64,000 nucleotides of DNA. Source: Chordicoccus furentiruminis. Its GTDB lineage: Bacteria; Bacillota; Clostridia; Lachnospirales; Lachnospiraceae. The stretch lies in assembly GCF_019355395.1 (NCBI RefSeq), contig NZ_CP048829.1:1763501-1827500 (forward strand), given 5' to 3'. The notes under the pieces were generated by a model. It made no database searches and was not told where the DNA came from. It saw nothing but the letters and a program-made list of their open reading frames with translations. Shown here one piece after another: positions 1 to 64,000 of this stretch. How positions within the stretch are numbered: the stretch's first letter is position 1; every line of letters begins with the position of its first letter. Both the position numbers and the translations under genes were made by a program.

Positions 1-434
1 GAATCCAGCATGCCGAGATCGCTGATCAGCAGGTAGGTGGGGATCAGGCCGCCGTTAAAGAACATCGTGATGATGAAGATCACGTTGAAGACCTTCCGTC
101 CCCGGAAGTCCGTTCTTGACATCGGGTAGGCGCATAGCAGCGTCACGAAGACGGAGATCGCCGTGAAGACAGTGGAATACAGGACGGCATTTCCGAACCC
201 GATCCAGATCTGCTGGTTTTTGATAACCCTCTGATAGGCGGTCAGCGTCCATTTACTGAAGTCAAACGTGATGCCGTGATTCTGAAGAACGACCGGATCG
301 ATGAAGGACGCCACTACGATGTAAAGAAGAGGAATGATGACGGCGACGACGAAGACGGCGAGAAAGACATTGCCGACAACCGTGATGGTTTTGTCCGATG
401 CGCCCATTGAGGAGAATTTCTGCTTTGCTTTCAT
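1..434 (-). CDS. Carbohydrate ABC transporter permease, LplC/MalG type (3' end outside window)
   Basis: Inner-membrane permease of a sugar or oligosaccharide importer; only the first 144 or so residues are inside the window and the rest lies left of base 1. Visible: a short basic cytoplasmic N-terminus, a first membrane helix rich in V/F/I at about residues 18-40, an extracellular stretch containing FSKWTLTAYQRV, then two further helices, the usual layout of MalG-like partners. I place the start at 434 because CCTCCTT at 444-450 (read on the minus strand) is 9 nt upstream. An in-frame ATG at 440 would leave only 3 nt. The ribosome binding site overlaps the stop codon of the upstream permease, so the two are translated from one message. 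The family is clear; the substrate is not. Confidence 0.9.
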   Translation of the reverse strand, partial: MKAKQKFSSMGASDKTITVVGNVFLAVFVVAVIIPLLYIVVASFIDPVVLQNHGITFDFSKWTLTAYQRVIKNQQIWIGFGNAVLYSTVFTAISVFVTLLCAYPMSRTDFRGRKVFNVIFIITMFFNGGLIPTYLLISDLGMLD

Positions 435-448
435 GATCATACCCCTCC

Positions 449-1384
449 TTAAATTCCCTGACCTTCATTCATTCTGGCGACGATCTTGTTGACCGCGATC
501 AGAAGGATGACATTGATGACGGTGTTGAAGAGCCCGACCGCCGTGGAAAAGCTGTAATCGCCGTCGAGAAGACCCTTCTTATATACGTAGGTCGCGATGA
601 TTTCCGAGGAGGGAAGGTTCAGGTCCGTCTGGAGCGCGTAAGCCTTCTCGAATCCGATGCTCATGATGTTGCCGGCCTGAAGGATGAACTGGATCACGAC
701 CATGTCCTTGATGGCCGGCCAGTCAACCGCCTTGATCTGCTGCCAGATGTTCGCGCCGTCGATGACGGCCGCTTCACGAAGCTCCTGGCTGGCGTTGGAC
801 AGCGAGGCAGTGTACATGATGGAGGCCCAGCCGGCGCCCTGCCAGATGCCGCTGATGATGTAGATGCTTCGGAAGGCCTCTGGCATCGTCATGAAATTGA
901 TGCTTGTATGAAAGGCCAGATTGACAGGTCCCGTCACCGAAAGAAGGATCCGGACCATACCGCAGAGGACGATTACGGAGATGAAGTTCGGCATGTAGAG
1001 GATCATCTGGACGCCGCTCTTGAGCTTTTTGTTCTGAATCCGGTTGAGAAGCAGCGCAAGAATAATCGGAACGGGGAAGCCCCAGAGAAGGCCGTAGACA
1101 CTCAGCTTCAGCGTGTTGGCAAGATAAGTCATGAAATCCGGGGAGGTCAGGAACCGCGTGAAGTTCCGGAAGCCGACCCAGTGACTCCCGACGATGCCCT
1201 TGATCGGGTTGAAATCCTGAAACGCGATCAGGATGCCTCCCATCGGGATGTATTTGAAGATCAGCGTCAGCAGCAGCGCAGGGAGCAGAAAAATCAGGTA
1301 CAGCTGCCAGTGCTTTCTGAAATAGTGTCCGAAGCTTTCCTTATGCTTCGGAACGGCCGCGACTGATTGTACGTTATCCGCCAT
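449..1384 (-). CDS. Sugar ABC transporter permease, LplB/MalF type
   Basis: A 311-residue inner-membrane permease with about six membrane helices. Its EAA loop (EAAVIDGANIWQQIKAV, near residue 230) docks the ATPase. Known LplB/YtcP-like proteins pair with an LplC-like partner, which follows 15 nt downstream here, to import oligosaccharides such as uronides or other plant polysaccharide fragments. It is the first gene of the leftward transcript and is preceded by an AAGGAAAGGAAA purine stretch and by a good promoter with an operator-like palindrome (1439-1492). The divergent LacI-type gene is the obvious candidate regulator. No solute-binding protein or ATPase gene is in view; these may lie beyond the left edge, or a shared MsmK-type ATPase may be used. 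The substrate cannot be read from the sequence. Confidence 0.93.
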   Translation of the reverse strand: MADNVQSVAAVPKHKESFGHYFRKHWQLYLIFLLPALLLTLIFKYIPMGGILIAFQDFNPIKGIVGSHWVGFRNFTRFLTSPDFMTYLANTLKLSVYGLLWGFPVPIILALLLNRIQNKKLKSGVQMILYMPNFISVIVLCGMVRILLSVTGPVNLAFHTSINFMTMPEAFRSIYIISGIWQGAGWASIMYTASLSNASQELREAAVIDGANIWQQIKAVDWPAIKDMVVIQFILQAGNIMSIGFEKAYALQTDLNLPSSEIIATYVYKKGLLDGDYSFSTAVGLFNTVINVILLIAVNKIVARMNEGQGI

Positions 1385-1438
1385 TTTCCTTTCCTTTCAT
1401 TCTGAGAAACAGGTTGGGTGACACATTTTTCACTGATG

Positions 1439-1452
1439 CAAAACCGGTTTTG
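1439..1452. promoter_or_regulatory. Palindromic operator candidate for the LacI-type regulator
   Basis: CAAAACCGGTTTTG is a perfect 14-bp palindrome with a central CG step, as LacI-family operators usually have. It starts 12 nt downstream of the -10 box of the leftward permease promoter, about where transcription begins, which fits repression by blocking initiation. The link to the divergent regulator is inferred from position. Confidence 0.6.
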
Positions 1453-1463
1453 TTTTCATCCTT

Positions 1464-1492
1464 ACTATAGAACGGTGAGACATATGCGTCAA
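1464..1492 (-). promoter_or_regulatory. Promoter of the sugar ABC permease genes
   Basis: Read on the minus strand: -35 TTGACG (1487-1492), 17-nt spacer, -10 TATAGT (1464-1469). Ten of twelve positions match the sigma-A consensus. It points at the permease gene starting at 1384. Confidence 0.75.
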
Positions 1493-1580
1493 TCATAGAT
1501 TTTACAAATGCACAATTAAGAACGAATTTCTGCACAAATAAACAAATACACCGGTTAATTCTTGTGCAACAGTCCGGTAA

Positions 1581-1601
1581 TGTAAAAACGATGATTTTAC
1601 A
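1581..1601. promoter_or_regulatory. Inverted repeat upstream of the LacI-type gene
   Basis: TGTAAAA, 7 nt, TTTTACA: a perfect 7-bp inverted repeat ending next to the -35 box of the regulator promoter. A related half site (TTTTACA) occurs at about 1500-1506. It could be a second operator (autoregulation), but it differs in sequence from the palindrome at 1439, so one protein need not bind both. Confidence 0.4.
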
Positions 1602-1602
1602 T

Positions 1603-1631
1603 TTGACACATTCCCGGAGCGGCCCTATACT
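1603..1631 (+). promoter_or_regulatory. Promoter of the LacI-type regulator
   Basis: -35 TTGACA (perfect, 1603-1608), 17-nt spacer, -10 TATACT (1626-1631), about 30 nt before the start codon. Confidence 0.8.
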
Positions 1632-1660
1632 GAAGAAAAAGAATAAAGGACGGAATGCAT

Positions 1661-2722
1661 ATGGCGAATCGGGTCACAATTCAGGATATTGCCGACGAGC
1701 TCGGCCTTTCCCGCAATACGGTTTCAAAGGCAATCAACAATACAGGCGTTCTGGCGGACGCAACCAGACAGAAGGTCCTCGCGAAAGCGATCGAGATGGG
1801 ATACAAACAGTTCACCTATATGGATATTTCGTCGCTGGAGCCGGAACGGCACAGCGGGGAAGGCGGCGAGATCGCGCTGCTGACGGCGTCGTTCCTCGAT
1901 CATTCGCATTTTGCCTCTTCGATGCTGGACCGCTTCCAGTCGGAAATCAGTCAGCTCGGTTACAGCATGAGCATTCACAATGTCTGCGCCGCCGACCTTC
2001 AGGAACGAAAGCTTCCCGCGTCTTTTCATGAGGACACGACGGTTGGGATCGTCTGTGTAGAGGTCTTCGATCCGGACTACTGCCGGATGCTTTCCGGACT
2101 CGGGCTCCCGCTTCTGTTCATCGACGCGCCCGTGATGACGGACGGCGAGCAGCTGAACGCCGATATCCTGCTGATGGATAATACGGCTGGGATCCTTTCC
2201 TTTATTAAGGAAATGAAACGGAGAAACAGGCTCAGGATCGGTTTTATCGGTGATGTCATGCACTGTACGTCCTTCTTCGAGCGGTATATGGCGTTCCGTA
2301 ACGGCATGTTCTACAATCAGCTGCCGATCGACGAGGCGTTCTGCCTCACGGACAACTCGGACCGCCTCGGATTCGGGCACAACCGGGATTACATTCTGTA
2401 CCGTCTGAACAAGATGAAGACACTGCCGGACGTCTTCATCTGCGCGAACGATTTCGTCGCCGTCGATCTGCTTCAGGTCCTCGAGTCGGTTCATGTCAGC
2501 GTTCCGGAGCGGATTCAGGTGCTCGGCTTCGACGATTCCCCGGAATCCCGGATCGTCACGCCGAAGCTTTCCACGATTCATATTCACAGCCAGGTGGTTG
2601 GATTCTCGGCTGTGCAGCTTCTGGTTTCCCGGATCAGGGAACCGGAGCTCGACTACCGGAGAGTTTATGTGGAGACGAATCTGATCCTGAGAGCGTCCAC
2701 CGGAGATCCGGCGGAGACGTGA
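1661..2722 (+). CDS. LacI-family transcriptional regulator
   Basis: A 353-residue DNA-binding repressor or activator. Residues 1-55 form the LacI helix-turn-helix and hinge (RVTIQDIADELGLSRNTVSKAINN). The rest is a periplasmic-binding-protein-like effector domain ending with the typical segment VPERIQVLGFDDSPESRIVTPKLSTI. I use the ATG at 1661 because AAAGGA (1645-1650) is 10 nt upstream of it and only 4 nt from the in-frame ATG at 1655. It is transcribed divergently from two sugar permeases, and operator-like palindromes lie between them, so it probably controls that uptake locus in response to a sugar. The central domain diverges from the textbook LacI family, and the effector cannot be named. 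Confidence 0.93.
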   Translation: MANRVTIQDIADELGLSRNTVSKAINNTGVLADATRQKVLAKAIEMGYKQFTYMDISSLEPERHSGEGGEIALLTASFLDHSHFASSMLDRFQSEISQLGYSMSIHNVCAADLQERKLPASFHEDTTVGIVCVEVFDPDYCRMLSGLGLPLLFIDAPVMTDGEQLNADILLMDNTAGILSFIKEMKRRNRLRIGFIGDVMHCTSFFERYMAFRNGMFYNQLPIDEAFCLTDNSDRLGFGHNRDYILYRLNKMKTLPDVFICANDFVAVDLLQVLESVHVSVPERIQVLGFDDSPESRIVTPKLSTIHIHSQVVGFSAVQLLVSRIREPELDYRRVYVETNLILRASTGDPAET

Positions 2723-2824
2723 TCCGGGGCGCCGCTCTTCCGGCGTACGGAAGGGACAGGAAGAAGCGGATTCCCTGGTGCATTTTCGGCAGTTTCATTG
2801 TTCTCTTTCACGGAGGTATGGAGG

Positions 2825-3460
2825 ATGAATCGGTTTTTTCAGCCTGACAGCGGTGTGATGCGGTTTTTCGGCCACGTGGCGGACACGCTTCTTCTGAATC
2901 TTCTCTGGATTTGCTTCTCGCTTCCTGTCGTGACACTGGGAGCCTCCACTTGTGCGCTCTACCGGGTCACGCTGGCGATGGCGCGGGATGAAAACGTCCA
3001 TATTCCGGGAGATTTTGTCAAAGCGTTTAAGGAGAATCTGCGCGGCGGAACCGTGATCGGCCTGATCATGACGGCTGCCGGAGCGGCGCTGGCGGCGGAC
3101 GGGTTCATTCTGTACCGCCTCCGTTTCACGAACGCGCTCTGCACGATCGGCTTTGCCGTCTTCCTCTTCCTGACGGCTGTCTATCTTGTTGTGCTTGTGT
3201 ATGTCTTTCCGCTGCAGGCGGCCTTCCGGAACACGCCGCTTCGTATGATCCGGAACGCTTTCCTGATCGGGATCCGCTATCTCTTCTGTACCCTGCTCAT
3301 CATCGGGATCCATGCCGCCGTCGTATGCACGGCCGTCTGGCTGTTTACCCCGATTCTCTTTCTGGGAGAAGGCCTCTGCGCGTTTCTTTCCTCTATTCTT
3401 CTCAAGACAGTGTTCGGAGCGCTGGCGTCTCCCGCTTCCGAAGAGGGCGGCGCGGAATGA
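2825..3460 (+). CDS. YesL family (DUF624) membrane protein
   Basis: A 211-residue protein with about five membrane helices. Its N-terminus (MNRFFQPDSGVMRFFGHVADTLLLNLLWICFSLPVVTLGAS) is the hallmark of YesL/DUF624 proteins. They accompany LplB/LplC-type carbohydrate ABC systems in Bacillota; their molecular role is not known. The start at 2825 has GGAGG at 2812-2816, 8 nt away. The last bases overlap the next start codon (ATGA at 3457-3460), so the two genes are translationally coupled. Its place next to the LacI-type gene and the permeases is the expected context. Confidence 0.85.
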   Translation: MNRFFQPDSGVMRFFGHVADTLLLNLLWICFSLPVVTLGASTCALYRVTLAMARDENVHIPGDFVKAFKENLRGGTVIGLIMTAAGAALAADGFILYRLRFTNALCTIGFAVFLFLTAVYLVVLVYVFPLQAAFRNTPLRMIRNAFLIGIRYLFCTLLIIGIHAAVVCTAVWLFTPILFLGEGLCAFLSSILLKTVFGALASPASEEGGAE

Positions 3461-4044
3461 ACGGGTATATGAGGGAGCTGAACACCCGTCAGAAGCTCCG
3501 CTATCTGTGGGATTACTACCGGATCCGCATCGGGCTGGGCGTGCTGGCCGTCATCGCGGTGATCGCCGCACTGGCACATGCCCGGACGAAGCCGGATATC
3601 CGGCTCTCGGTCGGGATGATCAATCTTTCTTCGGGAAATGCAGCCGGTGTCCTGAAGGACGGCTATCTGGACTCTCTTTTAAAGCATGGCCGGAAGGACA
3701 CGGTGCATCTGGCGGAGGGGTACCGGATTGCCGACCGCACGGATGACAGTCTGGATTTCGAATACACCTACGCCTCCAACATCAAGCTGCTGGCGCAGAT
3801 CACAGACCGGTCGCTGGATGTCGTGCTGATGGACCGGGCCGCGATGAAGGTGATGGAGCGGAACCGCTATCTGATGAGGCTTCCGGATCAGATATCCGGA
3901 GAATCGGACGGATACGCGGTCGCGCTTCCGGCCAAACAGTGTCGCGCGCTTTTCGGCGGCCGTGCGGAGGTCTGCGTCGGGATCATCGCCAACACGCCGA
4001 GGAAGGAGGAGGCGCTTCGGTACGTCCGGTACCTGCTTGCATGA
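3457..4044 (+). CDS. Unknown protein with a single N-terminal membrane anchor
   Basis: 195 residues. The sequence starts with a polar, amphipathic stretch (MRELNTRQKLRYLWDYYRIRI), followed by one membrane helix at about residues 24-43 (GLGVLAVIAVIAALAHA) and an external domain of about 150 residues. It resembles Clostridia proteins with a YxWDYYK/R motif before a single helix, for which I know no function. The stretch LLAQITDRSLDVVLMDRAAMKVM recalls parts of solute-binding folds, but this is weak. The start overlaps the YesL stop codon, so the protein is probably made in proportion to YesL and may belong to the same envelope or transport function. Confidence 0.75.
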   Translation: MNGYMRELNTRQKLRYLWDYYRIRIGLGVLAVIAVIAALAHARTKPDIRLSVGMINLSSGNAAGVLKDGYLDSLLKHGRKDTVHLAEGYRIADRTDDSLDFEYTYASNIKLLAQITDRSLDVVLMDRAAMKVMERNRYLMRLPDQISGESDGYAVALPAKQCRALFGGRAEVCVGIIANTPRKEEALRYVRYLLA

Positions 4045-4134
4045 GCGGATCCGGACAGCGGAACGGTTCCGTCCCTGCTGCGTCTGCCGGCCGGATATCC
4101 GGTGAAAAGTCCGGAAAACCGCGCAAAAACGCCG

Positions 4135-4163
4135 TTGCACGCGCCGACGTTTCATATTACAAT
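4135..4163 (+). promoter_or_regulatory. Promoter of the 77-residue protein gene
   Basis: -35 TTGCAC (4135-4140), 17-nt spacer, -10 TACAAT (4158-4163). The predicted leader of about 60 nt ends at the ATG at 4233, with AGGAAAGGGG before it. Confidence 0.65.
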
Positions 4164-4232
4164 GGCAGGTGGAATCATGTTGTGTATCCGGCGGGAGCGA
4201 GAGGCTTCCGTCTGAGGAAAGGGGCATATAAA

Positions 4233-4466
4233 ATGAAGCTGGAGAACATCAAGGATGTCAATAAATTCTTTCAGGTCGTCGATTCCTGCAAGGGCAAGGT
4301 GATGCTGGTGACAGGCGAAGGCGATCAGCTGAACCTCAAGTCGAAGCTTTCCCAGTACGTCTCCCTTGCGAATATCTTCTCGAACGGTTCGATTCCGGAA
4401 ATGGAGCTGATTGCGTCCGAGCCGGAGGACGTTCAGAAACTCGTCAATTTCATGATGAACCAGTAA
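4233..4466 (+). CDS. Small conserved protein of unknown function (77 aa)
   Basis: A soluble 77-residue protein of mixed charge (MKLENIKDVNKFFQVVDSCKGKVMLVTGEGDQLNLKSKLSQ...). I recognise it as a type common in Lachnospiraceae genomes, sometimes carrying the label 'polya polymerase', for which the size gives no support. It has its own promoter upstream and a strong terminator downstream, so it is a separate single-gene unit. The upstream AGGAAAGGGG purine stretch fits the chosen start. No catalytic motif or cofactor site is visible. The composition and pattern suggest a small alpha/beta fold. Confidence 0.8.
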   Translation: MKLENIKDVNKFFQVVDSCKGKVMLVTGEGDQLNLKSKLSQYVSLANIFSNGSIPEMELIASEPEDVQKLVNFMMNQ

Positions 4467-4490
4467 GCGTCAGCAGGCGAGAAAAAACGG

Positions 4491-4521
4491 GGCAGGCCGC
4501 ACAGGGGTGCGGCCTGTCGTT
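4491..4521 (+). terminator. Intrinsic terminator
   Basis: An 11-bp stem (4491-4501 with 4508-4518, one G-T pair) and a 6-nt loop, followed by a T-rich stretch. It separates the 77-residue gene from pth. Confidence 0.7.
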
Positions 4522-4542
4522 TGTGTTTCGGGAGAATTATGT

Positions 4543-5103
4543 ATGTTTATCATTGCAGGACTCGGGAACCCGGGCGCGCAGTATGCGGGCACCCGGCACA
4601 ATATGGGCTTTGATGTCATCGACCGTCTGGTGGATCAGTACCGCGTGCCGCAGGACGGCGTGAAGTTCCACGCGCTGACGGGACGGACGAGGATCGGGAG
4701 CGGGACGGTGCTCCTGATGAAGCCGCTGACCTATATGAATCTGAGCGGCCGGGCTGTCCGGGAAGCCGTCGCTTTCTACAAGGCGGATCCGGCCTCGGAG
4801 CTGATCGTGGTCAGCGACGACATCGATCTGGAGCCCGGGAAGATCCGGATCCGGAAGAAGGGAAGCGCCGGCGGGCAGAACGGACTCCGGAATATCATCG
4901 AACAGCTGGGGACGGATGCCTTTATCCGCGTGAGGGTCGGCACAGGCGCGAAGCCGGCGGGATGGGATCTCGCGGACTGGGTGCTCTCAAGACCGGACCG
5001 GGAGACCCGGGCGCTGATCGACGACGCGCAGGAGCGGGCGGCGAAGGCCTGCGTCATGATCCTGACGGAAGGCCCGGACCGGGCGATGAATCTCTTTAAC
5101 TGA
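4543..5103 (+). CDS. pth: Peptidyl-tRNA hydrolase
   Basis: A 186-residue cytoplasmic enzyme that cleaves the ester bond of peptidyl-tRNA released from stalled ribosomes, recycling tRNA. Full family length. Visible: N-terminal FIIAGLGNPGAQYAGTRHNMGF with the catalytic His at residue 19 and the conserved Asn at 9, PLTYMNLSG, and the GSAGGQNGLRNI loop. The ATG at 4543 is used because the family motif starts directly after it; a longer in-frame start at 4507 would run through the upstream terminator. mfd follows 17 nt downstream; pth-mfd is a conserved pair in Bacillota. Confidence 0.97.
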   Translation: MFIIAGLGNPGAQYAGTRHNMGFDVIDRLVDQYRVPQDGVKFHALTGRTRIGSGTVLLMKPLTYMNLSGRAVREAVAFYKADPASELIVVSDDIDLEPGKIRIRKKGSAGGQNGLRNIIEQLGTDAFIRVRVGTGAKPAGWDLADWVLSRPDRETRALIDDAQERAAKACVMILTEGPDRAMNLFN

Positions 5104-5120
5104 GCGGGAAACGAGGAACG

Positions 5121-8100
5121 ATGAAGAAGATATTGCTGGAACCGCTGAAGGGGCTTCGGGAGTATGAGGAGATCCGTGACATCATGCGGAAGGAGACCGG
5201 GCTGATCTCGCTTTCGGGGTGTGTCGAAGCGCAGAAGGCGCAGATGATCGGCGGTCTCACATGGGATGTGAAGCAGGTGGTGGTCGTCGCGGAGAATGAT
5301 CTTGCAGGCAAGACGCTTTTTGAGAACCTGAAGCTTTATGAGCCGGACGTGCTCTGGTATCCGGCCAAGGACCTGCTCTTCTATCAGGCCGATCTTGCTT
5401 CCAATGCGCTGGACCGGCAGCGGCTCACGGCGATGCAGGCCCTGCTCCGTCCGGAGGAACGCCATATCGTCGTGCTTCCGGCCGCCGCGCTGATGGATTA
5501 TGTGACCGGGCGGGCGGCGATGGCGGCGCAGACGCTTTTGTTCCGCACCGGCGGCGAGTACGATCTGGAAGCGCAGAAGAGAGCGCTGACGCTGCTCGGC
5601 TACGAGCGCGGCGCGGAGACGGATTCGCCCGGCCGGTTCGCGGTGCGCGGCGATATTCTCGACGTCTGGCCGCTGACGGCGGACCATCCGGTCCGGATTG
5701 AGTTCTTCGGCGACGAGATCGATTCGATCCGTGTCTTTGACGAGGAAAGCCAGCGTTCCATCGAGGAGACCGGAGAGGCGTCCGTCTGTCCGGCCAACGA
5801 TCACACGGGGAGCACCGCGCCCTTCTACAAATGGTTTGACAGGAACGAGACGGAGTTCGTGCTGGACGAGCCGAACCGGATCCTGGACGCCGTCCGGGCG
5901 ACGGAGACGGAGTTCCGGACCAGCGTGGAGATGAGGATGGAGCAGGGCGGCTTCGACCGGGACGAGATCCCCGGACTGGCCGGGGTGGACGAGCTGACCG
6001 CGGCACTGAACCGGAGCTTCACGCTCGCCCTCTCGATGCTGGAGATGCGCCGGGAGAACTGGCGGATCCGGGCCTCCTTCGGGACGACCGTGCAGGCGGC
6101 AGGAACCTACAACAACAGCTTCGACATGCTGACGAAGGATCTCACCCGGTACCGGAAGAAGGGCTACCGGGTGATCGTGCTGTCCGGATCGCATACGAGG
6201 GCGCACCGGCTGGCGCAGGGCCTTTCGGACTCCGGAATCCCCGCGTTCTGCACGGAGAACATGCAGCAGACGCTCTCTGACGGGCAGATCGCCGTGATGT
6301 ACGGCCATGCGTCGAGAGGATTCGAGTACCCGCTGATCCGCTTCGCGGTGATCGCGGAGTCGGATATTTTCGGCGCGGAGAAGGCGAAGAAGCGCAGGAG
6401 AACGGTCCGGAAGGACGGAAAGCACATTGCCAGCTTCTCGGAGCTGAACGTCGGTGATTATGTCGTGCACGAGAATCACGGCATCGGCATCTACCGGGGC
6501 ATCGAGAAGGTCGAAGTCGACGGGGTGCTGAAGGACTACATCAAGATCGAGTACAGCGGCAGCAATCTTTACATCCTGGCGACGCAGCTTGACATGCTCC
6601 AGAAATACGCCGGCGGCGCGGACGGGGCGAAGCCGAAGCTGAACCGTCTCGGCGGCCAGGAGTGGGAGAAGACCCGGGCGAAGGTCACCACGGCGGTCCG
6701 CGGCATCGCGAAGGAGCTGGTGGCGCTCTACGCGCGGAGACAGCAGAACGACGGCTTTGTCTACGGCCCGGATACGGAGTGGCAGAAGGAATTCGAGGAG
6801 ATGTTTCCCTACGAGGAGACGGAGGATCAGCTTCAGGCCATCGAGGACACGAAGCGGGACATGGAAAGCCATAAGATCATGGACCGCCTGATCTGCGGAG
6901 ACGTCGGCTACGGAAAGACCGAGATCGCGATCCGGGCCGCCTTCAAGGCCGTTCAGGAAGGCAAGCAGGTCGCTTATCTCGTTCCCACGACGATTCTCGC
7001 GCAGCAGCATTTCAATACCTTCACGCAGCGGATGAAGGATTTTCCGGTGCGGGTGGACATGCTCTGCCGCTTCCGCACGGACGCCCAGCAGGAGAAAACG
7101 ATCCGGGATCTGAGGAACGGTCAGGTCGACATTGTGATCGGGACGCACCGTCTGCTGTCGAAGGACGTGCGCTTCAGGGACCTGGGGCTGCTTGTCATCG
7201 ATGAGGAGCAGCGCTTCGGCGTCGCGCACAAGGAGAAGATCAAGCAGCTCCGGAAGAACGTGGACGTCCTCACGCTGACGGCCACGCCGATCCCGAGGAC
7301 GCTGCATATGAGTCTGATCGGGATCCGGGATATGTCAGTTCTGGAGGAGCCGCCTCAGGACAGGGTCGCGATCCAGACCTATGTGATGGAATATAATCCG
7401 GAGATGGTCCGGGAGGCGGTCTGCCGGGAACTGGGCCGGGGCGGTCAGGTTTATTACGTCTACAACCGGGTGCGTGACATCGCGGATATGACGAAACGGA
7501 TTCAGGACATGGTGCCGGAGGCCACGGTGGCGTACGCACACGGCAAGATGAGCGAGCGGGAGCTGGAGAGCATCATGGTGGACTTCGTGAACGGCGCGAT
7601 CGACGTGCTCGTGACGACGACGATCATCGAGACCGGTCTCGATATCGGCAACGCCAACACGATGATCATCCACGACGCGGACCGGATGGGACTCTCCCAG
7701 CTGTATCAGCTGCGCGGCCGCGTCGGCAGGACGAACCGGACGGCGTATGCCTTTCTTATGTACAGAAAGGACAAGATGCTCAAGGAGGTGGCGGAGAAAC
7801 GGCTGTCCGCCATCCGGGAATTTACCGAACTTGGCAGCGGTTTCAAGATCGCGATGAGGGATCTGGAGATCCGGGGCGCCGGCAATCTGCTGGGCGCAGA
7901 GCAGTCGGGCCATATGGCCTCGGTTGGCTATGACCTTTACTGCAAGCTGCTGTCGGAGGCGGTCAGCGAGGCGAAGGGGCAGAAGACGGAGCGTGAGTTC
8001 GAGACGATCGTCGATCTCAGCATGGATGCCTTCATTCCGGACAGCTATATCTCCAGCGAGCCGCTGAAGCTCGATTTCTACAAGCGGATTGCGTCGATAT

Positions 8101-8510
8101 CCGATCAGGAATCGTACAGCGATGTGCTCGATGAGCTGCTTGACCGCTTCGGGGAGCCTCCCAGGGCGGTGATCAACCTGATGAAAATCGCGAAGCTGAA
8201 GGCGGCGGCGCACCGGGGTCAGATCGCGGAGATCAAGCAGACCGGAAAGCAGGTGAAGATCACGGCGGTGCCGGATCCGGCTTTTGATGTGCAGGAGATA
8301 CCGCGGATCATCGCCTCTTTCGGCGGGCAGTTTACGATTCACGTCTATCCGGGAGAAACCTGCTTTCTGTATCACGGCCCGCGGGAGGAGGAACCGATGC
8401 TGGAGAACCTCGGATGTTTCGCGGACGCGCTGGCGGAGACGGTGCCGGGCGCGCAGGACGAAGCGGAAGTTTCCGGGACGGACGGGGCCGCGCCGCGCAG
8501 AAAGGAATAG
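5121..8510 (+). CDS. mfd: Transcription-repair coupling factor
   Basis: A 1129-residue ATP-driven translocase that pushes RNA polymerase off DNA lesions and recruits UvrA. Order of parts: a UvrB-like N-terminal region (about 1-430), the RNA-polymerase-interacting CarD-like domain ([19 protein letters not shown], about 440-500), a helicase core with Walker [10 protein letters not shown] near 595 and DEEQRFG near 693, TATPIPRTL, the second helicase domain with QLRGRVGR, and the C-terminal TRCF domain. The length is normal. A GAGGAACG ribosome binding site precedes the ATG. It lies downstream of pth in the usual pairing. A very long antisense frame here is only a product of the codon bias. Confidence 0.98.
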
Positions 8511-8605
8511 GCGGCGCCGGCCGGACGGAAAGCGCAGGGCTGCGCCGACGGACCGCGCCGGCAGGGACGTGAGCACCGGGCACGCGCTGAAATTCGGCGG
8601 TGTTA

Positions 8606-8634
8606 TGGACGAATCCGGAAAAAGGATTTATAAT
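8606..8634 (+). promoter_or_regulatory. Promoter of the PrsA-like lipoprotein gene
   Basis: -35 TGGACG (8606-8611), 17-nt spacer, -10 TATAAT (perfect, 8629-8634). It lies about 100 nt upstream of the start codon. Confidence 0.6.
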
Positions 8635-8731
8635 TAACCAGTTATTGACATACGCCGGGATACACGGCGGACAGACGGTCCGGCCGGGTGCGCGGCGGAG
8701 CGATAAAAGATTACATTCCGGGAGGAAGAGA

Positions 8732-10237
8732 ATGATGAACTCTGTTCTTAAGAGAGCGGCGGCACTGGGCCTTAGCGCGCTGCTCGCTTCGACGGCGCTC
8801 GCGGGCTGCGGCAGCGAGAAGGAAAGCTCGTCGGCAATCGACGGGACCGCGACGCTGATGACGGTAAATGACGAGAAGGTGCCGCTTGGCGTCGCCGCCT
8901 TTTACGCCCGCTACCAGCAGGCGCAGCTTTATCAGCTGTACCAGATGTACTTCGGATCGGCGTCCTCGATCTTCAGCCAGTCCTACGACGAGAGCGGGAC
9001 GACGTACGGCGACGAGATGAAGGAAGAGATGCTGACCAACCTGAAGACCATGATGGTGATCAGGCAGCACGCGGAGGATTACGACATCTCGATCTCCGAT
9101 TCGGAGGAGAAGGCGATTGAGAAGGCGGCGCAGCAGTACATCGACAGCAACGATGAGGAGACCAGAAAGAAGGTCGGCGCTTCGAAGGAAGACGCGGTCG
9201 AGGCGATGGAGCTGCAGACTTATCAGAGCAAGATGATGGATCCGATCGTGGCGGATGTGGATACGAAGGTCACGGACAAGGAGGCGCAGCAGACGACGCT
9301 GACGTACGTCTCGGTGGCGGTGCCGGATTCCCTTCCGACTGATTCCGGCGCTGAGTCGGCGGTGACGTCTTCGGCGGACGGCGCGGAGTCTGTGCTGAGC
9401 GGTTCGTCTGCGGCGGAATCGCTGACGACGGATTCCTACGCGGCGGACAGTGTGGCGGCCTCCGCGACGGAAAGCGTCAGCGCGGCGGATGTGACATTGT
9501 CCGGCACGGAGTCTGCCGCGGCGGAGTCGGGCGCCTCCTCCGGACTCTCCGGCGCGGAGAGCGTCGAGTCGGCCGCTGAAGAACCGGATCCGGCGCTTCA
9601 GGCCTATGCTGAGGCAAAGGCGCAGAAGGTGCTTGACGCGGCGGAAAAGGAGACGGATACCGCGAACGCGGATCTGGACGCTGTCGCGAAGTCCGTGGAC
9701 AAGGATCTCGCCGCTTCGAACGGACAGTTCACGACGAATGACACCTCGGATACGACGCTGGATTCCAGTCTGGTCAAGGCTGTCTCCGGGCTGAGCGACG
9801 GAACGCTGGTGGATCATGTGGTGAAGAGCTCGGATGGAAAGAGCTTCTATGTTGTCCGGCTCGACAAGAACTTTGACAAGGACGCGACCGAGACGAAGAA
9901 GCAGAACATCGTCGTCGAGCGGAAGCAGAATAAGTTCAAGGAAGTGACGGACGGCTGGGTGAACGAGGCGAAGATCAAGGTGGACGACGACGTCTGGGCG
10001 ACCTTCACCATCAGCGATGAGGAGCCGTTCACGCTGGTGACGCCGGAGGCGTCTCAGTCGGCTGCCGAGTCGGCCGTATCCTCCGCGGCGAGCGGGACAT
10101 CGGTCAACGGCGCGGAAACGCCGGCGGATGAGGCGGCTTCCGCCGCCGCGTCCGCGGCGGAGACGGCCGCCACGACTGCGGAAACCGCAGCCTCACCGGT
10201 CTCTGTGCCGGCGGCCTCCTCGGAAGCGGATTCCTGA
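8732..10237 (+). CDS. PrsA/SurA-like peptidylprolyl isomerase lipoprotein with Ser/Ala-rich insert
   Basis: 501 residues, exported and lipid-anchored: signal peptide with lipobox LAGC (Cys 26). The N-terminal part (YARYQQAQLYQLYQMYFG...LKTMMVIRQHAEDYDISISDSEEKAIEKAAQQYI) is of SurA/PrsA chaperone type. Parvulin-like elements follow in two pieces: TLTYVSVAV near 190, then VSGLSDGTLVDHVVKSSDGKSFYVVRLD near 350-385. Between them sits a Ser/Ala/Glu-rich, presumably unstructured stretch (about 200-286). A second such tail runs from about 437 to the end. In this family the function is folding of exported proteins outside the membrane. GGAGG lies 7-10 nt before two possible ATGs (8732, 8735). It has its own promoter and terminator. 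Confidence 0.82.
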   Translation: MMNSVLKRAAALGLSALLASTALAGCGSEKESSSAIDGTATLMTVNDEKVPLGVAAFYARYQQAQLYQLYQMYFGSASSIFSQSYDESGTTYGDEMKEEMLTNLKTMMVIRQHAEDYDISISDSEEKAIEKAAQQYIDSNDEETRKKVGASKEDAVEAMELQTYQSKMMDPIVADVDTKVTDKEAQQTTLTYVSVAVPDSLPTDSGAESAVTSSADGAESVLSGSSAAESLTTDSYAADSVAASATESVSAADVTLSGTESAAAESGASSGLSGAESVESAAEEPDPALQAYAEAKAQKVLDAAEKETDTANADLDAVAKSVDKDLAASNGQFTTNDTSDTTLDSSLVKAVSGLSDGTLVDHVVKSSDGKSFYVVRLDKNFDKDATETKKQNIVVERKQNKFKEVTDGWVNEAKIKVDDDVWATFTISDEEPFTLVTPEASQSAAESAVSSAASGTSVNGAETPADEAASAAASAAETAATTAETAASPVSVPAASSEADS

Positions 10238-10282
10238 GACCTCAGCCAGCTGCCGTAAGGAAACGAAGAATGCACCAAGGCC

Positions 10283-10325
10283 GGCCCCGCCGGAGCGGAA
10301 GATACGCTCCGGCGGGGCCGTTTTA
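10283..10325 (+). terminator. Strong intrinsic terminator
   Basis: A perfect 15-bp GC-rich stem (10283-10297 with 10305-10319), 7-nt loop, then GTTTTATT. It ends the PrsA-like lipoprotein transcript. Confidence 0.9.
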
Positions 10326-10370
10326 TTCGCCTTTCTGTCCACCGGTTTACGTAACAAAACTGCAATAATC

Positions 10371-10454
10371 TGTGGACAAAGTGGATAAATTCGTGCATAA
10401 CTCGGAAAATCAAGCGAAATAGATGGTGGAATCGTGTATAAATCAGGTGGATAA
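10371..10454 (+). other. Cluster of five near-DnaA boxes
   Basis: Five 9-mers in the same orientation, each one mismatch from TGTGNATAA: TGTGGACAA (10371), AGTGGATAA (10380), CGTGCATAA (10392), CGTGTATAA (10433), GGTGGATAA (10446). They lie in an AT-rich stretch of about 90 bp between a terminator and galK. No replication gene is near, so this is not a typical oriC. It could titrate DnaA, regulate galK, or be chance. Confidence 0.3.
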
Positions 10455-10466
10455 CTTCGGGAGTTC

Positions 10467-10512
10467 GTCACATTGGTGACGATTGACGGTCAATTTCATT
10501 CATTCTGATTAT
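10467..10512 (+). promoter_or_regulatory. Probable galK promoter with palindromic sites
   Basis: -35 TTGACG (10483-10488) with GATTAT (10507-10512) after 18 nt as the best -10. The -35 lies in an 11-bp palindrome, TTGACGGTCAA (10483-10493). Directly upstream is GTCAC-ATTG-GTGAC (10467-10480). Two adjacent dyads sharing GTCA/TGAC halves suggest a repressor or activator site. The regulator is unknown. Confidence 0.4.
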
Positions 10513-10573
10513 TGTATTCAATCCTGCTGTAAAGTAAACTGATCTGGTATACATGATGGCGGAGGAAAAGAGA

Positions 10574-11749
10574 ATGACCCGGGTTGAGCTGATCGAGGAA
10601 TTTTTGAAACGGTTTGGCGACAGTGATCAGGCGGTTCGCGTTTTTTACGCACCGGGACGGGTGAACCTGATCGGAGAACATACAGATTACAACGGGGGAC
10701 ATGTATTTCCCTGCGCGCTGACGCTTGGGATTGAAGGCGTGTTCCGTCTTCGCGGCGACCGGACGGTCCGCCTTGCATCCCTCAATGAAGCCGACGGAAT
10801 CCGCACGTTTTCTCTGGACGATCCGCTGGTGCTCCGGGAAGAGGACGGCTGGGTCAGCTATGTGAAGGGCGTGCTCTGGGCCTTTCAGATGAGAGGCTGT
10901 GTGATCCCCGAGGGCTTCGAGATGCTGATTGAGGGCGATCTGCCGGCCGGCGCGGGCCTTTCCTCCTCGGCGGCTCTGGAGGTGCTGACCGGGATGGCCG
11001 TCACGCGTCTCTATGAGCTTCAGAACGTGAATGAGATCGAGATCGCGGTGTTAAGCCAGCGTGCCGAGAGTAAGTTTGTCGGAATGAACTGCGGGATTAT
11101 GGATCAGTTCGCGTCCGCGATGGGGCGGAAGGGCTGCGCGATCCTTCTGAATACGGACCGGATCCGCTACGAATATGTGCCGCTTCATCTGGGGGATGCG
11201 AAGATCGTCATCACGAACAGCAAAGTGAAGCATTCTCTGGTCGATTCGGCGTACAACACGCGCCGGACCGAGTGCGGCAAAGCGCTGAAGAAGCTGCAGC
11301 TTGTCAGCAACATCAACCATCTGTGCGATCTGGATGTGGATAAGTTCGAGAGCACCAAGGACGTGATCATGAACGATACCTACACAAAGAGAGCGCGTCA
11401 TGTGATTTATGAAAATGCACGCACGATCCGGGCCGTCAGCGCGCTGCGCGTCGGCAATCTGAAGCGGTTCGGCGAGCTGATGAATCAGTCCCATATTTCG
11501 CTCCGGGACGACTATGAGGTTTCCTGCCCCGAGATCGATTTTCTGGTCAAGTCAGCGTGGAAGATCGACGGCGTGATCGGCAGCCGGCTCACCGGGGCCG
11601 GTTTCGGCGGCAGCACGGTGAGCATTGTCCGCGGAGACGCGGTGGAGACGTTCCGTGAACAGCTGACGAAGGGATATCAGGACCGGTTCAATATGACGCC
11701 GGACTTCTATGTGGTGGAGGCCGGGGACGGCGTGAGAGAGATTCCCTGA
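10574..11749 (+). CDS. galK: Galactokinase
   Basis: A 391-residue GHMP kinase that phosphorylates alpha-D-galactose to galactose 1-phosphate with ATP, the entry step of the Leloir pathway. Visible: the galactokinase signature GRVNLIGEHTDYNGGHVFP (from about residue 28), the GHMP phosphate loop LPAGAGLSSSAALEV (near 125), and the C-terminal GSRLTGAGFGGSTVSIV. The ATG at 10574 has GGAGG at 10561-10565, 8 nt upstream; an in-frame ATG at 10553 lies before that site. No galT or galE is adjacent. A long terminator hairpin follows. The family is certain by motif. Confidence 0.95.
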   Translation: MTRVELIEEFLKRFGDSDQAVRVFYAPGRVNLIGEHTDYNGGHVFPCALTLGIEGVFRLRGDRTVRLASLNEADGIRTFSLDDPLVLREEDGWVSYVKGVLWAFQMRGCVIPEGFEMLIEGDLPAGAGLSSSAALEVLTGMAVTRLYELQNVNEIEIAVLSQRAESKFVGMNCGIMDQFASAMGRKGCAILLNTDRIRYEYVPLHLGDAKIVITNSKVKHSLVDSAYNTRRTECGKALKKLQLVSNINHLCDLDVDKFESTKDVIMNDTYTKRARHVIYENARTIRAVSALRVGNLKRFGELMNQSHISLRDDYEVSCPEIDFLVKSAWKIDGVIGSRLTGAGFGGSTVSIVRGDAVETFREQLTKGYQDRFNMTPDFYVVEAGDGVREIP

Positions 11750-11890
11750 GAGCCGAAGGCGAAGCTCCGCCGATACGGAGGGAGAGGTGCAGCCGGCACC
11801 GGGAAGCGGCCGGGAGACGGGCCCGGCGGAGGTGCGGAAGCATTCCCATGAAACGTCCGGACATGATGGGAACCGATGCAGGACGGATAG

Positions 11891-11938
11891 GAGCCCGGGC
11901 GCGATCCTCAAAGAGATCGCGCCCGGGCTCCCTTTATA
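11891..11938 (+). terminator. Terminator between convergent galK and the V-ATPase operon
   Basis: A perfect 16-bp stem (11891-11906 with 11915-11930), 8-nt loop, followed by CCTTTATATT on the plus strand. It ends the galK transcript, and the hairpin may also help stop the leftward ATPase transcript, though no T run follows on that side. Confidence 0.85.
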
Positions 11939-11991
11939 TTCAGCGTATCTGCCATCCGTTCCTGACGGCTGAGCCGGGACAAAGCGCGTGC

Positions 11992-12633
11992 TCAGGCGCT
12001 TTCCGCCTTTTTCGCGCTTTGCCGCTTGATGACCTTCATGCGGGTGAATTCCTCGCGTTCCTTCTCCTCGAGGGAGGCGGAGATCGCCTTCACGAGCGTC
12101 TCGTAGTACGGGATCGTGATGTTTTTCAGCGCGTTGGCCCGCTTCTGCGTCCGCTGGATATCGGCGGCGAGACGGTGCGCTGTGATCTCGTACTGCGCCA
12201 GAGAGAGCGTCAGACTCCGTACTTTAAGAAACATCCTGCGCGCCTCGTCCAGCGCGTCTCGGGAGCGGTAGAAGGCATAGGCGGGCTTCACGTCGGTGCT
12301 CGTCGGGGATTCATCCCGGACCAGCGGGATCTCCGTACCCATGATGCTCCGCGTGTGGACGGAGATATCCGTCTCCAGCTCGATGGTCCGGGAGAGACGC
12401 TGGACGGTGGAAATTCCCATCTCCAGATTGGCCTTCTGCAGCGCGGCGTACGCCTCGCGGTAAGTCACGTCGATCTGGGACTGGAGCTCCTTCGCCTTCT
12501 CGATGTGCGTCGTCAGCTCGCGGATCAGGATGTTCCGCTTCTTGTCCATCAGATCGTATCCCTGACGGGCCAGCGTGAGCGAGTTCTTCGCGCGCATCAG
12601 ATTGCCTTTTGTTGGGACTTCATTCGGATTCAT
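11992..12633 (-). CDS. atpD: V-type ATP synthase subunit D
   Basis: 213 residues, almost entirely coiled-coil. This central-stalk rotor subunit carries torque between the A3B3 head and the membrane ring. The N-terminus [35 protein letters not shown] and the C-terminal [18 protein letters not shown] are diagnostic of subunit D (NtpD). It is the last gene of the operon and overlaps the stop of subunit B by 4 nt, so it is translationally coupled. The gene symbol follows the A/V-type nomenclature, not the F-type one. Confidence 0.96.
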
Positions 12634-14030
12634 ACGTTCGCCCTGTCGTTCTCGTCATTTCCGTGAAAATACTTCTTCAGCATACCGCTGTCGATCCGGT
12701 CGAGCTCGGATTCCGGAAGGATATGGAGCAGCTTCCAGCCGAGATCGAGCGTCTCGATGACGCTCCGGTTGGCGTCCTCGCCCTGGCCGACAAATTCGGA
12801 CTCGAAGGCCCTGCCGAAGGCGAGGTACTTCTGATCACTCTCGGACAGTTCGTCCTCGCCGATGACGGAGGCGAGGGAGCGGACATCCGTGACCTTCGCG
12901 TAGGAGGAGAAGAGCTGGTTGGCCAGCGCCTGATGATCCTCCCTCGTGTAGCCTTCGCCGATGCCGTCCTTCATCAGACGGGACAGCGACGGCAGCACGG
13001 AGATCGGCGGGTAGATGCCCTGGCCGTTCAGCTGGCGGTCCAGCACGATCTGACCCTCGGTGATATAGCCCGTGAGGTCGGGGATCGGGTGGGTGATGTC
13101 GTCATTGGGCATCGTCAGGATCGGAATCTGCGTGACCGAACCTTCCTGCCCCTCCACGATACCGGCGCGCTCGTACATCGACGCCAGATCGGAGTAGAGG
13201 TAACCGGGATAACCCTTTCTGGACGGGATCTCACCCTTGCTGGAGGAAACCTCACGGAGCGCCTCGCAGTAGGAGGTGATGTCCGTCAGGATCACCAGAA
13301 TGTGCATATGTTTCTCGAAGGCGAGGTACTCGGCCGCGGTCAGCGCCATCTTCGGTGTGATCAGACGTTCCACTACCGGGTCGTTGGCCAGATTGAGGTA
13401 CATCGTCACGTGATCGGAGACGCCGCTTTCCTCAAAGGTACGGCGGAAGTACTCCGCGACGTCATATTTGACGCCCATCGCGGCGAAGACGATGCCGAAC
13501 TGCTCGTTGGCGCTGCCGCCCAGGTTTGCCTGACGGACGATCTGTGCCGCCAGCTGATCGTGAGGCAGACCGTTTCCGGAGAAAATCGGAAGCTTCTGGC
13601 CGCGGATCAGCGTGGTCAGACCGTCGATGGCGGAGATGCCGGTGTTGATGTAGTTCCGCGGATATTCCCGGCGGCAGGGATTCAGCGGCAGTCCGTTGAC
13701 GTCGTATGTCTCGCTGGAGACGATGGGCCCCAGACCGTCGATGGGACGGCCGATGCCGTCGAAGGTACGGCCGAGGATATCCTCGGAGAGCGTCACCTGC
13801 ATCGGATGGCCGGTGAGCCGCGTGTGCGTGTTCGTAAGGCTCATGCCGGTCGTGCCCTCGAAGACCTGGATGACCGCCCGGTCATCATAAGCTTCGATGA
13901 TGCGGCCCAGCTTCTTCTCCTTCTCGTCGACCGTGAACTCCACGATCTCGTCGAAGGCCGCGTCCTTCACGCCCTCCAGCACGACCAGAGGGCCGTTGAT
14001 ATCACTTAAACCAAGATATTCGATTCCCAT
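12630..14030 (-). CDS. atpB: V-type ATP synthase subunit B
   Basis: 466 residues. This is the non-catalytic nucleotide-binding subunit of the A3B3 head. N-terminal beta-barrel ([17 protein letters not shown]), then the nucleotide domain with [21 protein letters not shown] where the Walker A should be; as expected for a B subunit, the lysine-containing P-loop is degenerate. [23 protein letters not shown] is the family signature. I choose ATG at 14030, which AGAGG precedes by 6 nt; an in-frame TTG at 14036 is less likely. It lies 12 nt after subunit A and overlaps D. Confidence 0.96.
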
Positions 14031-14042
14031 GAGCAACCTCTT

Positions 14043-15818
14043 TTACGCGTTCTTCTTCATGACGGTCTGATAGAAAGCTTCGATCTTTCTGCTGTACTCA
14101 TCGAACAGCTCAAGGTGATCATTGGGGATATCGTACTTGATCGCGATCACCTTGTCGAAAATATCCTCCGCCTTCAACACGGACATCGGGTGTCCCTGCG
14201 CAACCAGTTTCTTTGATACCCGGTAGAGATGCAGGATCGTCTCCATCATCAGGAACTGCTTCTTCAACGGGACGTTCTGGTCGTCCTTGTGGAAGGCGTT
14301 CTGCTGAAGGAACCCGACGCGGATTACCCGCGCGATCTCCAGCGTCAGCTTCTGGTCGTCCGGAAGAACGTCGGAGCCGATCAGCTTGACGGTCTCCATC
14401 AGCTTGTTCTCGGCGTGGAGGATGGCGATGATCTGCGTGCGGTCCTCCATGAATTTCGGGTCCACGTTCTTTTTGAACCAGGGCGCCATGTCGTTGGCAT
14501 TTTCGGAATAGGACTCCATCCAGTTGATGGCGGGGTAGTGGCGCGCGTAGGCCAGCTGCTTGTCCAGCCCCCAGAAGCACCGGACGAACCGCTTGGTGTT
14601 CATCGTCACGGGCTCGGAGAAGTCGCCGCCCTGAGGAGAAACCGCGCCGATGATGGAGACGGAGCCGCGGCCGCCCGAGAGGACGTCCATCATGCCGGCC
14701 CGCTCATAGAATGCGCTCAGCCGTGAGGCGAGGTAAGCCGGGTAGCCTTCCTCCGCCGGCATCTCTTCCATACGGCCGGAGAGCTCACGCAGCGCTTCGG
14801 CCCAGCGGGAGGTGGAGTCGGCCATAATCGCGACATCGTAGCCCATATCGCGGTAGTACTCGGCCATCGTAAGCCCCGTGTAGATCGAGGCCTCGCGGGC
14901 CGCCACCGGCATATTGGAGGTATTTGCAATCAGGGAGGTGCGCGCCATCAGCTTGTTGCCGGTCTTGGGATCCTCCAGCCTGGAGAAATCCTCCAGCACC
15001 TCGGTCATCTCGTTGCCGCGCTCGCCGCATCCGATGTAGATGATGACGTTGGCGTCGGAGAATTTGGCGATGGAATGCTGCGTCATCGTCTTGCCGGTGC
15101 CGAAGCCTCCGGGGATCGCAGCCGTGCCGCCCCGGGAGAGCGGGAAGATCGTGTCGAGCACCCGCTGGCCGGTGACCAGCGGCTCGATTGCCGCCAGACG
15201 CCGGATATAGGGGCGGGCGACGCGGATCGGCCACTTCTGGGCGAGCGTCAGCTCGCGCGTCGTGCCGTCGGGCAGTTCGACGGTCACGATCGGTTCCGTG
15301 ACCGTGTAGGGACCGTCCGGCTTTACTTCCTTCACCACCGCTTTGGCGATCAGCGGGGTCATCATGCTGCGGTGCAGGATCGAAGGCGTTTCCTGCGTTT
15401 CCGCGATGACCTGGCCTGCGGTGATCGTGTCGCCGGCATGCACCTTCATCTTTACGTCCCATTTCCGCGTCTCATCCAGTGCGGAGGCGTTGACGCCGCG
15501 GGTGATGTATTTGCCGGACGTCTCGGCGATCTTCTCGAGGGGACGCTGAATGCCGTCGTAGATATTGTTGAGAATGCCCGGGCCGAGCGTGACGAAGATC
15601 GCCTCGTCCGTGCCGTAGACGAGCTCGCCCGGCTTCATGCCGGAAGTCTCCTCATAGACCTGGACGGTGGTCGTGTCTCCCTTCAGAGAGATAACCTCGC
15701 CGACGAGACGCTCTTTGCCGACGTAGACCATTTCGGACATCCTGAATCCCGTGGCGTTCTTCAGATAGATTACCGGTCCGTTGATGCCGTAAATTACTCC
15801 GGTCTTCTGTGTGCTCAT
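14043..15818 (-). CDS. atpA: V-type ATP synthase catalytic subunit A
   Basis: The 591-residue catalytic subunit of the A/V-type ATPase, which makes or hydrolyses ATP at the membrane. Visible: N-terminal barrel [15 protein letters not shown], the A-subunit-specific 'bulge' insert (about 110-190), Walker [19 protein letters not shown] (about 230), [11 protein letters not shown], and [31 protein letters not shown]. The P-loop reads GGFGTGKT instead of the common GPFGSGKT; the essential GKT is kept. The length is normal for the family. It sits between E and B in the operon. Confidence 0.97.
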
Positions 15819-15832
15819 TCGTTTTCCTCTTC

Positions 15833-16408
15833 TTACTGTAAGGTGTAGCTGTCGCGGATCTCCGCGAGACGGTAGCGGAAGGAATTGTCAAGCAGGACAT
15901 GTCTCGCGGGAATCACGGCGCGAAGACCGCCGTCGAATTCCTCTCCCGGGCGGGAGATGGTGAGCGTCTCGCCGGTCTGCTCCTCGAGCGTCTTCTTCAG
16001 TGCGCTGTCGGAAGGGTCGATGTAGAAGCGGACCTCATCCGAACCGGCGAACGCGCGGGCCGCGCGGATTTTGGAGGCCAGAAAGCCGGTATAGTCCGGG
16101 GTTTTCTTGAAGGCCATCAGCCGGTCGAGGGCTCTGGCGAAGAGCTGCGCCTTGATTTCCTCCTGCCGGGCCGCGATTTTCTGACGAAGCGCGACCTGTC
16201 TGGCGGAAAATTCCTTGTTCAGATCGCGGCTGATGGAAGCCCGTTCCTCCTCTTCGGAGGCGCGTGCCTGACGCTCCTTCTCCGCCTTGTGCTCCTCGAA
16301 GGCGGCGTCCAGCTGCTTCTGATAGCGGTCCAGCTCGGCATCGCTCTCGGCGGCCGCCTGCTCCAGCGACAGATCGTAAAATTTCTTGAGTTTTTCGTCT
16401 AACGTCAT
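15833..16408 (-). CDS. atpE: V-type ATP synthase subunit E
   Basis: A 191-residue peripheral-stalk subunit. The first 110 or so residues form a long charged coiled coil (LEQAAAESDAELDRYQKQLDAAFEEHKAEKERQ...). The C-terminal globular part (VRFYIDPSD...GGLRAVIPARHVLLDNSFRYRLAEIRD) matches the family end, where DGGLxxxxxxxxxxxNTxxxRL is usual. It pairs with the G/H-type coiled-coil subunit to hold the head static. Start ATG at 16408, directly downstream of subunit F. Confidence 0.9.
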   Translation of the reverse strand: MTLDEKLKKFYDLSLEQAAAESDAELDRYQKQLDAAFEEHKAEKERQARASEEEERASISRDLNKEFSARQVALRQKIAARQEEIKAQLFARALDRLMAFKKTPDYTGFLASKIRAARAFAGSDEVRFYIDPSDSALKKTLEEQTGETLTISRPGEEFDGGLRAVIPARHVLLDNSFRYRLAEIRDSYTLQ

Positions 16409-16422
16409 ATGATTACCTATCT

Positions 16423-16731
16423 TCAAAGCCTGAGTCCGATTGCCTGACTGATGTAGTCCGTGATGAAGTGCGGGCTCCGCCCGGTGCCGTGGCGGTCCGG
16501 AATATCGATGATGAGCGGCATGCTGTGCGTCAGCTTGGCGCTGTTGACGATATCGGGATAGTCGCGGCCGAACTTCTCGGTGAGGAGAAGGATGCCGATC
16601 GAGGGATCGGCGCATGCCTTCTCCAGCGCCTTCTTCAGCTCGTCCCGTTCATGCACGACCACACCGTCCACGCCGGCGAGACGCATGCCGGTGAGGGAAT
16701 CGATGTTATCGCTGATCAGGTACATTTTCAT
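16423..16731 (-). CDS. atpF: V-type ATP synthase subunit F
   Basis: A 102-residue small rotor-stalk subunit that binds subunit D. It has a compact alpha/beta fold: MYLISDNIDSLTGMRLAGVDGVVV, then IGILLLTEKFGRDYPDIV and PLIIDIPDRHGTG, all typical of NtpG/AtpF. It is encoded between the K ring subunit and E. The full family length is present. Confidence 0.93.
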   Translation of the reverse strand: MKMYLISDNIDSLTGMRLAGVDGVVVHERDELKKALEKACADPSIGILLLTEKFGRDYPDIVNSAKLTHSMPLIIDIPDRHGTGRSPHFITDYISQAIGLRL

Positions 16732-16774
16732 GCTGATTACCTTGCTTTTTGATCAAGTGAGATGCGCCCGGGCA

Positions 16775-17209
16775 TCAGAGCTGGCCGAGGATCATGAAGG
16801 AGATGATCAGACCGTAGAGGCAGACGCCTTCGGCCAGGCCGACGAAGATCAGGGACTTACCGAGGATGGACTGGTCTTCGGAGATCGCGCCCAGCGCGGC
16901 GGAAGCGGCGGACGCCACGGCGATACCGCCGCCGAGGCAGGAGATGCCGGTGGCCAGAGCCGCCGCGATGTAGCCGAGTCCGGTGGCCATGCCGTTTCCG
17001 GAGGAAGCGGAGGCGGCGAGCACGTTGGAGGCGCCGGCGAAGGTGGAGACGACCGTGACGCCCAGCAGGCCGAAGAACGTGAAGCAGTTGACGGCCAGAT
17101 GACTCTTGAAGCGGCCCTTCGTGCGCTCGCCCTTAAGGAAGGCGACGCCCGGAAGGATGATGGAAAGAACAAGCGCGATAAACAGGGTGATTTCGATTGC
17201 TGTAGACAT
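16775..17209 (-). CDS. atpK: V-type ATP synthase subunit K (membrane ring)
   Basis: 144 residues with four membrane helices (two hairpins): about 6-26, 39-60, 76-108 and 118-142. This is the ion-carrying ring subunit. One membrane carboxylate is obvious, Glu in the last helix (VGLAEGVCLYGLIISFMI), the expected ion site. The first hairpin has no matching acid, as is usual for a duplicated K subunit. Start at 17209 with GGAGG 9 nt upstream; a GTG at 17227 lies before that site. Whether H+ or Na+ is carried cannot be settled by eye. Confidence 0.94.
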   Translation of the reverse strand: MSTAIEITLFIALVLSIILPGVAFLKGERTKGRFKSHLAVNCFTFFGLLGVTVVSTFAGASNVLAASASSGNGMATGLGYIAAALATGISCLGGGIAVASAASAALGAISEDQSILGKSLIFVGLAEGVCLYGLIISFMILGQL

Positions 17210-17321
17210 ACTCGGTTTCCTCCTCACGCTGATGCGTGACTAAAATGAAATGGTCTGCTGATTTATCTTTGTCAGCCGAATCGTTTGCGCCGCGGCTGGT
17301 CGGTTTCTGCGTTTCCGCCTC

Positions 17322-19283
17322 TCAGGCGGATTTCTGCTTCTCCTTGCGGAACGGGACGAAAGGTCTGCCGTCGCCGCGGTAGAAGCGGGAGAACATTTCG
17401 TAGTACTCCAGACGGAGCACCTGGATGCCGACGATCAGACCCTCCATGCCCATGACGAATGCATTTCCGAGAATGACCGCGATCCAGTTCGGCGTACCGC
17501 CGTTGGCGGCGCCGGCCAGCATCAGGACGACCTCCATCATCGCCGCGTGGCTGACGGCGAAGGCGCCGATACGGACGAAGGAGAGCGTGTTCGAGAAGAA
17601 GGAGAGCAGTGTCTCGAACATCTCGAAGAAGCTCTGGATGATGAACATCCCGACGCCTTCCTCCGGCTTCGAGTGATCCTTTGCGACCAGCCGGCCCAGC
17701 GGTTCCTTGCAGAACATCGCCGCCAGCGGCAGGATGAAGAATACCAGAATGAAGGCGAAGCCGATCTTCCGGTGGCTGGAGCCGAAGGCCGTGAAGACGG
17801 CGATCACCACACCGACGTAGAAGAGGAAGCCGGCGAGCGAGTTCGTTCCGAACAGCTCGGCCTCCCGGTCATGCAGCCGGTGCGAGTTGATGATGTTGAA
17901 CACCATCGTCGTGAGGATCAGGAACATACCGAAGACGATGGCGTAGACCAGCACCGAGTTGATCGTTCCGACGCCGGGAAGATTCATCGTCTGTTCCTTC
18001 GGTTTCAGCCAGATGTGATGGATGATCGTATCCTCGAACCCGAAGAACGATCCGAACATCATGCCGAAGAAGGTGGAGAAAATCCCCGCGCAGCTGATGA
18101 TGCCGGCCAGCCGGATATGCCGGAACCGGTAGAGCAGCGCGCCTCCGATCAGAAGCACCAGTCCCTGACCCCAGTCCCCGAACATCGCGCCGAAGATGAA
18201 GCTGTAGGAGATCGCCACGAAGATCGTCGGATCGATTTCCCGGTAGTTCGGCAGGCCGTACATCTCGATGTACATCTCGTAGGGCTTGAAGAACTTCGGG
18301 TTTCTGAGCTTCGTCGGCGGCGTCTCGCCGGACGCGGCCGAGTCCTCGACAACGCAGACGACTTTCGCGTCCGAATCCAGCTCTTTCTGAAAACGGTCGG
18401 TGTCCCCTGCCGCCATCCAGCCGCAGAGGATGTAGTAATTTCCGTCCTTGTGGCGGATACATCCGGCCTCGCGGCGGATCTCGTAGTTGGCGCTCATGTT
18501 TTCGAGCCGCCGCTCCGCGGCGAGCAGCTGCGGGGCATCCTTCTCGAGACTGGTGAGCATGCCGTCCGTCAGAGCGCGGATCTGGTCCGCGGCGGATGCA
18601 GATTCCTTCGCCAGCTGGTCGTAGACCTGGCCCGGCGTGCCGGTGTAGCCGTCGGGGATGAAGATCCGCTCGAAATGCATGGACGCGTAGACCGCGTCGA
18701 TCATATGCATTTCCTTCTCCGGGGCGAAGTAGATGCCGTACACATACTGCTCATCGCTCTTCGTTCGGAAGAAGACTGTGACGAAGTTGTCATAGACGTA
18801 ATTCTTGAATTTCTCGAAGTAATCCTTCGGGATCTTTCCGAAACGGAAATCGACGTAGTGATACGTGAGAATCCGCTCCAGATGCTCCGGCAGATCGCGG
18901 AACGGCTCGAGCGCCTTCATGGTGTCGGCGAGCTGCTTCGTCTTGTCCTCCAGCGCTTTTTTCTCCTCGCGGCTCTCCGCCAGTCTTCCGCCGATGGTTT
19001 CGAGAAGACTGGCGAGACCGGCCGGATCCTCCTCCGTGTCCTCGGAGGAGCGGGCGATGGCGCCCCGGTCCTTCTCCGGGATCAGATCGGTGTAGGACCG
19101 GATCCTGGACAGCATGTCCCGGTAGGGATTGGCGCCCTGGAACGGGGTGACCCGCTTTTCATCCGGAAGCTCCCGAAGGGCGTTCTCCAGATGAATCTCA
19201 TACCGGGACAGATACTGGTCAACGACGCGGTCAAGGTCGCTCTCCGGTCCTGTCAGGGTGATGAATTTCATTTTTTCGATCAT
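17322..19283 (-). CDS. atpI: V-type ATP synthase subunit I
   Basis: A 653-residue membrane stator subunit that forms the ion path beside the K ring. The first 350 or so residues are cytoplasmic with coiled-coil parts (AESREEKKALEDKTKQLADTMKALEPF). The second half has seven to eight membrane helices with the family motifs FFKPYEMYIEMYGLPNYREIDPT, FGAMFGDWGQGL, FFGMMFGSFFGFED and SFVRIGAFAVSHAAMM, which carries the essential Arg. The ATG at 19283 follows AAAGGGA by 6-7 nt; a longer in-frame version to 19400 would run back into subunit C and is less likely. The length is typical. Confidence 0.96.
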   Translation of the reverse strand: MIEKMKFITLTGPESDLDRVVDQYLSRYEIHLENALRELPDEKRVTPFQGANPYRDMLSRIRSYTDLIPEKDRGAIARSSEDTEEDPAGLASLLETIGGRLAESREEKKALEDKTKQLADTMKALEPFRDLPEHLERILTYHYVDFRFGKIPKDYFEKFKNYVYDNFVTVFFRTKSDEQYVYGIYFAPEKEMHMIDAVYASMHFERIFIPDGYTGTPGQVYDQLAKESASAADQIRALTDGMLTSLEKDAPQLLAAERRLENMSANYEIRREAGCIRHKDGNYYILCGWMAAGDTDRFQKELDSDAKVVCVVEDSAASGETPPTKLRNPKFFKPYEMYIEMYGLPNYREIDPTIFVAISYSFIFGAMFGDWGQGLVLLIGGALLYRFRHIRLAGIISCAGIFSTFFGMMFGSFFGFEDTIIHHIWLKPKEQTMNLPGVGTINSVLVYAIVFGMFLILTTMVFNIINSHRLHDREAELFGTNSLAGFLFYVGVVIAVFTAFGSSHRKIGFAFILVFFILPLAAMFCKEPLGRLVAKDHSKPEEGVGMFIIQSFFEMFETLLSFFSNTLSFVRIGAFAVSHAAMMEVVLMLAGAANGGTPNWIAVILGNAFVMGMEGLIVGIQVLRLEYYEMFSRFYRGDGRPFVPFRKEKQKSA

Positions 19284-19342
19284 AATCGTTCCCTTTGCGT
19301 GGTTAATGTGGTCAATGCGTCTGACTATCTTCCGCAGACGGA

Positions 19343-20398
19343 TCAGCGTCTGAGGACAATCCCGATCGCCTCTTCCGGGCTGATATGATAGCGGACGCAC
19401 TCGATGGCCGTTGTCAGGCGGTAAACCTCGTGCTCCTTCCAGTACAGGTAGTAGTAGAGGATCGCAATGGAATAGGGATGCTGCGCGGCTTCGTTCCGGA
19501 GGACGGACTTGCAGATTTTCGTGTACATGTACTGCAGGTTGTCCTTCGTGAGTTCCGGATACTTCTTCGCGTAGTAGGTGCTCTTCAGCGCCCGCTCGTA
19601 GGCGTCCATATTCTCGGCTTCGACGAGCGCGCGGATATCCTGCTTCGTCAGATGGTAGAGCGCGGGGATCGTCAGCGCGTAGGTCTCCACATCATTCAGG
19701 TGATAGTAATATTTCGCCCGATGAATGTACCAGAGATTCAGCGTGTCGAATTTGGTCCCGTAGAACTTCGTCAGAAGAGACAGCTGGCTCTTGTCCACGG
19801 TTTCCTTCCGGTCCCGCCAGCAGGCGCCGAAGTGGAACAGATCCAGTGACGTTTCGTAGCGGAACAGCGTAGCGTCCTGCCCGGCGTGCACTTTCGTGAG
19901 CGTGTCGAAGTACGGCGTTCCCTCACAGGCCTTGATCAGATCCTCCACGGTCCGGGAAGCCAGCAGCGCGTCGAAATGAAGGTCCGAGTATTCGTCGAAG
20001 AACTGCTTCTCCTCCCGGATGAACCGGGGAACATCGTCCGGAATCGATTCCGGGTCGAAGACGCGGGCGAGCTGCTGCTTCAGAAAACGCACCTCGTACC
20101 GCCGGCCGTAGCGCCGGAGGAAGGGCTTCTGCTCCTCGCCGGCGAAGCGGTAGATCCGCTCGAAATCGTAGAGCACGGTGTTGCGGAGGAGCGTCTCGAT
20201 TTCGCCGCGGTGGAGATTGTTCTCGTCCAGAGGGGCAAGCACGGCCGCGTAGCCGGGATCCTTCTTCAGATAGGCGACGACGGCGGGAACGTCGGAGAGC
20301 GCCACGATCGCCCGGAACTCATCGTCTGAGATGAAGTGGCTCTCCATCGCCCGGACCTTGGTGGTCAGCCCGCTGTAAGCCAGCATGCGGCTGCTCAT
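19343..20398 (-). CDS. atpC: V-type ATP synthase subunit C
   Basis: 351 residues, the funnel-shaped socket subunit that joins the rotor stalk D/F to the K ring. Helical throughout, with the family features AYSGLTTKVRAMESHFISDDEF at the N-terminus and a WYIHRAKYYYHLNDVETYALTIPALYHLTKQDIRALVEA region. It overlaps the end of the upstream G/H-type gene by 4 nt (coupled). Subunit I follows 59 nt downstream. Confidence 0.92.
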   Translation of the reverse strand: MSSRMLAYSGLTTKVRAMESHFISDDEFRAIVALSDVPAVVAYLKKDPGYAAVLAPLDENNLHRGEIETLLRNTVLYDFERIYRFAGEEQKPFLRRYGRRYEVRFLKQQLARVFDPESIPDDVPRFIREEKQFFDEYSDLHFDALLASRTVEDLIKACEGTPYFDTLTKVHAGQDATLFRYETSLDLFHFGACWRDRKETVDKSQLSLLTKFYGTKFDTLNLWYIHRAKYYYHLNDVETYALTIPALYHLTKQDIRALVEAENMDAYERALKSTYYAKKYPELTKDNLQYMYTKICKSVLRNEAAQHPYSIAILYYYLYWKEHEVYRLTTAIECVRYHISPEEAIGIVLRR

Positions 20399-20706
20399 TC
20401 AAGCACCTGCTTTACGATGGCGTCCGCGCGGCTGTCGAGCTGGGCGGCGTAGTATTCGTTGATCCGGTTGAGCTGAGCGTCCGCCTCGCGCTCCAGTCTG
20501 TCGAGCCGGCTGCGGTCCTGATCCTGCATCTGCGCCCGCAGCGCGTCCAGCTTCTTTGCGGAGTCGGCGTCAATCTGCGCATCGAAGGCGGCGGTCTTCT
20601 GATCGGCCGCCTTCTCAAGCTCCCGCTTCCGGTCTTCGGTCTGCGCGCGGACCTTCTGGGCGGCGGTTTCGATTTCGTCGAGTCTGTTTAGTACAGAAGC
20701 GTCCAT
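20395..20706 (-). CDS. V-type ATP synthase G/H-type peripheral-stalk subunit
   Basis: A 103-residue protein that is nearly all charged coiled coil (LNRLDEIETAAQKVRAQTEDRKRELEKAADQKTAAFDAQID...). It is the first gene of the V-ATPase operon. Its size, position and composition fit the G/H (NtpF) subunit that forms the peripheral stalk with E; the sequence alone is too low in complexity to be diagnostic. The ATG at 20706 follows the AGGAGG of the leader. The promoter is at 20795-20823. Confidence 0.82.
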   Translation of the reverse strand: MDASVLNRLDEIETAAQKVRAQTEDRKRELEKAADQKTAAFDAQIDADSAKKLDALRAQMQDQDRSRLDRLEREADAQLNRINEYYAAQLDSRADAIVKQVLE

Positions 20707-20794
20707 GAAATCCTCCTGTTTCTGCCTGATCGGGCGCCGATTTCCGCCTGCGCCCGACTTATTACTTATATAATGCTTCCGAAAAATCGATGTC

Positions 20795-20823
20795 ATTATA
20801 TGCCGGGGACACCAAAAACACAA
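20795..20823 (-). promoter_or_regulatory. Promoter of the V-ATPase operon
   Basis: Read on the minus strand: -35 TTGTGT (20818-20823), 17-nt spacer, -10 TATAAT (perfect, 20795-20800). The leader is about 85 nt. A second AT-rich TATATAA stretch lies just downstream. Confidence 0.75.
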
Positions 20824-21214
20824 GCTGATCACAAAAGTGTGGCAGTATGCACAAACATGAAAACAATACAGGACGGATGATTCGTCCGAAGCGCGCAGGA
20901 GGCGGGCGGACAGGGAGAAAAATGTTCGTCGGAACTGTCGGAATGACGGAGGAGAAGGCGGCCGCAGCCGATTGCATTTCCCGATTGTCTCCTGTAAGAT
21001 GGAACATGCAGCCGCCCGCCGGAAACGTGCGGGGACATGCAGTCCGGAGGGCGGAACGCGCGGAGAACGAAAAGAGACGTATCACGGCGCGTCCTGACGG
21101 ATAGAGAAGGGAAGATGCAGGCGGCCGGCACGAAGGCCGGAAAGCGCGGCGGAACATCCGGACGGAAAGAGAAACGGCTGACAGACGGCGAGACAAAGGA
21201 GCGGGCAGCGTAAG
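20824..21214. other. Non-coding stretch between the V-ATPase operon and trmB
   Basis: About 390 nt with no convincing gene, RNA or hairpin. A short open frame at 20847-21104 has an arginine-rich, low-complexity product and no ribosome binding site, so I do not call it. I see no clear trmB promoter here. Confidence 0.5.
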
Positions 21215-21925
21215 ATGAGACTACGGAATATCCCGGAAGCGAAGGAGATTGTCGCACGGAGCGCGTTTGTGGTAAAGAATCCCGAGACGCACCGCGGTCA
21301 CTGGAAGGAGGATCCGTCCCGGCCTCTGTATGTGGAGATCGGTATGGGCAAGGGCCGTTTTCTGATTGAAACGGCGCTTCTGCATCCGGAGGCGGACTAT
21401 ATCGGCGTGGAGCGATATGAGAGCGTGCTCTTCCGGGCCTGCGAACGGATGGAAGGCATTCCTTATCACACGCCGAGAGATCAGATGGAGAACGCCGGAC
21501 AGACCGGGGCGCTTCCGGTGCCGGCCAATGTCCGCTTTCTTTCGACGGACGCCCGGGAGCTTCCGGCTGTGTTCGCGGAGGGCGAGGTGGACGGCCTTTT
21601 CTTGAATTTCTCGGATCCCTGGCCGAAGGCGCGCCACGCGAAACGCCGGCTCACCTCCTCGGAGTTTCTTTCTACTTATGAAAAATATCTGCGGGACGGC
21701 GGCCTTCTCGCATTCAAGACGGACAATACCGGTCTCTTTGAATTCTCGGTGGAAGAGGTGAGGGCGGCGCCGCACTGGCAACTGCTGAGCGTGACGCGCG
21801 ATCTTCATCACGATCCCGAGATGTGCGCCGGTAACGTGATGACCGAGTACGAGCGGAAATTTTCGGCGCTGGGGCATCCGATCTGCAGGCTGGAGGCGGT
21901 GTACAGGCGGGACGTGGCGGGGTGA
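21215..21925 (+). CDS. trmB: tRNA (guanine-N7-)-methyltransferase
   Basis: A 236-residue SAM-dependent enzyme that methylates N7 of G46 in the tRNA variable loop. Visible: SAM-binding VEIGMGKGRFLIETALLHPEADYIGVE (about 32-58), and the TrmB signature LFLNFSDPWPKARHAKRRL near 130-148, followed by FKTDNTGLFEFSVEE. The ribosome binding site is weak (GGAG about 13 nt upstream). Only one internal deviation is seen, a longer linker (YHTPRDQMENAGQTGALPVP) before the third strand. A tRNA gene follows. Confidence 0.95.
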   Translation: MRLRNIPEAKEIVARSAFVVKNPETHRGHWKEDPSRPLYVEIGMGKGRFLIETALLHPEADYIGVERYESVLFRACERMEGIPYHTPRDQMENAGQTGALPVPANVRFLSTDARELPAVFAEGEVDGLFLNFSDPWPKARHAKRRLTSSEFLSTYEKYLRDGGLLAFKTDNTGLFEFSVEEVRAAPHWQLLSVTRDLHHDPEMCAGNVMTEYERKFSALGHPICRLEAVYRRDVAG

Positions 21926-21991
21926 GCGCCCGTCTTCCGGATCGGTAAGAGCGAAAGAGAAATAGAAGAGCAAAAAAATTGAAAAAAGTAC

Positions 21992-22020
21992 TTGCAAATC
22001 CCGTTGCCGGTGTGTATACT
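21992..22020 (+). promoter_or_regulatory. Promoter of the tRNA-Lys gene
   Basis: -35 TTGCAA (21992-21997), 17-nt spacer, -10 TATACT (22015-22020), about 40 nt before the mature tRNA. Confidence 0.75.
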
Positions 22021-22060
22021 AGCACTTGCGTCTGACAGAGACGAGCAAAGAAAAAGAGAT

Positions 22061-22133
22061 GCGCTTTTAGCTCAGTTGGTAGAGCACCTGACTCTTAATC
22101 AGGGTGTCCGGGGTTCGAGCCCCCGAAGGCGCA
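22061..22133 (+). tRNA. tRNA-Lys (anticodon CTT)
   Basis: A 73-nt cloverleaf. Acceptor GCGCTTT pairs with AAGGCGC (one G-T); D arm AGCTCAGTTGGTAGAGC; anticodon stem CCTGA/TCAGG around loop CTCTTAA, so the anticodon is CTT, reading the Lys codon AAG favoured in this window; T arm with GGTTCGAGC. Discriminator A at 22133; CCA is not encoded. Confidence 0.96.
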
Positions 22134-22140
22134 CGAATCG

Positions 22141-22170
22141 CACCGGAAGCCCATCGGCTTTCGGTGTTTT
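22141..22170 (+). terminator. Terminator of the tRNA gene
   Basis: An 11-bp stem (22141-22151 with 22156-22166, one G-T) and a CATC loop, followed by TTTT. Confidence 0.7.
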
Positions 22171-22207
22171 GCTGTACGAACACATCTCCGGACAGAGAGG
22201 AGAATCG

Positions 22208-22801
22208 ATGAATATCTGGCTGACGCGGCACGGACAGACGAATCTGAACGCGGAGCATCTGATGCAGGGGCGGACGGACGAGCCGCTGAACTATGCGGGC
22301 CTCCGGCAGGCGGAGGAGATGAGAAAGAAGATCGGGAACATCTGCTTTGACGCCGTTTTCTCGAGTCCGCTTCGAAGGGCGGTCCGTACGGCGGCGATTC
22401 TCGGCGGCGTAGGCGAGGATGAGGTGATCATCGACCAGCGTCTGATCGAGGCGGATTTCGGACCGTACGAGCTGAAGCGTTACTGGCTTCTCGGTCCGGC
22501 GATGACGCTCTACTGGATGTTTCCGGAGGTCTTTCCGGCGCCGGAGGGCGTGGAAAGCGTGTCCTCGATGGTGCGGCGGAGCGCTTCCTTTCTCGGGGAT
22601 CTGGAGAAGGAGCCCTATGAGAACGTGCTCGTCGCCTGCCACGGAGGAATCATGCGTGCCCTGAGCGGGCATCTCGCGGACAGGAAAAACGGCATCATGT
22701 GGCGGCCGGCGCCGCATAACTGCGAGATCCGGATTTTTGAGGCGGAGAACGGAAAACACAGGATGGTAAGAAGGATAACGGATAAGGAGGATGCGGAATG
22801 A
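22208..22801 (+). CDS. Histidine phosphatase family protein
   Basis: A 197-residue cytoplasmic phosphatase of the phosphoglycerate-mutase-like superfamily. The phospho-acceptor motif is LTRHGQTNLN (His about residue 8); the second Arg is in SSPLRRAVRTAA, and the second catalytic His is in VACHGGIMRAL near 143. It is too small and divergent for a dedicated glycolytic mutase assignment. Substrates in this family range from phosphosugars to adenosylcobalamin 5'-phosphate. GAGAGGAGAATCG precedes the ATG. Its stop overlaps the start of the zinc-ribbon gene (ATGA), so the two are co-translated. Confidence 0.88.
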   Translation: MNIWLTRHGQTNLNAEHLMQGRTDEPLNYAGLRQAEEMRKKIGNICFDAVFSSPLRRAVRTAAILGGVGEDEVIIDQRLIEADFGPYELKRYWLLGPAMTLYWMFPEVFPAPEGVESVSSMVRRSASFLGDLEKEPYENVLVACHGGIMRALSGHLADRKNGIMWRPAPHNCEIRIFEAENGKHRMVRRITDKEDAE

Positions 22802-23112
22802 TCTTTGAGGGGTGCCAGAGCAAGGCAAAGGAAATTTCCATCGAGGAGCGCCGCTGCCCGAACTGCGGGCATGAGGTCGAGATTTTTTCCGTGGATACGG
22901 AAGTGGTCTGTGAGAACTGCGGCTTCGTGATCTACAACGACAAGCTGAGCTGTGTGCAGTGGTGCAAGTACGCGAAGCAGTGCGTCGGCGAGCAGCGCTA
23001 CAATCAGCTGATGAAGGTGGCGCAGATGCAGAAAGAGCGCCGTGAGGCGGAGAAGAAGGCGCGCGAGGAGGAGAGGAACGCGCAGGAAGCGGAACGGAAC
23101 GCCCGTGTCTGA
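22798..23112 (+). CDS. Small zinc-ribbon protein with charged C-terminal helix
   Basis: 104 residues. CPNC (20-23) and CENC (about 38-41) form a four-cysteine zinc ribbon. A second Cys cluster, CVQWCKYAKQC, follows at about 52-62. The C-terminus (about 75-104) is a Lys/Glu/Arg-rich helix, probably a coiled coil. I do not recognise a named function. Similar proteins travel with histidine phosphatase genes, and the 4-nt overlap here supports a joint role. It could bind nucleic acid or a partner protein. Confidence 0.75.
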   Translation: MIFEGCQSKAKEISIEERRCPNCGHEVEIFSVDTEVVCENCGFVIYNDKLSCVQWCKYAKQCVGEQRYNQLMKVAQMQKERREAEKKAREEERNAQEAERNARV

Positions 23113-23183
23113 CGGAGACGGGAGAGACGCGGAAAAAGAGAAGGCGGACGGCGGGAGAGCCGGACGCGGATCAGAAATCGCTG

Positions 23184-23227
23184 CGAGAACGGGGGCAGCC
23201 GGTTGGAACCGGCTGCCCCCGTTCTCG
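23184..23227. terminator. Long inverted repeat, probable bidirectional terminator
   Basis: A 20-21-bp perfect inverted repeat (arms 23184-23204 and 23207-23227). Only GTTCTCGT follows on the plus strand, with no real T run. It still lies where the zinc-ribbon transcript should end. Confidence 0.6.
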
Positions 23228-23557
23228 TATGCAGACGCAGATCCCGGAGCGCCGTTCCGGTTCCGCGGCGGTTTTACGAAGGCTTTACTGCCATTTTACG
23301 GCGGTGCGATAGAAGGAGAAGACGGCCGGGTGATACGCTCTTCCCGAACCAGCAAACAGGCAAAGGGAAAAAAAGATGAGTATGAAGAAAGCAGTGAACA
23401 TGCTGACATGTCCCGGCCTTTCCGCCCGCCTTCTTTCCGTCTGCGGCCGGACAGCGCGGTCCGCTGCGGTTCGGCCGCCTCTGTGTGCGTTTCACGGCGG
23501 GAATCCGGGACCTGCGTGTCCGTTCGATCCGAACAGGCGGCTCTCCGTCCGAAGCGG
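23228..23557. other. Non-coding stretch before the ASKHA protein gene
   Basis: About 330 nt. Open frames run through it, including an in-frame N-terminal extension of the next gene and a small frame at 23376-23648, but the products are Arg/Pro/Ser-rich with no family resemblance. I see no RNA structure. Confidence 0.45.
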
Positions 23558-23587
23558 TTGCGGCCGGATGCCTCTCTGGTTTATGAT
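23558..23587 (+). promoter_or_regulatory. Candidate promoter of the ASKHA protein gene
   Basis: -35 TTGCGG (23558-23563), 18-nt spacer, -10 TATGAT (23582-23587), 25 nt before the start codon. Confidence 0.5.
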
Positions 23588-23611
23588 AGGGGGCAGTCAG
23601 GGAGGAACGAT

Positions 23612-25321
23612 ATGCAGGGAATCAGCCGGAAGATGGAACTTACGCTGACGCCGCCGTCGCCGGAGGACGCCCGCGACGAGGAAACGAGACTTTTGGAGGC
23701 GATCCGGGAGGCGTGGGACGGCGGGGACGCGGAGCCGGAAGAAATGGGAAACGGCGGGGAGGAGACGCCGATTCGTTTTCAGTATAAGGCTCTGCAGAGC
23801 CTCCACGGTGCGCTGGTCCGCGGAGAATGGCGCGTCACGGCGTCTCTTGCCTTCGACGGACTGGCATGGAACGTGGTCGGAGTCGAGCCGGGCCGGACGG
23901 CCGCGGCGCATTACGGCTGCGCGGTGGATCTCGGCAGCACGACGGTTGTGCTCGATCTGATGGACTGCGGGTCGGGGAAGCTGCTCGACGAGGAAAGCGG
24001 ATACAACCGCCAGATCCGGTTCGGCGAGGACATTCTGAGCCGGATTTTCTGCTGCAAGGATCAGCCGGAGCGGCTGAAGGAGATACAGGAGGAAACCTGC
24101 GCGACGATCCGGGAGCTGATGGACCGGGCGGCGGAGCAGACCGGAATCCGGCCGGAGGACTGCATCTCGATGGTGATCTCCGGCAACACGACGATGATCC
24201 ACTTCCTTCTGGGAATGGATCCCTTCGGCGTGTTTCACGAGCCCTACGCCGTGGCGGTGCTGGATCCCGGCTTCATTCCCGGCTCCGCGCTCGGTTTCCC
24301 GATCGCGGGGGAGGTCTACTGCGTCCCGGGACGGGCCAACTATCTCGGCGGCGATATCGTCAGCGGCATGATCGCGACAGAGATGTACCGGAGGACGGAT
24401 ATTTCGGTTTTCTTTGATATAGGGACAAACGGGGAACTGGCGGTCGGCGGCGCGCCGTTCCTTCTGTGCGGCGCCGGAGCAGCGGGACCCGCGCTGGAGG
24501 GCGGAAGCGTCAGCACCGGAATGCGGGCCGGAACCGGTGCCGTGGACCGGATCCGGATCGATGGAGATGCCTTTCATTATCATGTGATCGGCATGCCGGA
24601 GGGAGCGGAACGGGTCTTCGGCCCGGCCGAAGACCGTGCCGTCCGGGAAGAAGCGGCGGCGCCGGGCTGCGCATCGGCGCCGGACAGCCCGGCGGCCCGC
24701 GGCATCTGCGGATCCGGTCTGGTCGATCTCCTGTCGGCGCTTTTCCTTCATGGATGGGTCGATATCCAGGGATCTTTCCGGGAGGAACGGAGTCCGCTGA
24801 TCCGACGTGAGAGGCGGCCGGACGGCGGAGAGGAGACGGCGGTCCGGTACGCGCCGGGACTTGCCTTCTCCTCGCAGGATATCCGGGAACTGATCCGGAC
24901 GAAGGCGGCCGCGGCCACGATGATGGAATATATTCTGAATGAAGCCGGCATCGGGCTCGGCGACGTCAGCCGCTTCTATATGACCGGATCGTTCGGCACG
25001 CATGTGGACAAAGAGTCGGCGGTCAGCATCGGCATGTACCCGGATGTGCCGCGGGAGAGGATCATACTGGCCGGGAATACATCCCTTGAGGGAGCGCGGG
25101 AGATTCTTCTGAGAAAGAGCGCGCTCAAGGACGTCCGGACCGTGCTCGCGCTGATGGAGTATGTGCAGTTCGGCGCGGTGGCGAACTTTGTGGATCTGAT
25201 GCAGGCCGCGTCGGCGCTGCCCCACACGGATATGAGCCGTTACCCAAGCGTAGCGGAGAAGCTGAAGAGGATGCAGGATGAAGCTGTACGAAAAAAACAA
25301 GAACAAGAAGTGGATGAATAA
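23612..25321 (+). CDS. RACo-like ASKHA-domain (DUF4445) protein lacking the ferredoxin domain
   Basis: 569 residues. The family includes RACo and RamA, ATP-dependent reactivators that reduce the inactive Co(II) of corrinoid methyltransferases. Seen: linker-type start MELTLTPPSPEDARDEETRLLEAI; ATPase phosphate-1 loop YGCAVDLGSTTVVLDL (about 100-115); SMVISGNTTMIHFLLG; phosphate-2 FFDIGTNGELAVGG (about 270); and the C-terminal GSFGTHVDKESAVSIGMYPDVP. Typical members start with a [2Fe-2S] ferredoxin domain with CxxxxGxCGxC. None is present here, and none occurs in the upstream frame extension. The ATG at 23612 has GGGAGG 7 nt upstream. An insert (about 335-365) is Pro/Ala-rich. It overlaps the next gene by 44 nt. 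A role in corrinoid activation is inferred. Confidence 0.8.
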   Translation: MQGISRKMELTLTPPSPEDARDEETRLLEAIREAWDGGDAEPEEMGNGGEETPIRFQYKALQSLHGALVRGEWRVTASLAFDGLAWNVVGVEPGRTAAAHYGCAVDLGSTTVVLDLMDCGSGKLLDEESGYNRQIRFGEDILSRIFCCKDQPERLKEIQEETCATIRELMDRAAEQTGIRPEDCISMVISGNTTMIHFLLGMDPFGVFHEPYAVAVLDPGFIPGSALGFPIAGEVYCVPGRANYLGGDIVSGMIATEMYRRTDISVFFDIGTNGELAVGGAPFLLCGAGAAGPALEGGSVSTGMRAGTGAVDRIRIDGDAFHYHVIGMPEGAERVFGPAEDRAVREEAAAPGCASAPDSPAARGICGSGLVDLLSALFLHGWVDIQGSFREERSPLIRRERRPDGGEETAVRYAPGLAFSSQDIRELIRTKAAAATMMEYILNEAGIGLGDVSRFYMTGSFGTHVDKESAVSIGMYPDVPRERIILAGNTSLEGAREILLRKSALKDVRTVLALMEYVQFGAVANFVDLMQAASALPHTDMSRYPSVAEKLKRMQDEAVRKKQEQEVDE

Positions 25322-26450
25322 CACGATCGCGCTCTGCGCCGCGGTTCTGTTTTATCTCGTCCTCTCGCGGCTGGGCACGATCTTCGGCGGCATCGCGGCT
25401 TTCTTCCGATTCATTTCCCCGGTGCTGGCGGGGATCGCCTTCGCCTACATCATGAACCCGATGGCGGTCCTTCTGCAGCGGGGGCCTCTGCGGGGTATGA
25501 AACAGGAGCGGAAGCAGTGGATCGTCGCGAACGTGATCACGATTCTTGTCGTGCTGCTGGTGCTGACGCTGATTCTGGTCGCCGTGATTCCGCAGCTGGT
25601 GGAGAGCGTCCTCGGCCTGATTAACAATATGGGCTATTACGCGAAGGGCCTCACGAAGATGCTGAATGATCTCAACGCGCAGGCGGCCAGCAACCGGATC
25701 GATATCAGCAAGCTGACCGAGGCCGGCGAAAACCTGCTGGGACGGCTGACGTCCTATGTCAGCGCTCATTCCGGCGAGCTGATCAGCACGGTTTCCAGCG
25801 TGGGCAGCAATGTCGTGACGGCGGTGATCAGCTTCATTCTCGCCATCTATTTTCTGATGGACAAGAAGCACCTTCAGGCGGGACTGAAGCGCCTCCTGTC
25901 TCTGCTGCTGTCAGACCGCGGTTACCGCAACCTGATGGGCTTCGGGCGGAGATGCAACGCGATTCTCGTCCGCTACGTCTGGTGCGACCTGCTGGACGGA
26001 CTGATCATCGGCTGCTCCAACGCCGTGTTCATGATGATTATGCAGATGCCTTATGCGGCGCTGGTATCCGTCGTCGTGGGTGTGACCAATCTGGCGCCGA
26101 CCTTCGGCCCGATCGTCGGCGGCGTGGTCGGCGTGTTCGTTCTGATGCTGGAGAATCCGTGGCATGCGCTTGCTTTTCTGATCTTCACGGTCGTGCTGCA
26201 GACGATCGACGGCTACGTGCTGAAGCCGAAGATGTTCGGCGGACTGCTCGGCGTTCCCGGCATCTGGATTCTCATCATGATCATCATCGGAGGCCGGATG
26301 TTCGGCGTGATCGGCATTCTGCTGGCGATCCCTGTGGCGGCCATTCTTGATTTTGTCTATAAGGAATACATTCTGCCGGCGCTGGAGCGGCGGAAGGCGC
26401 GCAGAACGAAGGAGGCCGCCGGCGGCGCGGAGAACGGACGGCCGGACTGA
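25278..26450 (+). CDS. AI-2E family (PerM/YdbI-like) membrane protein
   Basis: A 390-residue integral membrane protein with eight or so helices: an N-terminal pair (about 18-75), a long extracytoplasmic helical segment (about 105-175), then the C-terminal bundle with DGLIIGCSNAVFMMIMQMPYAALVSVVVGVTNLAPTFGPIVGG and QTIDGYVLKPKMFGG, the strongest family motifs. Members export diverse small molecules or act in Na+/H+ exchange; the name AI-2E comes from autoinducer-2 export in one member and should not be taken as the function. The start overlaps the upstream gene by 44 nt; AAGAGG lies about 8 nt before it. An internal ATG at 25314 is an alternative. Confidence 0.9.
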   Translation: MKLYEKNKNKKWMNNTIALCAAVLFYLVLSRLGTIFGGIAAFFRFISPVLAGIAFAYIMNPMAVLLQRGPLRGMKQERKQWIVANVITILVVLLVLTLILVAVIPQLVESVLGLINNMGYYAKGLTKMLNDLNAQAASNRIDISKLTEAGENLLGRLTSYVSAHSGELISTVSSVGSNVVTAVISFILAIYFLMDKKHLQAGLKRLLSLLLSDRGYRNLMGFGRRCNAILVRYVWCDLLDGLIIGCSNAVFMMIMQMPYAALVSVVVGVTNLAPTFGPIVGGVVGVFVLMLENPWHALAFLIFTVVLQTIDGYVLKPKMFGGLLGVPGIWILIMIIIGGRMFGVIGILLAIPVAAILDFVYKEYILPALERRKARRTKEAAGGAENGRPD

Positions 26451-26485
26451 ATCCATCGATTCTTCACAAAGAAGACGCGGATTCC

Positions 26486-26494
26486 TGATACAAT
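26486..26494 (+). promoter_or_regulatory. Extended -10 promoter before the L,D-transpeptidase gene
   Basis: TGATACAAT: TG motif plus -10 TACAAT (26489-26494). No good -35 is present, as is common with extended -10 promoters. The leader is about 125 nt. Confidence 0.45.
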
Positions 26495-26627
26495 AGGAGC
26501 ATAAAGCGCCGGGGAAGCGCGGAACGGATCATCGGCTGATGAACGGCGGAAACAGACCGCGGTCCGGCGGCGTGACGCGTCCGTCTGTGAAAGGCGGCAA
26601 TCAGCAAAAAACAAGGGGAGAGGAACG

Positions 26628-28154
26628 TTGACAAAATTACGGAAATGGATTATCGCGCTGGTGATCGTGGTGCTGGCCGCTGCGGCCGTCCTGATCGGGA
26701 TCCAGCAGTATTATCTGAGACAGTCCGGATACCTGAAGGGAACCACGTTCAACGGGGAGGATATCGCGGGGAAGACGGCGGAGGAAGTGACCGACGCGAA
26801 CGCGTCGAAGTACAGCACAGCCAGCAAGAAAGTGGAGATCCGCGAGAAGGGAGAGGTTTCCATCGACACTACGCTGGAGGCGCTCGGCTATTCCTTTGAC
26901 CGCGATTCGCTTAAGAAACTGATGGATGAAGCCTATGAGGAGCAGAAGCACAACGTCTTTACGCTGCTGCGCACGCTGGCCGGAGGCTATGAGATTTACA
27001 GCGACGAGGCCTATACCTTCGACGAGTCGAAGTTCGACTCGGTTGTGGCGAGCGGAAAGCTGAAGGAACCGCGTGTCGAGACGGAAGACCCGTCCATCGT
27101 GCTCGATGAGAGTCAGAACGCCTACGTGGTCAAATCCGGCGTACAGGGCAATATGATTGATGACGCGAAGCTCCGGGAGGCCGTGAGAAAGGCCATCGAC
27201 AGGACGGTCGGCGAGGGAAGTATCCCGGATACCATTGCGGTGGACATCCCGGACTCGGTCTATACGTCCGTGGCGCCGGTGGGCGACGAGGCCGAGATGA
27301 AGAAGGAAGCCGACGCGAAGACGCTGGCGATGCGGAAGCAGCAGATCCTCGATAAGGTGAAGGCTTCCAGCATCACCTACACCTTCGGATCCCAGACGGA
27401 GACGCTGAACAGCGACACGTTCATGGACTGGGTTTCGGTGGACGACAGCCTGAATGTGGTCTTCAATGACGATGCCGTGACGAATTATGTGACGCAGCTT
27501 TCCGCGAAGTACAACACGCGGTACACCAGCCGTACGTTCCGCACGACGGGCGGACTGACGGTCACGATCCCGGACGGCGACAACGAGTACGGCTACACGA
27601 TCGCGCCGCAGGCGGAGAAGGCGGAGATTGAGAAGGATCTTCAGACCGGGCAGAACACGACCCGGGAGCCGGTCTACAATTCGACCAACGACTACGGCAA
27701 TCCGGTTTATCTCGCGCGGGAAGGCACCGACGATCTCGCCGGTACGTATGTGGAAGTGGATCTCACGGCGCAGCATATGTGGTTCTACAAGAACGGCTCC
27801 CTGATCGTGGAGAGTGATCTGGTGTCCGGAAGCGTGGCCGACGGCAAGCAGACCAAGACCGGCTGCTTCCCGCTCGCATGGAAGCAGAGCCCGCGGACGC
27901 TGACCGGCGACGCCGCCAGCGGCAGCGGAAGCTACTCGACGGAGGTTCAGTACTGGATGCCCTTCTATGAGGGCCAGGGACTGCATGACGCGAACTGGCG
28001 GAGCAGCTTCGGCGGCGACATTTATCTGACGAACGGCTCCCACGGCTGCGTGAACCTTCCTCCGGCCGTGGCGGAGACGATCTACAACAATATCGATGTG
28101 GGCACGGCGATCATCATCTACAATGAGGACGGTTCCGCGACCCAGGCGGGCTGA
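26628..28154 (+). CDS. L,D-transpeptidase with peptidoglycan-binding repeats (YkuD family)
   Basis: 508 residues, anchored outside the cell by one N-terminal helix (about 5-27). The central 50-330 carries two peptidoglycan-binding-4-type repeats (GYLKGTTFNGEDIAGKTAEEV is the classic start). The YkuD catalytic domain (about 375-505) holds NGSHGCVNLPP, with His 472 and the nucleophilic Cys 474. Enzymes of this type form 3-3 cross-links in peptidoglycan or attach proteins to it, and resist most beta-lactams. The start is TTG at 26628, preceded by GGGGAGAGGAACG; no ATG fits. The length is normal for Clostridia members. It lies 27 nt before the homocysteine methyltransferase gene, with no functional link apparent. 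Confidence 0.93.
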   Translation: MTKLRKWIIALVIVVLAAAAVLIGIQQYYLRQSGYLKGTTFNGEDIAGKTAEEVTDANASKYSTASKKVEIREKGEVSIDTTLEALGYSFDRDSLKKLMDEAYEEQKHNVFTLLRTLAGGYEIYSDEAYTFDESKFDSVVASGKLKEPRVETEDPSIVLDESQNAYVVKSGVQGNMIDDAKLREAVRKAIDRTVGEGSIPDTIAVDIPDSVYTSVAPVGDEAEMKKEADAKTLAMRKQQILDKVKASSITYTFGSQTETLNSDTFMDWVSVDDSLNVVFNDDAVTNYVTQLSAKYNTRYTSRTFRTTGGLTVTIPDGDNEYGYTIAPQAEKAEIEKDLQTGQNTTREPVYNSTNDYGNPVYLAREGTDDLAGTYVEVDLTAQHMWFYKNGSLIVESDLVSGSVADGKQTKTGCFPLAWKQSPRTLTGDAASGSGSYSTEVQYWMPFYEGQGLHDANWRSSFGGDIYLTNGSHGCVNLPPAVAETIYNNIDVGTAIIIYNEDGSATQAG

Positions 28155-28181
28155 GTCCGGACGGAACAGGGAGAGAATGGG

Positions 28182-29066
28182 ATGAAGAGAGAAGAATTTG
28201 CCTCGCTTGCGGCGAAGGGCCGGGTGATCCTCGACGGCGCGACCGGAACGAATCTGATGAGGATGGGGATGCCGAAGGGTGTCTGCACGGAAGCGTGGGT
28301 GCTGGATCATCCGGACACGATCCTTTCGCTGCAGAGGGCCTATGCGGACGCGGGCAGCCAGATCGTGATCGCGCCCACCTTCGGCGCCAACCGGCATATG
28401 CTGGATCAATACGGACTTGGAGACCAGGTCATCCGGATGAACCGCGAGCTCGCCGCGCTGACACGGAAAGCCGTGGAGGGACGCGCGTTTGTGGCCGGGG
28501 ATATCGCACCGACGGGCCTCATCCTTGAGAGCGCCGGCGGGGAGGCGTCCATCGAGGACGTCTTCGAGGTCGTGAAGGAGCAGGCCGCGGCGCTCGCGGA
28601 CGCCGGTGCGGATCTGATCATGATCGAGACCGAGATGTCGGGCGACGAGGCGTCCATCGCGCTGGACGCGGCTCTTTCGGCAACGGATCTTCCGGTGACC
28701 TGCACGATGTCCGTGCAGGCGGACGGCCAGGCGTATTACGGAGGCAGCATCTTTGACGCCGCCGAGACGCTGGAGGCGATGGGGGCGTCGGCGGTCGGTG
28801 TCAACTGCGGCAACGGGCCGGATCAGCTGGAGAGCCTGATCCGGAAACTCCGGGGCATGGTGAGCATCCCGATCATCGCGAAGCCGAACGCGGGCCTCCC
28901 GACAATCGGGGCGGACGGTCAGGCTCATTATGATATGGGGCCGGACGCGTTCGCCGCGCACATGAAGTCGCTGGCCGCGGCGGGAGCCGGCGTGCTCGGC
29001 GGCTGCTGCGGGACAACGCCGGAGTACATTGCCAGAATGGTCCGGCGCCTTGAGGAGGCGGACTGA
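28182..29066 (+). CDS. Homocysteine S-methyltransferase family protein (MetH N-terminal domain type)
   Basis: A 294-residue single-domain TIM barrel that binds homocysteine through zinc. Start ILDGATGTNLMRMGMP; zinc ligands Cys 209 (GVNCGNGP) and Cys 275/276 (GGCCGTTPEYI). In this group the enzyme transfers a methyl group from methyl-corrinoid, folate or S-methyl donors to homocysteine. Here the domain stands alone, so a separate corrinoid protein and folate domain would be needed for a cobalamin route. The RACo-like gene 2.9 kb upstream and metY 5 kb downstream hint at methionine metabolism, but they are separate units. GGGAGAGAATGGG precedes the ATG. Confidence 0.88.
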   Translation: MKREEFASLAAKGRVILDGATGTNLMRMGMPKGVCTEAWVLDHPDTILSLQRAYADAGSQIVIAPTFGANRHMLDQYGLGDQVIRMNRELAALTRKAVEGRAFVAGDIAPTGLILESAGGEASIEDVFEVVKEQAAALADAGADLIMIETEMSGDEASIALDAALSATDLPVTCTMSVQADGQAYYGGSIFDAAETLEAMGASAVGVNCGNGPDQLESLIRKLRGMVSIPIIAKPNAGLPTIGADGQAHYDMGPDAFAAHMKSLAAAGAGVLGGCCGTTPEYIARMVRRLEEAD

Positions 29067-29120
29067 CAGCCGGTGCTCAGAGAAACCCATTTGTTAAAAA
29101 AGTGATAAATTCGATCAAAC

Positions 29121-29151
29121 CGCGTGCTTTTAACGCGTATTCATGTATAAT
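29121..29151 (+). promoter_or_regulatory. pckA promoter region with inverted repeat
   Basis: A perfect -10 TATAAT at 29146-29151, 55 nt before the start codon. No clear -35: in its place is CGCGT-N7-ACGCG (29121-29137), a short inverted repeat that could be an activator or repressor site. Confidence 0.5.
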
Positions 29152-29206
29152 AAACAGTGAATGTGCTACCCGTTAACTGTAAATCATTCGAAAGAGGTTA
29201 TAGAGT

Positions 29207-30820
29207 ATGGCTGAACTGGATTTAAGCAAGTATGGCATCACAGGCGTGACGGAGATTCTGCACAATCCCTCCTATGAGACGCTGTTCGAGGAGGAGACAA
29301 AGCCGGGACTTACGGGCTATGACAAGGGCCGTGTCAGCGAGCTTGGCGCCGTGGACGTCATGACCGGTATCTACACGGGACGTTCTCCCAAAGATAAGTT
29401 CATTGTCATGGACGAGAATTCCAAGGACACCGTCTGGTGGACTTCTGATGAATACAAGAACGACAACCATCCGGCTTCCGAGGCGACGTGGGAGGCTGTG
29501 AAGGAGATCGCGAAGAAGGAGCTCTCCGGCAAGAAGCTTTATGTTGTCGACGCGTTCTGCGGCGCCAACGAGGATACCCGGATGGCGGTCCGTTTCATCA
29601 TGGAAGTCGCGTGGCAGGCTCATTTCGTCACCAACATGTTCATCCGTCCGACCGCGGAGGAGCTGGCGAATTTCAAGCCGGACTTCATCGTGTACAACGC
29701 GTCCAAGGCGAAGGTCGAGAACTACAAGGAACTGGGCCTCAACTCCGAGACCGCGGTCGTCTTCAACATCACGAGCCGTGAGCAGGTCATCATCAACACC
29801 TGGTACGGCGGCGAGATGAAGAAGGGCATGTTCTCCATGATGAACTACTACATGCCGCTGAAGGGCATCGCTTCGATGCACTGCTCCGCCAACACGGATA
29901 TGGACGGCAAGCATACCTCCATCTTCTTCGGTCTGTCCGGCACCGGCAAGACCACTCTGTCGACGGATCCGAAGCGTCTGCTGATCGGCGACGACGAGCA
30001 CGGCTGGGACGACAACGGCGTCTTCAACTACGAGGGCGGCTGCTACGCCAAGGTCATCAACCTCGACAAGGATTCCGAGCCGGATATCTACAACGCGATC
30101 CGCCGCGACGCGCTGCTTGAGAACGTCACGATGGACGAGAACGGCAAGATCGATTTCGCCGACAAGTCCGTCACGGAGAACACCCGTGTCTCCTATCCGA
30201 TCGATCATATCGACAAGATCGTCAAGAAGGTCAACGGCAAGTCCGCGGGACCGGACGCAGACAACGTCATCTTCCTGTCCGCGGATGCGTTCGGTGTGCT
30301 GCCGCCGGTTTCCATCCTGACGCCGGAGCAGACCAAGTACTACTTCCTGTCCGGCTTCACGGCCAAGCTGGCCGGTACGGAGCGCGGCATCACGGAGCCG
30401 ACCCCGACCTTCTCCGCCTGCTTCGGCCAGGCGTTCCTCGAGCTTCATCCGACGAAGTACGCCGAAGAGCTCGTGAAGAAGATGGATAAGGTGGGCGCGA
30501 AGGCTTACCTCGTCAACACCGGCTGGAACGGCACCGGCAAGCGGATTTCCATCAAGGATACCCGCGGCATCATCACGGCGATCCAGAACGGCGACGTGGC
30601 CAAGGCTCCGACGAAGAAGATTCCGTACTTCGGCTTCGAGGTTCCGACTGAGCTTCCGGGCGTCGATCCGGCGATCCTCGATCCGCGGGATACCTACAAG
30701 GACGCGTCCGAGTGGGATGCCAAGGCAAAGGATCTTGCCCAGAGATTCCAGAAGAATTTCGTCAAGTACGAGGGAAATGCAGCCGGCAAGGCACTGGTTG
30801 CCGCTGGCCCGCAGCTTTGA
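29207..30820 (+). CDS. pckA: Phosphoenolpyruvate carboxykinase (ATP)
   Basis: A 537-residue cytoplasmic enzyme interconverting oxaloacetate + ATP and PEP + CO2 + ADP. In anaerobic Clostridia and rumen bacteria it often runs in the carboxylating direction towards succinate or propionate, or serves gluconeogenesis. Visible: [11 protein letters not shown] (about 60), the P-loop [18 protein letters not shown] (about 242-259), [22 protein letters not shown], and the metal and substrate residues around them. Full family length. The gene is monocistronic: own promoter and a UUCG-loop terminator. GAAAGAGG lies about 10 nt upstream of the start. Confidence 0.98.
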
Positions 30821-30844
30821 TCCGTCGTTTTGCCATGAAAGAAG

Positions 30845-30878
30845 ACAGCTCCGTCCTTCGGGACGGGGCTGTTTTTTT
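30845..30878 (+). terminator. pckA terminator
   Basis: A 12-bp stem (30845-30856 with 30861-30872) closed by a stable TTCG tetraloop and followed by a run of seven T. Confidence 0.95.
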
Positions 30879-30941
30879 GGCAGCGCGGAGGCGGACGGCC
30901 AGACCCGGAGCGGAAGGCGGAGCGCGGAAGACGGTCCGCCT

Positions 30942-30970
30942 TTGACAGACAGGCGGGGTACGGGTATGCT
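30942..30970 (+). promoter_or_regulatory. Promoter of cardiolipin synthase gene
   Basis: -35 TTGACA (perfect, 30942-30947), 17-nt spacer, -10 TATGCT (30965-30970), 39 nt before the start codon. Confidence 0.75.
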
Positions 30971-31008
30971 GGCGGTATCGGACACATTGGATAGCGGAGG
31001 AGATACAG

Positions 31009-32547
31009 ATGCGTGTTGAGTCAAAGTCGGCCGTAAAGAACAGCGTCGTACGGCTGGTTGCGGTTGTCGTCGCCGGAGTGCTTCAGGTCTGGTTCCTTGT
31101 CTGGATGATCATGTACTTCGAGTCGGGACACCCGTGGATGAGCACCGTGATCAGCTGGATCACGTTCGCGGTGACGCTGTCGGTCTTCTGCCGGAACATC
31201 AATTCGGCGATGAAGATCCCGTGGATCATCGCCATCGCCGCGTTCCCGATTCTCGGCGTGCTGCTTTACGTACTGATGGGACGCGGGCTGAACCGCGGAA
31301 TCAGGGAGCACTTCGCCGCCATCGACCGGATGATGGCCTCGTATCAGGCGCAGGATCCGGACGTGCACCGGGATCTGGAGGCAGCGGACCCGTGGGTGCG
31401 CAACCAGTTCCGCTATATCCGGAACACAACCGGGATGCCGGTCTGGCGGAACACGGACGTCACCTTCTATCCGGATCAGGCGGACGCGCTTCATGACCAG
31501 ATCGAGGATATCCGTAAGGCGAAAAACTTTATCTTCATGGAGTATCATGCCGTGGAGAACGGCCGCTCGTTCGCCGGGCTCAAGCAGGCGCTGAAGGAAA
31601 AGGCGCGGGAAGGCGTCGAGGTCCGCTTCTTCTACGACGATGTGGGCAGCATCGCCTTTGTGAACCGTGACTTTATCCGGGAAATGCGTGAGGCCGGCAT
31701 CGCGTGCCGGGATTTCAACCCGGTCCTGCCGATTCTCAACGTCTTTGTCAACAACCGCGACCACCGGAAGATCACGGTAATCGACGGAAAAGTGGGCTAC
31801 ACGGGCGGCTACAATCTGGCGGATGAGTACTTCCATCTGACGAAGCCCTACGGGTACTGGAAGGACGAGGGCGTCCGTCTTGAGGGAGACGCGGTCTGGA
31901 ACCTGACGCTGCTGTTTCTGGAGATGTGGAATTCGATGCAGAAGGAAACGGAGGACTTCGGCGTCTTTCTGGAACGCCACCCGTACAGGGCGAAGGATCG
32001 GGGATTCGTGATGCCTTACGGCGGGAGCCCTCTGACGAAGGAACGAGTAGCGGAGGATGTCTTCATGAACCTGCTGCGCAACGCGAAGACCTACTGCTGG
32101 TTCGTGACGCCGTATCTGATCATCACCGACGAGATGAACCGGGAGATGACCGGGGCGGCGATGCGGGGCGTGGACGTCAGAATCATCACGCCGGGAATCC
32201 CGGACAAGAAGATGGTCTATAAGGAGACGCGCTCCTTCTATCCGCATCTGGCGGATCACGGCGTGCGGATCTTTGAGTTCACGCCGGGCTTCTGTCACGC
32301 CAAGATGGCTCTTTCTGACGACCGGACGGCGATTCTCGGAACCATCAACCTCGACTACCGGTCACTGTATCATCATTTTGAGAACGGGGTGCTGCTGTAC
32401 GACAGCGGAGCGCTGAGCGGGGTGAAGAAGGACTTTGAACATATGTTCGCAGTCAGCCGCGAGGTGACGGCGGCCTATCAGCATATGCGCCGGACGGGCC
32501 GTCTGCTGGGGATGAGCTTTCTGCGGCTGGTGGCGCCGCTTCTGTGA
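31009..32547 (+). CDS. cls: Cardiolipin synthase
   Basis: A 512-residue membrane enzyme of the phospholipase D superfamily that condenses two phosphatidylglycerols to cardiolipin. Two membrane helices occupy about 12-65. The first HKD motif is DHRKITVIDGKVGYTGGYNLAD (about 246-268); the second is FCHAKMALSDDRTAILGTINLDYRSL (about 428-452). The spacing and length are those of Bacillota Cls. GGAGGAGATACAG precedes the ATG. The gene stands alone between a promoter and a terminator shared with the convergent MATE gene. Confidence 0.94.
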   Translation: MRVESKSAVKNSVVRLVAVVVAGVLQVWFLVWMIMYFESGHPWMSTVISWITFAVTLSVFCRNINSAMKIPWIIAIAAFPILGVLLYVLMGRGLNRGIREHFAAIDRMMASYQAQDPDVHRDLEAADPWVRNQFRYIRNTTGMPVWRNTDVTFYPDQADALHDQIEDIRKAKNFIFMEYHAVENGRSFAGLKQALKEKAREGVEVRFFYDDVGSIAFVNRDFIREMREAGIACRDFNPVLPILNVFVNNRDHRKITVIDGKVGYTGGYNLADEYFHLTKPYGYWKDEGVRLEGDAVWNLTLLFLEMWNSMQKETEDFGVFLERHPYRAKDRGFVMPYGGSPLTKERVAEDVFMNLLRNAKTYCWFVTPYLIITDEMNREMTGAAMRGVDVRIITPGIPDKKMVYKETRSFYPHLADHGVRIFEFTPGFCHAKMALSDDRTAILGTINLDYRSLYHHFENGVLLYDSGALSGVKKDFEHMFAVSREVTAAYQHMRRTGRLLGMSFLRLVAPLL

Positions 32548-32559
32548 GGCGGACGAAGG

Positions 32560-32616
32560 AAGGGAGGGCGGCCGTCCTCCGGGCGATTCAGGCCCGGGAC
32601 GGCCGCCCTCCCTTTT
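32560..32616. terminator. Bidirectional terminator between cls and the MATE gene
   Basis: An 18-bp stem (32560-32577 with 32597-32614) with a nested inner hairpin. T-rich on both sides (CCTTTT on the plus strand, TTCCTTC on the minus), fitting two convergent transcripts. Confidence 0.85.
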
Positions 32617-32637
32617 CAGCTGTTCAGACGGTTTTTT

Positions 32638-34029
32638 TCAGCGGGCTGCATTCCCCGTACGGCGGAACAGGCGGCGGCGCAGCAGATAGTAGGCCGTGAG
32701 GACGGCTGTGCCGGTCAGCAGCCAGGAGACCGGATAGACATAGAGCAGCGCGCCGTAGGAACGCGCGTGCGGAAAGATCACGAAGGTCCAGAAAATCCGG
32801 AAAAGGCAGGTGCCGAAGATCATCAGAACCGAAGGCGTCAGCGAATATCCCATGCTCCGCATCGTCGAGCCGGCGACCTCGTAGGTGCTGGTCATCGAGG
32901 CGAAGATCAGCACGTGACGGAACCGGATTCTGGCGTAGGAGAGAACCTCCGGGTCGGCGGTAAAGATCCCGAGCCAGAAGTCCTGCGTCAGACAGAACGA
33001 AAGATCGAGAGCGGCGGAGAGAACGGCCGCGGAGAGAAACGCGATCCGGAAAATTTTCCGGCACCGGTCATACCGTCCCGCCGCGTAGTTCTGGCTGGTG
33101 AAGGTGACGGACGCCTGGCTGAAGGAGTTGACCGCATAGTAGTTGATCGTCTCGAAATTCAGAGCCGCGGCCGATCCGGCGGACGCGGTGGAGCCGAAGC
33201 TGTTGATGGCGGACTGGATCACCGTGTTGGAGAGAGAAAAGACGACGCCCTGAATCCCGGCAGGAAGGCCGATCTTCATCATGACGAGCATCTGGCGGCG
33301 GCTGACCCGCAGACGGCGGAGATCCAGATGAAACGCGCCCTTTTCCTTCATCAGAAAGCCGAGCGTGAGGCCGGCGCTGACGATGTTGGAGATCACAGTG
33401 GCGGCGGCTACACCGATGACATGCAGATGAAATACGATCACGAAGATCAGGTTGAGAATCACGTTGATGACGCCGGCAGAGGTCAGTGCGATCAGCGGCC
33501 GGCGGCTGTCGCCCTTACTCCTTAAAATGGCGGAGCCGAAGTTGTAGAGCATCACGGCCGGCATGCCGAGGAAATAGATGCGCAGATACAGAACGGCGAG
33601 CCCGATGACATCTCCCGGCGTCTGAACCAGCAACAGCAGCGGCTTCGCGGCCGCAAGCCCGATGAACAGGAGCAGTACGCCGGTCACCAGCGCGATGACG
33701 ACGGAGGTGTGGACCGCGTCGGACACCGCGTCCTCCCGTTTCTGGCCGATCAGGCTTGAGATGACGACGTTTGAGCCGACGGACAGCCCGACGAAGAGCG
33801 CGATGATCAGATTGATAACCGGGGCGTTGGAACCGACGGCGGCCATCGCCTGGGCGCTGGCAAAGCGGCCTACCACCGCCGTATCCGCTGAGTTGAAGAG
33901 CTGCTGAAGAATACTGCTTGCAGCCAGCGGCAGGGCGAAGAGCACCATCCGGCCGAAGAGAGGTCCCTGAAGCAGGTCGGAATCTGAGGCAGCGCGGCTT
34001 TTTGACGGGCGGTCAGCGGGTTTGTTCAT
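32638..34029 (-). CDS. MATE family efflux transporter
   Basis: A 463-residue exporter with twelve predicted membrane helices in two related halves. The N-terminal signature is LLQGPLFGRMVLFALPLAASSILQQLFNSADTAVVGRFAS, with the matching second-half PAGIQGVVFSLSNTVIQSAINSFGS. Members expel drugs or metabolites in exchange for Na+ or H+; the substrate is unknown. The ATG at 34029 is preferred, as GAGAAG lies upstream at a usable distance; a GTG at 34044 is possible. It is divergent from metY, 300 nt away. Confidence 0.92.
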   Translation of the reverse strand: MNKPADRPSKSRAASDSDLLQGPLFGRMVLFALPLAASSILQQLFNSADTAVVGRFASAQAMAAVGSNAPVINLIIALFVGLSVGSNVVISSLIGQKREDAVSDAVHTSVVIALVTGVLLLFIGLAAAKPLLLLVQTPGDVIGLAVLYLRIYFLGMPAVMLYNFGSAILRSKGDSRRPLIALTSAGVINVILNLIFVIVFHLHVIGVAAATVISNIVSAGLTLGFLMKEKGAFHLDLRRLRVSRRQMLVMMKIGLPAGIQGVVFSLSNTVIQSAINSFGSTASAGSAAALNFETINYYAVNSFSQASVTFTSQNYAAGRYDRCRKIFRIAFLSAAVLSAALDLSFCLTQDFWLGIFTADPEVLSYARIRFRHVLIFASMTSTYEVAGSTMRSMGYSLTPSVLMIFGTCLFRIFWTFVIFPHARSYGALLYVYPVSWLLTGTAVLTAYYLLRRRLFRRTGNAAR

Positions 34030-34196
34030 TTCGTTTCTTCTCACTTTCTGCGGTGCGGGATGAGGAACCGGATCAGTCCGGGTACAAGCATAGTGAGCCG
34101 GATGGCGAAACGCAAGCGGAAAAACGGATCGGCTGCAAAAACAGAGCGGATGCGCTTCAGGCGGCGCGCTGTAAAGGAGGGGGAAAGTTTCTCGCC

Positions 34197-34283
34197 ATAG
34201 GAAATACCTATATCAACCGATAGAAATCCGGTATTTGCGCTTCGGGCGGCGGGGGTGTAGGATGACAGACATAGAAAACCTAT
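34197..34283 (+). promoter_or_regulatory. metY promoter with three ATAG...CTAT-type boxes
   Basis: Candidate promoter: -35 TTGCGC (34235-34240), 17 nt, -10 TAGGAT (34258-34263). Around it are three related dyads: ATAGGAAATACCTAT (34197-34211), ATAGAAATCCGGTAT (34220-34234, touching the -35) and ATAGAAAACCTAT (34271-34283, at the transcription start). The layout suggests one regulator, perhaps an Rrf2/CymR-type sulfur regulator, acting on sulfhydrylase expression. I see no SAM riboswitch or T-box. Confidence 0.5.
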
Positions 34284-34328
34284 AAAGTTTACAGGAATAA
34301 AGGAAATAGCACACAGGAGGACACAGAG

Positions 34329-35639
34329 ATGGCAAAGATCACAGATGAGTACAAGGCGACATGGCATTTTGAGACGAAGCAGGGACATATCGGACAGGAG
34401 GAGCCGGATCCGGCGACGGACGCAAGAGCCGTTCCGATTTACCAGACGACATCCTACGTATTCCGGAACAGCGATCACGGCGAGGCCCGCTTCGGACTGA
34501 AGGACGCAGGCAACATCTACGGCCGTCTGACGAACCCGACTGAAGGCGTCTTCGAAGCGAGGATTGCTTCTCTTGAGAACGGGACCGGAGCGCTGGCAGT
34601 CGGATCCGGTGCCGCAGCCGTCACCTACGCGTTCCAGGCCGTCGCTCATGCAGGCGATCACATCGTCTCCGCGAAGAATATCTACGGCGGAACCTACAAC
34701 TATCTGAAGCACACCTTCCCGGATTACGGTGTCACGACGACATTCGTCGATCCGTTCGATCTGAAAGAAGCGGAGGACGCGATCCAGGAGAACACGAAAG
34801 CACTGTATGTCGAGACACTTGGCAACCCGAACAGCGAGGTCGTCGACATCGAAGCCTGGGCGAAGCTCGCTCACAGCCATGGCCTTCCGCTGATCGTCGA
34901 CAATACGTTTGCGACTCCTTATCTGGTCCGCCCGATCGAATATGGCGCTGACATCGTGGTACATTCCGCGACCAAGTTCATCGGCGGCCACGGCACGACG
35001 CTCGGCGGCGTGATCGTCGACGGCAACTTCGACTGGACGCAGTCCGATAAATGGCCGTGGCTCACGGAGCCGAACCCGTCCTATCACGGCGTGAGCTTTG
35101 CGAAGGATACGGCGCCGGCTGCATTTGTCACATACATCCGCGCGATCCTGCTCCGTGATACAGGCGCGACACTCGCTCCGTTCAACGCATTCCTGCTTCT
35201 TCAGGGAACCGAGACGCTTTCGCTCCGCGTCGAGCGTCATGTCGAGAACGCGCTGAAGGTCGTTGACTATCTCGAGAAGAACCCGCATGTCGTCTCTGTC
35301 AGCCATCCGGCTGTCTCGAAGGATCCGACTCAGCAGGCACTCTACAGGAAGTATTATCCGAACGGCGGCGGCTCGATCTTCACGTTCGACATCGACGGCG
35401 ACGAGCGCACCGCGAAGGATTTCATCGACAATCTGCAGCTGTTCTCACTCCTTGCGAACGTGGCGGACGTCAAGTCCCTGGCGATTCATCCGGCTTCCAC
35501 GACGCACAGCGAGTGCAACGAGGAGGAGCTGCTGGAGCAGGGCATCCGTCCGAACACGATCCGTCTGTCGATCGGAATCGAGCATATCGATGACATCATT
35601 GCGGACCTTGATCAGTCCTTCAAGAAGGTTTTCGGCTGA
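34329..35639 (+). CDS. metY: O-acetylhomoserine sulfhydrylase (aminocarboxypropyltransferase)
   Basis: A 436-residue cytoplasmic PLP enzyme. It makes homocysteine from O-acetylhomoserine and sulfide, so it is the direct sulfhydrylation route of methionine synthesis. Visible: [33 protein letters not shown], the PLP lysine in [13 protein letters not shown] (about residue 214), and the family's long insert before the C-terminal domain ([13 protein letters not shown]). Length and motifs separate it from shorter cystathionine gamma-synthases. AGGAGG lies before the ATG. Probably monocistronic, with the box array upstream and a terminator downstream. Confidence 0.95.
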
Positions 35640-35681
35640 TTTCAGGCTGCATATCCCAATATTTGTTTCCTGTGTGAAAGA

Positions 35682-35714
35682 GGAGCAGGTCCCTTCGGGG
35701 GTCTGCTCCCCTTT
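35682..35714 (+). terminator. metY terminator
   Basis: A 12-bp stem (35682-35693 with 35698-35709, two G-T pairs) with a TTCG loop, then CCTTTG. Confidence 0.8.
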
Positions 35715-35918
35715 GTGCGTAAGCTACGAGCCACGCGCTTCGTGTCTTCTTCCTATTCGATTTCCGGGGAAATGCAATCGGCTGCAGATTGGTCCCTGCA
35801 GGAAAATAATCACGAGTCTGAATTGTAAAGTTTCCAAAAAATGACAAAAAAACATGCACCTTCCGGAAGAGAAACAGTGCAGAATGTCGACTGATCCGGC
35901 GACTTTTCCAGACGGATA

Positions 35919-35927
35919 TGGTACAAT
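35919..35927 (+). promoter_or_regulatory. Extended -10 promoter of the antiporter operon
   Basis: TGGTACAAT: TG motif plus -10 TACAAT (35922-35927), 38 nt before the first start codon. No clear -35. Confidence 0.45.
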
Positions 35928-35964
35928 ACGCGAAGATGGCGGAAAATATGACGGAGGTGCGGCG

Positions 35965-36420
35965 ATGTTCTTCTTCTGCTTACTCCTTTTCATCGTCCTG
36001 AACGGACGGGTGACGGCGGAGATCGTGCTGATCGGGATCGCAGTTGCGGCAGCAGTGACGGCGCTTGCGCATCGTCTCGCCGGATGGAAAAAGGAAGAAG
36101 AATGTTTCCTTATCCGGAATATTCCGCTCCTTTTTCTCTATGCGCTCGTCCTCATCCGGGAGATCATCATGGCTGCATTTGCCGTGATGCAGGTGGCGTT
36201 CAGCCGGAGGGCGCACCCGGAACCGGTCCTTGTGGAATTCCGGTCCGGATTTCCGTCGGAGATCCAGAACGTTCTGCTGGCCAATTCGATCACGCTGACG
36301 CCCGGGACCTATACGCTGAGAAAGGACGGGGACCATTTTGTGGTGCACTGCCTGAGGAGGGAATACGCGGACGGGATGGACAGTTCGGTCTTTGTCCGGA
36401 TCCTGAGGAAAATGCACTGA
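35965..36420 (+). CDS. mnhE: Na+/H+ antiporter subunit E (MrpE/MbhA-like)
   Basis: 151 residues with two or three N-terminal membrane helices (about 1-70) and a C-terminal soluble part. The MrpE pattern is clear: FIVLNGRVTAEIVLIGIAVAAAV, IPLLFLYALVLIREIIMAAFAVMQVAF, and VLLANSITLTPGTYTLRKDGDHFVVHCL. MrpE is needed for assembly of the multisubunit antiporter. The ATG at 35965 has GGAGG 9 nt upstream; upstream in-frame codons would precede the promoter. First gene of a ten-gene operon running to 45826. Confidence 0.92.
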   Translation: MFFFCLLLFIVLNGRVTAEIVLIGIAVAAAVTALAHRLAGWKKEEECFLIRNIPLLFLYALVLIREIIMAAFAVMQVAFSRRAHPEPVLVEFRSGFPSEIQNVLLANSITLTPGTYTLRKDGDHFVVHCLRREYADGMDSSVFVRILRKMH

Positions 36421-36536
36421 ACAATCAGATACGGAACGGGGATTCCTGCACAGATCTTACCGCATGAATCCCGGAACACACGCATATGTCCGGGGATGGA
36501 CACATACTGAAGGAATGCGGCAGGGAGGAGATGCCA

Positions 36537-36851
36537 ATGACAGTGTACGAGGCCTATCAGCTTCTATACAGCGCGGTTTTTCTTGCGCTGGTGCTGCTTG
36601 CCGGCTGTATGCTCATCCGCGCGATGATCGGACCGCGGATCACGGACCGGATCCTCTCGATCAATATGCTCGGGACGATGGTGATCTCCGGTATCGCGGT
36701 CCTCTCGAGGCTTCTGGATGAGTCCTATCTCGTCGACGTGGCCCTGATTTACGCGATGATCAGTTTTCTGGCCGTGATTATGCTGGCGGAAGTCTATATC
36801 CCGGCGGCACGGAGAAAAGGCGAAAAGCCTGGAGGAAAGCGCCATGGGTGA
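36537..36851 (+). CDS. mnhF: Antiporter subunit F (MrpF/MbhB-like)
   Basis: 104 residues with three membrane helices; the conserved stretch is RAMIGPRITDRILSINMLGTMVISGIAVLS. It is a core small subunit of Mrp antiporters and of the Na+ module of membrane-bound hydrogenases. The start at 36537 has GGGAGG 8 nt upstream; the ATG at 36531 is too close. Overlaps MrpG by 8 nt. Confidence 0.92.
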   Translation: MTVYEAYQLLYSAVFLALVLLAGCMLIRAMIGPRITDRILSINMLGTMVISGIAVLSRLLDESYLVDVALIYAMISFLAVIMLAEVYIPAARRKGEKPGGKRHG

Positions 36852-37227
36852 GTGGATCCGTTTCTGGATCACGGCGGTTCTTCTGACGATTTCCGTGGTC
36901 AGTTTTGCGGCGGCCGTGACCGGCGCGTGGCGGTTCGGCTTCGTCATGAACCGGATGCATGCGGCCGGGATCGGAGACACGCTCGGGCTTCTTGCGCTGA
37001 CGGTCGGCCTTGCGGTCTCCTCGGGGACGGCTATGGACGTGCTGAAAATCCTTCTTCTTGTGCTTTTCCAGTGGTTCTCATCGCCTGTTTCGACGCATGT
37101 GCTCGCCCAGGTCGAATTTGCGACGAACCCGGACCCGGCGTCGCATTTCGAGGACAGGACGAATGGCGGCGCTTTTTCGAGTGAAGATGAGGGAGAAAAG
37201 GAGGATCGTACGGATGGAACTGACTGA
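36844..37227 (+). CDS. mnhG: Antiporter subunit G (MrpG/MbhC-like)
   Basis: 127 residues with three membrane helices. Conserved G-subunit features: FAAAVTGAWRFGFVMNRMHAAGIGDTLG and a C-terminal SPVSTHVLAQ. The acidic tail (about 100-127, rich in D/E/G) is longer than usual. It overlaps both neighbours, F by 8 nt and the DUF4040 gene by 14 nt, showing tight coupling. Confidence 0.92.
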   Translation: MGEWIRFWITAVLLTISVVSFAAAVTGAWRFGFVMNRMHAAGIGDTLGLLALTVGLAVSSGTAMDVLKILLLVLFQWFSSPVSTHVLAQVEFATNPDPASHFEDRTNGGAFSSEDEGEKEDRTDGTD

Positions 37228-37477
37228 GGTAGCTCGGATCGCGCTCCTTGTTCTTCTGATTCTCTGCGCGGTCAGCGTCAATATCGTGAAGACGGACCTG
37301 CAGGCTGTGATCGTTTTTATGTCCTACAGCTCGATGATGTGTCTCATCTGGATTCTGATGGAATCGCCGGATCTTGCGATCACGGAAGCCGCGGTCGGCG
37401 CCGGCGTGAGCGGCATTCTTTTTCTCGTGACGCTCAAAAAAATCCGTGAGATGGACGGGGAGCAGAAGAAAGAATGA
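37214..37477 (+). CDS. DUF4040 / MbhD-like subunit
   Basis: 87 residues with three membrane helices: ALLVLLILCAVSVNIVK, AVIVFMSYSSMMCLIWILMESPDLAITEAAVGAGVSGILFLVTLKKI. The PDLAITEAAVGAG motif, with its Glu inside the membrane, is that of the MbhD/MrpA C-terminal module, part of the ion path. In Mrp antiporters this unit is fused to the large A subunit; here, as in archaeal Mbh, it is a separate gene. Overlaps the next gene by 4 nt. Confidence 0.85.
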   Translation: MELTEVARIALLVLLILCAVSVNIVKTDLQAVIVFMSYSSMMCLIWILMESPDLAITEAAVGAGVSGILFLVTLKKIREMDGEQKKE

Positions 37478-38430
37478 GCCGGGAAGAAAGAAAAGAAAAA
37501 TTCCTGCGCTGGCTCGACGGAGGAGTGGACCTGACGGATGCATTTCCCGATGAGGAACGTTTTCCTGACCCGCCGCGTGAGGAGCTGAAGCGAGAAGAAA
37601 AGACGGCGCACAGAGCGATTGTCGGCGAAAAGAAGGTCCGTGCGTTCATGAACCGCGAGAAACGCGGGTTCCGGACGCTTTACCGGGTCGTCGCCGTGGT
37701 CAGCTGCATTCTGCTGATCGGCGTACTTCTCTATCTTGTCGCCTCGCTTCCGATCAGCGGAGAGGAGAACCCGGAGACCCGGAAAGTGGTCGAGCGGTAT
37801 GTGAGATCCGGCGTCGAGGAGACGGGCGCGGTGAACATCGTCGCAGGCATGATCCTCGATTACCGCGCGTTTGATACGCTCGGGGAGTCGCATGTGCTGT
37901 TCACGGCCCTCGTCTGCGTGATGATCCTGCTGGCGGCCGATCAAAAGAATATGTCACCCGTAAGGGAAGATTATTATCTGATCCGGACGGAACGATATTA
38001 TGATCTGTCGGGTGATTCCATCGTGCGGACGGTCGGCAGCGTGCTTGTCCCCGCGATCTTCGTTTTCGGCGCATATGTCGTCCTGAACGGCCAGAACGGC
38101 CCGGGCGGCGGATTCTCCGGAGGTGCGGTCATGGGCGCGGCACTGATTCTTTCGTCTGCCGCTTTCGGCTTCGGCCGGATCGACCGGGTCTTCACCGCGA
38201 GGAAAATACAGTGGATCGCCTTCATCGCGCTTTCGTTTTACAGCTTTGCGAAGGGCTATGTATTCTTCATGGGCGCAAACGGGCTCGACAACCACATCCC
38301 GAAAGGGATACCCGGTGCGATCTTGAGCGGCGGTCTGATCCTGCCGCTCGACATCGCGGTCGGACTCGTTGTCTGCTGCACGATGTACGGCTTCTACAGT
38401 CTGTTCCGGCGGGGAAGGATCGGCGGCTGA
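37474..38430 (+). CDS. MbhE-MrpB fusion subunit
   Basis: 318 residues in two parts. After a charged cytoplasmic N-terminus (about 1-65), an MbhE-like unit (YRVVAVVSCILLIGVLLYLV...VNIVAGMILDYRAFDTLGESHVLFTALVCVMILL, about 67-155) is followed by a full MrpB/MbhF domain (GSVLVPAIFVFGAYVVLNGQNGPGGGFSGGAVMGAALIL, about 188-310). In bacteria MbhE is usually the end of MrpA, with MrpB separate; in archaeal Mbh they are two genes. Their direct fusion in the Mbh gene order is clear here. ATG overlaps the previous stop (ATGA). Confidence 0.85.
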   Translation: MSREERKEKFLRWLDGGVDLTDAFPDEERFPDPPREELKREEKTAHRAIVGEKKVRAFMNREKRGFRTLYRVVAVVSCILLIGVLLYLVASLPISGEENPETRKVVERYVRSGVEETGAVNIVAGMILDYRAFDTLGESHVLFTALVCVMILLAADQKNMSPVREDYYLIRTERYYDLSGDSIVRTVGSVLVPAIFVFGAYVVLNGQNGPGGGFSGGAVMGAALILSSAAFGFGRIDRVFTARKIQWIAFIALSFYSFAKGYVFFMGANGLDNHIPKGIPGAILSGGLILPLDIAVGLVVCCTMYGFYSLFRRGRIGG

Positions 38431-38556
38431 TGATGGAACCGTTTCATAAGAGGAATGTATCCGGTACATTTTTAGCTGAGGCCGAAATGCCAGAGACATC
38501 AAGGGGAAGGCATCGGGTGCATTTTTCTGAAGAAGTGAGAAGACGGAGGAATCGAT

Positions 38557-38937
38557 ATGCTGATGCATCTGGCGGAAAATTATGAGGAGGCTGCTGCGGT
38601 CATCCTCTTCGGCGTCGGGTTCATGACGCTGCTTTTCCAGAGAAACCTGATCAGGAAGCTGATCGGGATGAACATCATGGACACCGGCACGTTCCTTTTT
38701 CTCGCGTCTATGGGGTATATCCGGGGCAGGAAAGCGCCGATCGTCGTCGATCCGTCGGCCGGAGCGGATACCTATATCAATCCGGTCCCGGCAGGGCTTG
38801 TGCTGACCGGCATCGTCGTCTCGGTCTCGGTGACGGCGATCATGCTCGCGCTTACGGTCCGCCTCTACCGCCGGTACCATACGCTGAACCTCGATGATCT
38901 GTATCTTAAGTCGAAGCATCCTTCAGAAGGGCGCTGA
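38557..38937 (+). CDS. mnhC: Antiporter subunit C (MrpC/MbhG, NuoK-like)
   Basis: 126 residues with three membrane helices, homologous to NuoK of complex I. AAAVILFGVGFMTLLFQRNLIRKLIGMNIMDTGTFLFLASMG is the characteristic first half, and VLTGIVVSVSVTAIMLALTVRLYRRY the last helix. There are 126 nt between it and the MrpB-fusion gene, without a terminator. The next gene follows after 2 nt. Confidence 0.92.
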   Translation: MLMHLAENYEEAAAVILFGVGFMTLLFQRNLIRKLIGMNIMDTGTFLFLASMGYIRGRKAPIVVDPSAGADTYINPVPAGLVLTGIVVSVSVTAIMLALTVRLYRRYHTLNLDDLYLKSKHPSEGR

Positions 38938-38939
38938 CC

Positions 38940-40436
38940 ATGGACGCGGTGACGAATATACCTCTTTTTACGATCGTGCTCAGCCTCTTTTCAGGGGTGC
39001 TCTGCACGATGCTGCCGGCGCGCGCAGCCAGACGTTATACAGTTGTCTGGGAGTGTGCACTGATTGCGCTGACCGGTGCTGTCCTCCTTTATACGTTTGA
39101 GACCGGAGAGCCGTTCACGTACGTGATGGGCGAATTTCCGGCTCCCTGGGGCAACGAGATCCGGGCCGGCGTGCTCGAGGCGATGATGGCTTTTCTGTTC
39201 GCCTGTGTGATGCTTTGCTCGGTGCTCGGCGGCATGCATTTCATTCAGTATGACATCGATGAGAGCAAGATTCATCTCTATTACGCGCTGCTCAATCTGA
39301 TGACGGCATCTCTCATGGCGATGACCTGGACGAACGACCTCTTCACGGGCTATGTCTTTCTCGAGATTCTGACGCTGACAAGCTGCGGCATTCTGATCGT
39401 CCGGGAGATCGGCCGGACGACACTCGCCGCTGTCCGGTACATGATCCTCAATCTGCTCGGGTCAGGTCTTTTCCTGCTGGGCGTTGTGCTTCTCTACGAC
39501 ATCACGGGCAATCTTCTGATGGTGCCGATGCAGGAGGAGATCGCGCGCCTTGCGCAGGATCCGGCCACCATGAGGTCGCTGACGCTTTCCACCGGCATTC
39601 TGACGGTCGGACTTGCGATCAAGAGCGGCCTTTTCCCATTTCACTACTGGATGCCGGACACATACGGGCGCGCGACGCCGACGTCGGGCGCGGTGCTCAG
39701 CTCCATGGTCTCCAAGTGCTACATTTTCCTTCTGATCAAGATCTTTTACCGCGTGATCGGGGCGGATGTCTTTGCGAGGATGCCGGTCCGGAATATCCTG
39801 TTTGTCCTCGGACTTCTCGCGATGGTATTCGGGTCGGTCTCGGCTTTAAGGGCCGCCAACATCAACCGGATGGTCGCCTTCTCCTCTGCGGCGCAGATCG
39901 GCTATATCTTCGTCGGGATCGGAATCGGCGGAACGGCGGGGTATACGGCCGCCATTTTCCAGATCTTTGCCCATGCCGTGACGAAGTCGATGCTGTTCCT
40001 CACGACGCCGCGCCTGGCCGCGGTGTCCGGCGGAAGTCTCCGTTTCCGGGACCTGCAGGGGGCAGGCATGAGGGATAAGAGCGCCGGGATGTATTTCTCG
40101 ATAGGTGCGATGTCGATGCTCGGGATCCCGGTCTTTGCCGGTTTTGTCTCAAAGCTCCTTCTGGGAGCGGCGGCTGTCACGTCCGGAAGCATGGCGAAGA
40201 TGGTGCTCGTGATGCTGGCGATCGCGCTCAGTTCGATGCTGAACGCGCTGTATTTCATCCGGACGATGATCCGTCTCTATGGCGAGTCCGACCGTGCGAA
40301 AGAGGCCGGTCCGGTCCGCCATGGCGCGGCGTATCACCTGCCGATGCTGTTTCTTGCCGCCGGCAATCTGGTCCTCGGGCTTTCGTCCGCGCCGGTGGCC
40401 GCACTCATACGGAAAGGGCTTTCGATGCTCGGATGA
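38940..40436 (+). CDS. mnhD: Proton-conducting antiporter subunit 1 (MrpD/MbhH, NuoN/M-like)
   Basis: 498 residues with about 14 membrane helices. Conserved Glu in VFLEILTLTSCG (helix 5) and Lys in GLAIKSGLFPFHYWMPDTYGRATPTSGAVLSSMVSKCYIF, the family signature. It is the first of four NuoL/M/N-type antiporter-like subunits in this operon. By position directly after MrpC it matches MrpD/MbhH. It probably carries H+ or Na+ across the membrane. Confidence 0.93.
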   Translation: MDAVTNIPLFTIVLSLFSGVLCTMLPARAARRYTVVWECALIALTGAVLLYTFETGEPFTYVMGEFPAPWGNEIRAGVLEAMMAFLFACVMLCSVLGGMHFIQYDIDESKIHLYYALLNLMTASLMAMTWTNDLFTGYVFLEILTLTSCGILIVREIGRTTLAAVRYMILNLLGSGLFLLGVVLLYDITGNLLMVPMQEEIARLAQDPATMRSLTLSTGILTVGLAIKSGLFPFHYWMPDTYGRATPTSGAVLSSMVSKCYIFLLIKIFYRVIGADVFARMPVRNILFVLGLLAMVFGSVSALRAANINRMVAFSSAAQIGYIFVGIGIGGTAGYTAAIFQIFAHAVTKSMLFLTTPRLAAVSGGSLRFRDLQGAGMRDKSAGMYFSIGAMSMLGIPVFAGFVSKLLLGAAAVTSGSMAKMVLVMLAIALSSMLNALYFIRTMIRLYGESDRAKEAGPVRHGAAYHLPMLFLAAGNLVLGLSSAPVAALIRKGLSMLG

Positions 40437-40523
40437 GGTGGTCCCGGATGATGGGAAATGCACCCGGGAGCGGTAAGGAAATGGAACATCATCCCGCTCT
40501 GCGTGGGAAGGAGGAGAGATAAG

Positions 40524-42104
40524 ATGCTGCTCATGCTGACGATACTGGTACCGGCGGTGGCTGGAACGCTGATTTCCGCCTGCTTTCATGAAGACAGGGC
40601 ACGCCGCCGCTGGTACACAGCTCTCATTGTCCTGACTGATCTGCTCGGAGTCCTGACGATTGTGCAGGGCGGGCGGATCACGCCGCTTGTCTTTGCGCCC
40701 GGCGCGGAGATGACCTTTTCGATGGATGCGCTTGGACGGTACGTGATGGCGGCCGTCCTTCTCCTCTACACCTCTTCCGGTGTCTATGCCTTCAAATATA
40801 TGGAGAAAGAGGAGCGGACGCAGGTCTTCTTCGCGTTCTACTTCATCTCGTTCGGGGCGCTTCTGTCGGTCACGATGGCCGGTAATCTCGTGACGCTCTA
40901 TTTCTGCTTCGAGATGGCGACGCTCTCGACGGTCCCGCTCGTCCTTCATGAGCTGACGAAGGAAGCGGTCGCCGCCGGACTCAAGTACCTTTTCTATTCG
41001 ATCGGCGGCGCGCTGATGGGCCTTTTTGCGGTCTTTATCGTCTGCACGAATACGAACGGCTCGAATGACTTCGTGATGGGCGGCTTTCTGGATCCGGCTC
41101 TGGCAGCGGACCACCGGGAACTGCTTCTTGCCGCTGTGATGGTCGGCATCGTCGGGTTCGGGACCAAGGCCGGGCTCTATCCGATGCACGGATGGCTGCC
41201 GGCCGCGCACCCGATTGCGCCGGCGCCGGCCTCAGCACTGCTCTCCGGCATCGTCGCCAAAGCCGGCGTGGTCGCGGTGATCCGGCTCGTCTATTATTCC
41301 GTCGGAACGGATTTCCTCTGCGGGACATGGGTCCAGACAGTCTGGATGGTACTCGCACTTCTCACGATCTTCATGGGTTCCATGATGGCGTTCCGCGAGA
41401 AAAACATGAAGAAACGGCTGGCTTATTCGACCGTCAGCCAGATCTCGTATATTCTGCTCGGGCTTTCCTTCTTATCGGCAGATGGTCTGAAAGGCGGGCT
41501 GCTTCACCTGATGGCCCACGCGGCGTCGAAAGGCTGCCTCTTCCTTGCAGCCGGCGTCTTCATCTTCCAGCTCGGGATCCGGGACGTGGCCGGCCTTAAA
41601 GGGATCGGGAAAAAGATGCCCGTCACGATGATCTGCTTCACGATGGCTTCGCTTTCGCTGGTCGGCATCCCGCCGATGGGCGGCTTCTTAAGCAAGTGGG
41701 TGATCGCGACAGCCTCTCTTGAGTCCGGGATCAAAGGCTTTTCCGTGGCGGCACCGGTGATGCTGCTGATCTCGGCCCTGCTCACAGCCGGCTATCTCCT
41801 GACAGTGGCAGTGGATGCGTTCTTCCCGGTCCGGACGGAGATCCTTTCTTCGGGGCGGAACATGCAGGTGAAAGCCTCCGGCATCCCCAAAAGGGAGACA
41901 AAACGGAACGAGAAGGCAGCGGCCGGAAAAGATGAACCGGTGCAGGCTTCCGTTTCCGGGGGAGACGGTGCGGCACCCACGCAGGAGGCCGTGGCGTCTG
42001 CCGAGCCTTCGCCGCTCATGGTCTGGCCGATGGTGGCGCTTAGCATTGCTGCCCTGATCATGGGTATCTGGGGTGAATCAGTACTGGGGCTTTTCGGGCT
42101 TTGA
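40524..42104 (+). CDS. Proton-conducting antiporter subunit 2 (MrpD-like) with hydrophilic loop
   Basis: 526 residues and about 14 membrane helices. FEMATLSTVPLVLHELTKEA holds the helix-5 Glu; GFGTKAGLYPMHGWLPAAHPIAPAPASALLSGIVAKAG holds the key Lys. Unlike its neighbours it has a charged loop of about 60 residues before the last helix (RTEILSSGRNMQVKASGIPKRETKR..., about 453-510). Start at 40524 behind GGAGGAGA. It partially resembles HyfB/NuoM-type subunits. No counterpart is expected in a simple Mrp operon. Confidence 0.9.
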   Translation: MLLMLTILVPAVAGTLISACFHEDRARRRWYTALIVLTDLLGVLTIVQGGRITPLVFAPGAEMTFSMDALGRYVMAAVLLLYTSSGVYAFKYMEKEERTQVFFAFYFISFGALLSVTMAGNLVTLYFCFEMATLSTVPLVLHELTKEAVAAGLKYLFYSIGGALMGLFAVFIVCTNTNGSNDFVMGGFLDPALAADHRELLLAAVMVGIVGFGTKAGLYPMHGWLPAAHPIAPAPASALLSGIVAKAGVVAVIRLVYYSVGTDFLCGTWVQTVWMVLALLTIFMGSMMAFREKNMKKRLAYSTVSQISYILLGLSFLSADGLKGGLLHLMAHAASKGCLFLAAGVFIFQLGIRDVAGLKGIGKKMPVTMICFTMASLSLVGIPPMGGFLSKWVIATASLESGIKGFSVAAPVMLLISALLTAGYLLTVAVDAFFPVRTEILSSGRNMQVKASGIPKRETKRNEKAAAGKDEPVQASVSGGDGAAPTQEAVASAEPSPLMVWPMVALSIAALIMGIWGESVLGLFGL

Positions 42105-42117
42105 CGGAGGGAAGATG

Positions 42118-43623
42118 ATGAGCGCTTACTGGATTCTTCTTCCGGTCCTTCTGCCGCTTATTGGCGGCTGCCTGATCCTGTTTCACGGCGTCAGAAAGGA
42201 GAGAGCGGTCTGTCTTGCGGCGGAAGTGACGGCCATTGCCACGTCGTTGGCGGTCTGGATCGGCCTTCTGTCCGGCATTCGGGGCTCTTTCACGGTTTAC
42301 CGTTTCGCGAGAGGCTTCTCCGTCACTTTTGCAGTCGACGGGATGGCATCTCTTTTTGCCGGGATGGTCTCGGTGATGTGGCCGCTCGTGCTTCTCTACG
42401 CGTTCTCCTATATGCGCGGCGGGAGGCGGCTGAGTCTTTTTTACGGCTTTTACGTGATGACGTACGGCATCACGCTGGGAATCGCTTTTTCCGCGAATAT
42501 CACGACGCTCTATGTCTTCTATGAGATGCTCTCTTTGGTGACGATCCCGCTTGTCTCGTACTACGGGGACCATGACGGGATGTACGCCGGACGGGTGTAT
42601 GCGGCTTTCACGATCGGCGGCGCGTCGCTGACGTTCTTTGCCGTCGTGGCGGCGTCTCTCACGCCGGGGGCGGGGCAGTTCCTCTACGGCGGGTCCCTTG
42701 CAGGCGGAACGGCTCTTCCGGCCGGCCTTTCCGTATCGAAGGAGACAGGACGCATCATCTGGCAGGCTGCATTTCTGTTCGGATTCTTCGGTTTCGGGAC
42801 AAAGGCAGCCGTTTTTCCGCTCACGTACTGGCTTCCCACAGCGTCCGTCGCGCCGACACCGGTCACGGCTCTTCTCCATGCGGTCGCGGTCGTGAACGCC
42901 GGCGCTTTTGCCGTGATGCGGCTGACCTGGTATGTGTTCGGGCCCGACATCCTGAAAGGTTCCTGGGTTCAGGCGGTCTGCCTTGCAGCTGCCATCGTCA
43001 CACTCGTCGGCGCGGCCGCGATGGCCCTCCGCGAGTGGAAACTGAAGAGGCGGCTTGCGTATTCCACGGCCAGCAATCTTTCGTACATGCTGTACGGCTG
43101 CATGCTTCTCACGCCGGCGGGATTTGCCGGGGGACTGGCCCATATGCTGTTCCACGGTGTCATCAAGATGACGCTGTTTCTGTGCGCGGGGGCGTTTCTG
43201 CACCAGAGCGGCCGGTCCCATATCTGGGAGATCGACGGCGTCGGGCGGAAGATGCCGGTCACGTTCTTCTGCTTCACGGTCGGGGCGCTGTCCCTGACCG
43301 GCATCCCGCTGTTCTGCGGTTTCGTCTCGAAGTGGCAGCTTCTGACGGCCGGCGTCCGCGCCGGCACGCCTCTTGCGGTCGCCGGCGCCGCCGGTCTCAT
43401 CGTGGCAGCTTTCCTGTGCGCGATGTATACGCTGACCATCAGCGTCCGCGCGTTCTTTCCGATGAAAGGACGGGACCGGTACGCGGACGGGTCCGAGGTC
43501 CGTGAGGCGGACGGGCTTATGCTGACGCCGATCCTTGTCTTCACGGTCGTGAATCTTGTGCTGGGGTTCTGCTCGGGGCCGGTCATGAAGCTGGTTTCTT
43601 CCATCGCGGAAGGGGCGCTCTGA
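42118..43623 (+). CDS. Proton-conducting antiporter subunit 3 (MrpD-like)
   Basis: 501 residues and about 14 membrane helices. FYEMLSLVTIPLVSYYGDH and GFGTKAAVFPLTYWLPTASVAPTPVTALLHAVAVVNAG carry the conserved Glu and Lys. The start at 42118 has GGAGG (42106-42110) 7 nt upstream; the ATG at 42115 is only 4 nt away, and a frame extension to 42073 would overlap the preceding gene. 13 nt separate it from subunit 2. Confidence 0.9.
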   Translation: MSAYWILLPVLLPLIGGCLILFHGVRKERAVCLAAEVTAIATSLAVWIGLLSGIRGSFTVYRFARGFSVTFAVDGMASLFAGMVSVMWPLVLLYAFSYMRGGRRLSLFYGFYVMTYGITLGIAFSANITTLYVFYEMLSLVTIPLVSYYGDHDGMYAGRVYAAFTIGGASLTFFAVVAASLTPGAGQFLYGGSLAGGTALPAGLSVSKETGRIIWQAAFLFGFFGFGTKAAVFPLTYWLPTASVAPTPVTALLHAVAVVNAGAFAVMRLTWYVFGPDILKGSWVQAVCLAAAIVTLVGAAAMALREWKLKRRLAYSTASNLSYMLYGCMLLTPAGFAGGLAHMLFHGVIKMTLFLCAGAFLHQSGRSHIWEIDGVGRKMPVTFFCFTVGALSLTGIPLFCGFVSKWQLLTAGVRAGTPLAVAGAAGLIVAAFLCAMYTLTISVRAFFPMKGRDRYADGSEVREADGLMLTPILVFTVVNLVLGFCSGPVMKLVSSIAEGAL

Positions 43624-43720
43624 AGAAACGGAGCAGGCCGCGTATGCCGGCTGATGTTCTTTCGAAGCGACAGGAGTGCCGGGCCCATCGCGGCCGGCAT
43701 GATCATCGGGAGGATGCTTT

Positions 43721-45826
43721 ATGCTGATTGCTGCAATCGTGTTTCTTCCTTTTGCGGGGGCTGCGGCCGCAGCGGCCTTTGGCCGCCGGTCCGGCCGCGC
43801 GCGGGATATTTCTGCCTGTGCGCTCACGGCGCTCATTCTGTTTCTTTCGCTTTTCCTTCCGGCTGCCGGAACGTCACTTGTGATTCCGGACGTCTTCGCA
43901 TCCGGCCTGCATTTCTCATCAGACGGGTTCCGAAATGTCTGGGCGATCGTGAGCGCGGTCATGTGGTTCGGGACGACACTTTTTTCGCAGGAATATTTCG
44001 CGGAAGATGAGGAGGAGATGAACGGGTACTGGTTCTTCGTCCTTGCGACGCTCGGGGCGACCGAAGGCGTCATGCTGTCCGCGGATTTCATGACGACGTT
44101 CGTCTTCTTCGAGATCCTCTCGTTCACATCGTTCACCTGGGTCATGCACGACCGGACGACCCAGTCGGTCCGGGCCGGCTATACGTATCTTTTCATCGCG
44201 ATCATCGGCGGGCTTGTCCTTTTCATGGGCCTTCTGCTTCTCCAGAATGCAGGGATTCCGCTGTCGTTTGTACTGTTCGGAGATGGGCTTGCAGCCCGCG
44301 GAGTCCGTGCACCGTCAGGGGCGCTTCTGGCGGCCGGATGCTGCATTCTCTTCGGATTCGGCTGCAAGGCCGGTATGGTCCCGGTCCACGTCTGGCTCCC
44401 GAAAGCGCACCCGGTTGCGCCATCTCCGGCGTCGGCGCTTCTCTCCGGGATTCTGACCAAAGTCGGCGTCTACGGCATCCTGATGGCGGCCGTCTGCGTG
44501 CTGCCCGGATACGCACCGTTCGGCTGGCTGATTCTCCTTCTGGGGACGGCGACGATGGTACTCGGAGCGGTGCTCGCGATTTTCTCGGTCAATCTGAAGC
44601 GGACGCTTGCATGCTCATCGATGTCCCAGATCGGCTTCATCCTGACGGGCGTCGGCATGTATGTGCTGCTACAGTCGGAGGGCAGCCCGGAGGCATCCGC
44701 TCTCGCGCTCCCGGGCCTGCTTCTTCATATGCTCAACCACTCGATGATCAAGCTGACGCTCTTTCTGGCGGCCGGCGTCGCGGCGATGCGCGAGCATACA
44801 CTGACCCTGGACGATCTCCGGGGATTCGGGAGGAAAAAGAGGGCGCTTGCGGTTTCGTTCGCGCTCGGAGCACTGGGCATCAGCGGTGTTCCGCTGTTCG
44901 GGGGGTATCTGAGCAAGACACTTCTTCATGAGAGCATCGTGGCGGGAGCGGAGACGATGGCGTCCTTCGCGCCGCTCCTTCGGACGATTGAAGTGTTCTT
45001 TCTCGTGAGCGGCGGCTGCACGTTTGCGTATATGCTGAAGCTTTTTATCTGCCTTTTTATCGAGAAAAATGCATCCGCCGATCGCCAGGCCCGTTACGAC
45101 GCCGATCCGCGCGGCATGAGCCGTCTGAGCACGGCGGTTGTCTTTGGTTCTGCGTGCACGATGGTGGTGCTCGGCGTCCCGCAGACTGTGTTTTATCTGG
45201 CGTCTTATATGACCGGAGATGCCTCGATATTGAATTTTAAGCCTTTCTCTTTCGGGAACCTGAAGGGTAGCCTGATTTCGCTCGCGATCGGAGCGTCGAT
45301 TTATCTTCTGATCGTCAGGCGGAAGACGGTGAGGGACGGGCATTATGTCAATTACTGGCCGGCCGGATGGGACCTCGAGGAGCGGGTATACCGTCCGATG
45401 TTTACCCGCTGGCTGCCCGGTGTGTTGGGACCGGTTGCGGCTCTCTTCGGAGAGAACCGGCTGCTCCGGCCGACTGCTGTCGCCGTCCGCGGGGCATCCG
45501 GCTCCGTTGCGGCCCTTTTCGGTGAAAACCGCTTCCTCAGGCCGCTTGCGCGTTTCACGGTTTTTCTCTCGTCCGTCTTCGGACGCGTTGCTTCGGACAG
45601 CCTGGACGCCCTGATCATTCTGCTCCGGAAGAGCGTTCTGCGGGCACGGCGCGTGAAGAACCCGCTCCGTCGCGCCGGCCGCCTGCGGGCGGCCCGGGAG
45701 GCGACGGAGGAGACAATTCGTCCGTTGACGGAGAATTTCTCGTTTGCCCTCATGATGACCTGCATCGGGATTCTGCTGATCCTCGGGACGCTTGTGGTGC
45801 TTCTGGCGTTCGGGGCTCTTTCCTGA
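43721..45826 (+). CDS. Proton-conducting antiporter subunit 4 (MrpA/NuoL-like)
   Basis: 701 residues, the largest of the four. The NuoL/MrpA-type core has FFEILSFTSFTWVMHDRTTQS (helix-5 Glu) and GFGCKAGMVPVHVWLPKAHPVAPSPASALLSGILTKVG. A C-terminal section of about 200 residues (from about 500) has a long amphipathic or basic stretch (RRKTVRDGHYVNYW...RLRAAREATEETI) before the last membrane helix. This recalls the lateral helix of NuoL/MrpA. The MbhD/MbhE modules that normally end MrpA are separate genes upstream. GGGAGG about 11 nt upstream of the ATG. No terminator is apparent downstream. Confidence 0.9.
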   Translation: MLIAAIVFLPFAGAAAAAAFGRRSGRARDISACALTALILFLSLFLPAAGTSLVIPDVFASGLHFSSDGFRNVWAIVSAVMWFGTTLFSQEYFAEDEEEMNGYWFFVLATLGATEGVMLSADFMTTFVFFEILSFTSFTWVMHDRTTQSVRAGYTYLFIAIIGGLVLFMGLLLLQNAGIPLSFVLFGDGLAARGVRAPSGALLAAGCCILFGFGCKAGMVPVHVWLPKAHPVAPSPASALLSGILTKVGVYGILMAAVCVLPGYAPFGWLILLLGTATMVLGAVLAIFSVNLKRTLACSSMSQIGFILTGVGMYVLLQSEGSPEASALALPGLLLHMLNHSMIKLTLFLAAGVAAMREHTLTLDDLRGFGRKKRALAVSFALGALGISGVPLFGGYLSKTLLHESIVAGAETMASFAPLLRTIEVFFLVSGGCTFAYMLKLFICLFIEKNASADRQARYDADPRGMSRLSTAVVFGSACTMVVLGVPQTVFYLASYMTGDASILNFKPFSFGNLKGSLISLAIGASIYLLIVRRKTVRDGHYVNYWPAGWDLEERVYRPMFTRWLPGVLGPVAALFGENRLLRPTAVAVRGASGSVAALFGENRFLRPLARFTVFLSSVFGRVASDSLDALIILLRKSVLRARRVKNPLRRAGRLRAAREATEETIRPLTENFSFALMMTCIGILLILGTLVVLLAFGALS

Positions 45827-46000
45827 AATTTTCGCCCGTGTTTCGATGCCTTTTCTGATATTCCCGTTATCATGGCACTTTTTCCGGATGGTGTGCACTG
45901 TATGGAGAGCGCGCTGGATTATTATGGATATACTGACAGAACGCCTTCAGCGTGGAATCTCGCGGTGGACAGCAAGAGCACCCGGACACGATTCTATATT
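45827..46000 (+). pseudogene. AbiEi-type antitoxin fragment
   Basis: Translated in the frame of the ATG at 45872, the segment DIPVIMALFPDGVHCMESALDYYGYTDRTPSAWNLAVDSKSTRTRF resembles the middle of AbiEi-type (type IV toxin-antitoxin) antitoxins, with their ALYYYGYTDRTP core. Neither the N-terminal winged helix nor the C-terminal domain is present, and there is no AbiEii toxin gene. After about base 46000 the frame continues without resemblance. It is a decayed remnant at the end of the antiporter operon; recognition is from memory of the motif. Confidence 0.45.
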
Positions 46001-46140
46001 GAAAGCACGATTGCCGAGAAGTTTGACGCTGTTCTGCAGAGAATGTCTGGTACAAGCCTGGAGCTGCAGGGAAAGTCATTGGAAATAAGGAAATTTTGTG
46101 GGCCCATAATATCTGGTGGCACCGTGATGTCCTTCTTCCA

Positions 46141-46204
46141 TTGCAGTGAATTGTCCTGTGTGCTACAGTCTCCCTTGATAGAAGAGCGGGCGACGTACGC
46201 CCGC
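46141..46204 (+). promoter_or_regulatory. Promoter and leader hairpin of the M20 peptidase gene
   Basis: -35 TTGCAG (46141-46146), 17 nt, -10 TACAGT (46164-46169) preceded by TG. The leader contains a 7-bp hairpin GCGGGCG-ACGTA-CGCCCGC (46186-46204) immediately before the GGGAGG ribosome binding site, which might modulate translation. Confidence 0.6.
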
Positions 46205-46218
46205 CCAGGGAGGCGGAT

Positions 46219-47430
46219 ATGCATCAACAGGATCCTCTATATGAAGCGGCGCTCTCGATGGCGCGTGATCTGATCCGGATTGAAAGCACGAATCCGGGCG
46301 CGCTGGAGGAAGGCGTCGCAGACCATCTGAAACGTTATTTCGCCGGGCGTCTCCCCGAATGGGGAAAACTGACGGTCAGCACGGCAGATGGAGGGCGGCC
46401 GGTCCTCATGGCTGAGCTTCCGGGCAGATCGGAACGAACACTGGCACTGATCTGTCATATGGATACGGTTCCGGTCGCGAATGGCTGGACAATGGATCCG
46501 TTCTGCGCGGAGATCCGGGACGGGAAGCTTTACGGGCTTGGTTCTGCCGATATGAAATCGGGGCTTTCTTCCGCCTGTACGGCGTTCACATGCGTCGCGA
46601 GAAAACTGGATTCGGAGGGTCGAAGACCGGAACACACGATCCGCTTTCTTGCGTCGATGGATGAAGAAGCTGATATGAAGGGCGTGGAGGAGATGATCCG
46701 GCTCGGATGGGTCAGCCCTGATACGCTGGTTCTCGACACGGAGCCGACCGGCGGCATGATCCAGACGGCCCATAAGGGCCGGTACTGGTTCCGCTATACG
46801 ATGCACGGCAAGACGGCCCACGCGAGCCGGCCGGAGGATGGTGCAGACGCGATTGCCGGGATGGCCGCCGCCATCACATCGATCCGGCGCAGGATTCTGG
46901 CACTTAGGCCGGATCCTTTCCTGGGTCCGTCGACGGTGGCCTTCGGAATGATCAAAGGCGGGATCCACCCGTACCAGGTCCCGGATACCTGCACGGTTTC
47001 AGTCGACGTCCGGCTTGTTCCGCCCTATACAAAGGATGATCTGGTCCGGATCCTTGAAGCGGGATGCGATGCGGCCCGAAAGGAACTCGGACGGGAAACT
47101 CTCACCTGCACAATTGAATGCACGGGCGAGCGGCCGCCCGTCCCGCATCATGAGGATTCGGAACTCCTCGGACTTATGCGCGACGCGGTCCGGTCGGCCA
47201 CCGGAGCGGAGCCGGTTGTCGGGCCGTTTCCGGGCTACACGGACACTGCTGTGATTGCCGGGATGCTTGGAAACCGCAACTGCATGTCCTATGGACCCGG
47301 AAAACTGGCGCAGGCGCACCGACCGGACGAGTATGCCGCGCTTGCGGATATCCGGCGGTGCTGTCACGTCTATCGGGAACTTCTGGGGAGATGGGCGGAA
47401 GAAGAAACGGATTTATGCAGCGAAATATGA
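46219..47430 (+). CDS. M20 family metallopeptidase (ArgE/DapE type)
   Basis: A 403-residue zinc hydrolase of the ArgE/DapE/CPG2 group that cleaves acyl-amino acids or small peptides in the cytoplasm. Zinc-site motifs: LICHMDTVPV (about 76-85), YGLGSADMKSGL (about 110) and MDEEADMKGVEEM; a dimerisation domain lies in the middle (GRYWFRYTMHGKTAHASRPEDGADAI, about 190), and LAQAHRPDEYA near the end gives the last ligand. Length normal. The exact substrate cannot be told from motifs. GGGAGGCGGAT precedes the ATG. Followed by a very long terminator hairpin. Confidence 0.92.
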   Translation: MHQQDPLYEAALSMARDLIRIESTNPGALEEGVADHLKRYFAGRLPEWGKLTVSTADGGRPVLMAELPGRSERTLALICHMDTVPVANGWTMDPFCAEIRDGKLYGLGSADMKSGLSSACTAFTCVARKLDSEGRRPEHTIRFLASMDEEADMKGVEEMIRLGWVSPDTLVLDTEPTGGMIQTAHKGRYWFRYTMHGKTAHASRPEDGADAIAGMAAAITSIRRRILALRPDPFLGPSTVAFGMIKGGIHPYQVPDTCTVSVDVRLVPPYTKDDLVRILEAGCDAARKELGRETLTCTIECTGERPPVPHHEDSELLGLMRDAVRSATGAEPVVGPFPGYTDTAVIAGMLGNRNCMSYGPGKLAQAHRPDEYAALADIRRCCHVYRELLGRWAEEETDLCSEI

Positions 47431-47495
47431 TCGTATGAAGGGCGGGGCGGCGCTCCGGAGATGTTTCTCCGTGCGCCGCCCCGCTCTTCATACGA
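47431..47495. terminator. Very long terminator hairpin
   Basis: A 23-bp stem with one G-T pair (47431-47453 with 47473-47495), capped by an inner 6-bp hairpin CGGAGA-TGTT-TCTCCG. It starts directly after the peptidase stop codon and ends just before the stop of the convergent 81-residue gene, so it serves both. No long T run. Confidence 0.75.
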
Positions 47496-47502
47496 GCGTC
47501 CG

Positions 47503-47748
47503 TCACTCGTTTTCGTTATGAATAAACCGGGTGAACGAGATCCACTGGCCACCGGTGATGCGGCTGCAGATGTTGAGGATCCGCTCCATCAGGCGCTCAT
47601 AATCCTCGTTGTTCGACTTCACCTGGATGGCCTTGTGATCGTCTGTCACGATAATGTCCTGAAGACCGTCCAGTTTCTTTGCATCTTCGATGATTTCCTT
47701 TGCCTGCTCGTCTGTGATCTTTCTCTGAAACGCGTATTCTCTGACCAT
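47503..47748 (-). CDS. Small protein of unknown function (81 aa)
   Basis: 81 residues, soluble and charged (MVREYAFQRKITDEQAKEIIEDAKKLDGLQDIIVTDDHKAIQVKSNNEDY...). A pattern of helix, KLDGLQDIIVTDDHKAIQV strands, helix suggests a small ferredoxin-like alpha/beta fold, as in metal-binding or DNA-binding domains, but no CxxC or other functional motif is seen. AAGGAGC before the ATG at 47748 supports translation. I do not recognise it. Confidence 0.65.
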   Translation of the reverse strand: MVREYAFQRKITDEQAKEIIEDAKKLDGLQDIIVTDDHKAIQVKSNNEDYERLMERILNICSRITGGQWISFTRFIHNENE

Positions 47749-47895
47749 GACTGCTCCTTCTTGATGATGTACATGCGTCTTTATCCCGCCCGCGTCTAAT
47801 CTTCCATACCGATGGTGCAGGCGGTGTTTTATGCTGTATGTATTAGCATACCGTCCTGTGTCTGTGAATGCAAGGCGGCTTATCCTCTCAAATGG

Positions 47896-48318
47896 CTATT
47901 CCTGAGCATTGTATGATTCAAGAAATCCGGAAGGTGAAAGGACAAGCATTTTCGCTTTCTGGAAATCTTTGAGATTTCTGGTGACGATGCAATCCATGCC
48001 TGTTCTCGTTGCGGTGATGTCCATGACAGCATCTTCATAATCAGAGATGGGCGAACCGAGGGCTTCCACGGCGTCGCTTGACAGAGTGTCTGCTACGAAG
48101 ACAAGCTCGCACAGATGGGAAAGAATCTGCCTGGTTCTCTGATTGCTGTGGGTCTCTCTATGCAGAACATAATAGAGATCTGTCATTTCTTTCGCTGTGA
48201 TATAGCAGTCAATTTTCTGATCTGCGGCCAGCTCTAAGATTGCTTTTGCCTCCCTTATCCAGGGCTGCCTGTTTCCAAGAAGGTCGATTATGATATTGGT
48301 ATCGAGTAACACATTCAT
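47896..48318 (-). CDS. PIN-domain ribonuclease toxin (VapC-like)
   Basis: 140 residues. PIN-domain acidic residues: Asp in LLDTNIIIDLL (residue 6), Glu in ITAKEMTDLYYV (about 64), Asp in SPISDYEDAVMDITA (about 93-96), and the final Asp in DCIVTRNLKDFQ. Such toxins cleave RNA, often initiator tRNA or rRNA, and are held inactive by the antitoxin. The gene overlaps the Phd/YefM-like antitoxin by 4 nt, in the expected order (antitoxin first). The target is unknown. Confidence 0.88.
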   Translation of the reverse strand: MNVLLDTNIIIDLLGNRQPWIREAKAILELAADQKIDCYITAKEMTDLYYVLHRETHSNQRTRQILSHLCELVFVADTLSSDAVEALGSPISDYEDAVMDITATRTGMDCIVTRNLKDFQKAKMLVLSPSGFLESYNAQE

Positions 48319-48530
48319 AGCTTTTCGGCCCGCTCATTCTTTGCATCTTCCAGACTGGACGATTCAGGAATCACACCAATGAGTGAATTCAGTATATCAC
48401 GTTTTGTTTTGAAGGGGTTGGTGAGCTTTGTTACCAGCTGTCCGTATTGGGTGATATAGATATCCTGCTTTTCAGAGAGTTTCATATAATAACTCATCCT
48501 TTTTTTGAATTCGGTAGCGGTTATCGACAT
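48315..48530 (-). CDS. Phd/YefM-type antitoxin
   Basis: 71 residues. The N-terminus MSITATEFKKRMSYYMKLSEKQDIYITQYGQLVTKLTNP is the Phd/YefM DNA-binding fold (AxxxRxxFxxxLxxxxxGxxxxITxxGxPVAxL pattern); the C-terminal tail (SSSLEDAKNERAEKL) would wrap the toxin. It neutralises the PIN toxin encoded just downstream and probably represses its own promoter, where two direct repeats lie. AGGAGG 10 nt upstream of the ATG. Confidence 0.85.
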   Translation of the reverse strand: MSITATEFKKRMSYYMKLSEKQDIYITQYGQLVTKLTNPFKTKRDILNSLIGVIPESSSLEDAKNERAEKL

Positions 48531-48550
48531 TTCTGTGTCCTCCTGATTAA

Positions 48551-48594
48551 AGTATATTGCAAATAGTGCGATTTATCAATCAAAATAGTGCGAT
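48551..48594 (-). promoter_or_regulatory. Toxin-antitoxin promoter with repeat operator
   Basis: Minus strand: -35 TTGATA (48574-48579), 17 nt, -10 TATACT (48551-48556). Two direct repeats AAATAGTGCGAT (48561-48572 in the spacer; 48583-48594 upstream of the -35) are 22 bp apart, two helical turns. This is a typical autoregulatory arrangement. Confidence 0.75.
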
Positions 48595-48782
48595 ATCGAT
48601 TATCAAGGTGGTACTCAAGGCAGCCATGCGGATCCTTCCTGTTTGCATGGAAAGCGGCACCCTTCATTCCCGACAACATAAAACCTTCAATCTTTTTTTT
48701 CTCCGGCAACAAATCTTCTTCACAATCCGCTTTTATCGTCAGACGAAAGATCAAGACGGGTTGTATGTCCGGAGGAAAAGCC

Positions 48783-51704
48783 ATGGCAGAAAAGCGCAGA
48801 TCAAAGGTACGGAAAGTCATCACACTTCTTGTAACGGCATCACTTGTCGCCGGAGGCGGCTATGTCGGCTATCAGAAGTACACCGAGACAAAGGCGGCGG
48901 AACCATCGGGCCAGTCCGATACGGAGTCGACATCGGCTCCTGTCGTGAAGACGGCCCAGGCGACAAAGGGAACGATCGCCTCAACGGTGGTCGGATCCGG
49001 GACGCTTTCGGACGGCGATTCGGAGAACGTCACGATTCCGACCGGTATCACGATCGATCAGGTGCTGGTTGAGAACGGTGATACTGTCAAGAAGGGTGAC
49101 GCGCTTGCGACCGTCGATCAGACATCGCTTGCAAGTGAGATCTCTTCCCTCACGGATTCGATCAGCTCGATCGACGAAGAGCTCGAGGACCTTGAGGATG
49201 AGGACGATGACGAGACGGTGACGACCGTGGTGAGCGGCCGTGTCAAAGATCTTCAGATTGCCTCAGGCGACGATGCCGCGACCCTCATGGAGAAAAACGG
49301 CTCGCTCCTCACGATCTCGGTGGACGGTCTCATGGCCGTCGATCTTGAAAATGCATCCGGCATCTCGAAGGGTGATACTGTAAAAGTGATGCTTTCCGAC
49401 GGCACGGAAGAAAACGGAACGGTCGCATCCGTCACGGGAACCACCGCGACGGTGACGATTTCGGACGATGGCCCGACGGTCGGGGATGAAGTCACGGTGA
49501 CGACAGCGGACGGAACAAAGGTCGGGACCGGAACGCTCTATGTACATCAGCCGCTCGCCGTGACGGAGACGGATGGGACCGTCGGAACGGTCTATGTGAG
49601 CGAAAACGAAGAAGTGGACGCGGGCGACAGCCTGTTCACGCTGACCGACATCACGGACTCGGCGGACAAGGATAAGCTGCTCGCCGAGCGCGAGAATCTG
49701 ACGGATGAGTTGAACACTCTCCTCAAACTGAAGGAGACGGTCGAGATCACGGCGACCTGCGACGGGACCGTGGATGAAGTCAACGTCTCGGACGGGACGG
49801 AGGTGACGGCTTCCGCATCAGGGTCTTCTTCCTCATCCGGCAGCACGTCCGCGACGGGGACGACTGCTTCGAAGACTTCTTATTCTTCAACGTCCGGCAG
49901 CACGTCCGCGACGGCCACGAAGACATCTTCTTCCTCCGGATCAACGGCCTCAAGGACAACCTCGTCTTCCACAAGCAGCCTGAAAGCTTCCACACTCGCC
50001 TCTTCTGCGGGCAGCGGCCTGAAGGCTTCAGCCCTTTCCTCCTCCGCCAGCGGTTCGGGCGGCTTCACGCCAGCCGTCTTCCGTCTCGTCTCGGATACAG
50101 CGGCGTCAGCATCAGAAGAAACCACGGATACTTCGGGAAATGCAGCCGGCACCGGGGACGCGGCGGCAGAGGATGCGACGACAGCCACGACGGACACCAC
50201 AGCAGCGGCAGAGGATACGACGACGGCCACTGCAACAGCGGATACGACGACCACAACAGACACAACGGCGACAACGGATACCACGACCACAGCGGATACC
50301 GGCACGACGAACGATACGACCGCAGCCGATCAGAATAATGCCTCTTCTTCCACCACGACGCAGGAAACCGCTATCGATGCCGTCAGCGTGACCTACACGG
50401 CGGACACGGACGGGACCATCGCATTCACGGCAGATAACGTGCCGGCGGTGACAGTCACGTCCTCAAACTGCACGATCCCGGCGTTCACCTGGACGGAGAC
50501 GGACCAGACGAACGCGAAAGTATACACAACGACGTTCAATCTGACGGCCGCTGACGGATTCTACTTCAGCGGAAAAAACGTCACATTTGAGGACAGCAGC
50601 GAGTGGACCTGGACATGGAAGACATCGGATGACGCAAAGACGATGGCGATCTCCATCACGGTCACGGTCCCGACAGGAACGGACGCCACGCAGAGTACCT
50701 CGACGACTTCAAACGGAAACGCGGCCGGTACAGAAAGTCAGCCAGCCGGGACAGACAGCGGGACGAACGGTTCGACGCAGTCGGGAACAGCCGGGACGGA
50801 CAGCGGAACGGCCCAGTCCGTCAGTGAGCAGAACGGGACAGGCAATGCGCAGAGCGGAACGGACAGCAGCGCGGCTGGAGCATCCGGCAGCACTGGAAGC
50901 GGCAGCAGTGCGATGGGCGGATCCGCCTCGTCCGGCGGCATGAGTGCGTCCGGCGGATCATCGGGCGGCTCTTCCGGCACATCCGCCGGAGGCAGCACCG
51001 GTTCTTCATCCGGAACAGCCACTTCGACGGAGACAGCTGCATCTTCTTCTTCCCAGACTTCCGACAGCGATGAGACGGTCGGCTTCACCGTGACGACCGA
51101 CGACTATATGGAAGTCTCCATCAGTGTCGACGAACTGGATATTCTTTCCATCAAAGAGGGACAGGATGTCTCCGTCGCGCTTGACGCCATCGACGGCAAG
51201 ACGTTCGAAGGAACCGTGAAAGAAGTCAGCACGAGTGGCACGAACAGCGGCGGCTCCTCGAAATTCACCGTGACGGTTGAGGTGCCGAAGGACTCGGATA
51301 TGCTCGCGGGCATGAGCGCGACGGCGACGATCACGACATCCTCCTCAGAGGATACGCTGACGATTCCGGCGGCAGCCGTTCATCAGAAGGGCGGCAAGAG
51401 CTATGTCTACACGTCGGAGGATGAGGACGGCAATCTGTCCGGTGAGACCGAGATCGAGACGGGAATGTCTACAGACAGCACGATCGAGGTGACATCGGGC
51501 CTCACGGAAGGCGAGACCGTCTATTACACGGAGCTGAGCGGAAGCACAATCAGCTCTTCAACGGATTCCAACTCCCAGCAGATGATGGGTGGCATGCCTT
51601 CCGGTGACATGGGCGGCGGAGGCGGTATGCCGTCCGGCGGCGGAAATGGCGGCGGCAACGGCGGAGGCGGTATGCCATCCGGCGGCGGTCAGGGAAGAAA
51701 CTGA
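48783..51704 (+). CDS. Periplasmic-adaptor-like (HlyD/MacA) subunit with giant low-complexity linker
   Basis: 973 residues, about twice the normal adaptor size. Signal-anchor helix about 10-27. Biotinyl-lipoyl-like half motifs ITIDQVLVENGDTVKKGDALATVD (about 80-105) and GTVGTVYVSENEEVDAGDSLFTLTD (about 260-290). Residues about 345-528 and 635-760 are Ser/Thr/Gly/Ala-rich low complexity, enclosing a beta-rich block (about 530-634, VSVTYTADTDGTIAFTADN...). The C-terminal part (about 763-930) resumes adaptor beta-barrel type (MEVSISVDELDILSIKEGQDVSVALDAIDGKTFEGTVKEV, IPAAAVHQKGGKSYVY). Ends in a Gly/Met/Pro-rich tail. GGAGGAAAAGCC precedes the ATG. Operon with the ABC genes downstream; presumably links export to the cell wall zone. 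Confidence 0.82.
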   Translation: MAEKRRSKVRKVITLLVTASLVAGGGYVGYQKYTETKAAEPSGQSDTESTSAPVVKTAQATKGTIASTVVGSGTLSDGDSENVTIPTGITIDQVLVENGDTVKKGDALATVDQTSLASEISSLTDSISSIDEELEDLEDEDDDETVTTVVSGRVKDLQIASGDDAATLMEKNGSLLTISVDGLMAVDLENASGISKGDTVKVMLSDGTEENGTVASVTGTTATVTISDDGPTVGDEVTVTTADGTKVGTGTLYVHQPLAVTETDGTVGTVYVSENEEVDAGDSLFTLTDITDSADKDKLLAERENLTDELNTLLKLKETVEITATCDGTVDEVNVSDGTEVTASASGSSSSSGSTSATGTTASKTSYSSTSGSTSATATKTSSSSGSTASRTTSSSTSSLKASTLASSAGSGLKASALSSSASGSGGFTPAVFRLVSDTAASASEETTDTSGNAAGTGDAAAEDATTATTDTTAAAEDTTTATATADTTTTTDTTATTDTTTTADTGTTNDTTAADQNNASSSTTTQETAIDAVSVTYTADTDGTIAFTADNVPAVTVTSSNCTIPAFTWTETDQTNAKVYTTTFNLTAADGFYFSGKNVTFEDSSEWTWTWKTSDDAKTMAISITVTVPTGTDATQSTSTTSNGNAAGTESQPAGTDSGTNGSTQSGTAGTDSGTAQSVSEQNGTGNAQSGTDSSAAGASGSTGSGSSAMGGSASSGGMSASGGSSGGSSGTSAGGSTGSSSGTATSTETAASSSSQTSDSDETVGFTVTTDDYMEVSISVDELDILSIKEGQDVSVALDAIDGKTFEGTVKEVSTSGTNSGGSSKFTVTVEVPKDSDMLAGMSATATITTSSSEDTLTIPAAAVHQKGGKSYVYTSEDEDGNLSGETEIETGMSTDSTIEVTSGLTEGETVYYTELSGSTISSSTDSNSQQMMGGMPSGDMGGGGGMPSGGGNGGGNGGGGMPSGGGQGRN

Positions 51705-51706
51705 CA

Positions 51707-52414
51707 ATGGGTGAGGCGATGATTCTCTGCCAAGACATCTCGAAGATCTACCAGGTCGGCGACTCTGAAGTTCGGGCGCTGGACCATGCGAGCATGCATG
51801 TCGACCGGGGCGAGTTCGTCAGCGTGATCGGCCCTTCAGGGTCCGGAAAATCGACGCTGATGAGCATCATCGGCTGTCTCGATCTGGCGACGGAAGGGGA
51901 ATATATCCTCGACGGCCAGGAGATCGAAGATTACTCGGAGCGGGAGCTCGCGCGGATCCGGAACCGGAAGATCGGTTTCATCTTCCAGGACTTCAATCTG
52001 CTGCCGAAACTTACAGCCTATGAAAATGTGGAACTGCCGCTCATCTACCAGCGCCTTCCGCGTTCGGTCAGGAAAGAGAGAACAGAAGAGGCTTTGAACC
52101 GCGTCGGTCTCTGGGACCGCCGGGACCACAAGCCCGGCGAGCTGTCCGGCGGCCAGCAGCAGAGAGTGGCGATCGCCCGTGCGCTTGCGACAGAGCCGCC
52201 GCTCTTCCTCGCCGACGAACCGACCGGCAACCTGGACCAGAAGACAGGGCATGAACTGATGGACCTCTTTCATGAGATGAATGCGGCCGGTCACACGATT
52301 CTGCTGATCACGCACGACGGCCATGTGGCCCGGGAAGCTTCGAGATACATCAAGATTCTGGATGGTCATGTCTCGGAGATCACGGATCGCGCTGAGATTG
52401 AGGAGGTGGTCTGA
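51707..52414 (+). CDS. ABC transporter ATP-binding protein, MacB/LolD type
   Basis: 235 residues. Walker [20 protein letters not shown] (about 43-61), Q-loop [25 protein letters not shown] signature [15 protein letters not shown] (about 145-159), Walker [15 protein letters not shown]. This subclass drives extrusion by a mechanotransmission permease rather than classic transport. It lies 2 nt after the adaptor gene. Its last base is the first base of the permease start codon (ATG at 52414). Confidence 0.95.
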
Positions 52415-53592
52415 TGTTCTTTCAGCCAGTGAAAATGGCCTGGGACTCCGTCATCTCCAGCAAGATGCGGAGTTTCCTCACGATGCTCGGTATCATCGTC
52501 GGTGTGATCGCGCTGGTCGTCCTCGTCTCGATCGCGAACGGCACAACCAGCCAGGTGACGGACGTGATCTCCTCCATGGGGACGAATATGCTGACCGTCA
52601 GTATCGATTCTGACACGGATGACCCGGTCGCGCTTTCGGACATGGACGAGCTCCGGGAACTTTCGCACATCAGTCTCGCCTCCCCGGTCGCAAGCGACAA
52701 TCTGACGGCAGGCTATGGCTCAGACAGCGACAGCGCCCAGATCACCGGAACGGACGGCTCTTATCTGGATATCGAGGGTGAAACATTGTCCGCCGGACGG
52801 AATCTGCTTCAGAGTGACATGGATAACCACACCTATGTCGCAGTGATCAACGAGGACATCGCCTCTGATCTGCTCGGCGTGACGAACACGGCGGACGCGG
52901 TCGGCATGCAGTTCAAGCTGGACGGGACGCCGTTCACGGTGATCGGCGTGATCGCCGCCAACGAGTCCGTGACGAATTCCAGAACGTCCTATGAGGCGCT
53001 CATCCCGTATACGACGCTGATGAGGCTTTCGAGCTCGGTCTCTTCCGTCACGTCGATCGTGGTATCCGCTGCGAGCGACGATGAGATGGACGCTGCGGAG
53101 CAGGCACTGGAAGGATGGCTCTATGAGCGGTTCGGGGACGAGGACCTCTATTCCGTGATCAATATGTCGACCGTCGCGGATTCGATGGCGGATGTCACGA
53201 ATACACTGTCGATCATGCTGGGCGGCATCGCCTCGATCTCACTGCTCGTCGGCGGCATCGGCATCATGAACATCATGCTCGTCTCCGTCACGGAGCGGAC
53301 GCGCGAGATCGGGATCCGCAAGGCGATCGGAGCGGGCAACGGCAGCATCATGGCCCAGTTCCTTGTGGAAGCACTGATGCTGAGCCTCATGGGATGCGGC
53401 GCAGGCATCGGCGCGTCGTGGGGAATCCTGAAGATCATCGACAAGGTGGCCGGCTATTCCTACACGATGGACCGGACCGTCTGTCTCCTCGCGGTCGGTT
53501 TCTCGCTTCTGATCGGACTTGTCTTCGGCATCTACCCGGCAGGGCGCGCCGCGAAGAAACGGCCGATCGAGGCGCTGCATTATTCCGGCTGA
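52414..53592 (+). CDS. ABC transporter permease, MacB/FtsX type
   Basis: 392 residues: one N-terminal helix (MRSFLTMLGIIVGVIALVVLVSIANG, about 12-40), a large extracytoplasmic MacB-PCD domain (about 40-260), and three C-terminal helices with the FtsX motif GGIGIMNIMLVSVTERTREIGIRKAIGA and a final NPIEALHYSG-like end (RPIEALHYSG). With the ATPase and adaptor it forms a MacAB-like tripartite exporter, in Bacillota usually for peptides or antimicrobials. The substrate is unknown. Confidence 0.94.
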   Translation: MFFQPVKMAWDSVISSKMRSFLTMLGIIVGVIALVVLVSIANGTTSQVTDVISSMGTNMLTVSIDSDTDDPVALSDMDELRELSHISLASPVASDNLTAGYGSDSDSAQITGTDGSYLDIEGETLSAGRNLLQSDMDNHTYVAVINEDIASDLLGVTNTADAVGMQFKLDGTPFTVIGVIAANESVTNSRTSYEALIPYTTLMRLSSSVSSVTSIVVSAASDDEMDAAEQALEGWLYERFGDEDLYSVINMSTVADSMADVTNTLSIMLGGIASISLLVGGIGIMNIMLVSVTERTREIGIRKAIGAGNGSIMAQFLVEALMLSLMGCGAGIGASWGILKIIDKVAGYSYTMDRTVCLLAVGFSLLIGLVFGIYPAGRAAKKRPIEALHYSG

Positions 53593-53689
53593 CGGGGCGC
53601 CGGTCCACAGGTCTTGGACGAAACGGCGCCAATCCCGGCGCACTTCGCCCGGACGAGAGGCGCAGGCGGCTGCATGTCCCCCTGTGGAC

Positions 53690-53719
53690 TTGACGGATCT
53701 CCGCCCTGTTGGGTACAAT
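53690..53719 (+). promoter_or_regulatory. Promoter of the ModE-like regulator
   Basis: -35 TTGACG (53690-53695), 18-nt spacer, -10 TACAAT (53714-53719), 37 nt before the start codon. Confidence 0.65.
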
Positions 53720-53755
53720 GGAGTCGTTTTCAGATTCAGTTAAGGACGACTGACC

Positions 53756-54106
53756 ATGGAACAGGAAAGACGGTTTGAACCGCATGTAAAACTGACGATC
53801 CGCGCGGACGGGCATGGCTTCTTCGGACCCGGCGTCGCGGAGCTCATGGAACGCATCAGGAGATGCGGTTCCGTGAAGGATGCCTGCCGGGACATGGGGA
53901 TGTCCTATTCGAAAGGACGTTATATCCTGAGGCGTGCGGAGGAGGCGCTCTCGATGACACTTGTTCTCCATCAGCACGGCGGTGCCGGCGGAGGAGCCGC
54001 TTCTCTCACGGAAGCAGGAGAGGCTTATCTGAAGGAATACCGTTCCTACGAGGCGGCCGTCACGGCGTTTGCCGAGGCGGAATACCGCCGGAGATACGCG
54101 AGGTGA
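53756..54106 (+). CDS. ModE/LysR-type winged-helix regulator (DNA-binding domain only)
   Basis: 116 residues: a single winged helix-turn-helix (VAELMERIRRCGSVKDACRDMGMSYSKGRYILRRAEEAL, about 26-64) followed by the wing (GGAGGGAASLTEAGEAYLKEYRSYEAAV). This is the ModE N-terminal pattern. The molybdate-binding domains are absent, as in many stand-alone Clostridia members linked to molybdate genes, but none is near. Its stop codon TGA (54104-54106) sits exactly at the likely edge of the IS110 insertion, so the last residues may be altered from the ancestral gene. No ribosome binding site better than AAGGACGA. Confidence 0.82.
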   Translation: MEQERRFEPHVKLTIRADGHGFFGPGVAELMERIRRCGSVKDACRDMGMSYSKGRYILRRAEEALSMTLVLHQHGGAGGGAASLTEAGEAYLKEYRSYEAAVTAFAEAEYRRRYAR

Positions 54107-54203
54107 AGTTTGAAAAAAGAGGTAGGCGGTTAGATATCGTAAAGAGGGCATAGCAAACAAACCCTCAAGGGGTCTTTGAAAAGCAAATATAGACACGACC
54201 TAA

Positions 54204-55463
54204 TCAGGAAGCAGTGACGGGCAGATCGTCTTTGATGACGTAGCCTCTGAGCTTCAGCAGATTAAGTGCCTGCGAAGTAGTGAGAATCTTTTCTGTCTTC
54301 ACAGGCCGCGGAGCAAGATACCCTTCAGCTGTATACGGCTTCAGATCTGTCAGTATGTGCCAGATAGCGGTCAGGAGCATACGGCAGACAGCGATGATGG
54401 CTTTCTTGTGCCCGCGGTGGGATTTGATACGGCGGTAACGTTCTGTGATCTCCGGATGTTTCTTCGATTTGATCAAAGCATTTGCAACTTGCACCAAAAC
54501 TGGTTTAAGATAGGAACCAGCACGGGAAATCCGAGTGGATTTGATCTTGAAATTGCTTTGATCGTTACGGGGACAGCATCCTGCCCAGGAAACAAGATGT
54601 TTGTCTGTCGGGAACACAGACATGTCGCCGCCAATCTCAGAGAGAATCTGAATCGCCGTAAAAGGGTTTTTGTCGAAACCGGGGACAGTGCGGATCAGTT
54701 CGAGAGCGTCAAGGTACGGATCAGAAACGCGAAGGATTTCCCGTTCCATTTCTGCCTTGTGCTTTTCCAACTCATCGATGTGGTCCAGACACTGACGAAG
54801 CTTTATAGCCTGTTCTGGAGAGACAGCGCCGTCAACAGCGGCTTGGATTTCTTCAATTGGGGTCTTGCATCTTCTATCCACAAAAGGAGTGACATCAAAG
54901 GTTTCACCGGGATGGGCGAGGATGTATTCCGTAATCGATCTGGAAGACTTCCCGAACACGTCGCTGAAGACATCGTCAAGTTTGAGGTTTGATACAGTCA
55001 GACAATTCTGTGCACGGTTCTTCTCACCTGTCAGCATGTTGGTGAGTTTGAACCGGTACCGCACTAAATCCCGAAGATGACGAATCTCGGCGGGTGGGAT
55101 AAAGGAAGGCTTGATCATGTCGCACATGAACAGATCGCATATCCACTTCGCGTCCTTACGGTCGGTCTTATTCCCTTTTTGTGGTTTGGTGTACTTAGGG
55201 TGAGCAAGTATCACGTTGCATGTCTTTTCAAGGACATTGAATACCGGGATCCAGTACTTGCCGGCAGATTCCATGCATACATCGGTACAGTTGTAAGAGG
55301 CGAGCCATGCGGCGAGATCCCGCAGACCTCTGGAGAAAGAGGAAAACATCTTTTCCTTATATTCTGTCCGGCCGTTTGCATCCGTGAGTCCAATGCAGGC
55401 AAAGATCCAGGTCTTGTGGACATCAAGGCCACAGCAGTTAAAACGAAAGATTTTAAAAGCCAA
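54204..55463 (-). CDS. IS110-family transposase (DEDD recombinase)
   Basis: 419 residues. N-terminal RuvC-like DEDD domain: Asp 14 in CCGLDVHKTWIFA, Glu in VCMESAGKYWIPVFNVLE, and DRKDAKWICDLF; the C-terminal Tnp_20 domain has LIRTVPGFDKNPFTAIQILSEIGGDMSVFPTDKHLVSWAGCCP, followed by KSTRISRAGSYLKPVLVQVA, which carries the probable nucleophilic Ser. The enzyme recombines donor and target under RNA guidance in characterised relatives. Start: TTG at 55463 with AGGAGG 7-8 nt upstream; the frame is open to an ATG at 55514, but that lies in the leader. Intact, so possibly active. Confidence 0.93.
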   Translation of the reverse strand: MAFKIFRFNCCGLDVHKTWIFACIGLTDANGRTEYKEKMFSSFSRGLRDLAAWLASYNCTDVCMESAGKYWIPVFNVLEKTCNVILAHPKYTKPQKGNKTDRKDAKWICDLFMCDMIKPSFIPPAEIRHLRDLVRYRFKLTNMLTGEKNRAQNCLTVSNLKLDDVFSDVFGKSSRSITEYILAHPGETFDVTPFVDRRCKTPIEEIQAAVDGAVSPEQAIKLRQCLDHIDELEKHKAEMEREILRVSDPYLDALELIRTVPGFDKNPFTAIQILSEIGGDMSVFPTDKHLVSWAGCCPRNDQSNFKIKSTRISRAGSYLKPVLVQVANALIKSKKHPEITERYRRIKSHRGHKKAIIAVCRMLLTAIWHILTDLKPYTAEGYLAPRPVKTEKILTTSQALNLLKLRGYVIKDDLPVTAS

Positions 55464-55479
55464 TAAAACACCTCCTGAT

Positions 55480-55720
55480 ATTTTGTAGTTGCAGGAGCGG
55501 CGGTGACTGGTCATCCGGCGAAATCGAGACAACTTCGGAAGAGATAAGTTTACGGGCTACGAGATGCGCCATTCATTGATGCCTTAAGGATGACCGGCAA
55601 CATATAGATATGCGAGGTAGGCCGCTATACCGCCCCGCCACTCACCTCCACGTGCTCTGTAGTGTGCCGACCCTGCAAGAAAAAGATATCAGGAATTGAG
55701 AATAGTAGAAAGAGCGAAAG
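55480..55720 (-). ncRNA. Candidate IS110 bridge RNA in the element's non-coding leader
   Basis: Upstream of IS110 transposase genes of the IS621 group, the non-coding left end encodes a bridge RNA with target- and donor-binding loops. Here the leader has no gene and folds plausibly: an 8-bp inverted repeat (55509-55516 with 55588-55595) closes an 70-nt stretch, and a second structured GC-rich part lies at about 55620-55680. Guide-like matches: 55607-55618 equals host bases 54093-54104 at 11 of 12 positions, and 55614-55622 equals 54119-54127 inside the element's other end. Assignment and ends are inferred. Confidence 0.5.
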
Positions 55721-55776
55721 CACCTCGATTTTCATGACCCCATCGGTGCCTTTCGCCAGAAAGGCGGAAAATAGAT

Positions 55777-56022
55777 ATGAAGAGCTATCTGATCAAGGAT
55801 ACGACCCGTGAGGAGCGGGAGGAGATTGTGCGAAGCTCCTGCGGCAACAACTGCGGAGTCTGTGACGGGTGCGCCGCGGGACTCGGCGAGGACATGTACC
55901 AGGATTACATCGACGGAAAGGCTGAGATTGCCGAGATCAATGCCCGTTTCCGCGCCCGCTATGAGAAAGGCGACGAGGCAGCGGACATCGGCGCGTACAG
56001 CCGCAGCTGCCCGGAGAGCTGA
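55777..56022 (+). CDS. Small cysteine-rich protein of unknown function (81 aa)
   Basis: 81 residues. A cluster CGNNCGVCDGCAAG (about 22-35) gives four cysteines plus Asn/Asp, suited to metal or Fe-S binding. It is followed by EDMYQDYIDGKAEIAEINARFRARYEKGDE, a helical region; one more Cys lies at the end. It recalls a small Clostridia protein sometimes labelled 'PurH', which the size does not support. The ribosome binding site is weak (AAAGGCGGAAA). The next gene is a CobW-type metal-handling GTPase 86 nt downstream, and a joint role in metal handling is possible. Confidence 0.7.
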   Translation: MKSYLIKDTTREEREEIVRSSCGNNCGVCDGCAAGLGEDMYQDYIDGKAEIAEINARFRARYEKGDEAADIGAYSRSCPES

Positions 56023-56108
56023 CAGCAGGCGGGTGCATTTTATAAAAAGAGAAAAATGCAGGCGGCGGACGGAGACGGACCGCCGCCCGGTTATGTGAAG
56101 GAGGAAAA

Positions 56109-57248
56109 ATGGCTGAAAAGAAGGAAATGGTCCGCGTCTGCCTGATCACAGGCTATCTGGGCGCAGGAAAAACGACGCTTCTGAATCATATTCTGGCGAA
56201 TCAGGAAGGCGTCCGGGCGGCCGTCATCGTCAATGACATCGGCGAAGTCAACATCGACGCGGATCTGATCGAGAAAAGCGGCGGCGTCTCCCGGGAGGAT
56301 GAAAACCTGATTCCGCTCTCAAACGGATGCATCTGCTGCACGCTGAAAGGGGACCTTGCCGTGCAGCTGACGGATCTCGCGGATACGGGAAAATACAATT
56401 ACATCATCATCGAGGCGTCCGGCATCTGCGAACCGATCCCGATTGCCCAGACGATCACGACGATCTGCGAGGAGAACACGGAAGACGGTCTTCCAATGAA
56501 GCTCGACAACATCGTCGCTGTCGTGGACTGCGCGCGGATGCTCTCGGAGTTCGAGAACGGCCGGAAACTGCTCCGGGACGCGATCGGGGACGATGATCTC
56601 GAAAACCTTCTGATCCAGCAGATCGAATTCTGCACGACGCTCGTCATGAACAAGACGGATCTCGTGGACCAGAAGCAGTTCGACGAACTGAAAGCAATCG
56701 TTCACATGCTTCAGAAGGATGCGGTCATGGTCGCCGCGGAAAAAGGCGACGTGCCGCTCCGTCAGCTCCTGTTCACCGACCGGTTCGACCTGGACCGCGC
56801 GATGGCCAGCGCCGGATGGGTCGACGCGATCCGCCATCCGGAGAACGAGGAAGAATCCGGAGAGGAGCTCGAGTACGGCATCAGTACGTTTGTTTATTTC
56901 CGCAGAAGACCGTTCGTCCATGACAAGCTCGTCGATCTCTGCGATCTCTGGCCGCATTCGGTCATCCGCTGCAAGGGAATGGTCTGGTACCAGGAAGAGC
57001 CGGAGATGTCGTTTATGTTCGAACAGGCAGGACGGCAGATCACGGAGTCCCCGTCCGGCAAATTCCTCGCGGCTGCCCCGAAGCATTCCCAGGAGATGAT
57101 GCTCCGCAAGTATCCGCAGATCCGGAAGATGTGGGACCCGAAATACGGGGACAGAATGATCAAACTTGTGTTCATCGGCCAGAACATGGATAAGGATCTG
57201 CTGACTTACCGCCTTGACCAGTGCCTCGGTGATATCGGAGAGAAGTAA
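56109..57248 (+). CDS. CobW/COG0523 family GTPase (metal chaperone)
   Basis: A 379-residue G3E GTPase. Walker A ITGYLGAGKTTLLNHIL (about 13-30), metal-binding CxCC in LSNGCICCTLKGDL (about 75), Walker B-like YIIIEASGICEP, and NKTDLVDQ for guanine binding. The CobW C-terminal domain (about 258-365; ISTFVYFRRRPFVHDKLVDL) is present. Known members insert or deliver Zn, Co or Ni. No His-rich tail; the metal is unknown. AAGGAGG before the ATG. The response-regulator gene starts 2 nt after its stop, so the two are co-transcribed. Confidence 0.92.
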   Translation: MAEKKEMVRVCLITGYLGAGKTTLLNHILANQEGVRAAVIVNDIGEVNIDADLIEKSGGVSREDENLIPLSNGCICCTLKGDLAVQLTDLADTGKYNYIIIEASGICEPIPIAQTITTICEENTEDGLPMKLDNIVAVVDCARMLSEFENGRKLLRDAIGDDDLENLLIQQIEFCTTLVMNKTDLVDQKQFDELKAIVHMLQKDAVMVAAEKGDVPLRQLLFTDRFDLDRAMASAGWVDAIRHPENEEESGEELEYGISTFVYFRRRPFVHDKLVDLCDLWPHSVIRCKGMVWYQEEPEMSFMFEQAGRQITESPSGKFLAAAPKHSQEMMLRKYPQIRKMWDPKYGDRMIKLVFIGQNMDKDLLTYRLDQCLGDIGEK

Positions 57249-57250
57249 AG

Positions 57251-57934
57251 ATGCGGATTCTGATCGTAGAAGATGAGCAGATGCTGGCGGACTCCATCGC
57301 GACGATGCTGAAGTCCCGTGGCTTTGAGGCCGATGCGGTTTACGATGGTCAGAGCGGTTTCGAGAGCGCGATGAGCGGTTCGTATGACTTGATGATTCTC
57401 GACGTCATGCTTCCGGGGATGGACGGCTGCCAGGTGGCGGAGCGTCTCCGGGCGGAAAAGAACACGGTCCCGATCCTGATGCTGACAGCCCGATCTTCGC
57501 TTGACGACCGGGTAGAGGGACTGAACGCGGGTGCGGACTATTATCTGACGAAACCGTTTGAGATCCGGGAACTGCTCGCCTGCGTCCATGCACTGCTCCG
57601 CCGGGAAGGCGACCGGACGGCAGAGATTCTCTCCTGCGGGGAGACGACGCTCGATCCGGGGACGAATGAACTCGCCTTTCGCGGCCGCAGCATCCGTCTC
57701 TCCTCGAGAGAGTACGATGTCATGCGCCTTCTGATGAAGGCCGGGCGCAATAATATTTCAAAAGAATCGCTCCTGAACCGTGTCTGGGGGTATGATTCGG
57801 ACGCGGTCGGCAACAGCGTCGAGGCTTATATCGGTTTTCTCCGGAAGAAACTCCGCAGCATCGGCTCCGATGTCCGCATCGAGGTCATCCGCCGCGTGGG
57901 CTACCATCTGGAGAGTGGAGAGAGAGACGAATGA
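57251..57934 (+). CDS. OmpR-family response regulator
   Basis: 227 residues. Receiver domain 1-120 with phospho-acceptor Asp 51 (LMILDVMLPG), acidic pocket ILIVEDEQ and Lys in YYLTKPFEI; OmpR winged helix 130-225 (IRLSSREYDVMRLLMKAGRNNISKESLLNRVWGYDSDAVGNSVEAYIGFLRKKL). It overlaps the kinase start by 4 nt. Target genes are unknown, but a direct repeat at the promoter of the downstream NEW3 gene is a candidate site. Its place after cobW suggests metal or envelope sensing. Confidence 0.95.
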   Translation: MRILIVEDEQMLADSIATMLKSRGFEADAVYDGQSGFESAMSGSYDLMILDVMLPGMDGCQVAERLRAEKNTVPILMLTARSSLDDRVEGLNAGADYYLTKPFEIRELLACVHALLRREGDRTAEILSCGETTLDPGTNELAFRGRSIRLSSREYDVMRLLMKAGRNNISKESLLNRVWGYDSDAVGNSVEAYIGFLRKKLRSIGSDVRIEVIRRVGYHLESGERDE

Positions 57935-59214
57935 TCCGGCGTCTGCGCCTGCATTTTATTCTGATCATCATGGCGGTGGTGACCGCCCTTCTTCTGGTGA
58001 TCCTCGGCATCGTGCTGACACTGACGGCCCAGTCGCTTGAGCGGGAATCGGTCGCACGGATGCGGGAACTCGCGCTGGAGCCGCAGGACGCGCCGAAGCC
58101 AGGTGACCAGGTCGACGGCCTGCGGCTCGCCTATTTTGTGCTGCGCGTAAGTGACAAGGGCGCCATCGTCAAGGCGTACGGCCGGGACTTTGACCTGACC
58201 GACGAGGAGAAAGTCCGTAGCATTTTAACCAGCGCCGAGACCGACGGAAAGGAGAGCGGACGTCTTCCGCAGTACCATCTGCGGTATGAGCATCTTCAGG
58301 TGCCTTCTGAGGAAAATGCAGCCGCCTCCTCCGCGGAAAGCGGAGGTGCCTCCGGGAAAGAGCAGGACAGCGCGGAAGAGACCTATGTCTTCGCGGACAT
58401 GTCCGGCGAGACCAGCATGATGCGCCACCTCATGAAGAACTGTCTCGTGATGGCCGGCGGCGGTTTTCTTCTGTTTCTTCTTTTCAGTGTGATCCTTGCG
58501 AACTGGTTCGTAAAACCTGTCGAGAAGACACTGAAGGACCAGAAGGCGTTCATCGCCGATGCGTCCCATGAGCTGAAGACGCCGCTCACCGTGATGCTGA
58601 CCAACACAGAGATGCTGAAGGACCCGTCCTATTCTGAGGCGGACCGTCGCGTCTTCGTCGACCATCTCTCAACGGTGACGAAGCAGATGCGCTCTTTGGT
58701 GGAGGAACTGCTGGACCTGGCGCGGATCGATCAGAACCTTCCCAGGACGCCTGAGGACGTGGATTTCAGTGACCTCATCGAAAACGAACTGCTTCTCTTC
58801 GAGGCGCCGTTTTTCGAGGCCGGACTTGAAGTCGAAAGCCATGTGGAGAAGGATCTGACCGTGAGGGGCGACGCGACGCAGCTCCGCCAGGCCGTGGATG
58901 TCCTTCTGGACAACGCCCGCAAGTATGCTGCGCCTCATTCGGTCGTCAGCGTTCAGCTGACCGCTTCTGGAAACAGTGCCTCCCTCTCGGTTGCGAGCGA
59001 AGGTGCGCTTCTTGCACGCGAGGAGCAGGAGAAGATCTTTCAGCGGTTTTACCGGACGGACGCGTCAAGGCAGCGGAACGGGAGCTACGGGCTCGGTCTT
59101 CCGATCGCCGCCGCGATTGTGCAGCAGCATCACGGGACAATCGGTGTGTCCACCGGTGACGGACGAAACGATTTCACGATCCGCCTTCCGATGGTCAGAA
59201 GGAGGAAGCTCTGA
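57931..59214 (+). CDS. Sensor histidine kinase
   Basis: 427 residues. Two membrane helices (about 7-30 and 168-192) frame an extracytoplasmic sensor region of about 135 residues with a Ser/Ala/Glu-rich stretch near 130-150. No HAMP is obvious. HisKA: FIADASHELKTPLTVM with phospho-His 213. HATPase: VDVLLDNARKYA (N box), then YGLGLPIAAAI (G2). It phosphorylates the response regulator encoded just upstream. Signal unknown. The stop codon lies within a small terminator hairpin. Confidence 0.94.
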   Translation: MIRRLRLHFILIIMAVVTALLLVILGIVLTLTAQSLERESVARMRELALEPQDAPKPGDQVDGLRLAYFVLRVSDKGAIVKAYGRDFDLTDEEKVRSILTSAETDGKESGRLPQYHLRYEHLQVPSEENAAASSAESGGASGKEQDSAEETYVFADMSGETSMMRHLMKNCLVMAGGGFLLFLLFSVILANWFVKPVEKTLKDQKAFIADASHELKTPLTVMLTNTEMLKDPSYSEADRRVFVDHLSTVTKQMRSLVEELLDLARIDQNLPRTPEDVDFSDLIENELLLFEAPFFEAGLEVESHVEKDLTVRGDATQLRQAVDVLLDNARKYAAPHSVVSVQLTASGNSASLSVASEGALLAREEQEKIFQRFYRTDASRQRNGSYGLGLPIAAAIVQQHHGTIGVSTGDGRNDFTIRLPMVRRRKL

Positions 59215-59234
59215 GAGGGGCTTCCTCTTTATTT
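59202..59234 (+). terminator. Terminator overlapping the kinase stop codon
   Basis: An 8-bp stem (59202-59209 with 59220-59227), 10-nt loop holding the TGA stop, then TTTATTTT. Confidence 0.65.
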
Positions 59235-59290
59235 TAAAGCAGATGCTCTATTCGTGATTCTTTTGTGAACATTCCCGTCATTCCGACCAT

Positions 59291-59323
59291 TTTCAGCCCT
59301 CTTTCAGCTTCCTGTGCTAAAAT
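59291..59323 (+). promoter_or_regulatory. NEW3 gene promoter with direct repeat
   Basis: Extended -10: TGC + TAAAAT (59318-59323). There is no -35. In its place is a direct repeat, TTTCAGC at 59291-59297 and 59302-59308, 11 bp apart. One-turn direct repeats next to a -10 are typical OmpR-family activator sites, and the upstream two-component system is the obvious candidate. Confidence 0.5.
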
Positions 59324-59412
59324 CCTCACCAATGGGTGAAACCTTTTAAGGAAACACCCCGCCGCACCGCCGGAGAGGCGGACGAATCTATCAAAAAGGT
59401 GAGGAAAGAACC

Positions 59413-60648
59413 ATGCGAAGAAAAACAGAACATCGGACAACCGCGTATATCGGGCGCGCCGTACTCGCCGCGCTTGTTGCCGGCATGCTCGCCGGATCGA
59501 CCGTGACGTTTGCCGCGTCCGGCACAGCCGGCGCGTCATCGGAATCAACGGCCGCGTCTCCGTCGGCCGAGGCGGCCGGTATCTATGTCAGCACGATGTA
59601 TCCCGGCGTGACGGCCAAGGCCGGAAGCAAGCTCAGCTTCAGCCTGAACATCGACAACGCCGAAGACAAGCCGACGGATCTCGCCTTGTCCGTGAAATCG
59701 ATACCGGACGGCTGGTCGGGCTATTTTGAGGGCAACGGCAACGAGATCAGCTCGGTTCATGCGGCCGTGGGTCAGACGGCTGATGCGGCGACCTTCTATG
59801 CAGAAGTGCCGAAGGACGCCAAGGCGGGCGATTACGATCTGACGATCACGGCGGGCGATGAGGATCTTGCGCTCAAGGTCACGGTCAGCGATGAGGAGAA
59901 AACCGCGGACAGTCTGACCACCGAGTACGCTGAGCAGGAAGGCGCGACCGGTACGACCTTCACCTTCACCTCCACGATTCAGAACAATTCATCGGAATCA
60001 CAGAACTACAGCTTCTCCAACTCCGCTCCGGACGGCTGGACCGTCAGCGTCACGCCCTCAGGCGAGACGACGAAGGTCGCGTCCGTCGACGTGGACGCCC
60101 AGAGCTCCAAGGCGCTGAGCATCACGGTGACGCCGCCGGAAAAGGTGGACGCCGGGGACTATGAGATCCCGTTCTCCGCGATCTCGGCTTCCGAGACGCT
60201 GAAGACGACGCTCAAGGTCACGATCACCGGAACCTATGACCTCTCTCTGTCGACGCCCAGCAGCACGCTCAGCTTCAACGCCGTTGCGAACAAGAAGAAA
60301 GCCGTCACGCTGACGCTGGCCAACAACGGCAACATCGACCTCAGCAACATCAACCTGACGGCTGATTCGACCCCGACCGACTGGACGGTGGATTTCTCCG
60401 AGAGCACGATTGACACGCTGGCGGCCGGACAGTCGAAGGAGATTACCCTTTACGTGACCCCGTCCTCAGACGCGCTTTCCGGCGACTATGAGCTGGATCT
60501 GAAGGCCGCGAACGATCAGGCTAACAGCACGGCCGCATTCCGCGTCACCGTGAAGACCTCCACCGGATGGGGCGCCGTCGGCATCATCCTGATCGCCGCC
60601 GTGGCCGGCTGCCTTGTCTTCATCATCCGCAAATTCGGGAGGCACTGA
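59413..60648 (+). CDS. NEW3-domain exported, membrane-anchored protein
   Basis: 411 residues. Signal peptide (about 14-36, LAALVAGMLAGSTVTFAASG), an extracytoplasmic region of about 340 residues built of three NEW3/Ig-like beta domains (PDGWSGYFEGNGNEISSVHAAVGQTADAATFYAEVPKDAKAGDYDLTI; PDGWTVSVTPSGETTKVASVDVDAQSSKALSITVTPPEKVDAGDYEIPF; PTDWTVDFSESTIDTLAAGQSKEITLYVTPSSDALSGDYELDL), and a C-terminal helix (WGAVGIILIAAVAGCLVFIIRKFGRH). Such COG1470 proteins accompany ABC exporters; the exact role is not known. It lies 3 nt before the ATPase gene. Confidence 0.88.
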   Translation: MRRKTEHRTTAYIGRAVLAALVAGMLAGSTVTFAASGTAGASSESTAASPSAEAAGIYVSTMYPGVTAKAGSKLSFSLNIDNAEDKPTDLALSVKSIPDGWSGYFEGNGNEISSVHAAVGQTADAATFYAEVPKDAKAGDYDLTITAGDEDLALKVTVSDEEKTADSLTTEYAEQEGATGTTFTFTSTIQNNSSESQNYSFSNSAPDGWTVSVTPSGETTKVASVDVDAQSSKALSITVTPPEKVDAGDYEIPFSAISASETLKTTLKVTITGTYDLSLSTPSSTLSFNAVANKKKAVTLTLANNGNIDLSNINLTADSTPTDWTVDFSESTIDTLAAGQSKEITLYVTPSSDALSGDYELDLKAANDQANSTAAFRVTVKTSTGWGAVGIILIAAVAGCLVFIIRKFGRH

Positions 60649-60651
60649 TCT

Positions 60652-61686
60652 ATGACGGAAACCATCATCCGTACCGTCAATCTGACGAAGCAGTACGGCG
60701 GCGTCACGGCGGTGGACGGCCTGAACCTGAAGGTCCGCAGAGGCGAGGTCTACGGACTGCTGGGGCCGAACGGCGCGGGCAAGACCACGACGACGCTGAT
60801 GCTTCTGGGCCTCACGGAGCCGACCTCGGGTCAGGCGTATATCGCCGGGACGGACTGCACGAGAGATCCGATCAGCGTGAAGCGGATCGTCGGCTATCTG
60901 CCGGACAACGTCGGCTTCTACCCGGATATGACGGGCTTTGAAAATCTTGTCTTTACGGGAGAAATCAACGGTCTTACGCGTGAAGAGAGCAAAGCGCGGG
61001 CGGACCGACTTCTTAAGAGGGTCGGCATGACATACGCGGCCGGACGCAAGGCCGGCGGCTACTCCCGCGGCATGAGACAGCGGCTCGGGATTGCCGATGT
61101 CCTGATGAAGGATCCGGAGATCATCATCATGGACGAGCCGACGCTGGGGATTGATCCCGAAGGAATGCGCGAGCTGACGGTTCTGATCAAGGAGCTGTCC
61201 GTAAAAGACGGGCGCACGATCCTTCTGTCCTCCCATCAGCTCTATCAGGTCCAGCAGATCTGCGACCGGGTCGGCATCTTCGTCAAGGGAAAGCTGATCG
61301 CCAGCGGCAGCATCGACGAGCTCGGGCGGCAGCTTCAGAACGAAGGGTACTATGTCATGACGATTCAGACTGATGAGGGTCAGTCCGACAAGCTTCTTCA
61401 TATGACCGAAGGACTGGAAGGCGTCATATCCTGCACAAAGCAGGAGAATGACACGATCCGCATCGAGTCGAGAACCGACCTCCGCCGGCAGCTGTTCACC
61501 ATGATGGTTGTCAATAACATCACGGTGATCGATATGCATCAGCGCGGCGGCGATCTGGACGAGATTTACCACAAATACTTTGAAAAGGCAGGTGAGAGCG
61601 ATGACAGCCAGCAGAAGCGAAGCGGCGGTCTCCGATTCCGGAAAGAAAGAGAAGCAGCAGAAGGCGGCGGTTCGAAGAACGGCTAA
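60652..61686 (+). CDS. ABC transporter ATP-binding protein (CcmA/NatA-like)
   Basis: 344 residues. Walker A YGLLGPNGAGKTTTTLMLLGL (about 35-55), signature YSRGMRQRLGIADVLM, Walker B EIIIMDEPTLGIDP, switch LSSHQ. The C-terminal part (about 215-344) is a DUF4162-like regulatory extension, ending in a charged tail. It energises the permease encoded next; the ends of the two genes overlap by 86 nt, so the tail region is read in two frames. Starts 3 nt after the NEW3 gene. Confidence 0.94.
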   Translation: MTETIIRTVNLTKQYGGVTAVDGLNLKVRRGEVYGLLGPNGAGKTTTTLMLLGLTEPTSGQAYIAGTDCTRDPISVKRIVGYLPDNVGFYPDMTGFENLVFTGEINGLTREESKARADRLLKRVGMTYAAGRKAGGYSRGMRQRLGIADVLMKDPEIIIMDEPTLGIDPEGMRELTVLIKELSVKDGRTILLSSHQLYQVQQICDRVGIFVKGKLIASGSIDELGRQLQNEGYYVMTIQTDEGQSDKLLHMTEGLEGVISCTKQENDTIRIESRTDLRRQLFTMMVVNNITVIDMHQRGGDLDEIYHKYFEKAGESDDSQQKRSGGLRFRKEREAAEGGGSKNG

Positions 61687-62623
61687 CCGGACCGGCTTCA
61701 GTGTTCTCTACAGGAAGGAGCTGTGCGAGTATGTGACGAGCTGGCGGGTTCTTCTGCTGTTCGTCCTGCTCGTGCTCGTGACCGCCGCGTCTCTGAACGG
61801 GGCGATCTCCAATATGTCTGACGCGGTGGAGAAGAGCAGCGGGTACATCTTCCTGAAGCTGTTCACAACCAACGGGAAGTCCATCTACTCCTTCGCCGTG
61901 TTCATCGCGTTCCTCGGACCGCTGATGGGAATCGCGATGGGATTTGACGCCATCGCCAACGAGAAATCTCAAGGGACGCTGATCCGGATCGCCGCGCAGC
62001 CGATCTACCGGGATTCGATTATCAACGCCAAATTCCTCGCCGGTGCCTCCGTGATCACATGGATTCTCTTCATGCTGGGCGGCGTGATGGCCGGCGCCGG
62101 GATTCTGAAGACCGGCATCGGACCGTCGGGCGAGGAAGTGGCCCGTGTGCTCGTCTTCCTGGTGTTCGCCTCCGTCTATTGCTGCATGTGGTTGGCCTTC
62201 TCGATCTTTCTGTCAGTGGTCTGCCGGCACGCGGCGACCGCTGCGATCGTCGCACTGGCGATCTGGCTTTTCACGACGATGTTCATGTCGCTGACGGCGA
62301 GCGGCATCGCCAACGCGCTGTATCCGACGGACGGGGCCGGTGCGTATACGAACACGCTGAGCAACTACCAGCTGAAGCTGGGGCTGAACCGGCTGTCGCC
62401 CTACTACCTCTTCAGTGAGGTGATCTCGACGATCCTCAACCCCAACGTCCGTTCCACGGGCATCACGACGATGTCGCAGTACCAGAACGCCGTGGCGGGC
62501 TATCTGAGCTTCGGCCAGAGTCTGCTTCTGGTCTGGCCGCATCTCGTCTACATGATCGCGCTGGCCTGCGTGGCCTTCGCGGCGGCGTACATCTCCTTCA
62601 TGAAACGGGAGATCCGCGCCTGA
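61601..62623 (+). CDS. ABC transporter permease (ABC-2 type)
   Basis: 340 residues. A basic N-terminus (about 1-45), then a first helix (WRVLLLFVLLVLVTAASLNG), a long loop, and five further helices. AMGFDAIANEKSQGTLIRIAAQPIYRDSIINAKFLAG is the usual ABC-2 motif (ANExxxGTL), and the permease probably exports a protein, peptide or lipid. ATG at 61601 behind AGGTGAGAGCG; an in-frame TTG at 61580 is less likely. It lies 86 nt inside the ATPase gene, a notable overlap, but the motifs of both are intact. Confidence 0.9.
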   Translation: MTASRSEAAVSDSGKKEKQQKAAVRRTANRTGFSVLYRKELCEYVTSWRVLLLFVLLVLVTAASLNGAISNMSDAVEKSSGYIFLKLFTTNGKSIYSFAVFIAFLGPLMGIAMGFDAIANEKSQGTLIRIAAQPIYRDSIINAKFLAGASVITWILFMLGGVMAGAGILKTGIGPSGEEVARVLVFLVFASVYCCMWLAFSIFLSVVCRHAATAAIVALAIWLFTTMFMSLTASGIANALYPTDGAGAYTNTLSNYQLKLGLNRLSPYYLFSEVISTILNPNVRSTGITTMSQYQNAVAGYLSFGQSLLLVWPHLVYMIALACVAFAAAYISFMKREIRA

Positions 62624-62645
62624 CCATCCATATCGGCACATCAAG

Positions 62646-62689
62646 AGGCCGTCCTTCCGGGAGAACCGATACCGGAAGGACGGCCTTTT
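62646..62689 (+). terminator. Terminator of the NEW3-ABC operon
   Basis: A 15-bp perfect stem (62646-62660 with 62672-62686) ending in TTTT. Confidence 0.9.
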
Positions 62690-62799
62690 GATGCATTTTA
62701 TTGGTGAGGAGGCTTTATCAGCCCCCGCTCCGGCACCGGTTGCATTTTCATCCGATGCGCGGTACACTGTACGGCGGCGCAAATCTGACTATGCAGCGC

Positions 62800-62844
62800 C
62801 CGTGAGTTTGAAGCCATCCTCACGTAAAACAAAACCACGGAGGG
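62800..62844 (+). promoter_or_regulatory. Probable preQ1-I riboswitch
   Basis: P1 CGTGAG/CTCACG (62801-62806 with 62819-62824), 12-nt loop TTTGAAGCCATC, then the A-rich tail TAAAACAAAACCACGG (62825-62840). This is the H-type pseudoknot layout of preQ1-I aptamers: tail GG pairs back to loop CC. The tail runs into the GGAGGG ribosome binding site (62839-62844) of queT, so binding of preQ1 would hide it and shut off translation. Confidence 0.75.
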
Positions 62845-62851
62845 ATTTTTT

Positions 62852-63352
62852 ATGAAACACAAACAGGTTCTGTTTCTCACCCAGGCCGCTGTCATTGCGG
62901 CCGTCTACGTCGTTCTGACGATGGTGTTCGCGCCGATTTCTTTCGGACAGTCCGGAGTTGACGTCCGGATCGCGGAAGCGCTGACGATTCTGCCGGTTTT
63001 CACGCCGGCGGCGGTTCCGGGGCTGTTCGTGGGCTGTCTGCTGGCGAATATTCTGGGCGGATCCATTCTCTGGGATGTTCTGTTCGGAAGCCTCGCGACG
63101 CTGATCGGCGCGGCGGGATGCCGGATGCTCCGCCATCACCGCTGGCTCGCGCCGCTGGTGACAGTGGCGGCCAATACCGTCGTCGTCCCGCTGGTGCTCA
63201 TCTACGGCTACGGACTCGCGATGCCGCTTCCGCTGCTGATGGCATCGGTCGGCGCCGGAGAAGTGCTCAGCGCCTACGTTCTGGGAGAAGTGCTGTACGC
63301 GGCCCTTCGTCCGATCCGCGCACATCTCTTCGGCGCGGCGCAGGCAGGCTGA
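62852..63352 (+). CDS. queT: QueT-type queuosine precursor transporter
   Basis: A 166-residue membrane protein with five or six helices (QAAVIAAVYVVLTMVFAPISFGQSGVDVRIAEALTILPVF..., GLFVGCLLANILGGSILWDVLFGSLATLIGA). This is the QueT family, substrate-binding (S) components of ECF-type transporters for queuine precursors such as preQ1. The riboswitch directly upstream supports this specificity. The energising ECF module genes are not in this window. Start ATG 62852, 7 nt after GGAGGG. Confidence 0.9.
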   Translation: MKHKQVLFLTQAAVIAAVYVVLTMVFAPISFGQSGVDVRIAEALTILPVFTPAAVPGLFVGCLLANILGGSILWDVLFGSLATLIGAAGCRMLRHHRWLAPLVTVAANTVVVPLVLIYGYGLAMPLPLLMASVGAGEVLSAYVLGEVLYAALRPIRAHLFGAAQAG

Positions 63353-63490
63353 ACGCGTCTTTTCTGACCCGCCTTTGCGGGACATCGGAAAAGGGGCTCC
63401 CGCAGCGGACCCGGATCTCCGGATTCGGGATGTGAGGAACACGCTGACCATGGATGACCTGTGGATGAGAATACTGTAGGAGGAGACATG

Positions 63491-63856
63491 ATGACGGGAT
63501 GGATGCTTGCGGGCGCGGGAGGCGCCGCCGGAGCTGTACTCCGATATCTGATCGGACTTCTGCCGATGAATCCGGAGAACGGATTTCCGATCAAGACGCT
63601 TCTGATAAATCTTGCCGGATCCTTTACGATCGGGATGATCGCGGCGCTGGCCGCGAAAAACGCCATGAATCCGAAGCTTGTGGTCTTTCTGAAGGCCGGC
63701 GTCTGCGGCGGGTTCACCACCTTTTCCTCCTTCGCGCTTGAGACGCAGCAGCTGACGCAGAAGGGAGAAAGCGGGATGGCTTTTCTCTATGTGCTGCTCA
63801 GCGTTCTGCTTGGCGTGAGTATGGTTTTCCTCGCAGAAAAGGCGGTCGGGGTTTGA
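63491..63856 (+). CDS. crcB: Fluoride exporter CrcB/Fluc family
   Basis: 121 residues with four membrane helices. Fluc motifs: GAGGAAGAVLRYLIGLLP (start), LLINLAGSFTIGMIAALAA (the Asn of the pore), and GVCGGFTTFSSFALET (sodium and Phe-box region). Fluc channels work as dual-topology dimers; only one copy lies before the window end. ATG at 63491 is 7 nt from GGAGG (63479-63483); ATG at 63488 only 4 nt. I found no fluoride riboswitch upstream. Confidence 0.93.
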   Translation: MTGWMLAGAGGAAGAVLRYLIGLLPMNPENGFPIKTLLINLAGSFTIGMIAALAAKNAMNPKLVVFLKAGVCGGFTTFSSFALETQQLTQKGESGMAFLYVLLSVLLGVSMVFLAEKAVGV

Positions 63857-63860
63857 AAGC

Positions 63861-63902
63861 CCGGCCTTCTGCCGTCCGAGACGGCAGGAGGCCGGTTTTT
63901 TG
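63861..63902 (+). terminator. crcB terminator
   Basis: A 15-bp stem (63861-63875 with 63881-63895, one G-T), 5-nt loop, followed by seven T. Beyond it, to the window end, I see nothing. Confidence 0.92.
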
Positions 63903-64000
63903 TTGTTCTTCCGACAGCCGTGTTCCGCTTCTCCGAAAAAGGAATGCGGCGTGATTCCTTTTTCATCAGCATAACCGCCTCCGGAGGAATCCGCCATCAG

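Follow-up and report, generated by a model that had tools for sequence, protein, structure and literature searches.

Results

A ten-gene operon with four antiporter-like subunits

In the window, the whole 64,000-nucleotide stretch of the Chordicoccus furentiruminis genome analysed here, ten open frames lie on the + strand at 35965-45826, with intergenic gaps of 2 to 126 bases or overlaps of at most 32. The gene order given in the preliminary description is real, as judged from the ORF listing and from Pfam matches that are all above the gathering cut-offs: MNHE, MrpF_PhaF, PhaG_MnhG, MbhD, MbhE fused to MnhB, Oxidored_q2 and four times Proton_antipo_M. The same families along the operon bear out the Mbh-type order claimed for it. 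MrpB, C, D, E, F and G all have homologues in this one operon (MrpD through the general family PF00361), full-length MrpA is absent and MrpD-like genes are found, which is how PMC8415708 describes group 3 of the Mrp (CPA3) antiporters, with one or more such genes.

The small subunits come first, all on the + strand: mrpE (MNHE; 35965-36420, 151 residues; PF01899, E=6e-25), mrpF (36486-36851, 121 residues, the true start of which may lie further in; PF04066, E=6e-12), mrpG (36844-37227, 127 residues; PF03334, E=1.6e-16), mbhD (37214-37477, 87 residues from the ATG at 37214; PF13244, E=3.6e-18), the mbhE-mrpB fusion (37474-38430, 318 residues; PF20501 and PF04039) and mrpC (38557-38937, 126 residues, Oxidored_q2; PF00420, best solved relative 6u8y_G, E=4.6e-22). 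For mbhD, an ATG at 37187 is also possible; either ATG is a more likely start than the TTG at 37058, and relatives first align somewhere from residue 31 to residue 44 of the long frame. In the alignments, its Glu58 matches the Glu within the TEAA/AEAAVGAG stretch of 6u8y_D and 6cfw_D, and Asp42 of MrpC falls at the Asp/Glu position of 6cfw_G and 6u8y_G. The His-ligand position of MbhG is a Phe in this MrpC, a point that we have counted against our preferred explanation. An Rfam scan of the window at gathering thresholds, as a check for an upstream RNA switch, returned tRNA only.

The four antiporter-like subunits (APLS) follow, again on the + strand. D1 (38940-40436, 498 residues) is the proximal, MrpD/MbhH-like one, assigned by PF00361 and its tree clade. 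D2 (40458-42104) and D3 (42073-43623) are the first and second copies of a duplicated middle APLS, assigned by Pfam and trees and, for D3, by alignments as well; their listed ORFs encode 548 and 516 residues, and their true starts are probably later, near 40524 and 42115, because the alignments of relatives begin inside the listed frames (mostly from residue 23 for D2; for D3 from residue 15-16, with one relative at 31). Subunit L (43721-45826, 701 residues; Pfam, alignment and model) is the terminal, NuoL/HyfB/MrpA-N-like APLS, in which a long linker joins TM15 and TM16; this lateral-helix region comprises residues 533-671 (139 residues, 45317-45733, from the alignment).

Elsewhere in the window, a V-ATPase c-type subunit is encoded at 16778-17227 on the - strand. 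It best matches V-type ATP synthase K chains, with a weak match to the sodium ATPase K chain 2bl2_A, and no Gln is seen by eye in the helix before the loop. A Gln missing from that helix would argue against Na+ binding.

Ion-path residues and a single MrpA-type His

In the alignment, no large subunit is devoid of the main charged membrane residues needed for ion transport: each of the window's four APLS has the Glu of TM5 and the Lys of both TM7 and TM12. Across 40 other four-APLS operons the first two occur in 160/160 APLS and TM12 Lys in 159/160, with one gap. The TM8 Lys is retained in D2, which has a Ser at the MrpA His248 column; D3 carries His269 aligned with MrpA His248 (7qru_A) and Asn275 at the TM8 Lys column. 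This Lys is absent from D3 across the genus, which has also been counted against our preferred explanation.

The MrpA-type His is the proposed gate of MrpA. Exactly one APLS carries it in 46/46 four-large-gene loci (genes below 330 residues were skipped, so that three genes of L121 were scored, and L118 is without visible small-subunit genes) and in 38 of the 40 three-large-gene loci (among which L015, L045 and L048 are incomplete). No such His is present in L130 and L131, which both have three APLS, and the seven-gene cluster L134 has it in one of its two apparent sets only.

The terminal subunit and its lateral-helix region

The TM15-TM16 linker of L has a median length of 123 residues in operons with four APLS (n=40) vs 78 in those with three (n=13), as surveyed in L-type proteins of at least 600 residues scoring above 200, with rank tests that treat related sequences as independent. 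L048, a contig without upstream genes, was removed from the group with three, L117 and L122 (L below 600 residues at a contig end) fall outside the survey, and so do the third subunits of 555-613 residues, with low L-profile scores, of many three-APLS operons (L002-L011, L054, L096, L099-L106 and L108-L114). With 139 residues, the window's linker is within the longer four-APLS pattern. Exceptions exist on both sides, namely long linkers with three APLS (L130, 171 residues; L097, 124; L053, 101; L131, 99) and short ones with four (L042, L081 and L091, 89-98 residues). A longer linker is also seen where the second middle subunit was separately acquired.

The lateral-helix region contains a diverged 24-residue repeat, beneath which TRF found no DNA tandem repeat; the two 72-base units coding for it are identical at 39/72 bases, meaning that the repeat is either an old duplication or a convergence. 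In an AlphaFold2 model of L, the core is well defined (mean pLDDT 80.8, pTM 0.80), and the lateral-helix region has 10-residue means of 35-66, so this low-confidence part does not bear on a bracing role or on a single long helix. By sequence, the best solved relative of L is MbhH rather than MrpA, as it is for D2 and D3; the top Foldseek matches of the L model are MrpA chains (TMq 0.70, large rmsd).

Duplication history and distribution

D2 and D3 form sister clades within the middle APLS of three-APLS operons (support 97, and 99 in a second tree). Judging from these trees, the fourth APLS is a tandem duplicate of the middle one. D1 groups with the first APLS of Peptoclostridium (99), and also with those of Haloarcula and Rhodospirillales together with E. 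coli NuoN (95). The lone middle subunit of the three-APLS operon L131 is D2-type and nests in the D2 clade. A single origin of the four-APLS forms is rejected (p 6.9e-8, in a test including L131) and L forming a clade with MrpA is not rejected (p 0.367), both p-values being weakened by the naming of the tree groups after inspection of the trees; by phylogeny, a second set of four-APLS operons is of separate origin. The first APLS tree left out 11/79 rows (fragments, an overlapping frame and near-copies), and the second excluded proteins below 380 residues, with only the last 560 residues kept of those above 620 and the first 520 of two references.

The four-APLS form is widespread in the genus and family of the window. 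The D1-D2-D3-L order is present in 18/20 genus loci, the other two being cut by contig ends, and in 19/20 family loci; among the 64 positive family genomes, 58 have two matches, the number that D2 plus D3 should give. Operons of the same gene order but with three APLS are found in other Bacillota, in Rhodospirillales and in a haloarchaeon. The ten-gene order could have been a common Mrp subtype already on record; the gene set is indeed common in the family, and group 3 Mrp with several mrpD genes has been described, but no description of a four-APLS Mrp was found in the literature searched, which was largely without subscription papers.

Search for a redox partner

Pfam searches of the window's one-contig genome with PF00346, PF00146, PF01058 and PF02508 gave no match, and by these four families it holds no NuoB-, NuoD/large-subunit-, NuoH- or Rnf/Nqr-type gene; the NuoD/large-subunit, NuoH and NuoB searches were each positive in 11/14 control genomes. 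Nor does PF00361 match elsewhere, so that the operon's four APLS are the only ones of the genome. The claimed lack of a redox module therefore holds genome-wide as far as the four families test it, and the suggested docking to a module encoded elsewhere finds no partner in this genome by the same families. Neither the large, NuoB-like and NuoH-like subunits of MBH, MBS or an energy-converting hydrogenase nor the NuoB/D/H part that accompanies NuoL, M and N in complex I, including its 2M form, is found in the genome by these searches.

We have also looked for a conserved redox neighbour among the flanking ORFs of 42 loci, compared all-against-all within the fetched stretches and read by eye. 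None of the 12 clusters listed looks redox-like, and the most recurrent one (9 loci) looks NUDIX-like.

Discussion

The operon resembles the group 3 Mrp of P. furiosus and Aphanothece in having no full-length MrpA, the MrpA C-terminal domain in separate pieces and MrpD-like genes, and it shares the order E-F-G-B-B'-C-D with the P. furiosus mrpEFGBB'CD, a stand-alone system that serves pH homeostasis and uses Na+ as its coupling ion (PMC8415708). It differs from them in having four APLS and a lateral-helix region in the last of these, against one mrpD in P. furiosus and two in Aphanothece (mrpCD1D2EFGAB, PMC5703873). Operons on plasmids of Peptoclostridium acidaminophilum (L053) and Haloarcula marina (L054) have the same small-gene order and D1- and middle-type subunits, but a single middle APLS where the window has two; the third APLS of Peptoclostridium is L-type, with a lateral-helix region of 101 vs 139 residues. 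In the group 3 Mrp of 'Ca. Nitrospira alkalitolerans', according to the text of PMC7784846, mrpD is likewise followed by two NuoM/NuoL-like genes, so that the set there is mrpD plus two.

An extra APLS with a lengthened NuoL or lateral-helix insertion is known from the 2M complex I of Nitrospira (via PMC6606698) and from Ca. Manganitrophaceae, whose complex I has five APLS (PMC9040806). The operon shares the duplicated APLS and, with exceptions, the longer terminal lateral-helix region, but unlike these redox-driven complexes it has Mrp small subunits and no redox module. Compared with P. furiosus MBH and MBS, it has equivalents of MbhA-H in unchanged order and lacks the hydrogenase and sulfane reductase subunits, and its four APLS compare with one in MBH and two in MBS. 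The idea of extra channels standing in for the hydrogenase part is unsupported: stand-alone operons of the same order with three APLS are common, P. furiosus has the stand-alone system just mentioned, and the fourth APLS derives from the middle one by duplication.

Taken together, the operon probably encodes one complex, a stand-alone group 3 Mrp Na+/H+ antiporter extended from three to four channels by tandem duplication of the middle APLS; the single complex, its array order, four working paths, stoichiometry and direction are what we infer. The array would follow the gene order, with a Na+ module of E, F, G and B together with MbhD/E and C, then D1, D2, D3 and, at the far end, L, whose lateral helix would brace the row. 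The membrane potential would drive H+ in through the APLS row and Na+ out via the small-subunit module, and the reverse direction is conceivable. Such an electrogenic antiporter may be the Mrp counterpart of 2M complex I and may move more H+ per Na+: with one H+ per APLS per cycle, as Steiner and Sazanov proposed for a two-APLS Mrp, a mechanism extendable to three or four APLS according to PMC7419157, the ratio would tend towards 4 H+ per Na+. A steep Na+ gradient could then be held by a cell whose proton-motive force is weak or, alternatively, the Na+ gradient of the host's decarboxylase pump could be turned into proton motive force.

A redox-driven Mbh/Mbs-like pump, with an electron-transfer module encoded elsewhere docking on the APLS row, is very improbable. 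The Mbh-like gene order would suit it, as would the MbhH kinship of L, D2 and D3, the NCBIfam placement of L nearest to HyfB (far below the cut-off) and the presence in two other genus members of a NuoL-like gene followed by NuoH (Pfam), in one of them with a NuoB-like protein by eye as well; yet the three partner families have no match in the window's genome, and the 12 flanking clusters listed for the 42 loci show nothing redox-like by eye. The four APLS might instead serve two alternative antiporters on one small-subunit set, for example D1 and L with either D2 or D3, so that each complex has three APLS and the duplication tunes the ion or pH response. D2 and D3 do differ at the His and TM8 Lys positions, as specialised copies might, and L131 retains a D2-type middle subunit alone. 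We nevertheless regard this arrangement as distinctly unlikely: most positive family genomes have the two matches expected from D2 plus D3, the lateral-helix region is longer in four-APLS operons, and a D1+D2+L complex would be without a His subunit, unlike nearly all sets.

An ordinary Mrp for Na+ tolerance and pH homeostasis, in which the extra APLS is structural and the H+/Na+ ratio unchanged, is a stronger contender, if still an unlikely one, and it is compatible with the gene-level part of our explanation. The pH homeostasis of P. furiosus agrees with it, as does the statement in PMC9568556 that Mrp stoichiometry is unmeasured. However, the main ion-path residues are kept in all four subunits over 40 operons, which is more than a purely structural role needs and thus disfavours it.

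More broadly, Mrp antiporters could, as complex I does, come in lengths of three, four and perhaps five channels, with a terminal lateral helix lengthened to match and, exceptions being few, exactly one His-gated subunit at any length. The lineage studied here would then run a four-channel antiporter of raised H+/Na+ ratio, and four-channel forms would have arisen at least twice. We offer this generalization tentatively, at somewhat below even chances, since the L134 exception holds it back.

With a four-APLS complex free of redox parts, and relatives that have three APLS, antiport measurements could test whether H+/ion stoichiometry in complex I and related complexes scales with the number of APLS, and the one-His regularity hints at which subunit may do the gating. 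The bacterial family in which the four-APLS operon is common is a large one, of Bacillota type, and in it the system may be a main link between the Na+ and H+ gradients.

Gene content and class of the operon

From the open reading frames and their Pfam matches, it is clear that the + strand at 35965-45826 carries ten genes in the order that the preliminary description had given, with some start codons to be shifted. The order is MNHE, MrpF_PhaF, PhaG_MnhG, MbhD, an MbhE-MnhB fusion, Oxidored_q2 (MrpC) and four Proton_antipo_M proteins, all ten above the Pfam cut-offs, and neighbouring genes either overlap or lie 2-126 bases apart. The four last are antiporter-like subunits (APLS): the proximal, MrpD/MbhH-like D1 (498 residues), two copies of a middle subunit, D2 (548 residues) and D3 (516 residues), and the terminal, NuoL/HyfB/MrpA-N-like L (701 residues). 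Among the NCBIfam matches listed (the top 25 of 69-75 for each of the four large proteins), none for any of the ten proteins reached a cut-off, which places them far from the curated Mrp subfamilies.

The solved structure that best matches D1 in sequence is 6u8y_H, a subunit of the P. furiosus sulfane reductase complex (MBS), and for D2, D3 and L it is MbhH (6cfw_H) of the hydrogenase complex (MBH); the predicted model of L is closest in fold to MrpA. Glu58 of MbhD and Asp42 of MrpC align with acidic residues of MBH and MBS, and the position of the His ligand of MbhG in MBH is instead occupied by Phe in the operon's MrpC. Haja and Adams use the name group 3 for Mrp systems that lack mrpA and have mrpD, sometimes in several copies, and note that P. 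furiosus has an mrpEFGBB'CD operon standing on its own (PMC8415708). The operon fits this definition, and in Nitrospira a group 3 Mrp has been described in which mrpD is followed by two NuoM/NuoL-like genes (PMC7784846). Multiple mrpD genes in a group 3 Mrp are already known; a four-APLS Mrp, or its spread in this family, was not found described in the literature searched, outside which most subscription papers lie.

The same small-gene order, with three APLS, is present on plasmids of Peptoclostridium acidaminophilum and Haloarcula marina, on Rhodospirillales contigs and in numerous genomes across the phylum. Among 40 phylum loci, a non-random sample hand-picked from the 80 positives other than the window's genome, three APLS were present in 27, four in 8, five or more in 4 and two in 1 (at a contig end). 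One four-APLS locus (L118) has no small genes in its stretch, and in some of the 40, such as L098 and L136, the small genes are rearranged. Four Mrp clusters (L132, L133, L134 and L135, in genomes G1038, G880, G904 and G1018) have between 5 and 8 large antiporter-like genes; D3-D2-D2-L cassettes occur among them, and their terminal subunits reach 794 aa.

Distribution in the genus, family and order

Within the genus, L was matched at E 1e-45 or better in 33 of 42 genomes (table count), and in 41 of 42 at a loose limit that includes other NuoL-like proteins. The arrangement D1-D2-D3-L was seen in 18 of the 20 genus loci fetched, the other two (L045 and L048) being cut by contig ends. In a family sample of about one genome per genus (298 genera), D3 was matched at E 1e-50 or better in 64 of 299 genomes, 58 of them with two matches, as expected for D2 plus D3. 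Four APLS were present in 19 of 20 family loci fetched; L096, picked as a single-match case, has three, and the four-APLS locus L093 showed no E, F or G gene. In several family genomes (for example, G338, G184 and G330) the alignment to D3 is interrupted by one in-frame stop, which may be the alignment running beyond the gene end. The order-level search gave a match in 71 of 392 genomes, with two matches in 66.

Origin of the fourth subunit

Judged by the sequence trees, the fourth APLS is a duplicate of the middle one. Both trees carry SH-aLRT support from a quick search, on a set that includes long branches. In a 68-row tree, D2 and D3 form sister clades (97), nested in a clade that also holds the middle subunits of operons with three APLS (100). 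D1 groups with the first APLS of Peptoclostridium (99), in a wider clade (95) that takes in E. coli NuoN and the first APLS of Haloarcula and Rhodospirillales, and L groups with the third APLS of Peptoclostridium (100); all these values are starred. A 90-row tree of middle subunits recovered a D2 clade (100), a D3 clade (99) and the two together (99), again starred, adjoined by the middle subunits of Peptoclostridium and L097, which have one each (93, unstarred). A single grouping of all second middle subunits of four-APLS operons was rejected (p 2e-9), and so was a tree in which all middle subunits of these operons form a clade (p 7e-8), and thus the loci L115, L122 and L119-L121 acquired their second middle subunit separately from the window's type. 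Locus L131 has three APLS with a middle one of D2 type, which suggests the later loss of an APLS.

Ion-path residues and the one-histidine pattern

The residue columns are labelled in E. coli Nuo numbering. Across 40 four-APLS operons other than the window's, all 160 subunits have the TM5 Glu and TM7 Lys, and 159 have the TM12 Lys, the remaining one showing a gap; the window's four subunits agree. The TM8 Lys is retained in D1, D2 and L (40/40 each), and the D3 column holds Lys in 20 and Asn in 20, the latter in all 18 genus loci.

His269 of D3 aligns with His248 of Bacillus MrpA (7qru_A), for which a bridge between proton paths, with significance for stoichiometry, has been proposed (PMC9568556). 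Among reference proteins, this His is present in E. coli NuoL and Microvirga MrpA and absent from NuoM, NuoN and MrpD. Every one of the 46 loci with four large genes (L121, with three scored genes, and L118, without small genes, included) has exactly one subunit that carries it, as do 38 of 40 with three (the incomplete L015, L045 and L048 included), L130 and L131 having none. Window-type operons have it in D3 (40/40) and never in D2 (0/40), and the five of separate origin in the first middle subunit (5/5). The five-gene locus L133 also has one His subunit. The larger clusters L132 and L135 have two each, as expected if each encodes two complexes, but the seven-gene L134 has only one. Of nine loci whose large genes number one or two or are broken up (L007), six have a single His subunit and L012, L014 and L056 lack one.

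Lateral-helix region of the terminal subunit

As described in three papers, the terminal subunit of Mrp and complex I braces the row through helix HL between TM15 and TM16 (PMC7419157), NuoL of 2M complex I is lengthened (PMC6606698), and a 26-residue HL insertion in Ca. Manganitrophaceae is attributed to the additional subunits there (PMC9040806). The median length from TM15 to TM16 is 78 residues in three-APLS operons (n=13, range 72-171), 123 in window-type four-APLS operons (n=40, window included; range 89-187) and 194 in those of separate origin (n=4, range 140-227); by the same measure, E. coli NuoL has 82. Rank tests gave p 5e-5 and 0.004, values that overstate the evidence because the sequences are related. 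Exceptions are L053, L097, L130 and L131 (three APLS, long) and L042, L081 and L091 (four APLS, short), and the five-APLS L133, at 130, is not above the four-APLS operons. The window's L has 139; genus members mostly have 116-117, with 139-141 in the window, L031, L047, L050 and the family member L095, the extra length being a 24-residue repeat around FGEN[RK]. At 45425-45568 the window encodes a diverged 24-residue repeat (VAALFGENRxLRP), found in one or two copies across genus members. In the same literature, searched for other targets, no description of the linker trend or the one-His regularity was found.

Ion pumps of the genome and proposed function

The genome (one contig of 3,267,205 bases, 98% complete) has exactly four PF00361 matches, all inside the operon. 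It has none to PF00346 (49 kDa/large hydrogenase subunit), PF00146 (NuoH) or PF01058 (NuoB), each positive in 11 of 14 control genomes, to PF02508 (Rnf/Nqr) or PF03030 (membrane pyrophosphatase), each positive in 4 of 14, or to PF00119 (F-type ATPase a), positive in 9 of 14. The Na+-pumping decarboxylase beta subunit (PF03977) has one match, and genes for V-type ATPase subunits A, B, C/AC39 and I and a c-type subunit lie at 12630-21000 on the - strand of the window (A, B, C and I at 12.6-20.4 kb). As far as these searches reach, the V-ATPase and the decarboxylase are thus the primary ion pumps.

In two other genus members a NuoL-like gene of 636-640 aa precedes NuoH, in an Ech-like arrangement (L137:3651-7546 and L138:2634-5529); inspection of L137 by eye additionally showed NuoB-like and ferredoxin-like proteins and revealed no large catalytic subunit within the stretch. 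The window further encodes a RACo-type corrinoid protein activator (23042-25321), a homocysteine S-methyltransferase 3 kb beyond it (28182-29066) and a 1038-aa HlyD-like membrane-fusion protein that contains a long region rich in Ser, Thr and Gly (48588-51704).

We infer that the operon products form one complex and that all its APLS paths work, and likewise the direction in which the antiporter is used. If the scheme that Steiner and Sazanov propose for Mrp with two APLS, one H+ per APLS and cycle, extends to this form, up to four H+ could be exchanged per Na+. With the V-ATPase and the Na+-decarboxylase as pumps, such an antiporter could set the balance of the Na+ and H+ gradients at low proton motive force.
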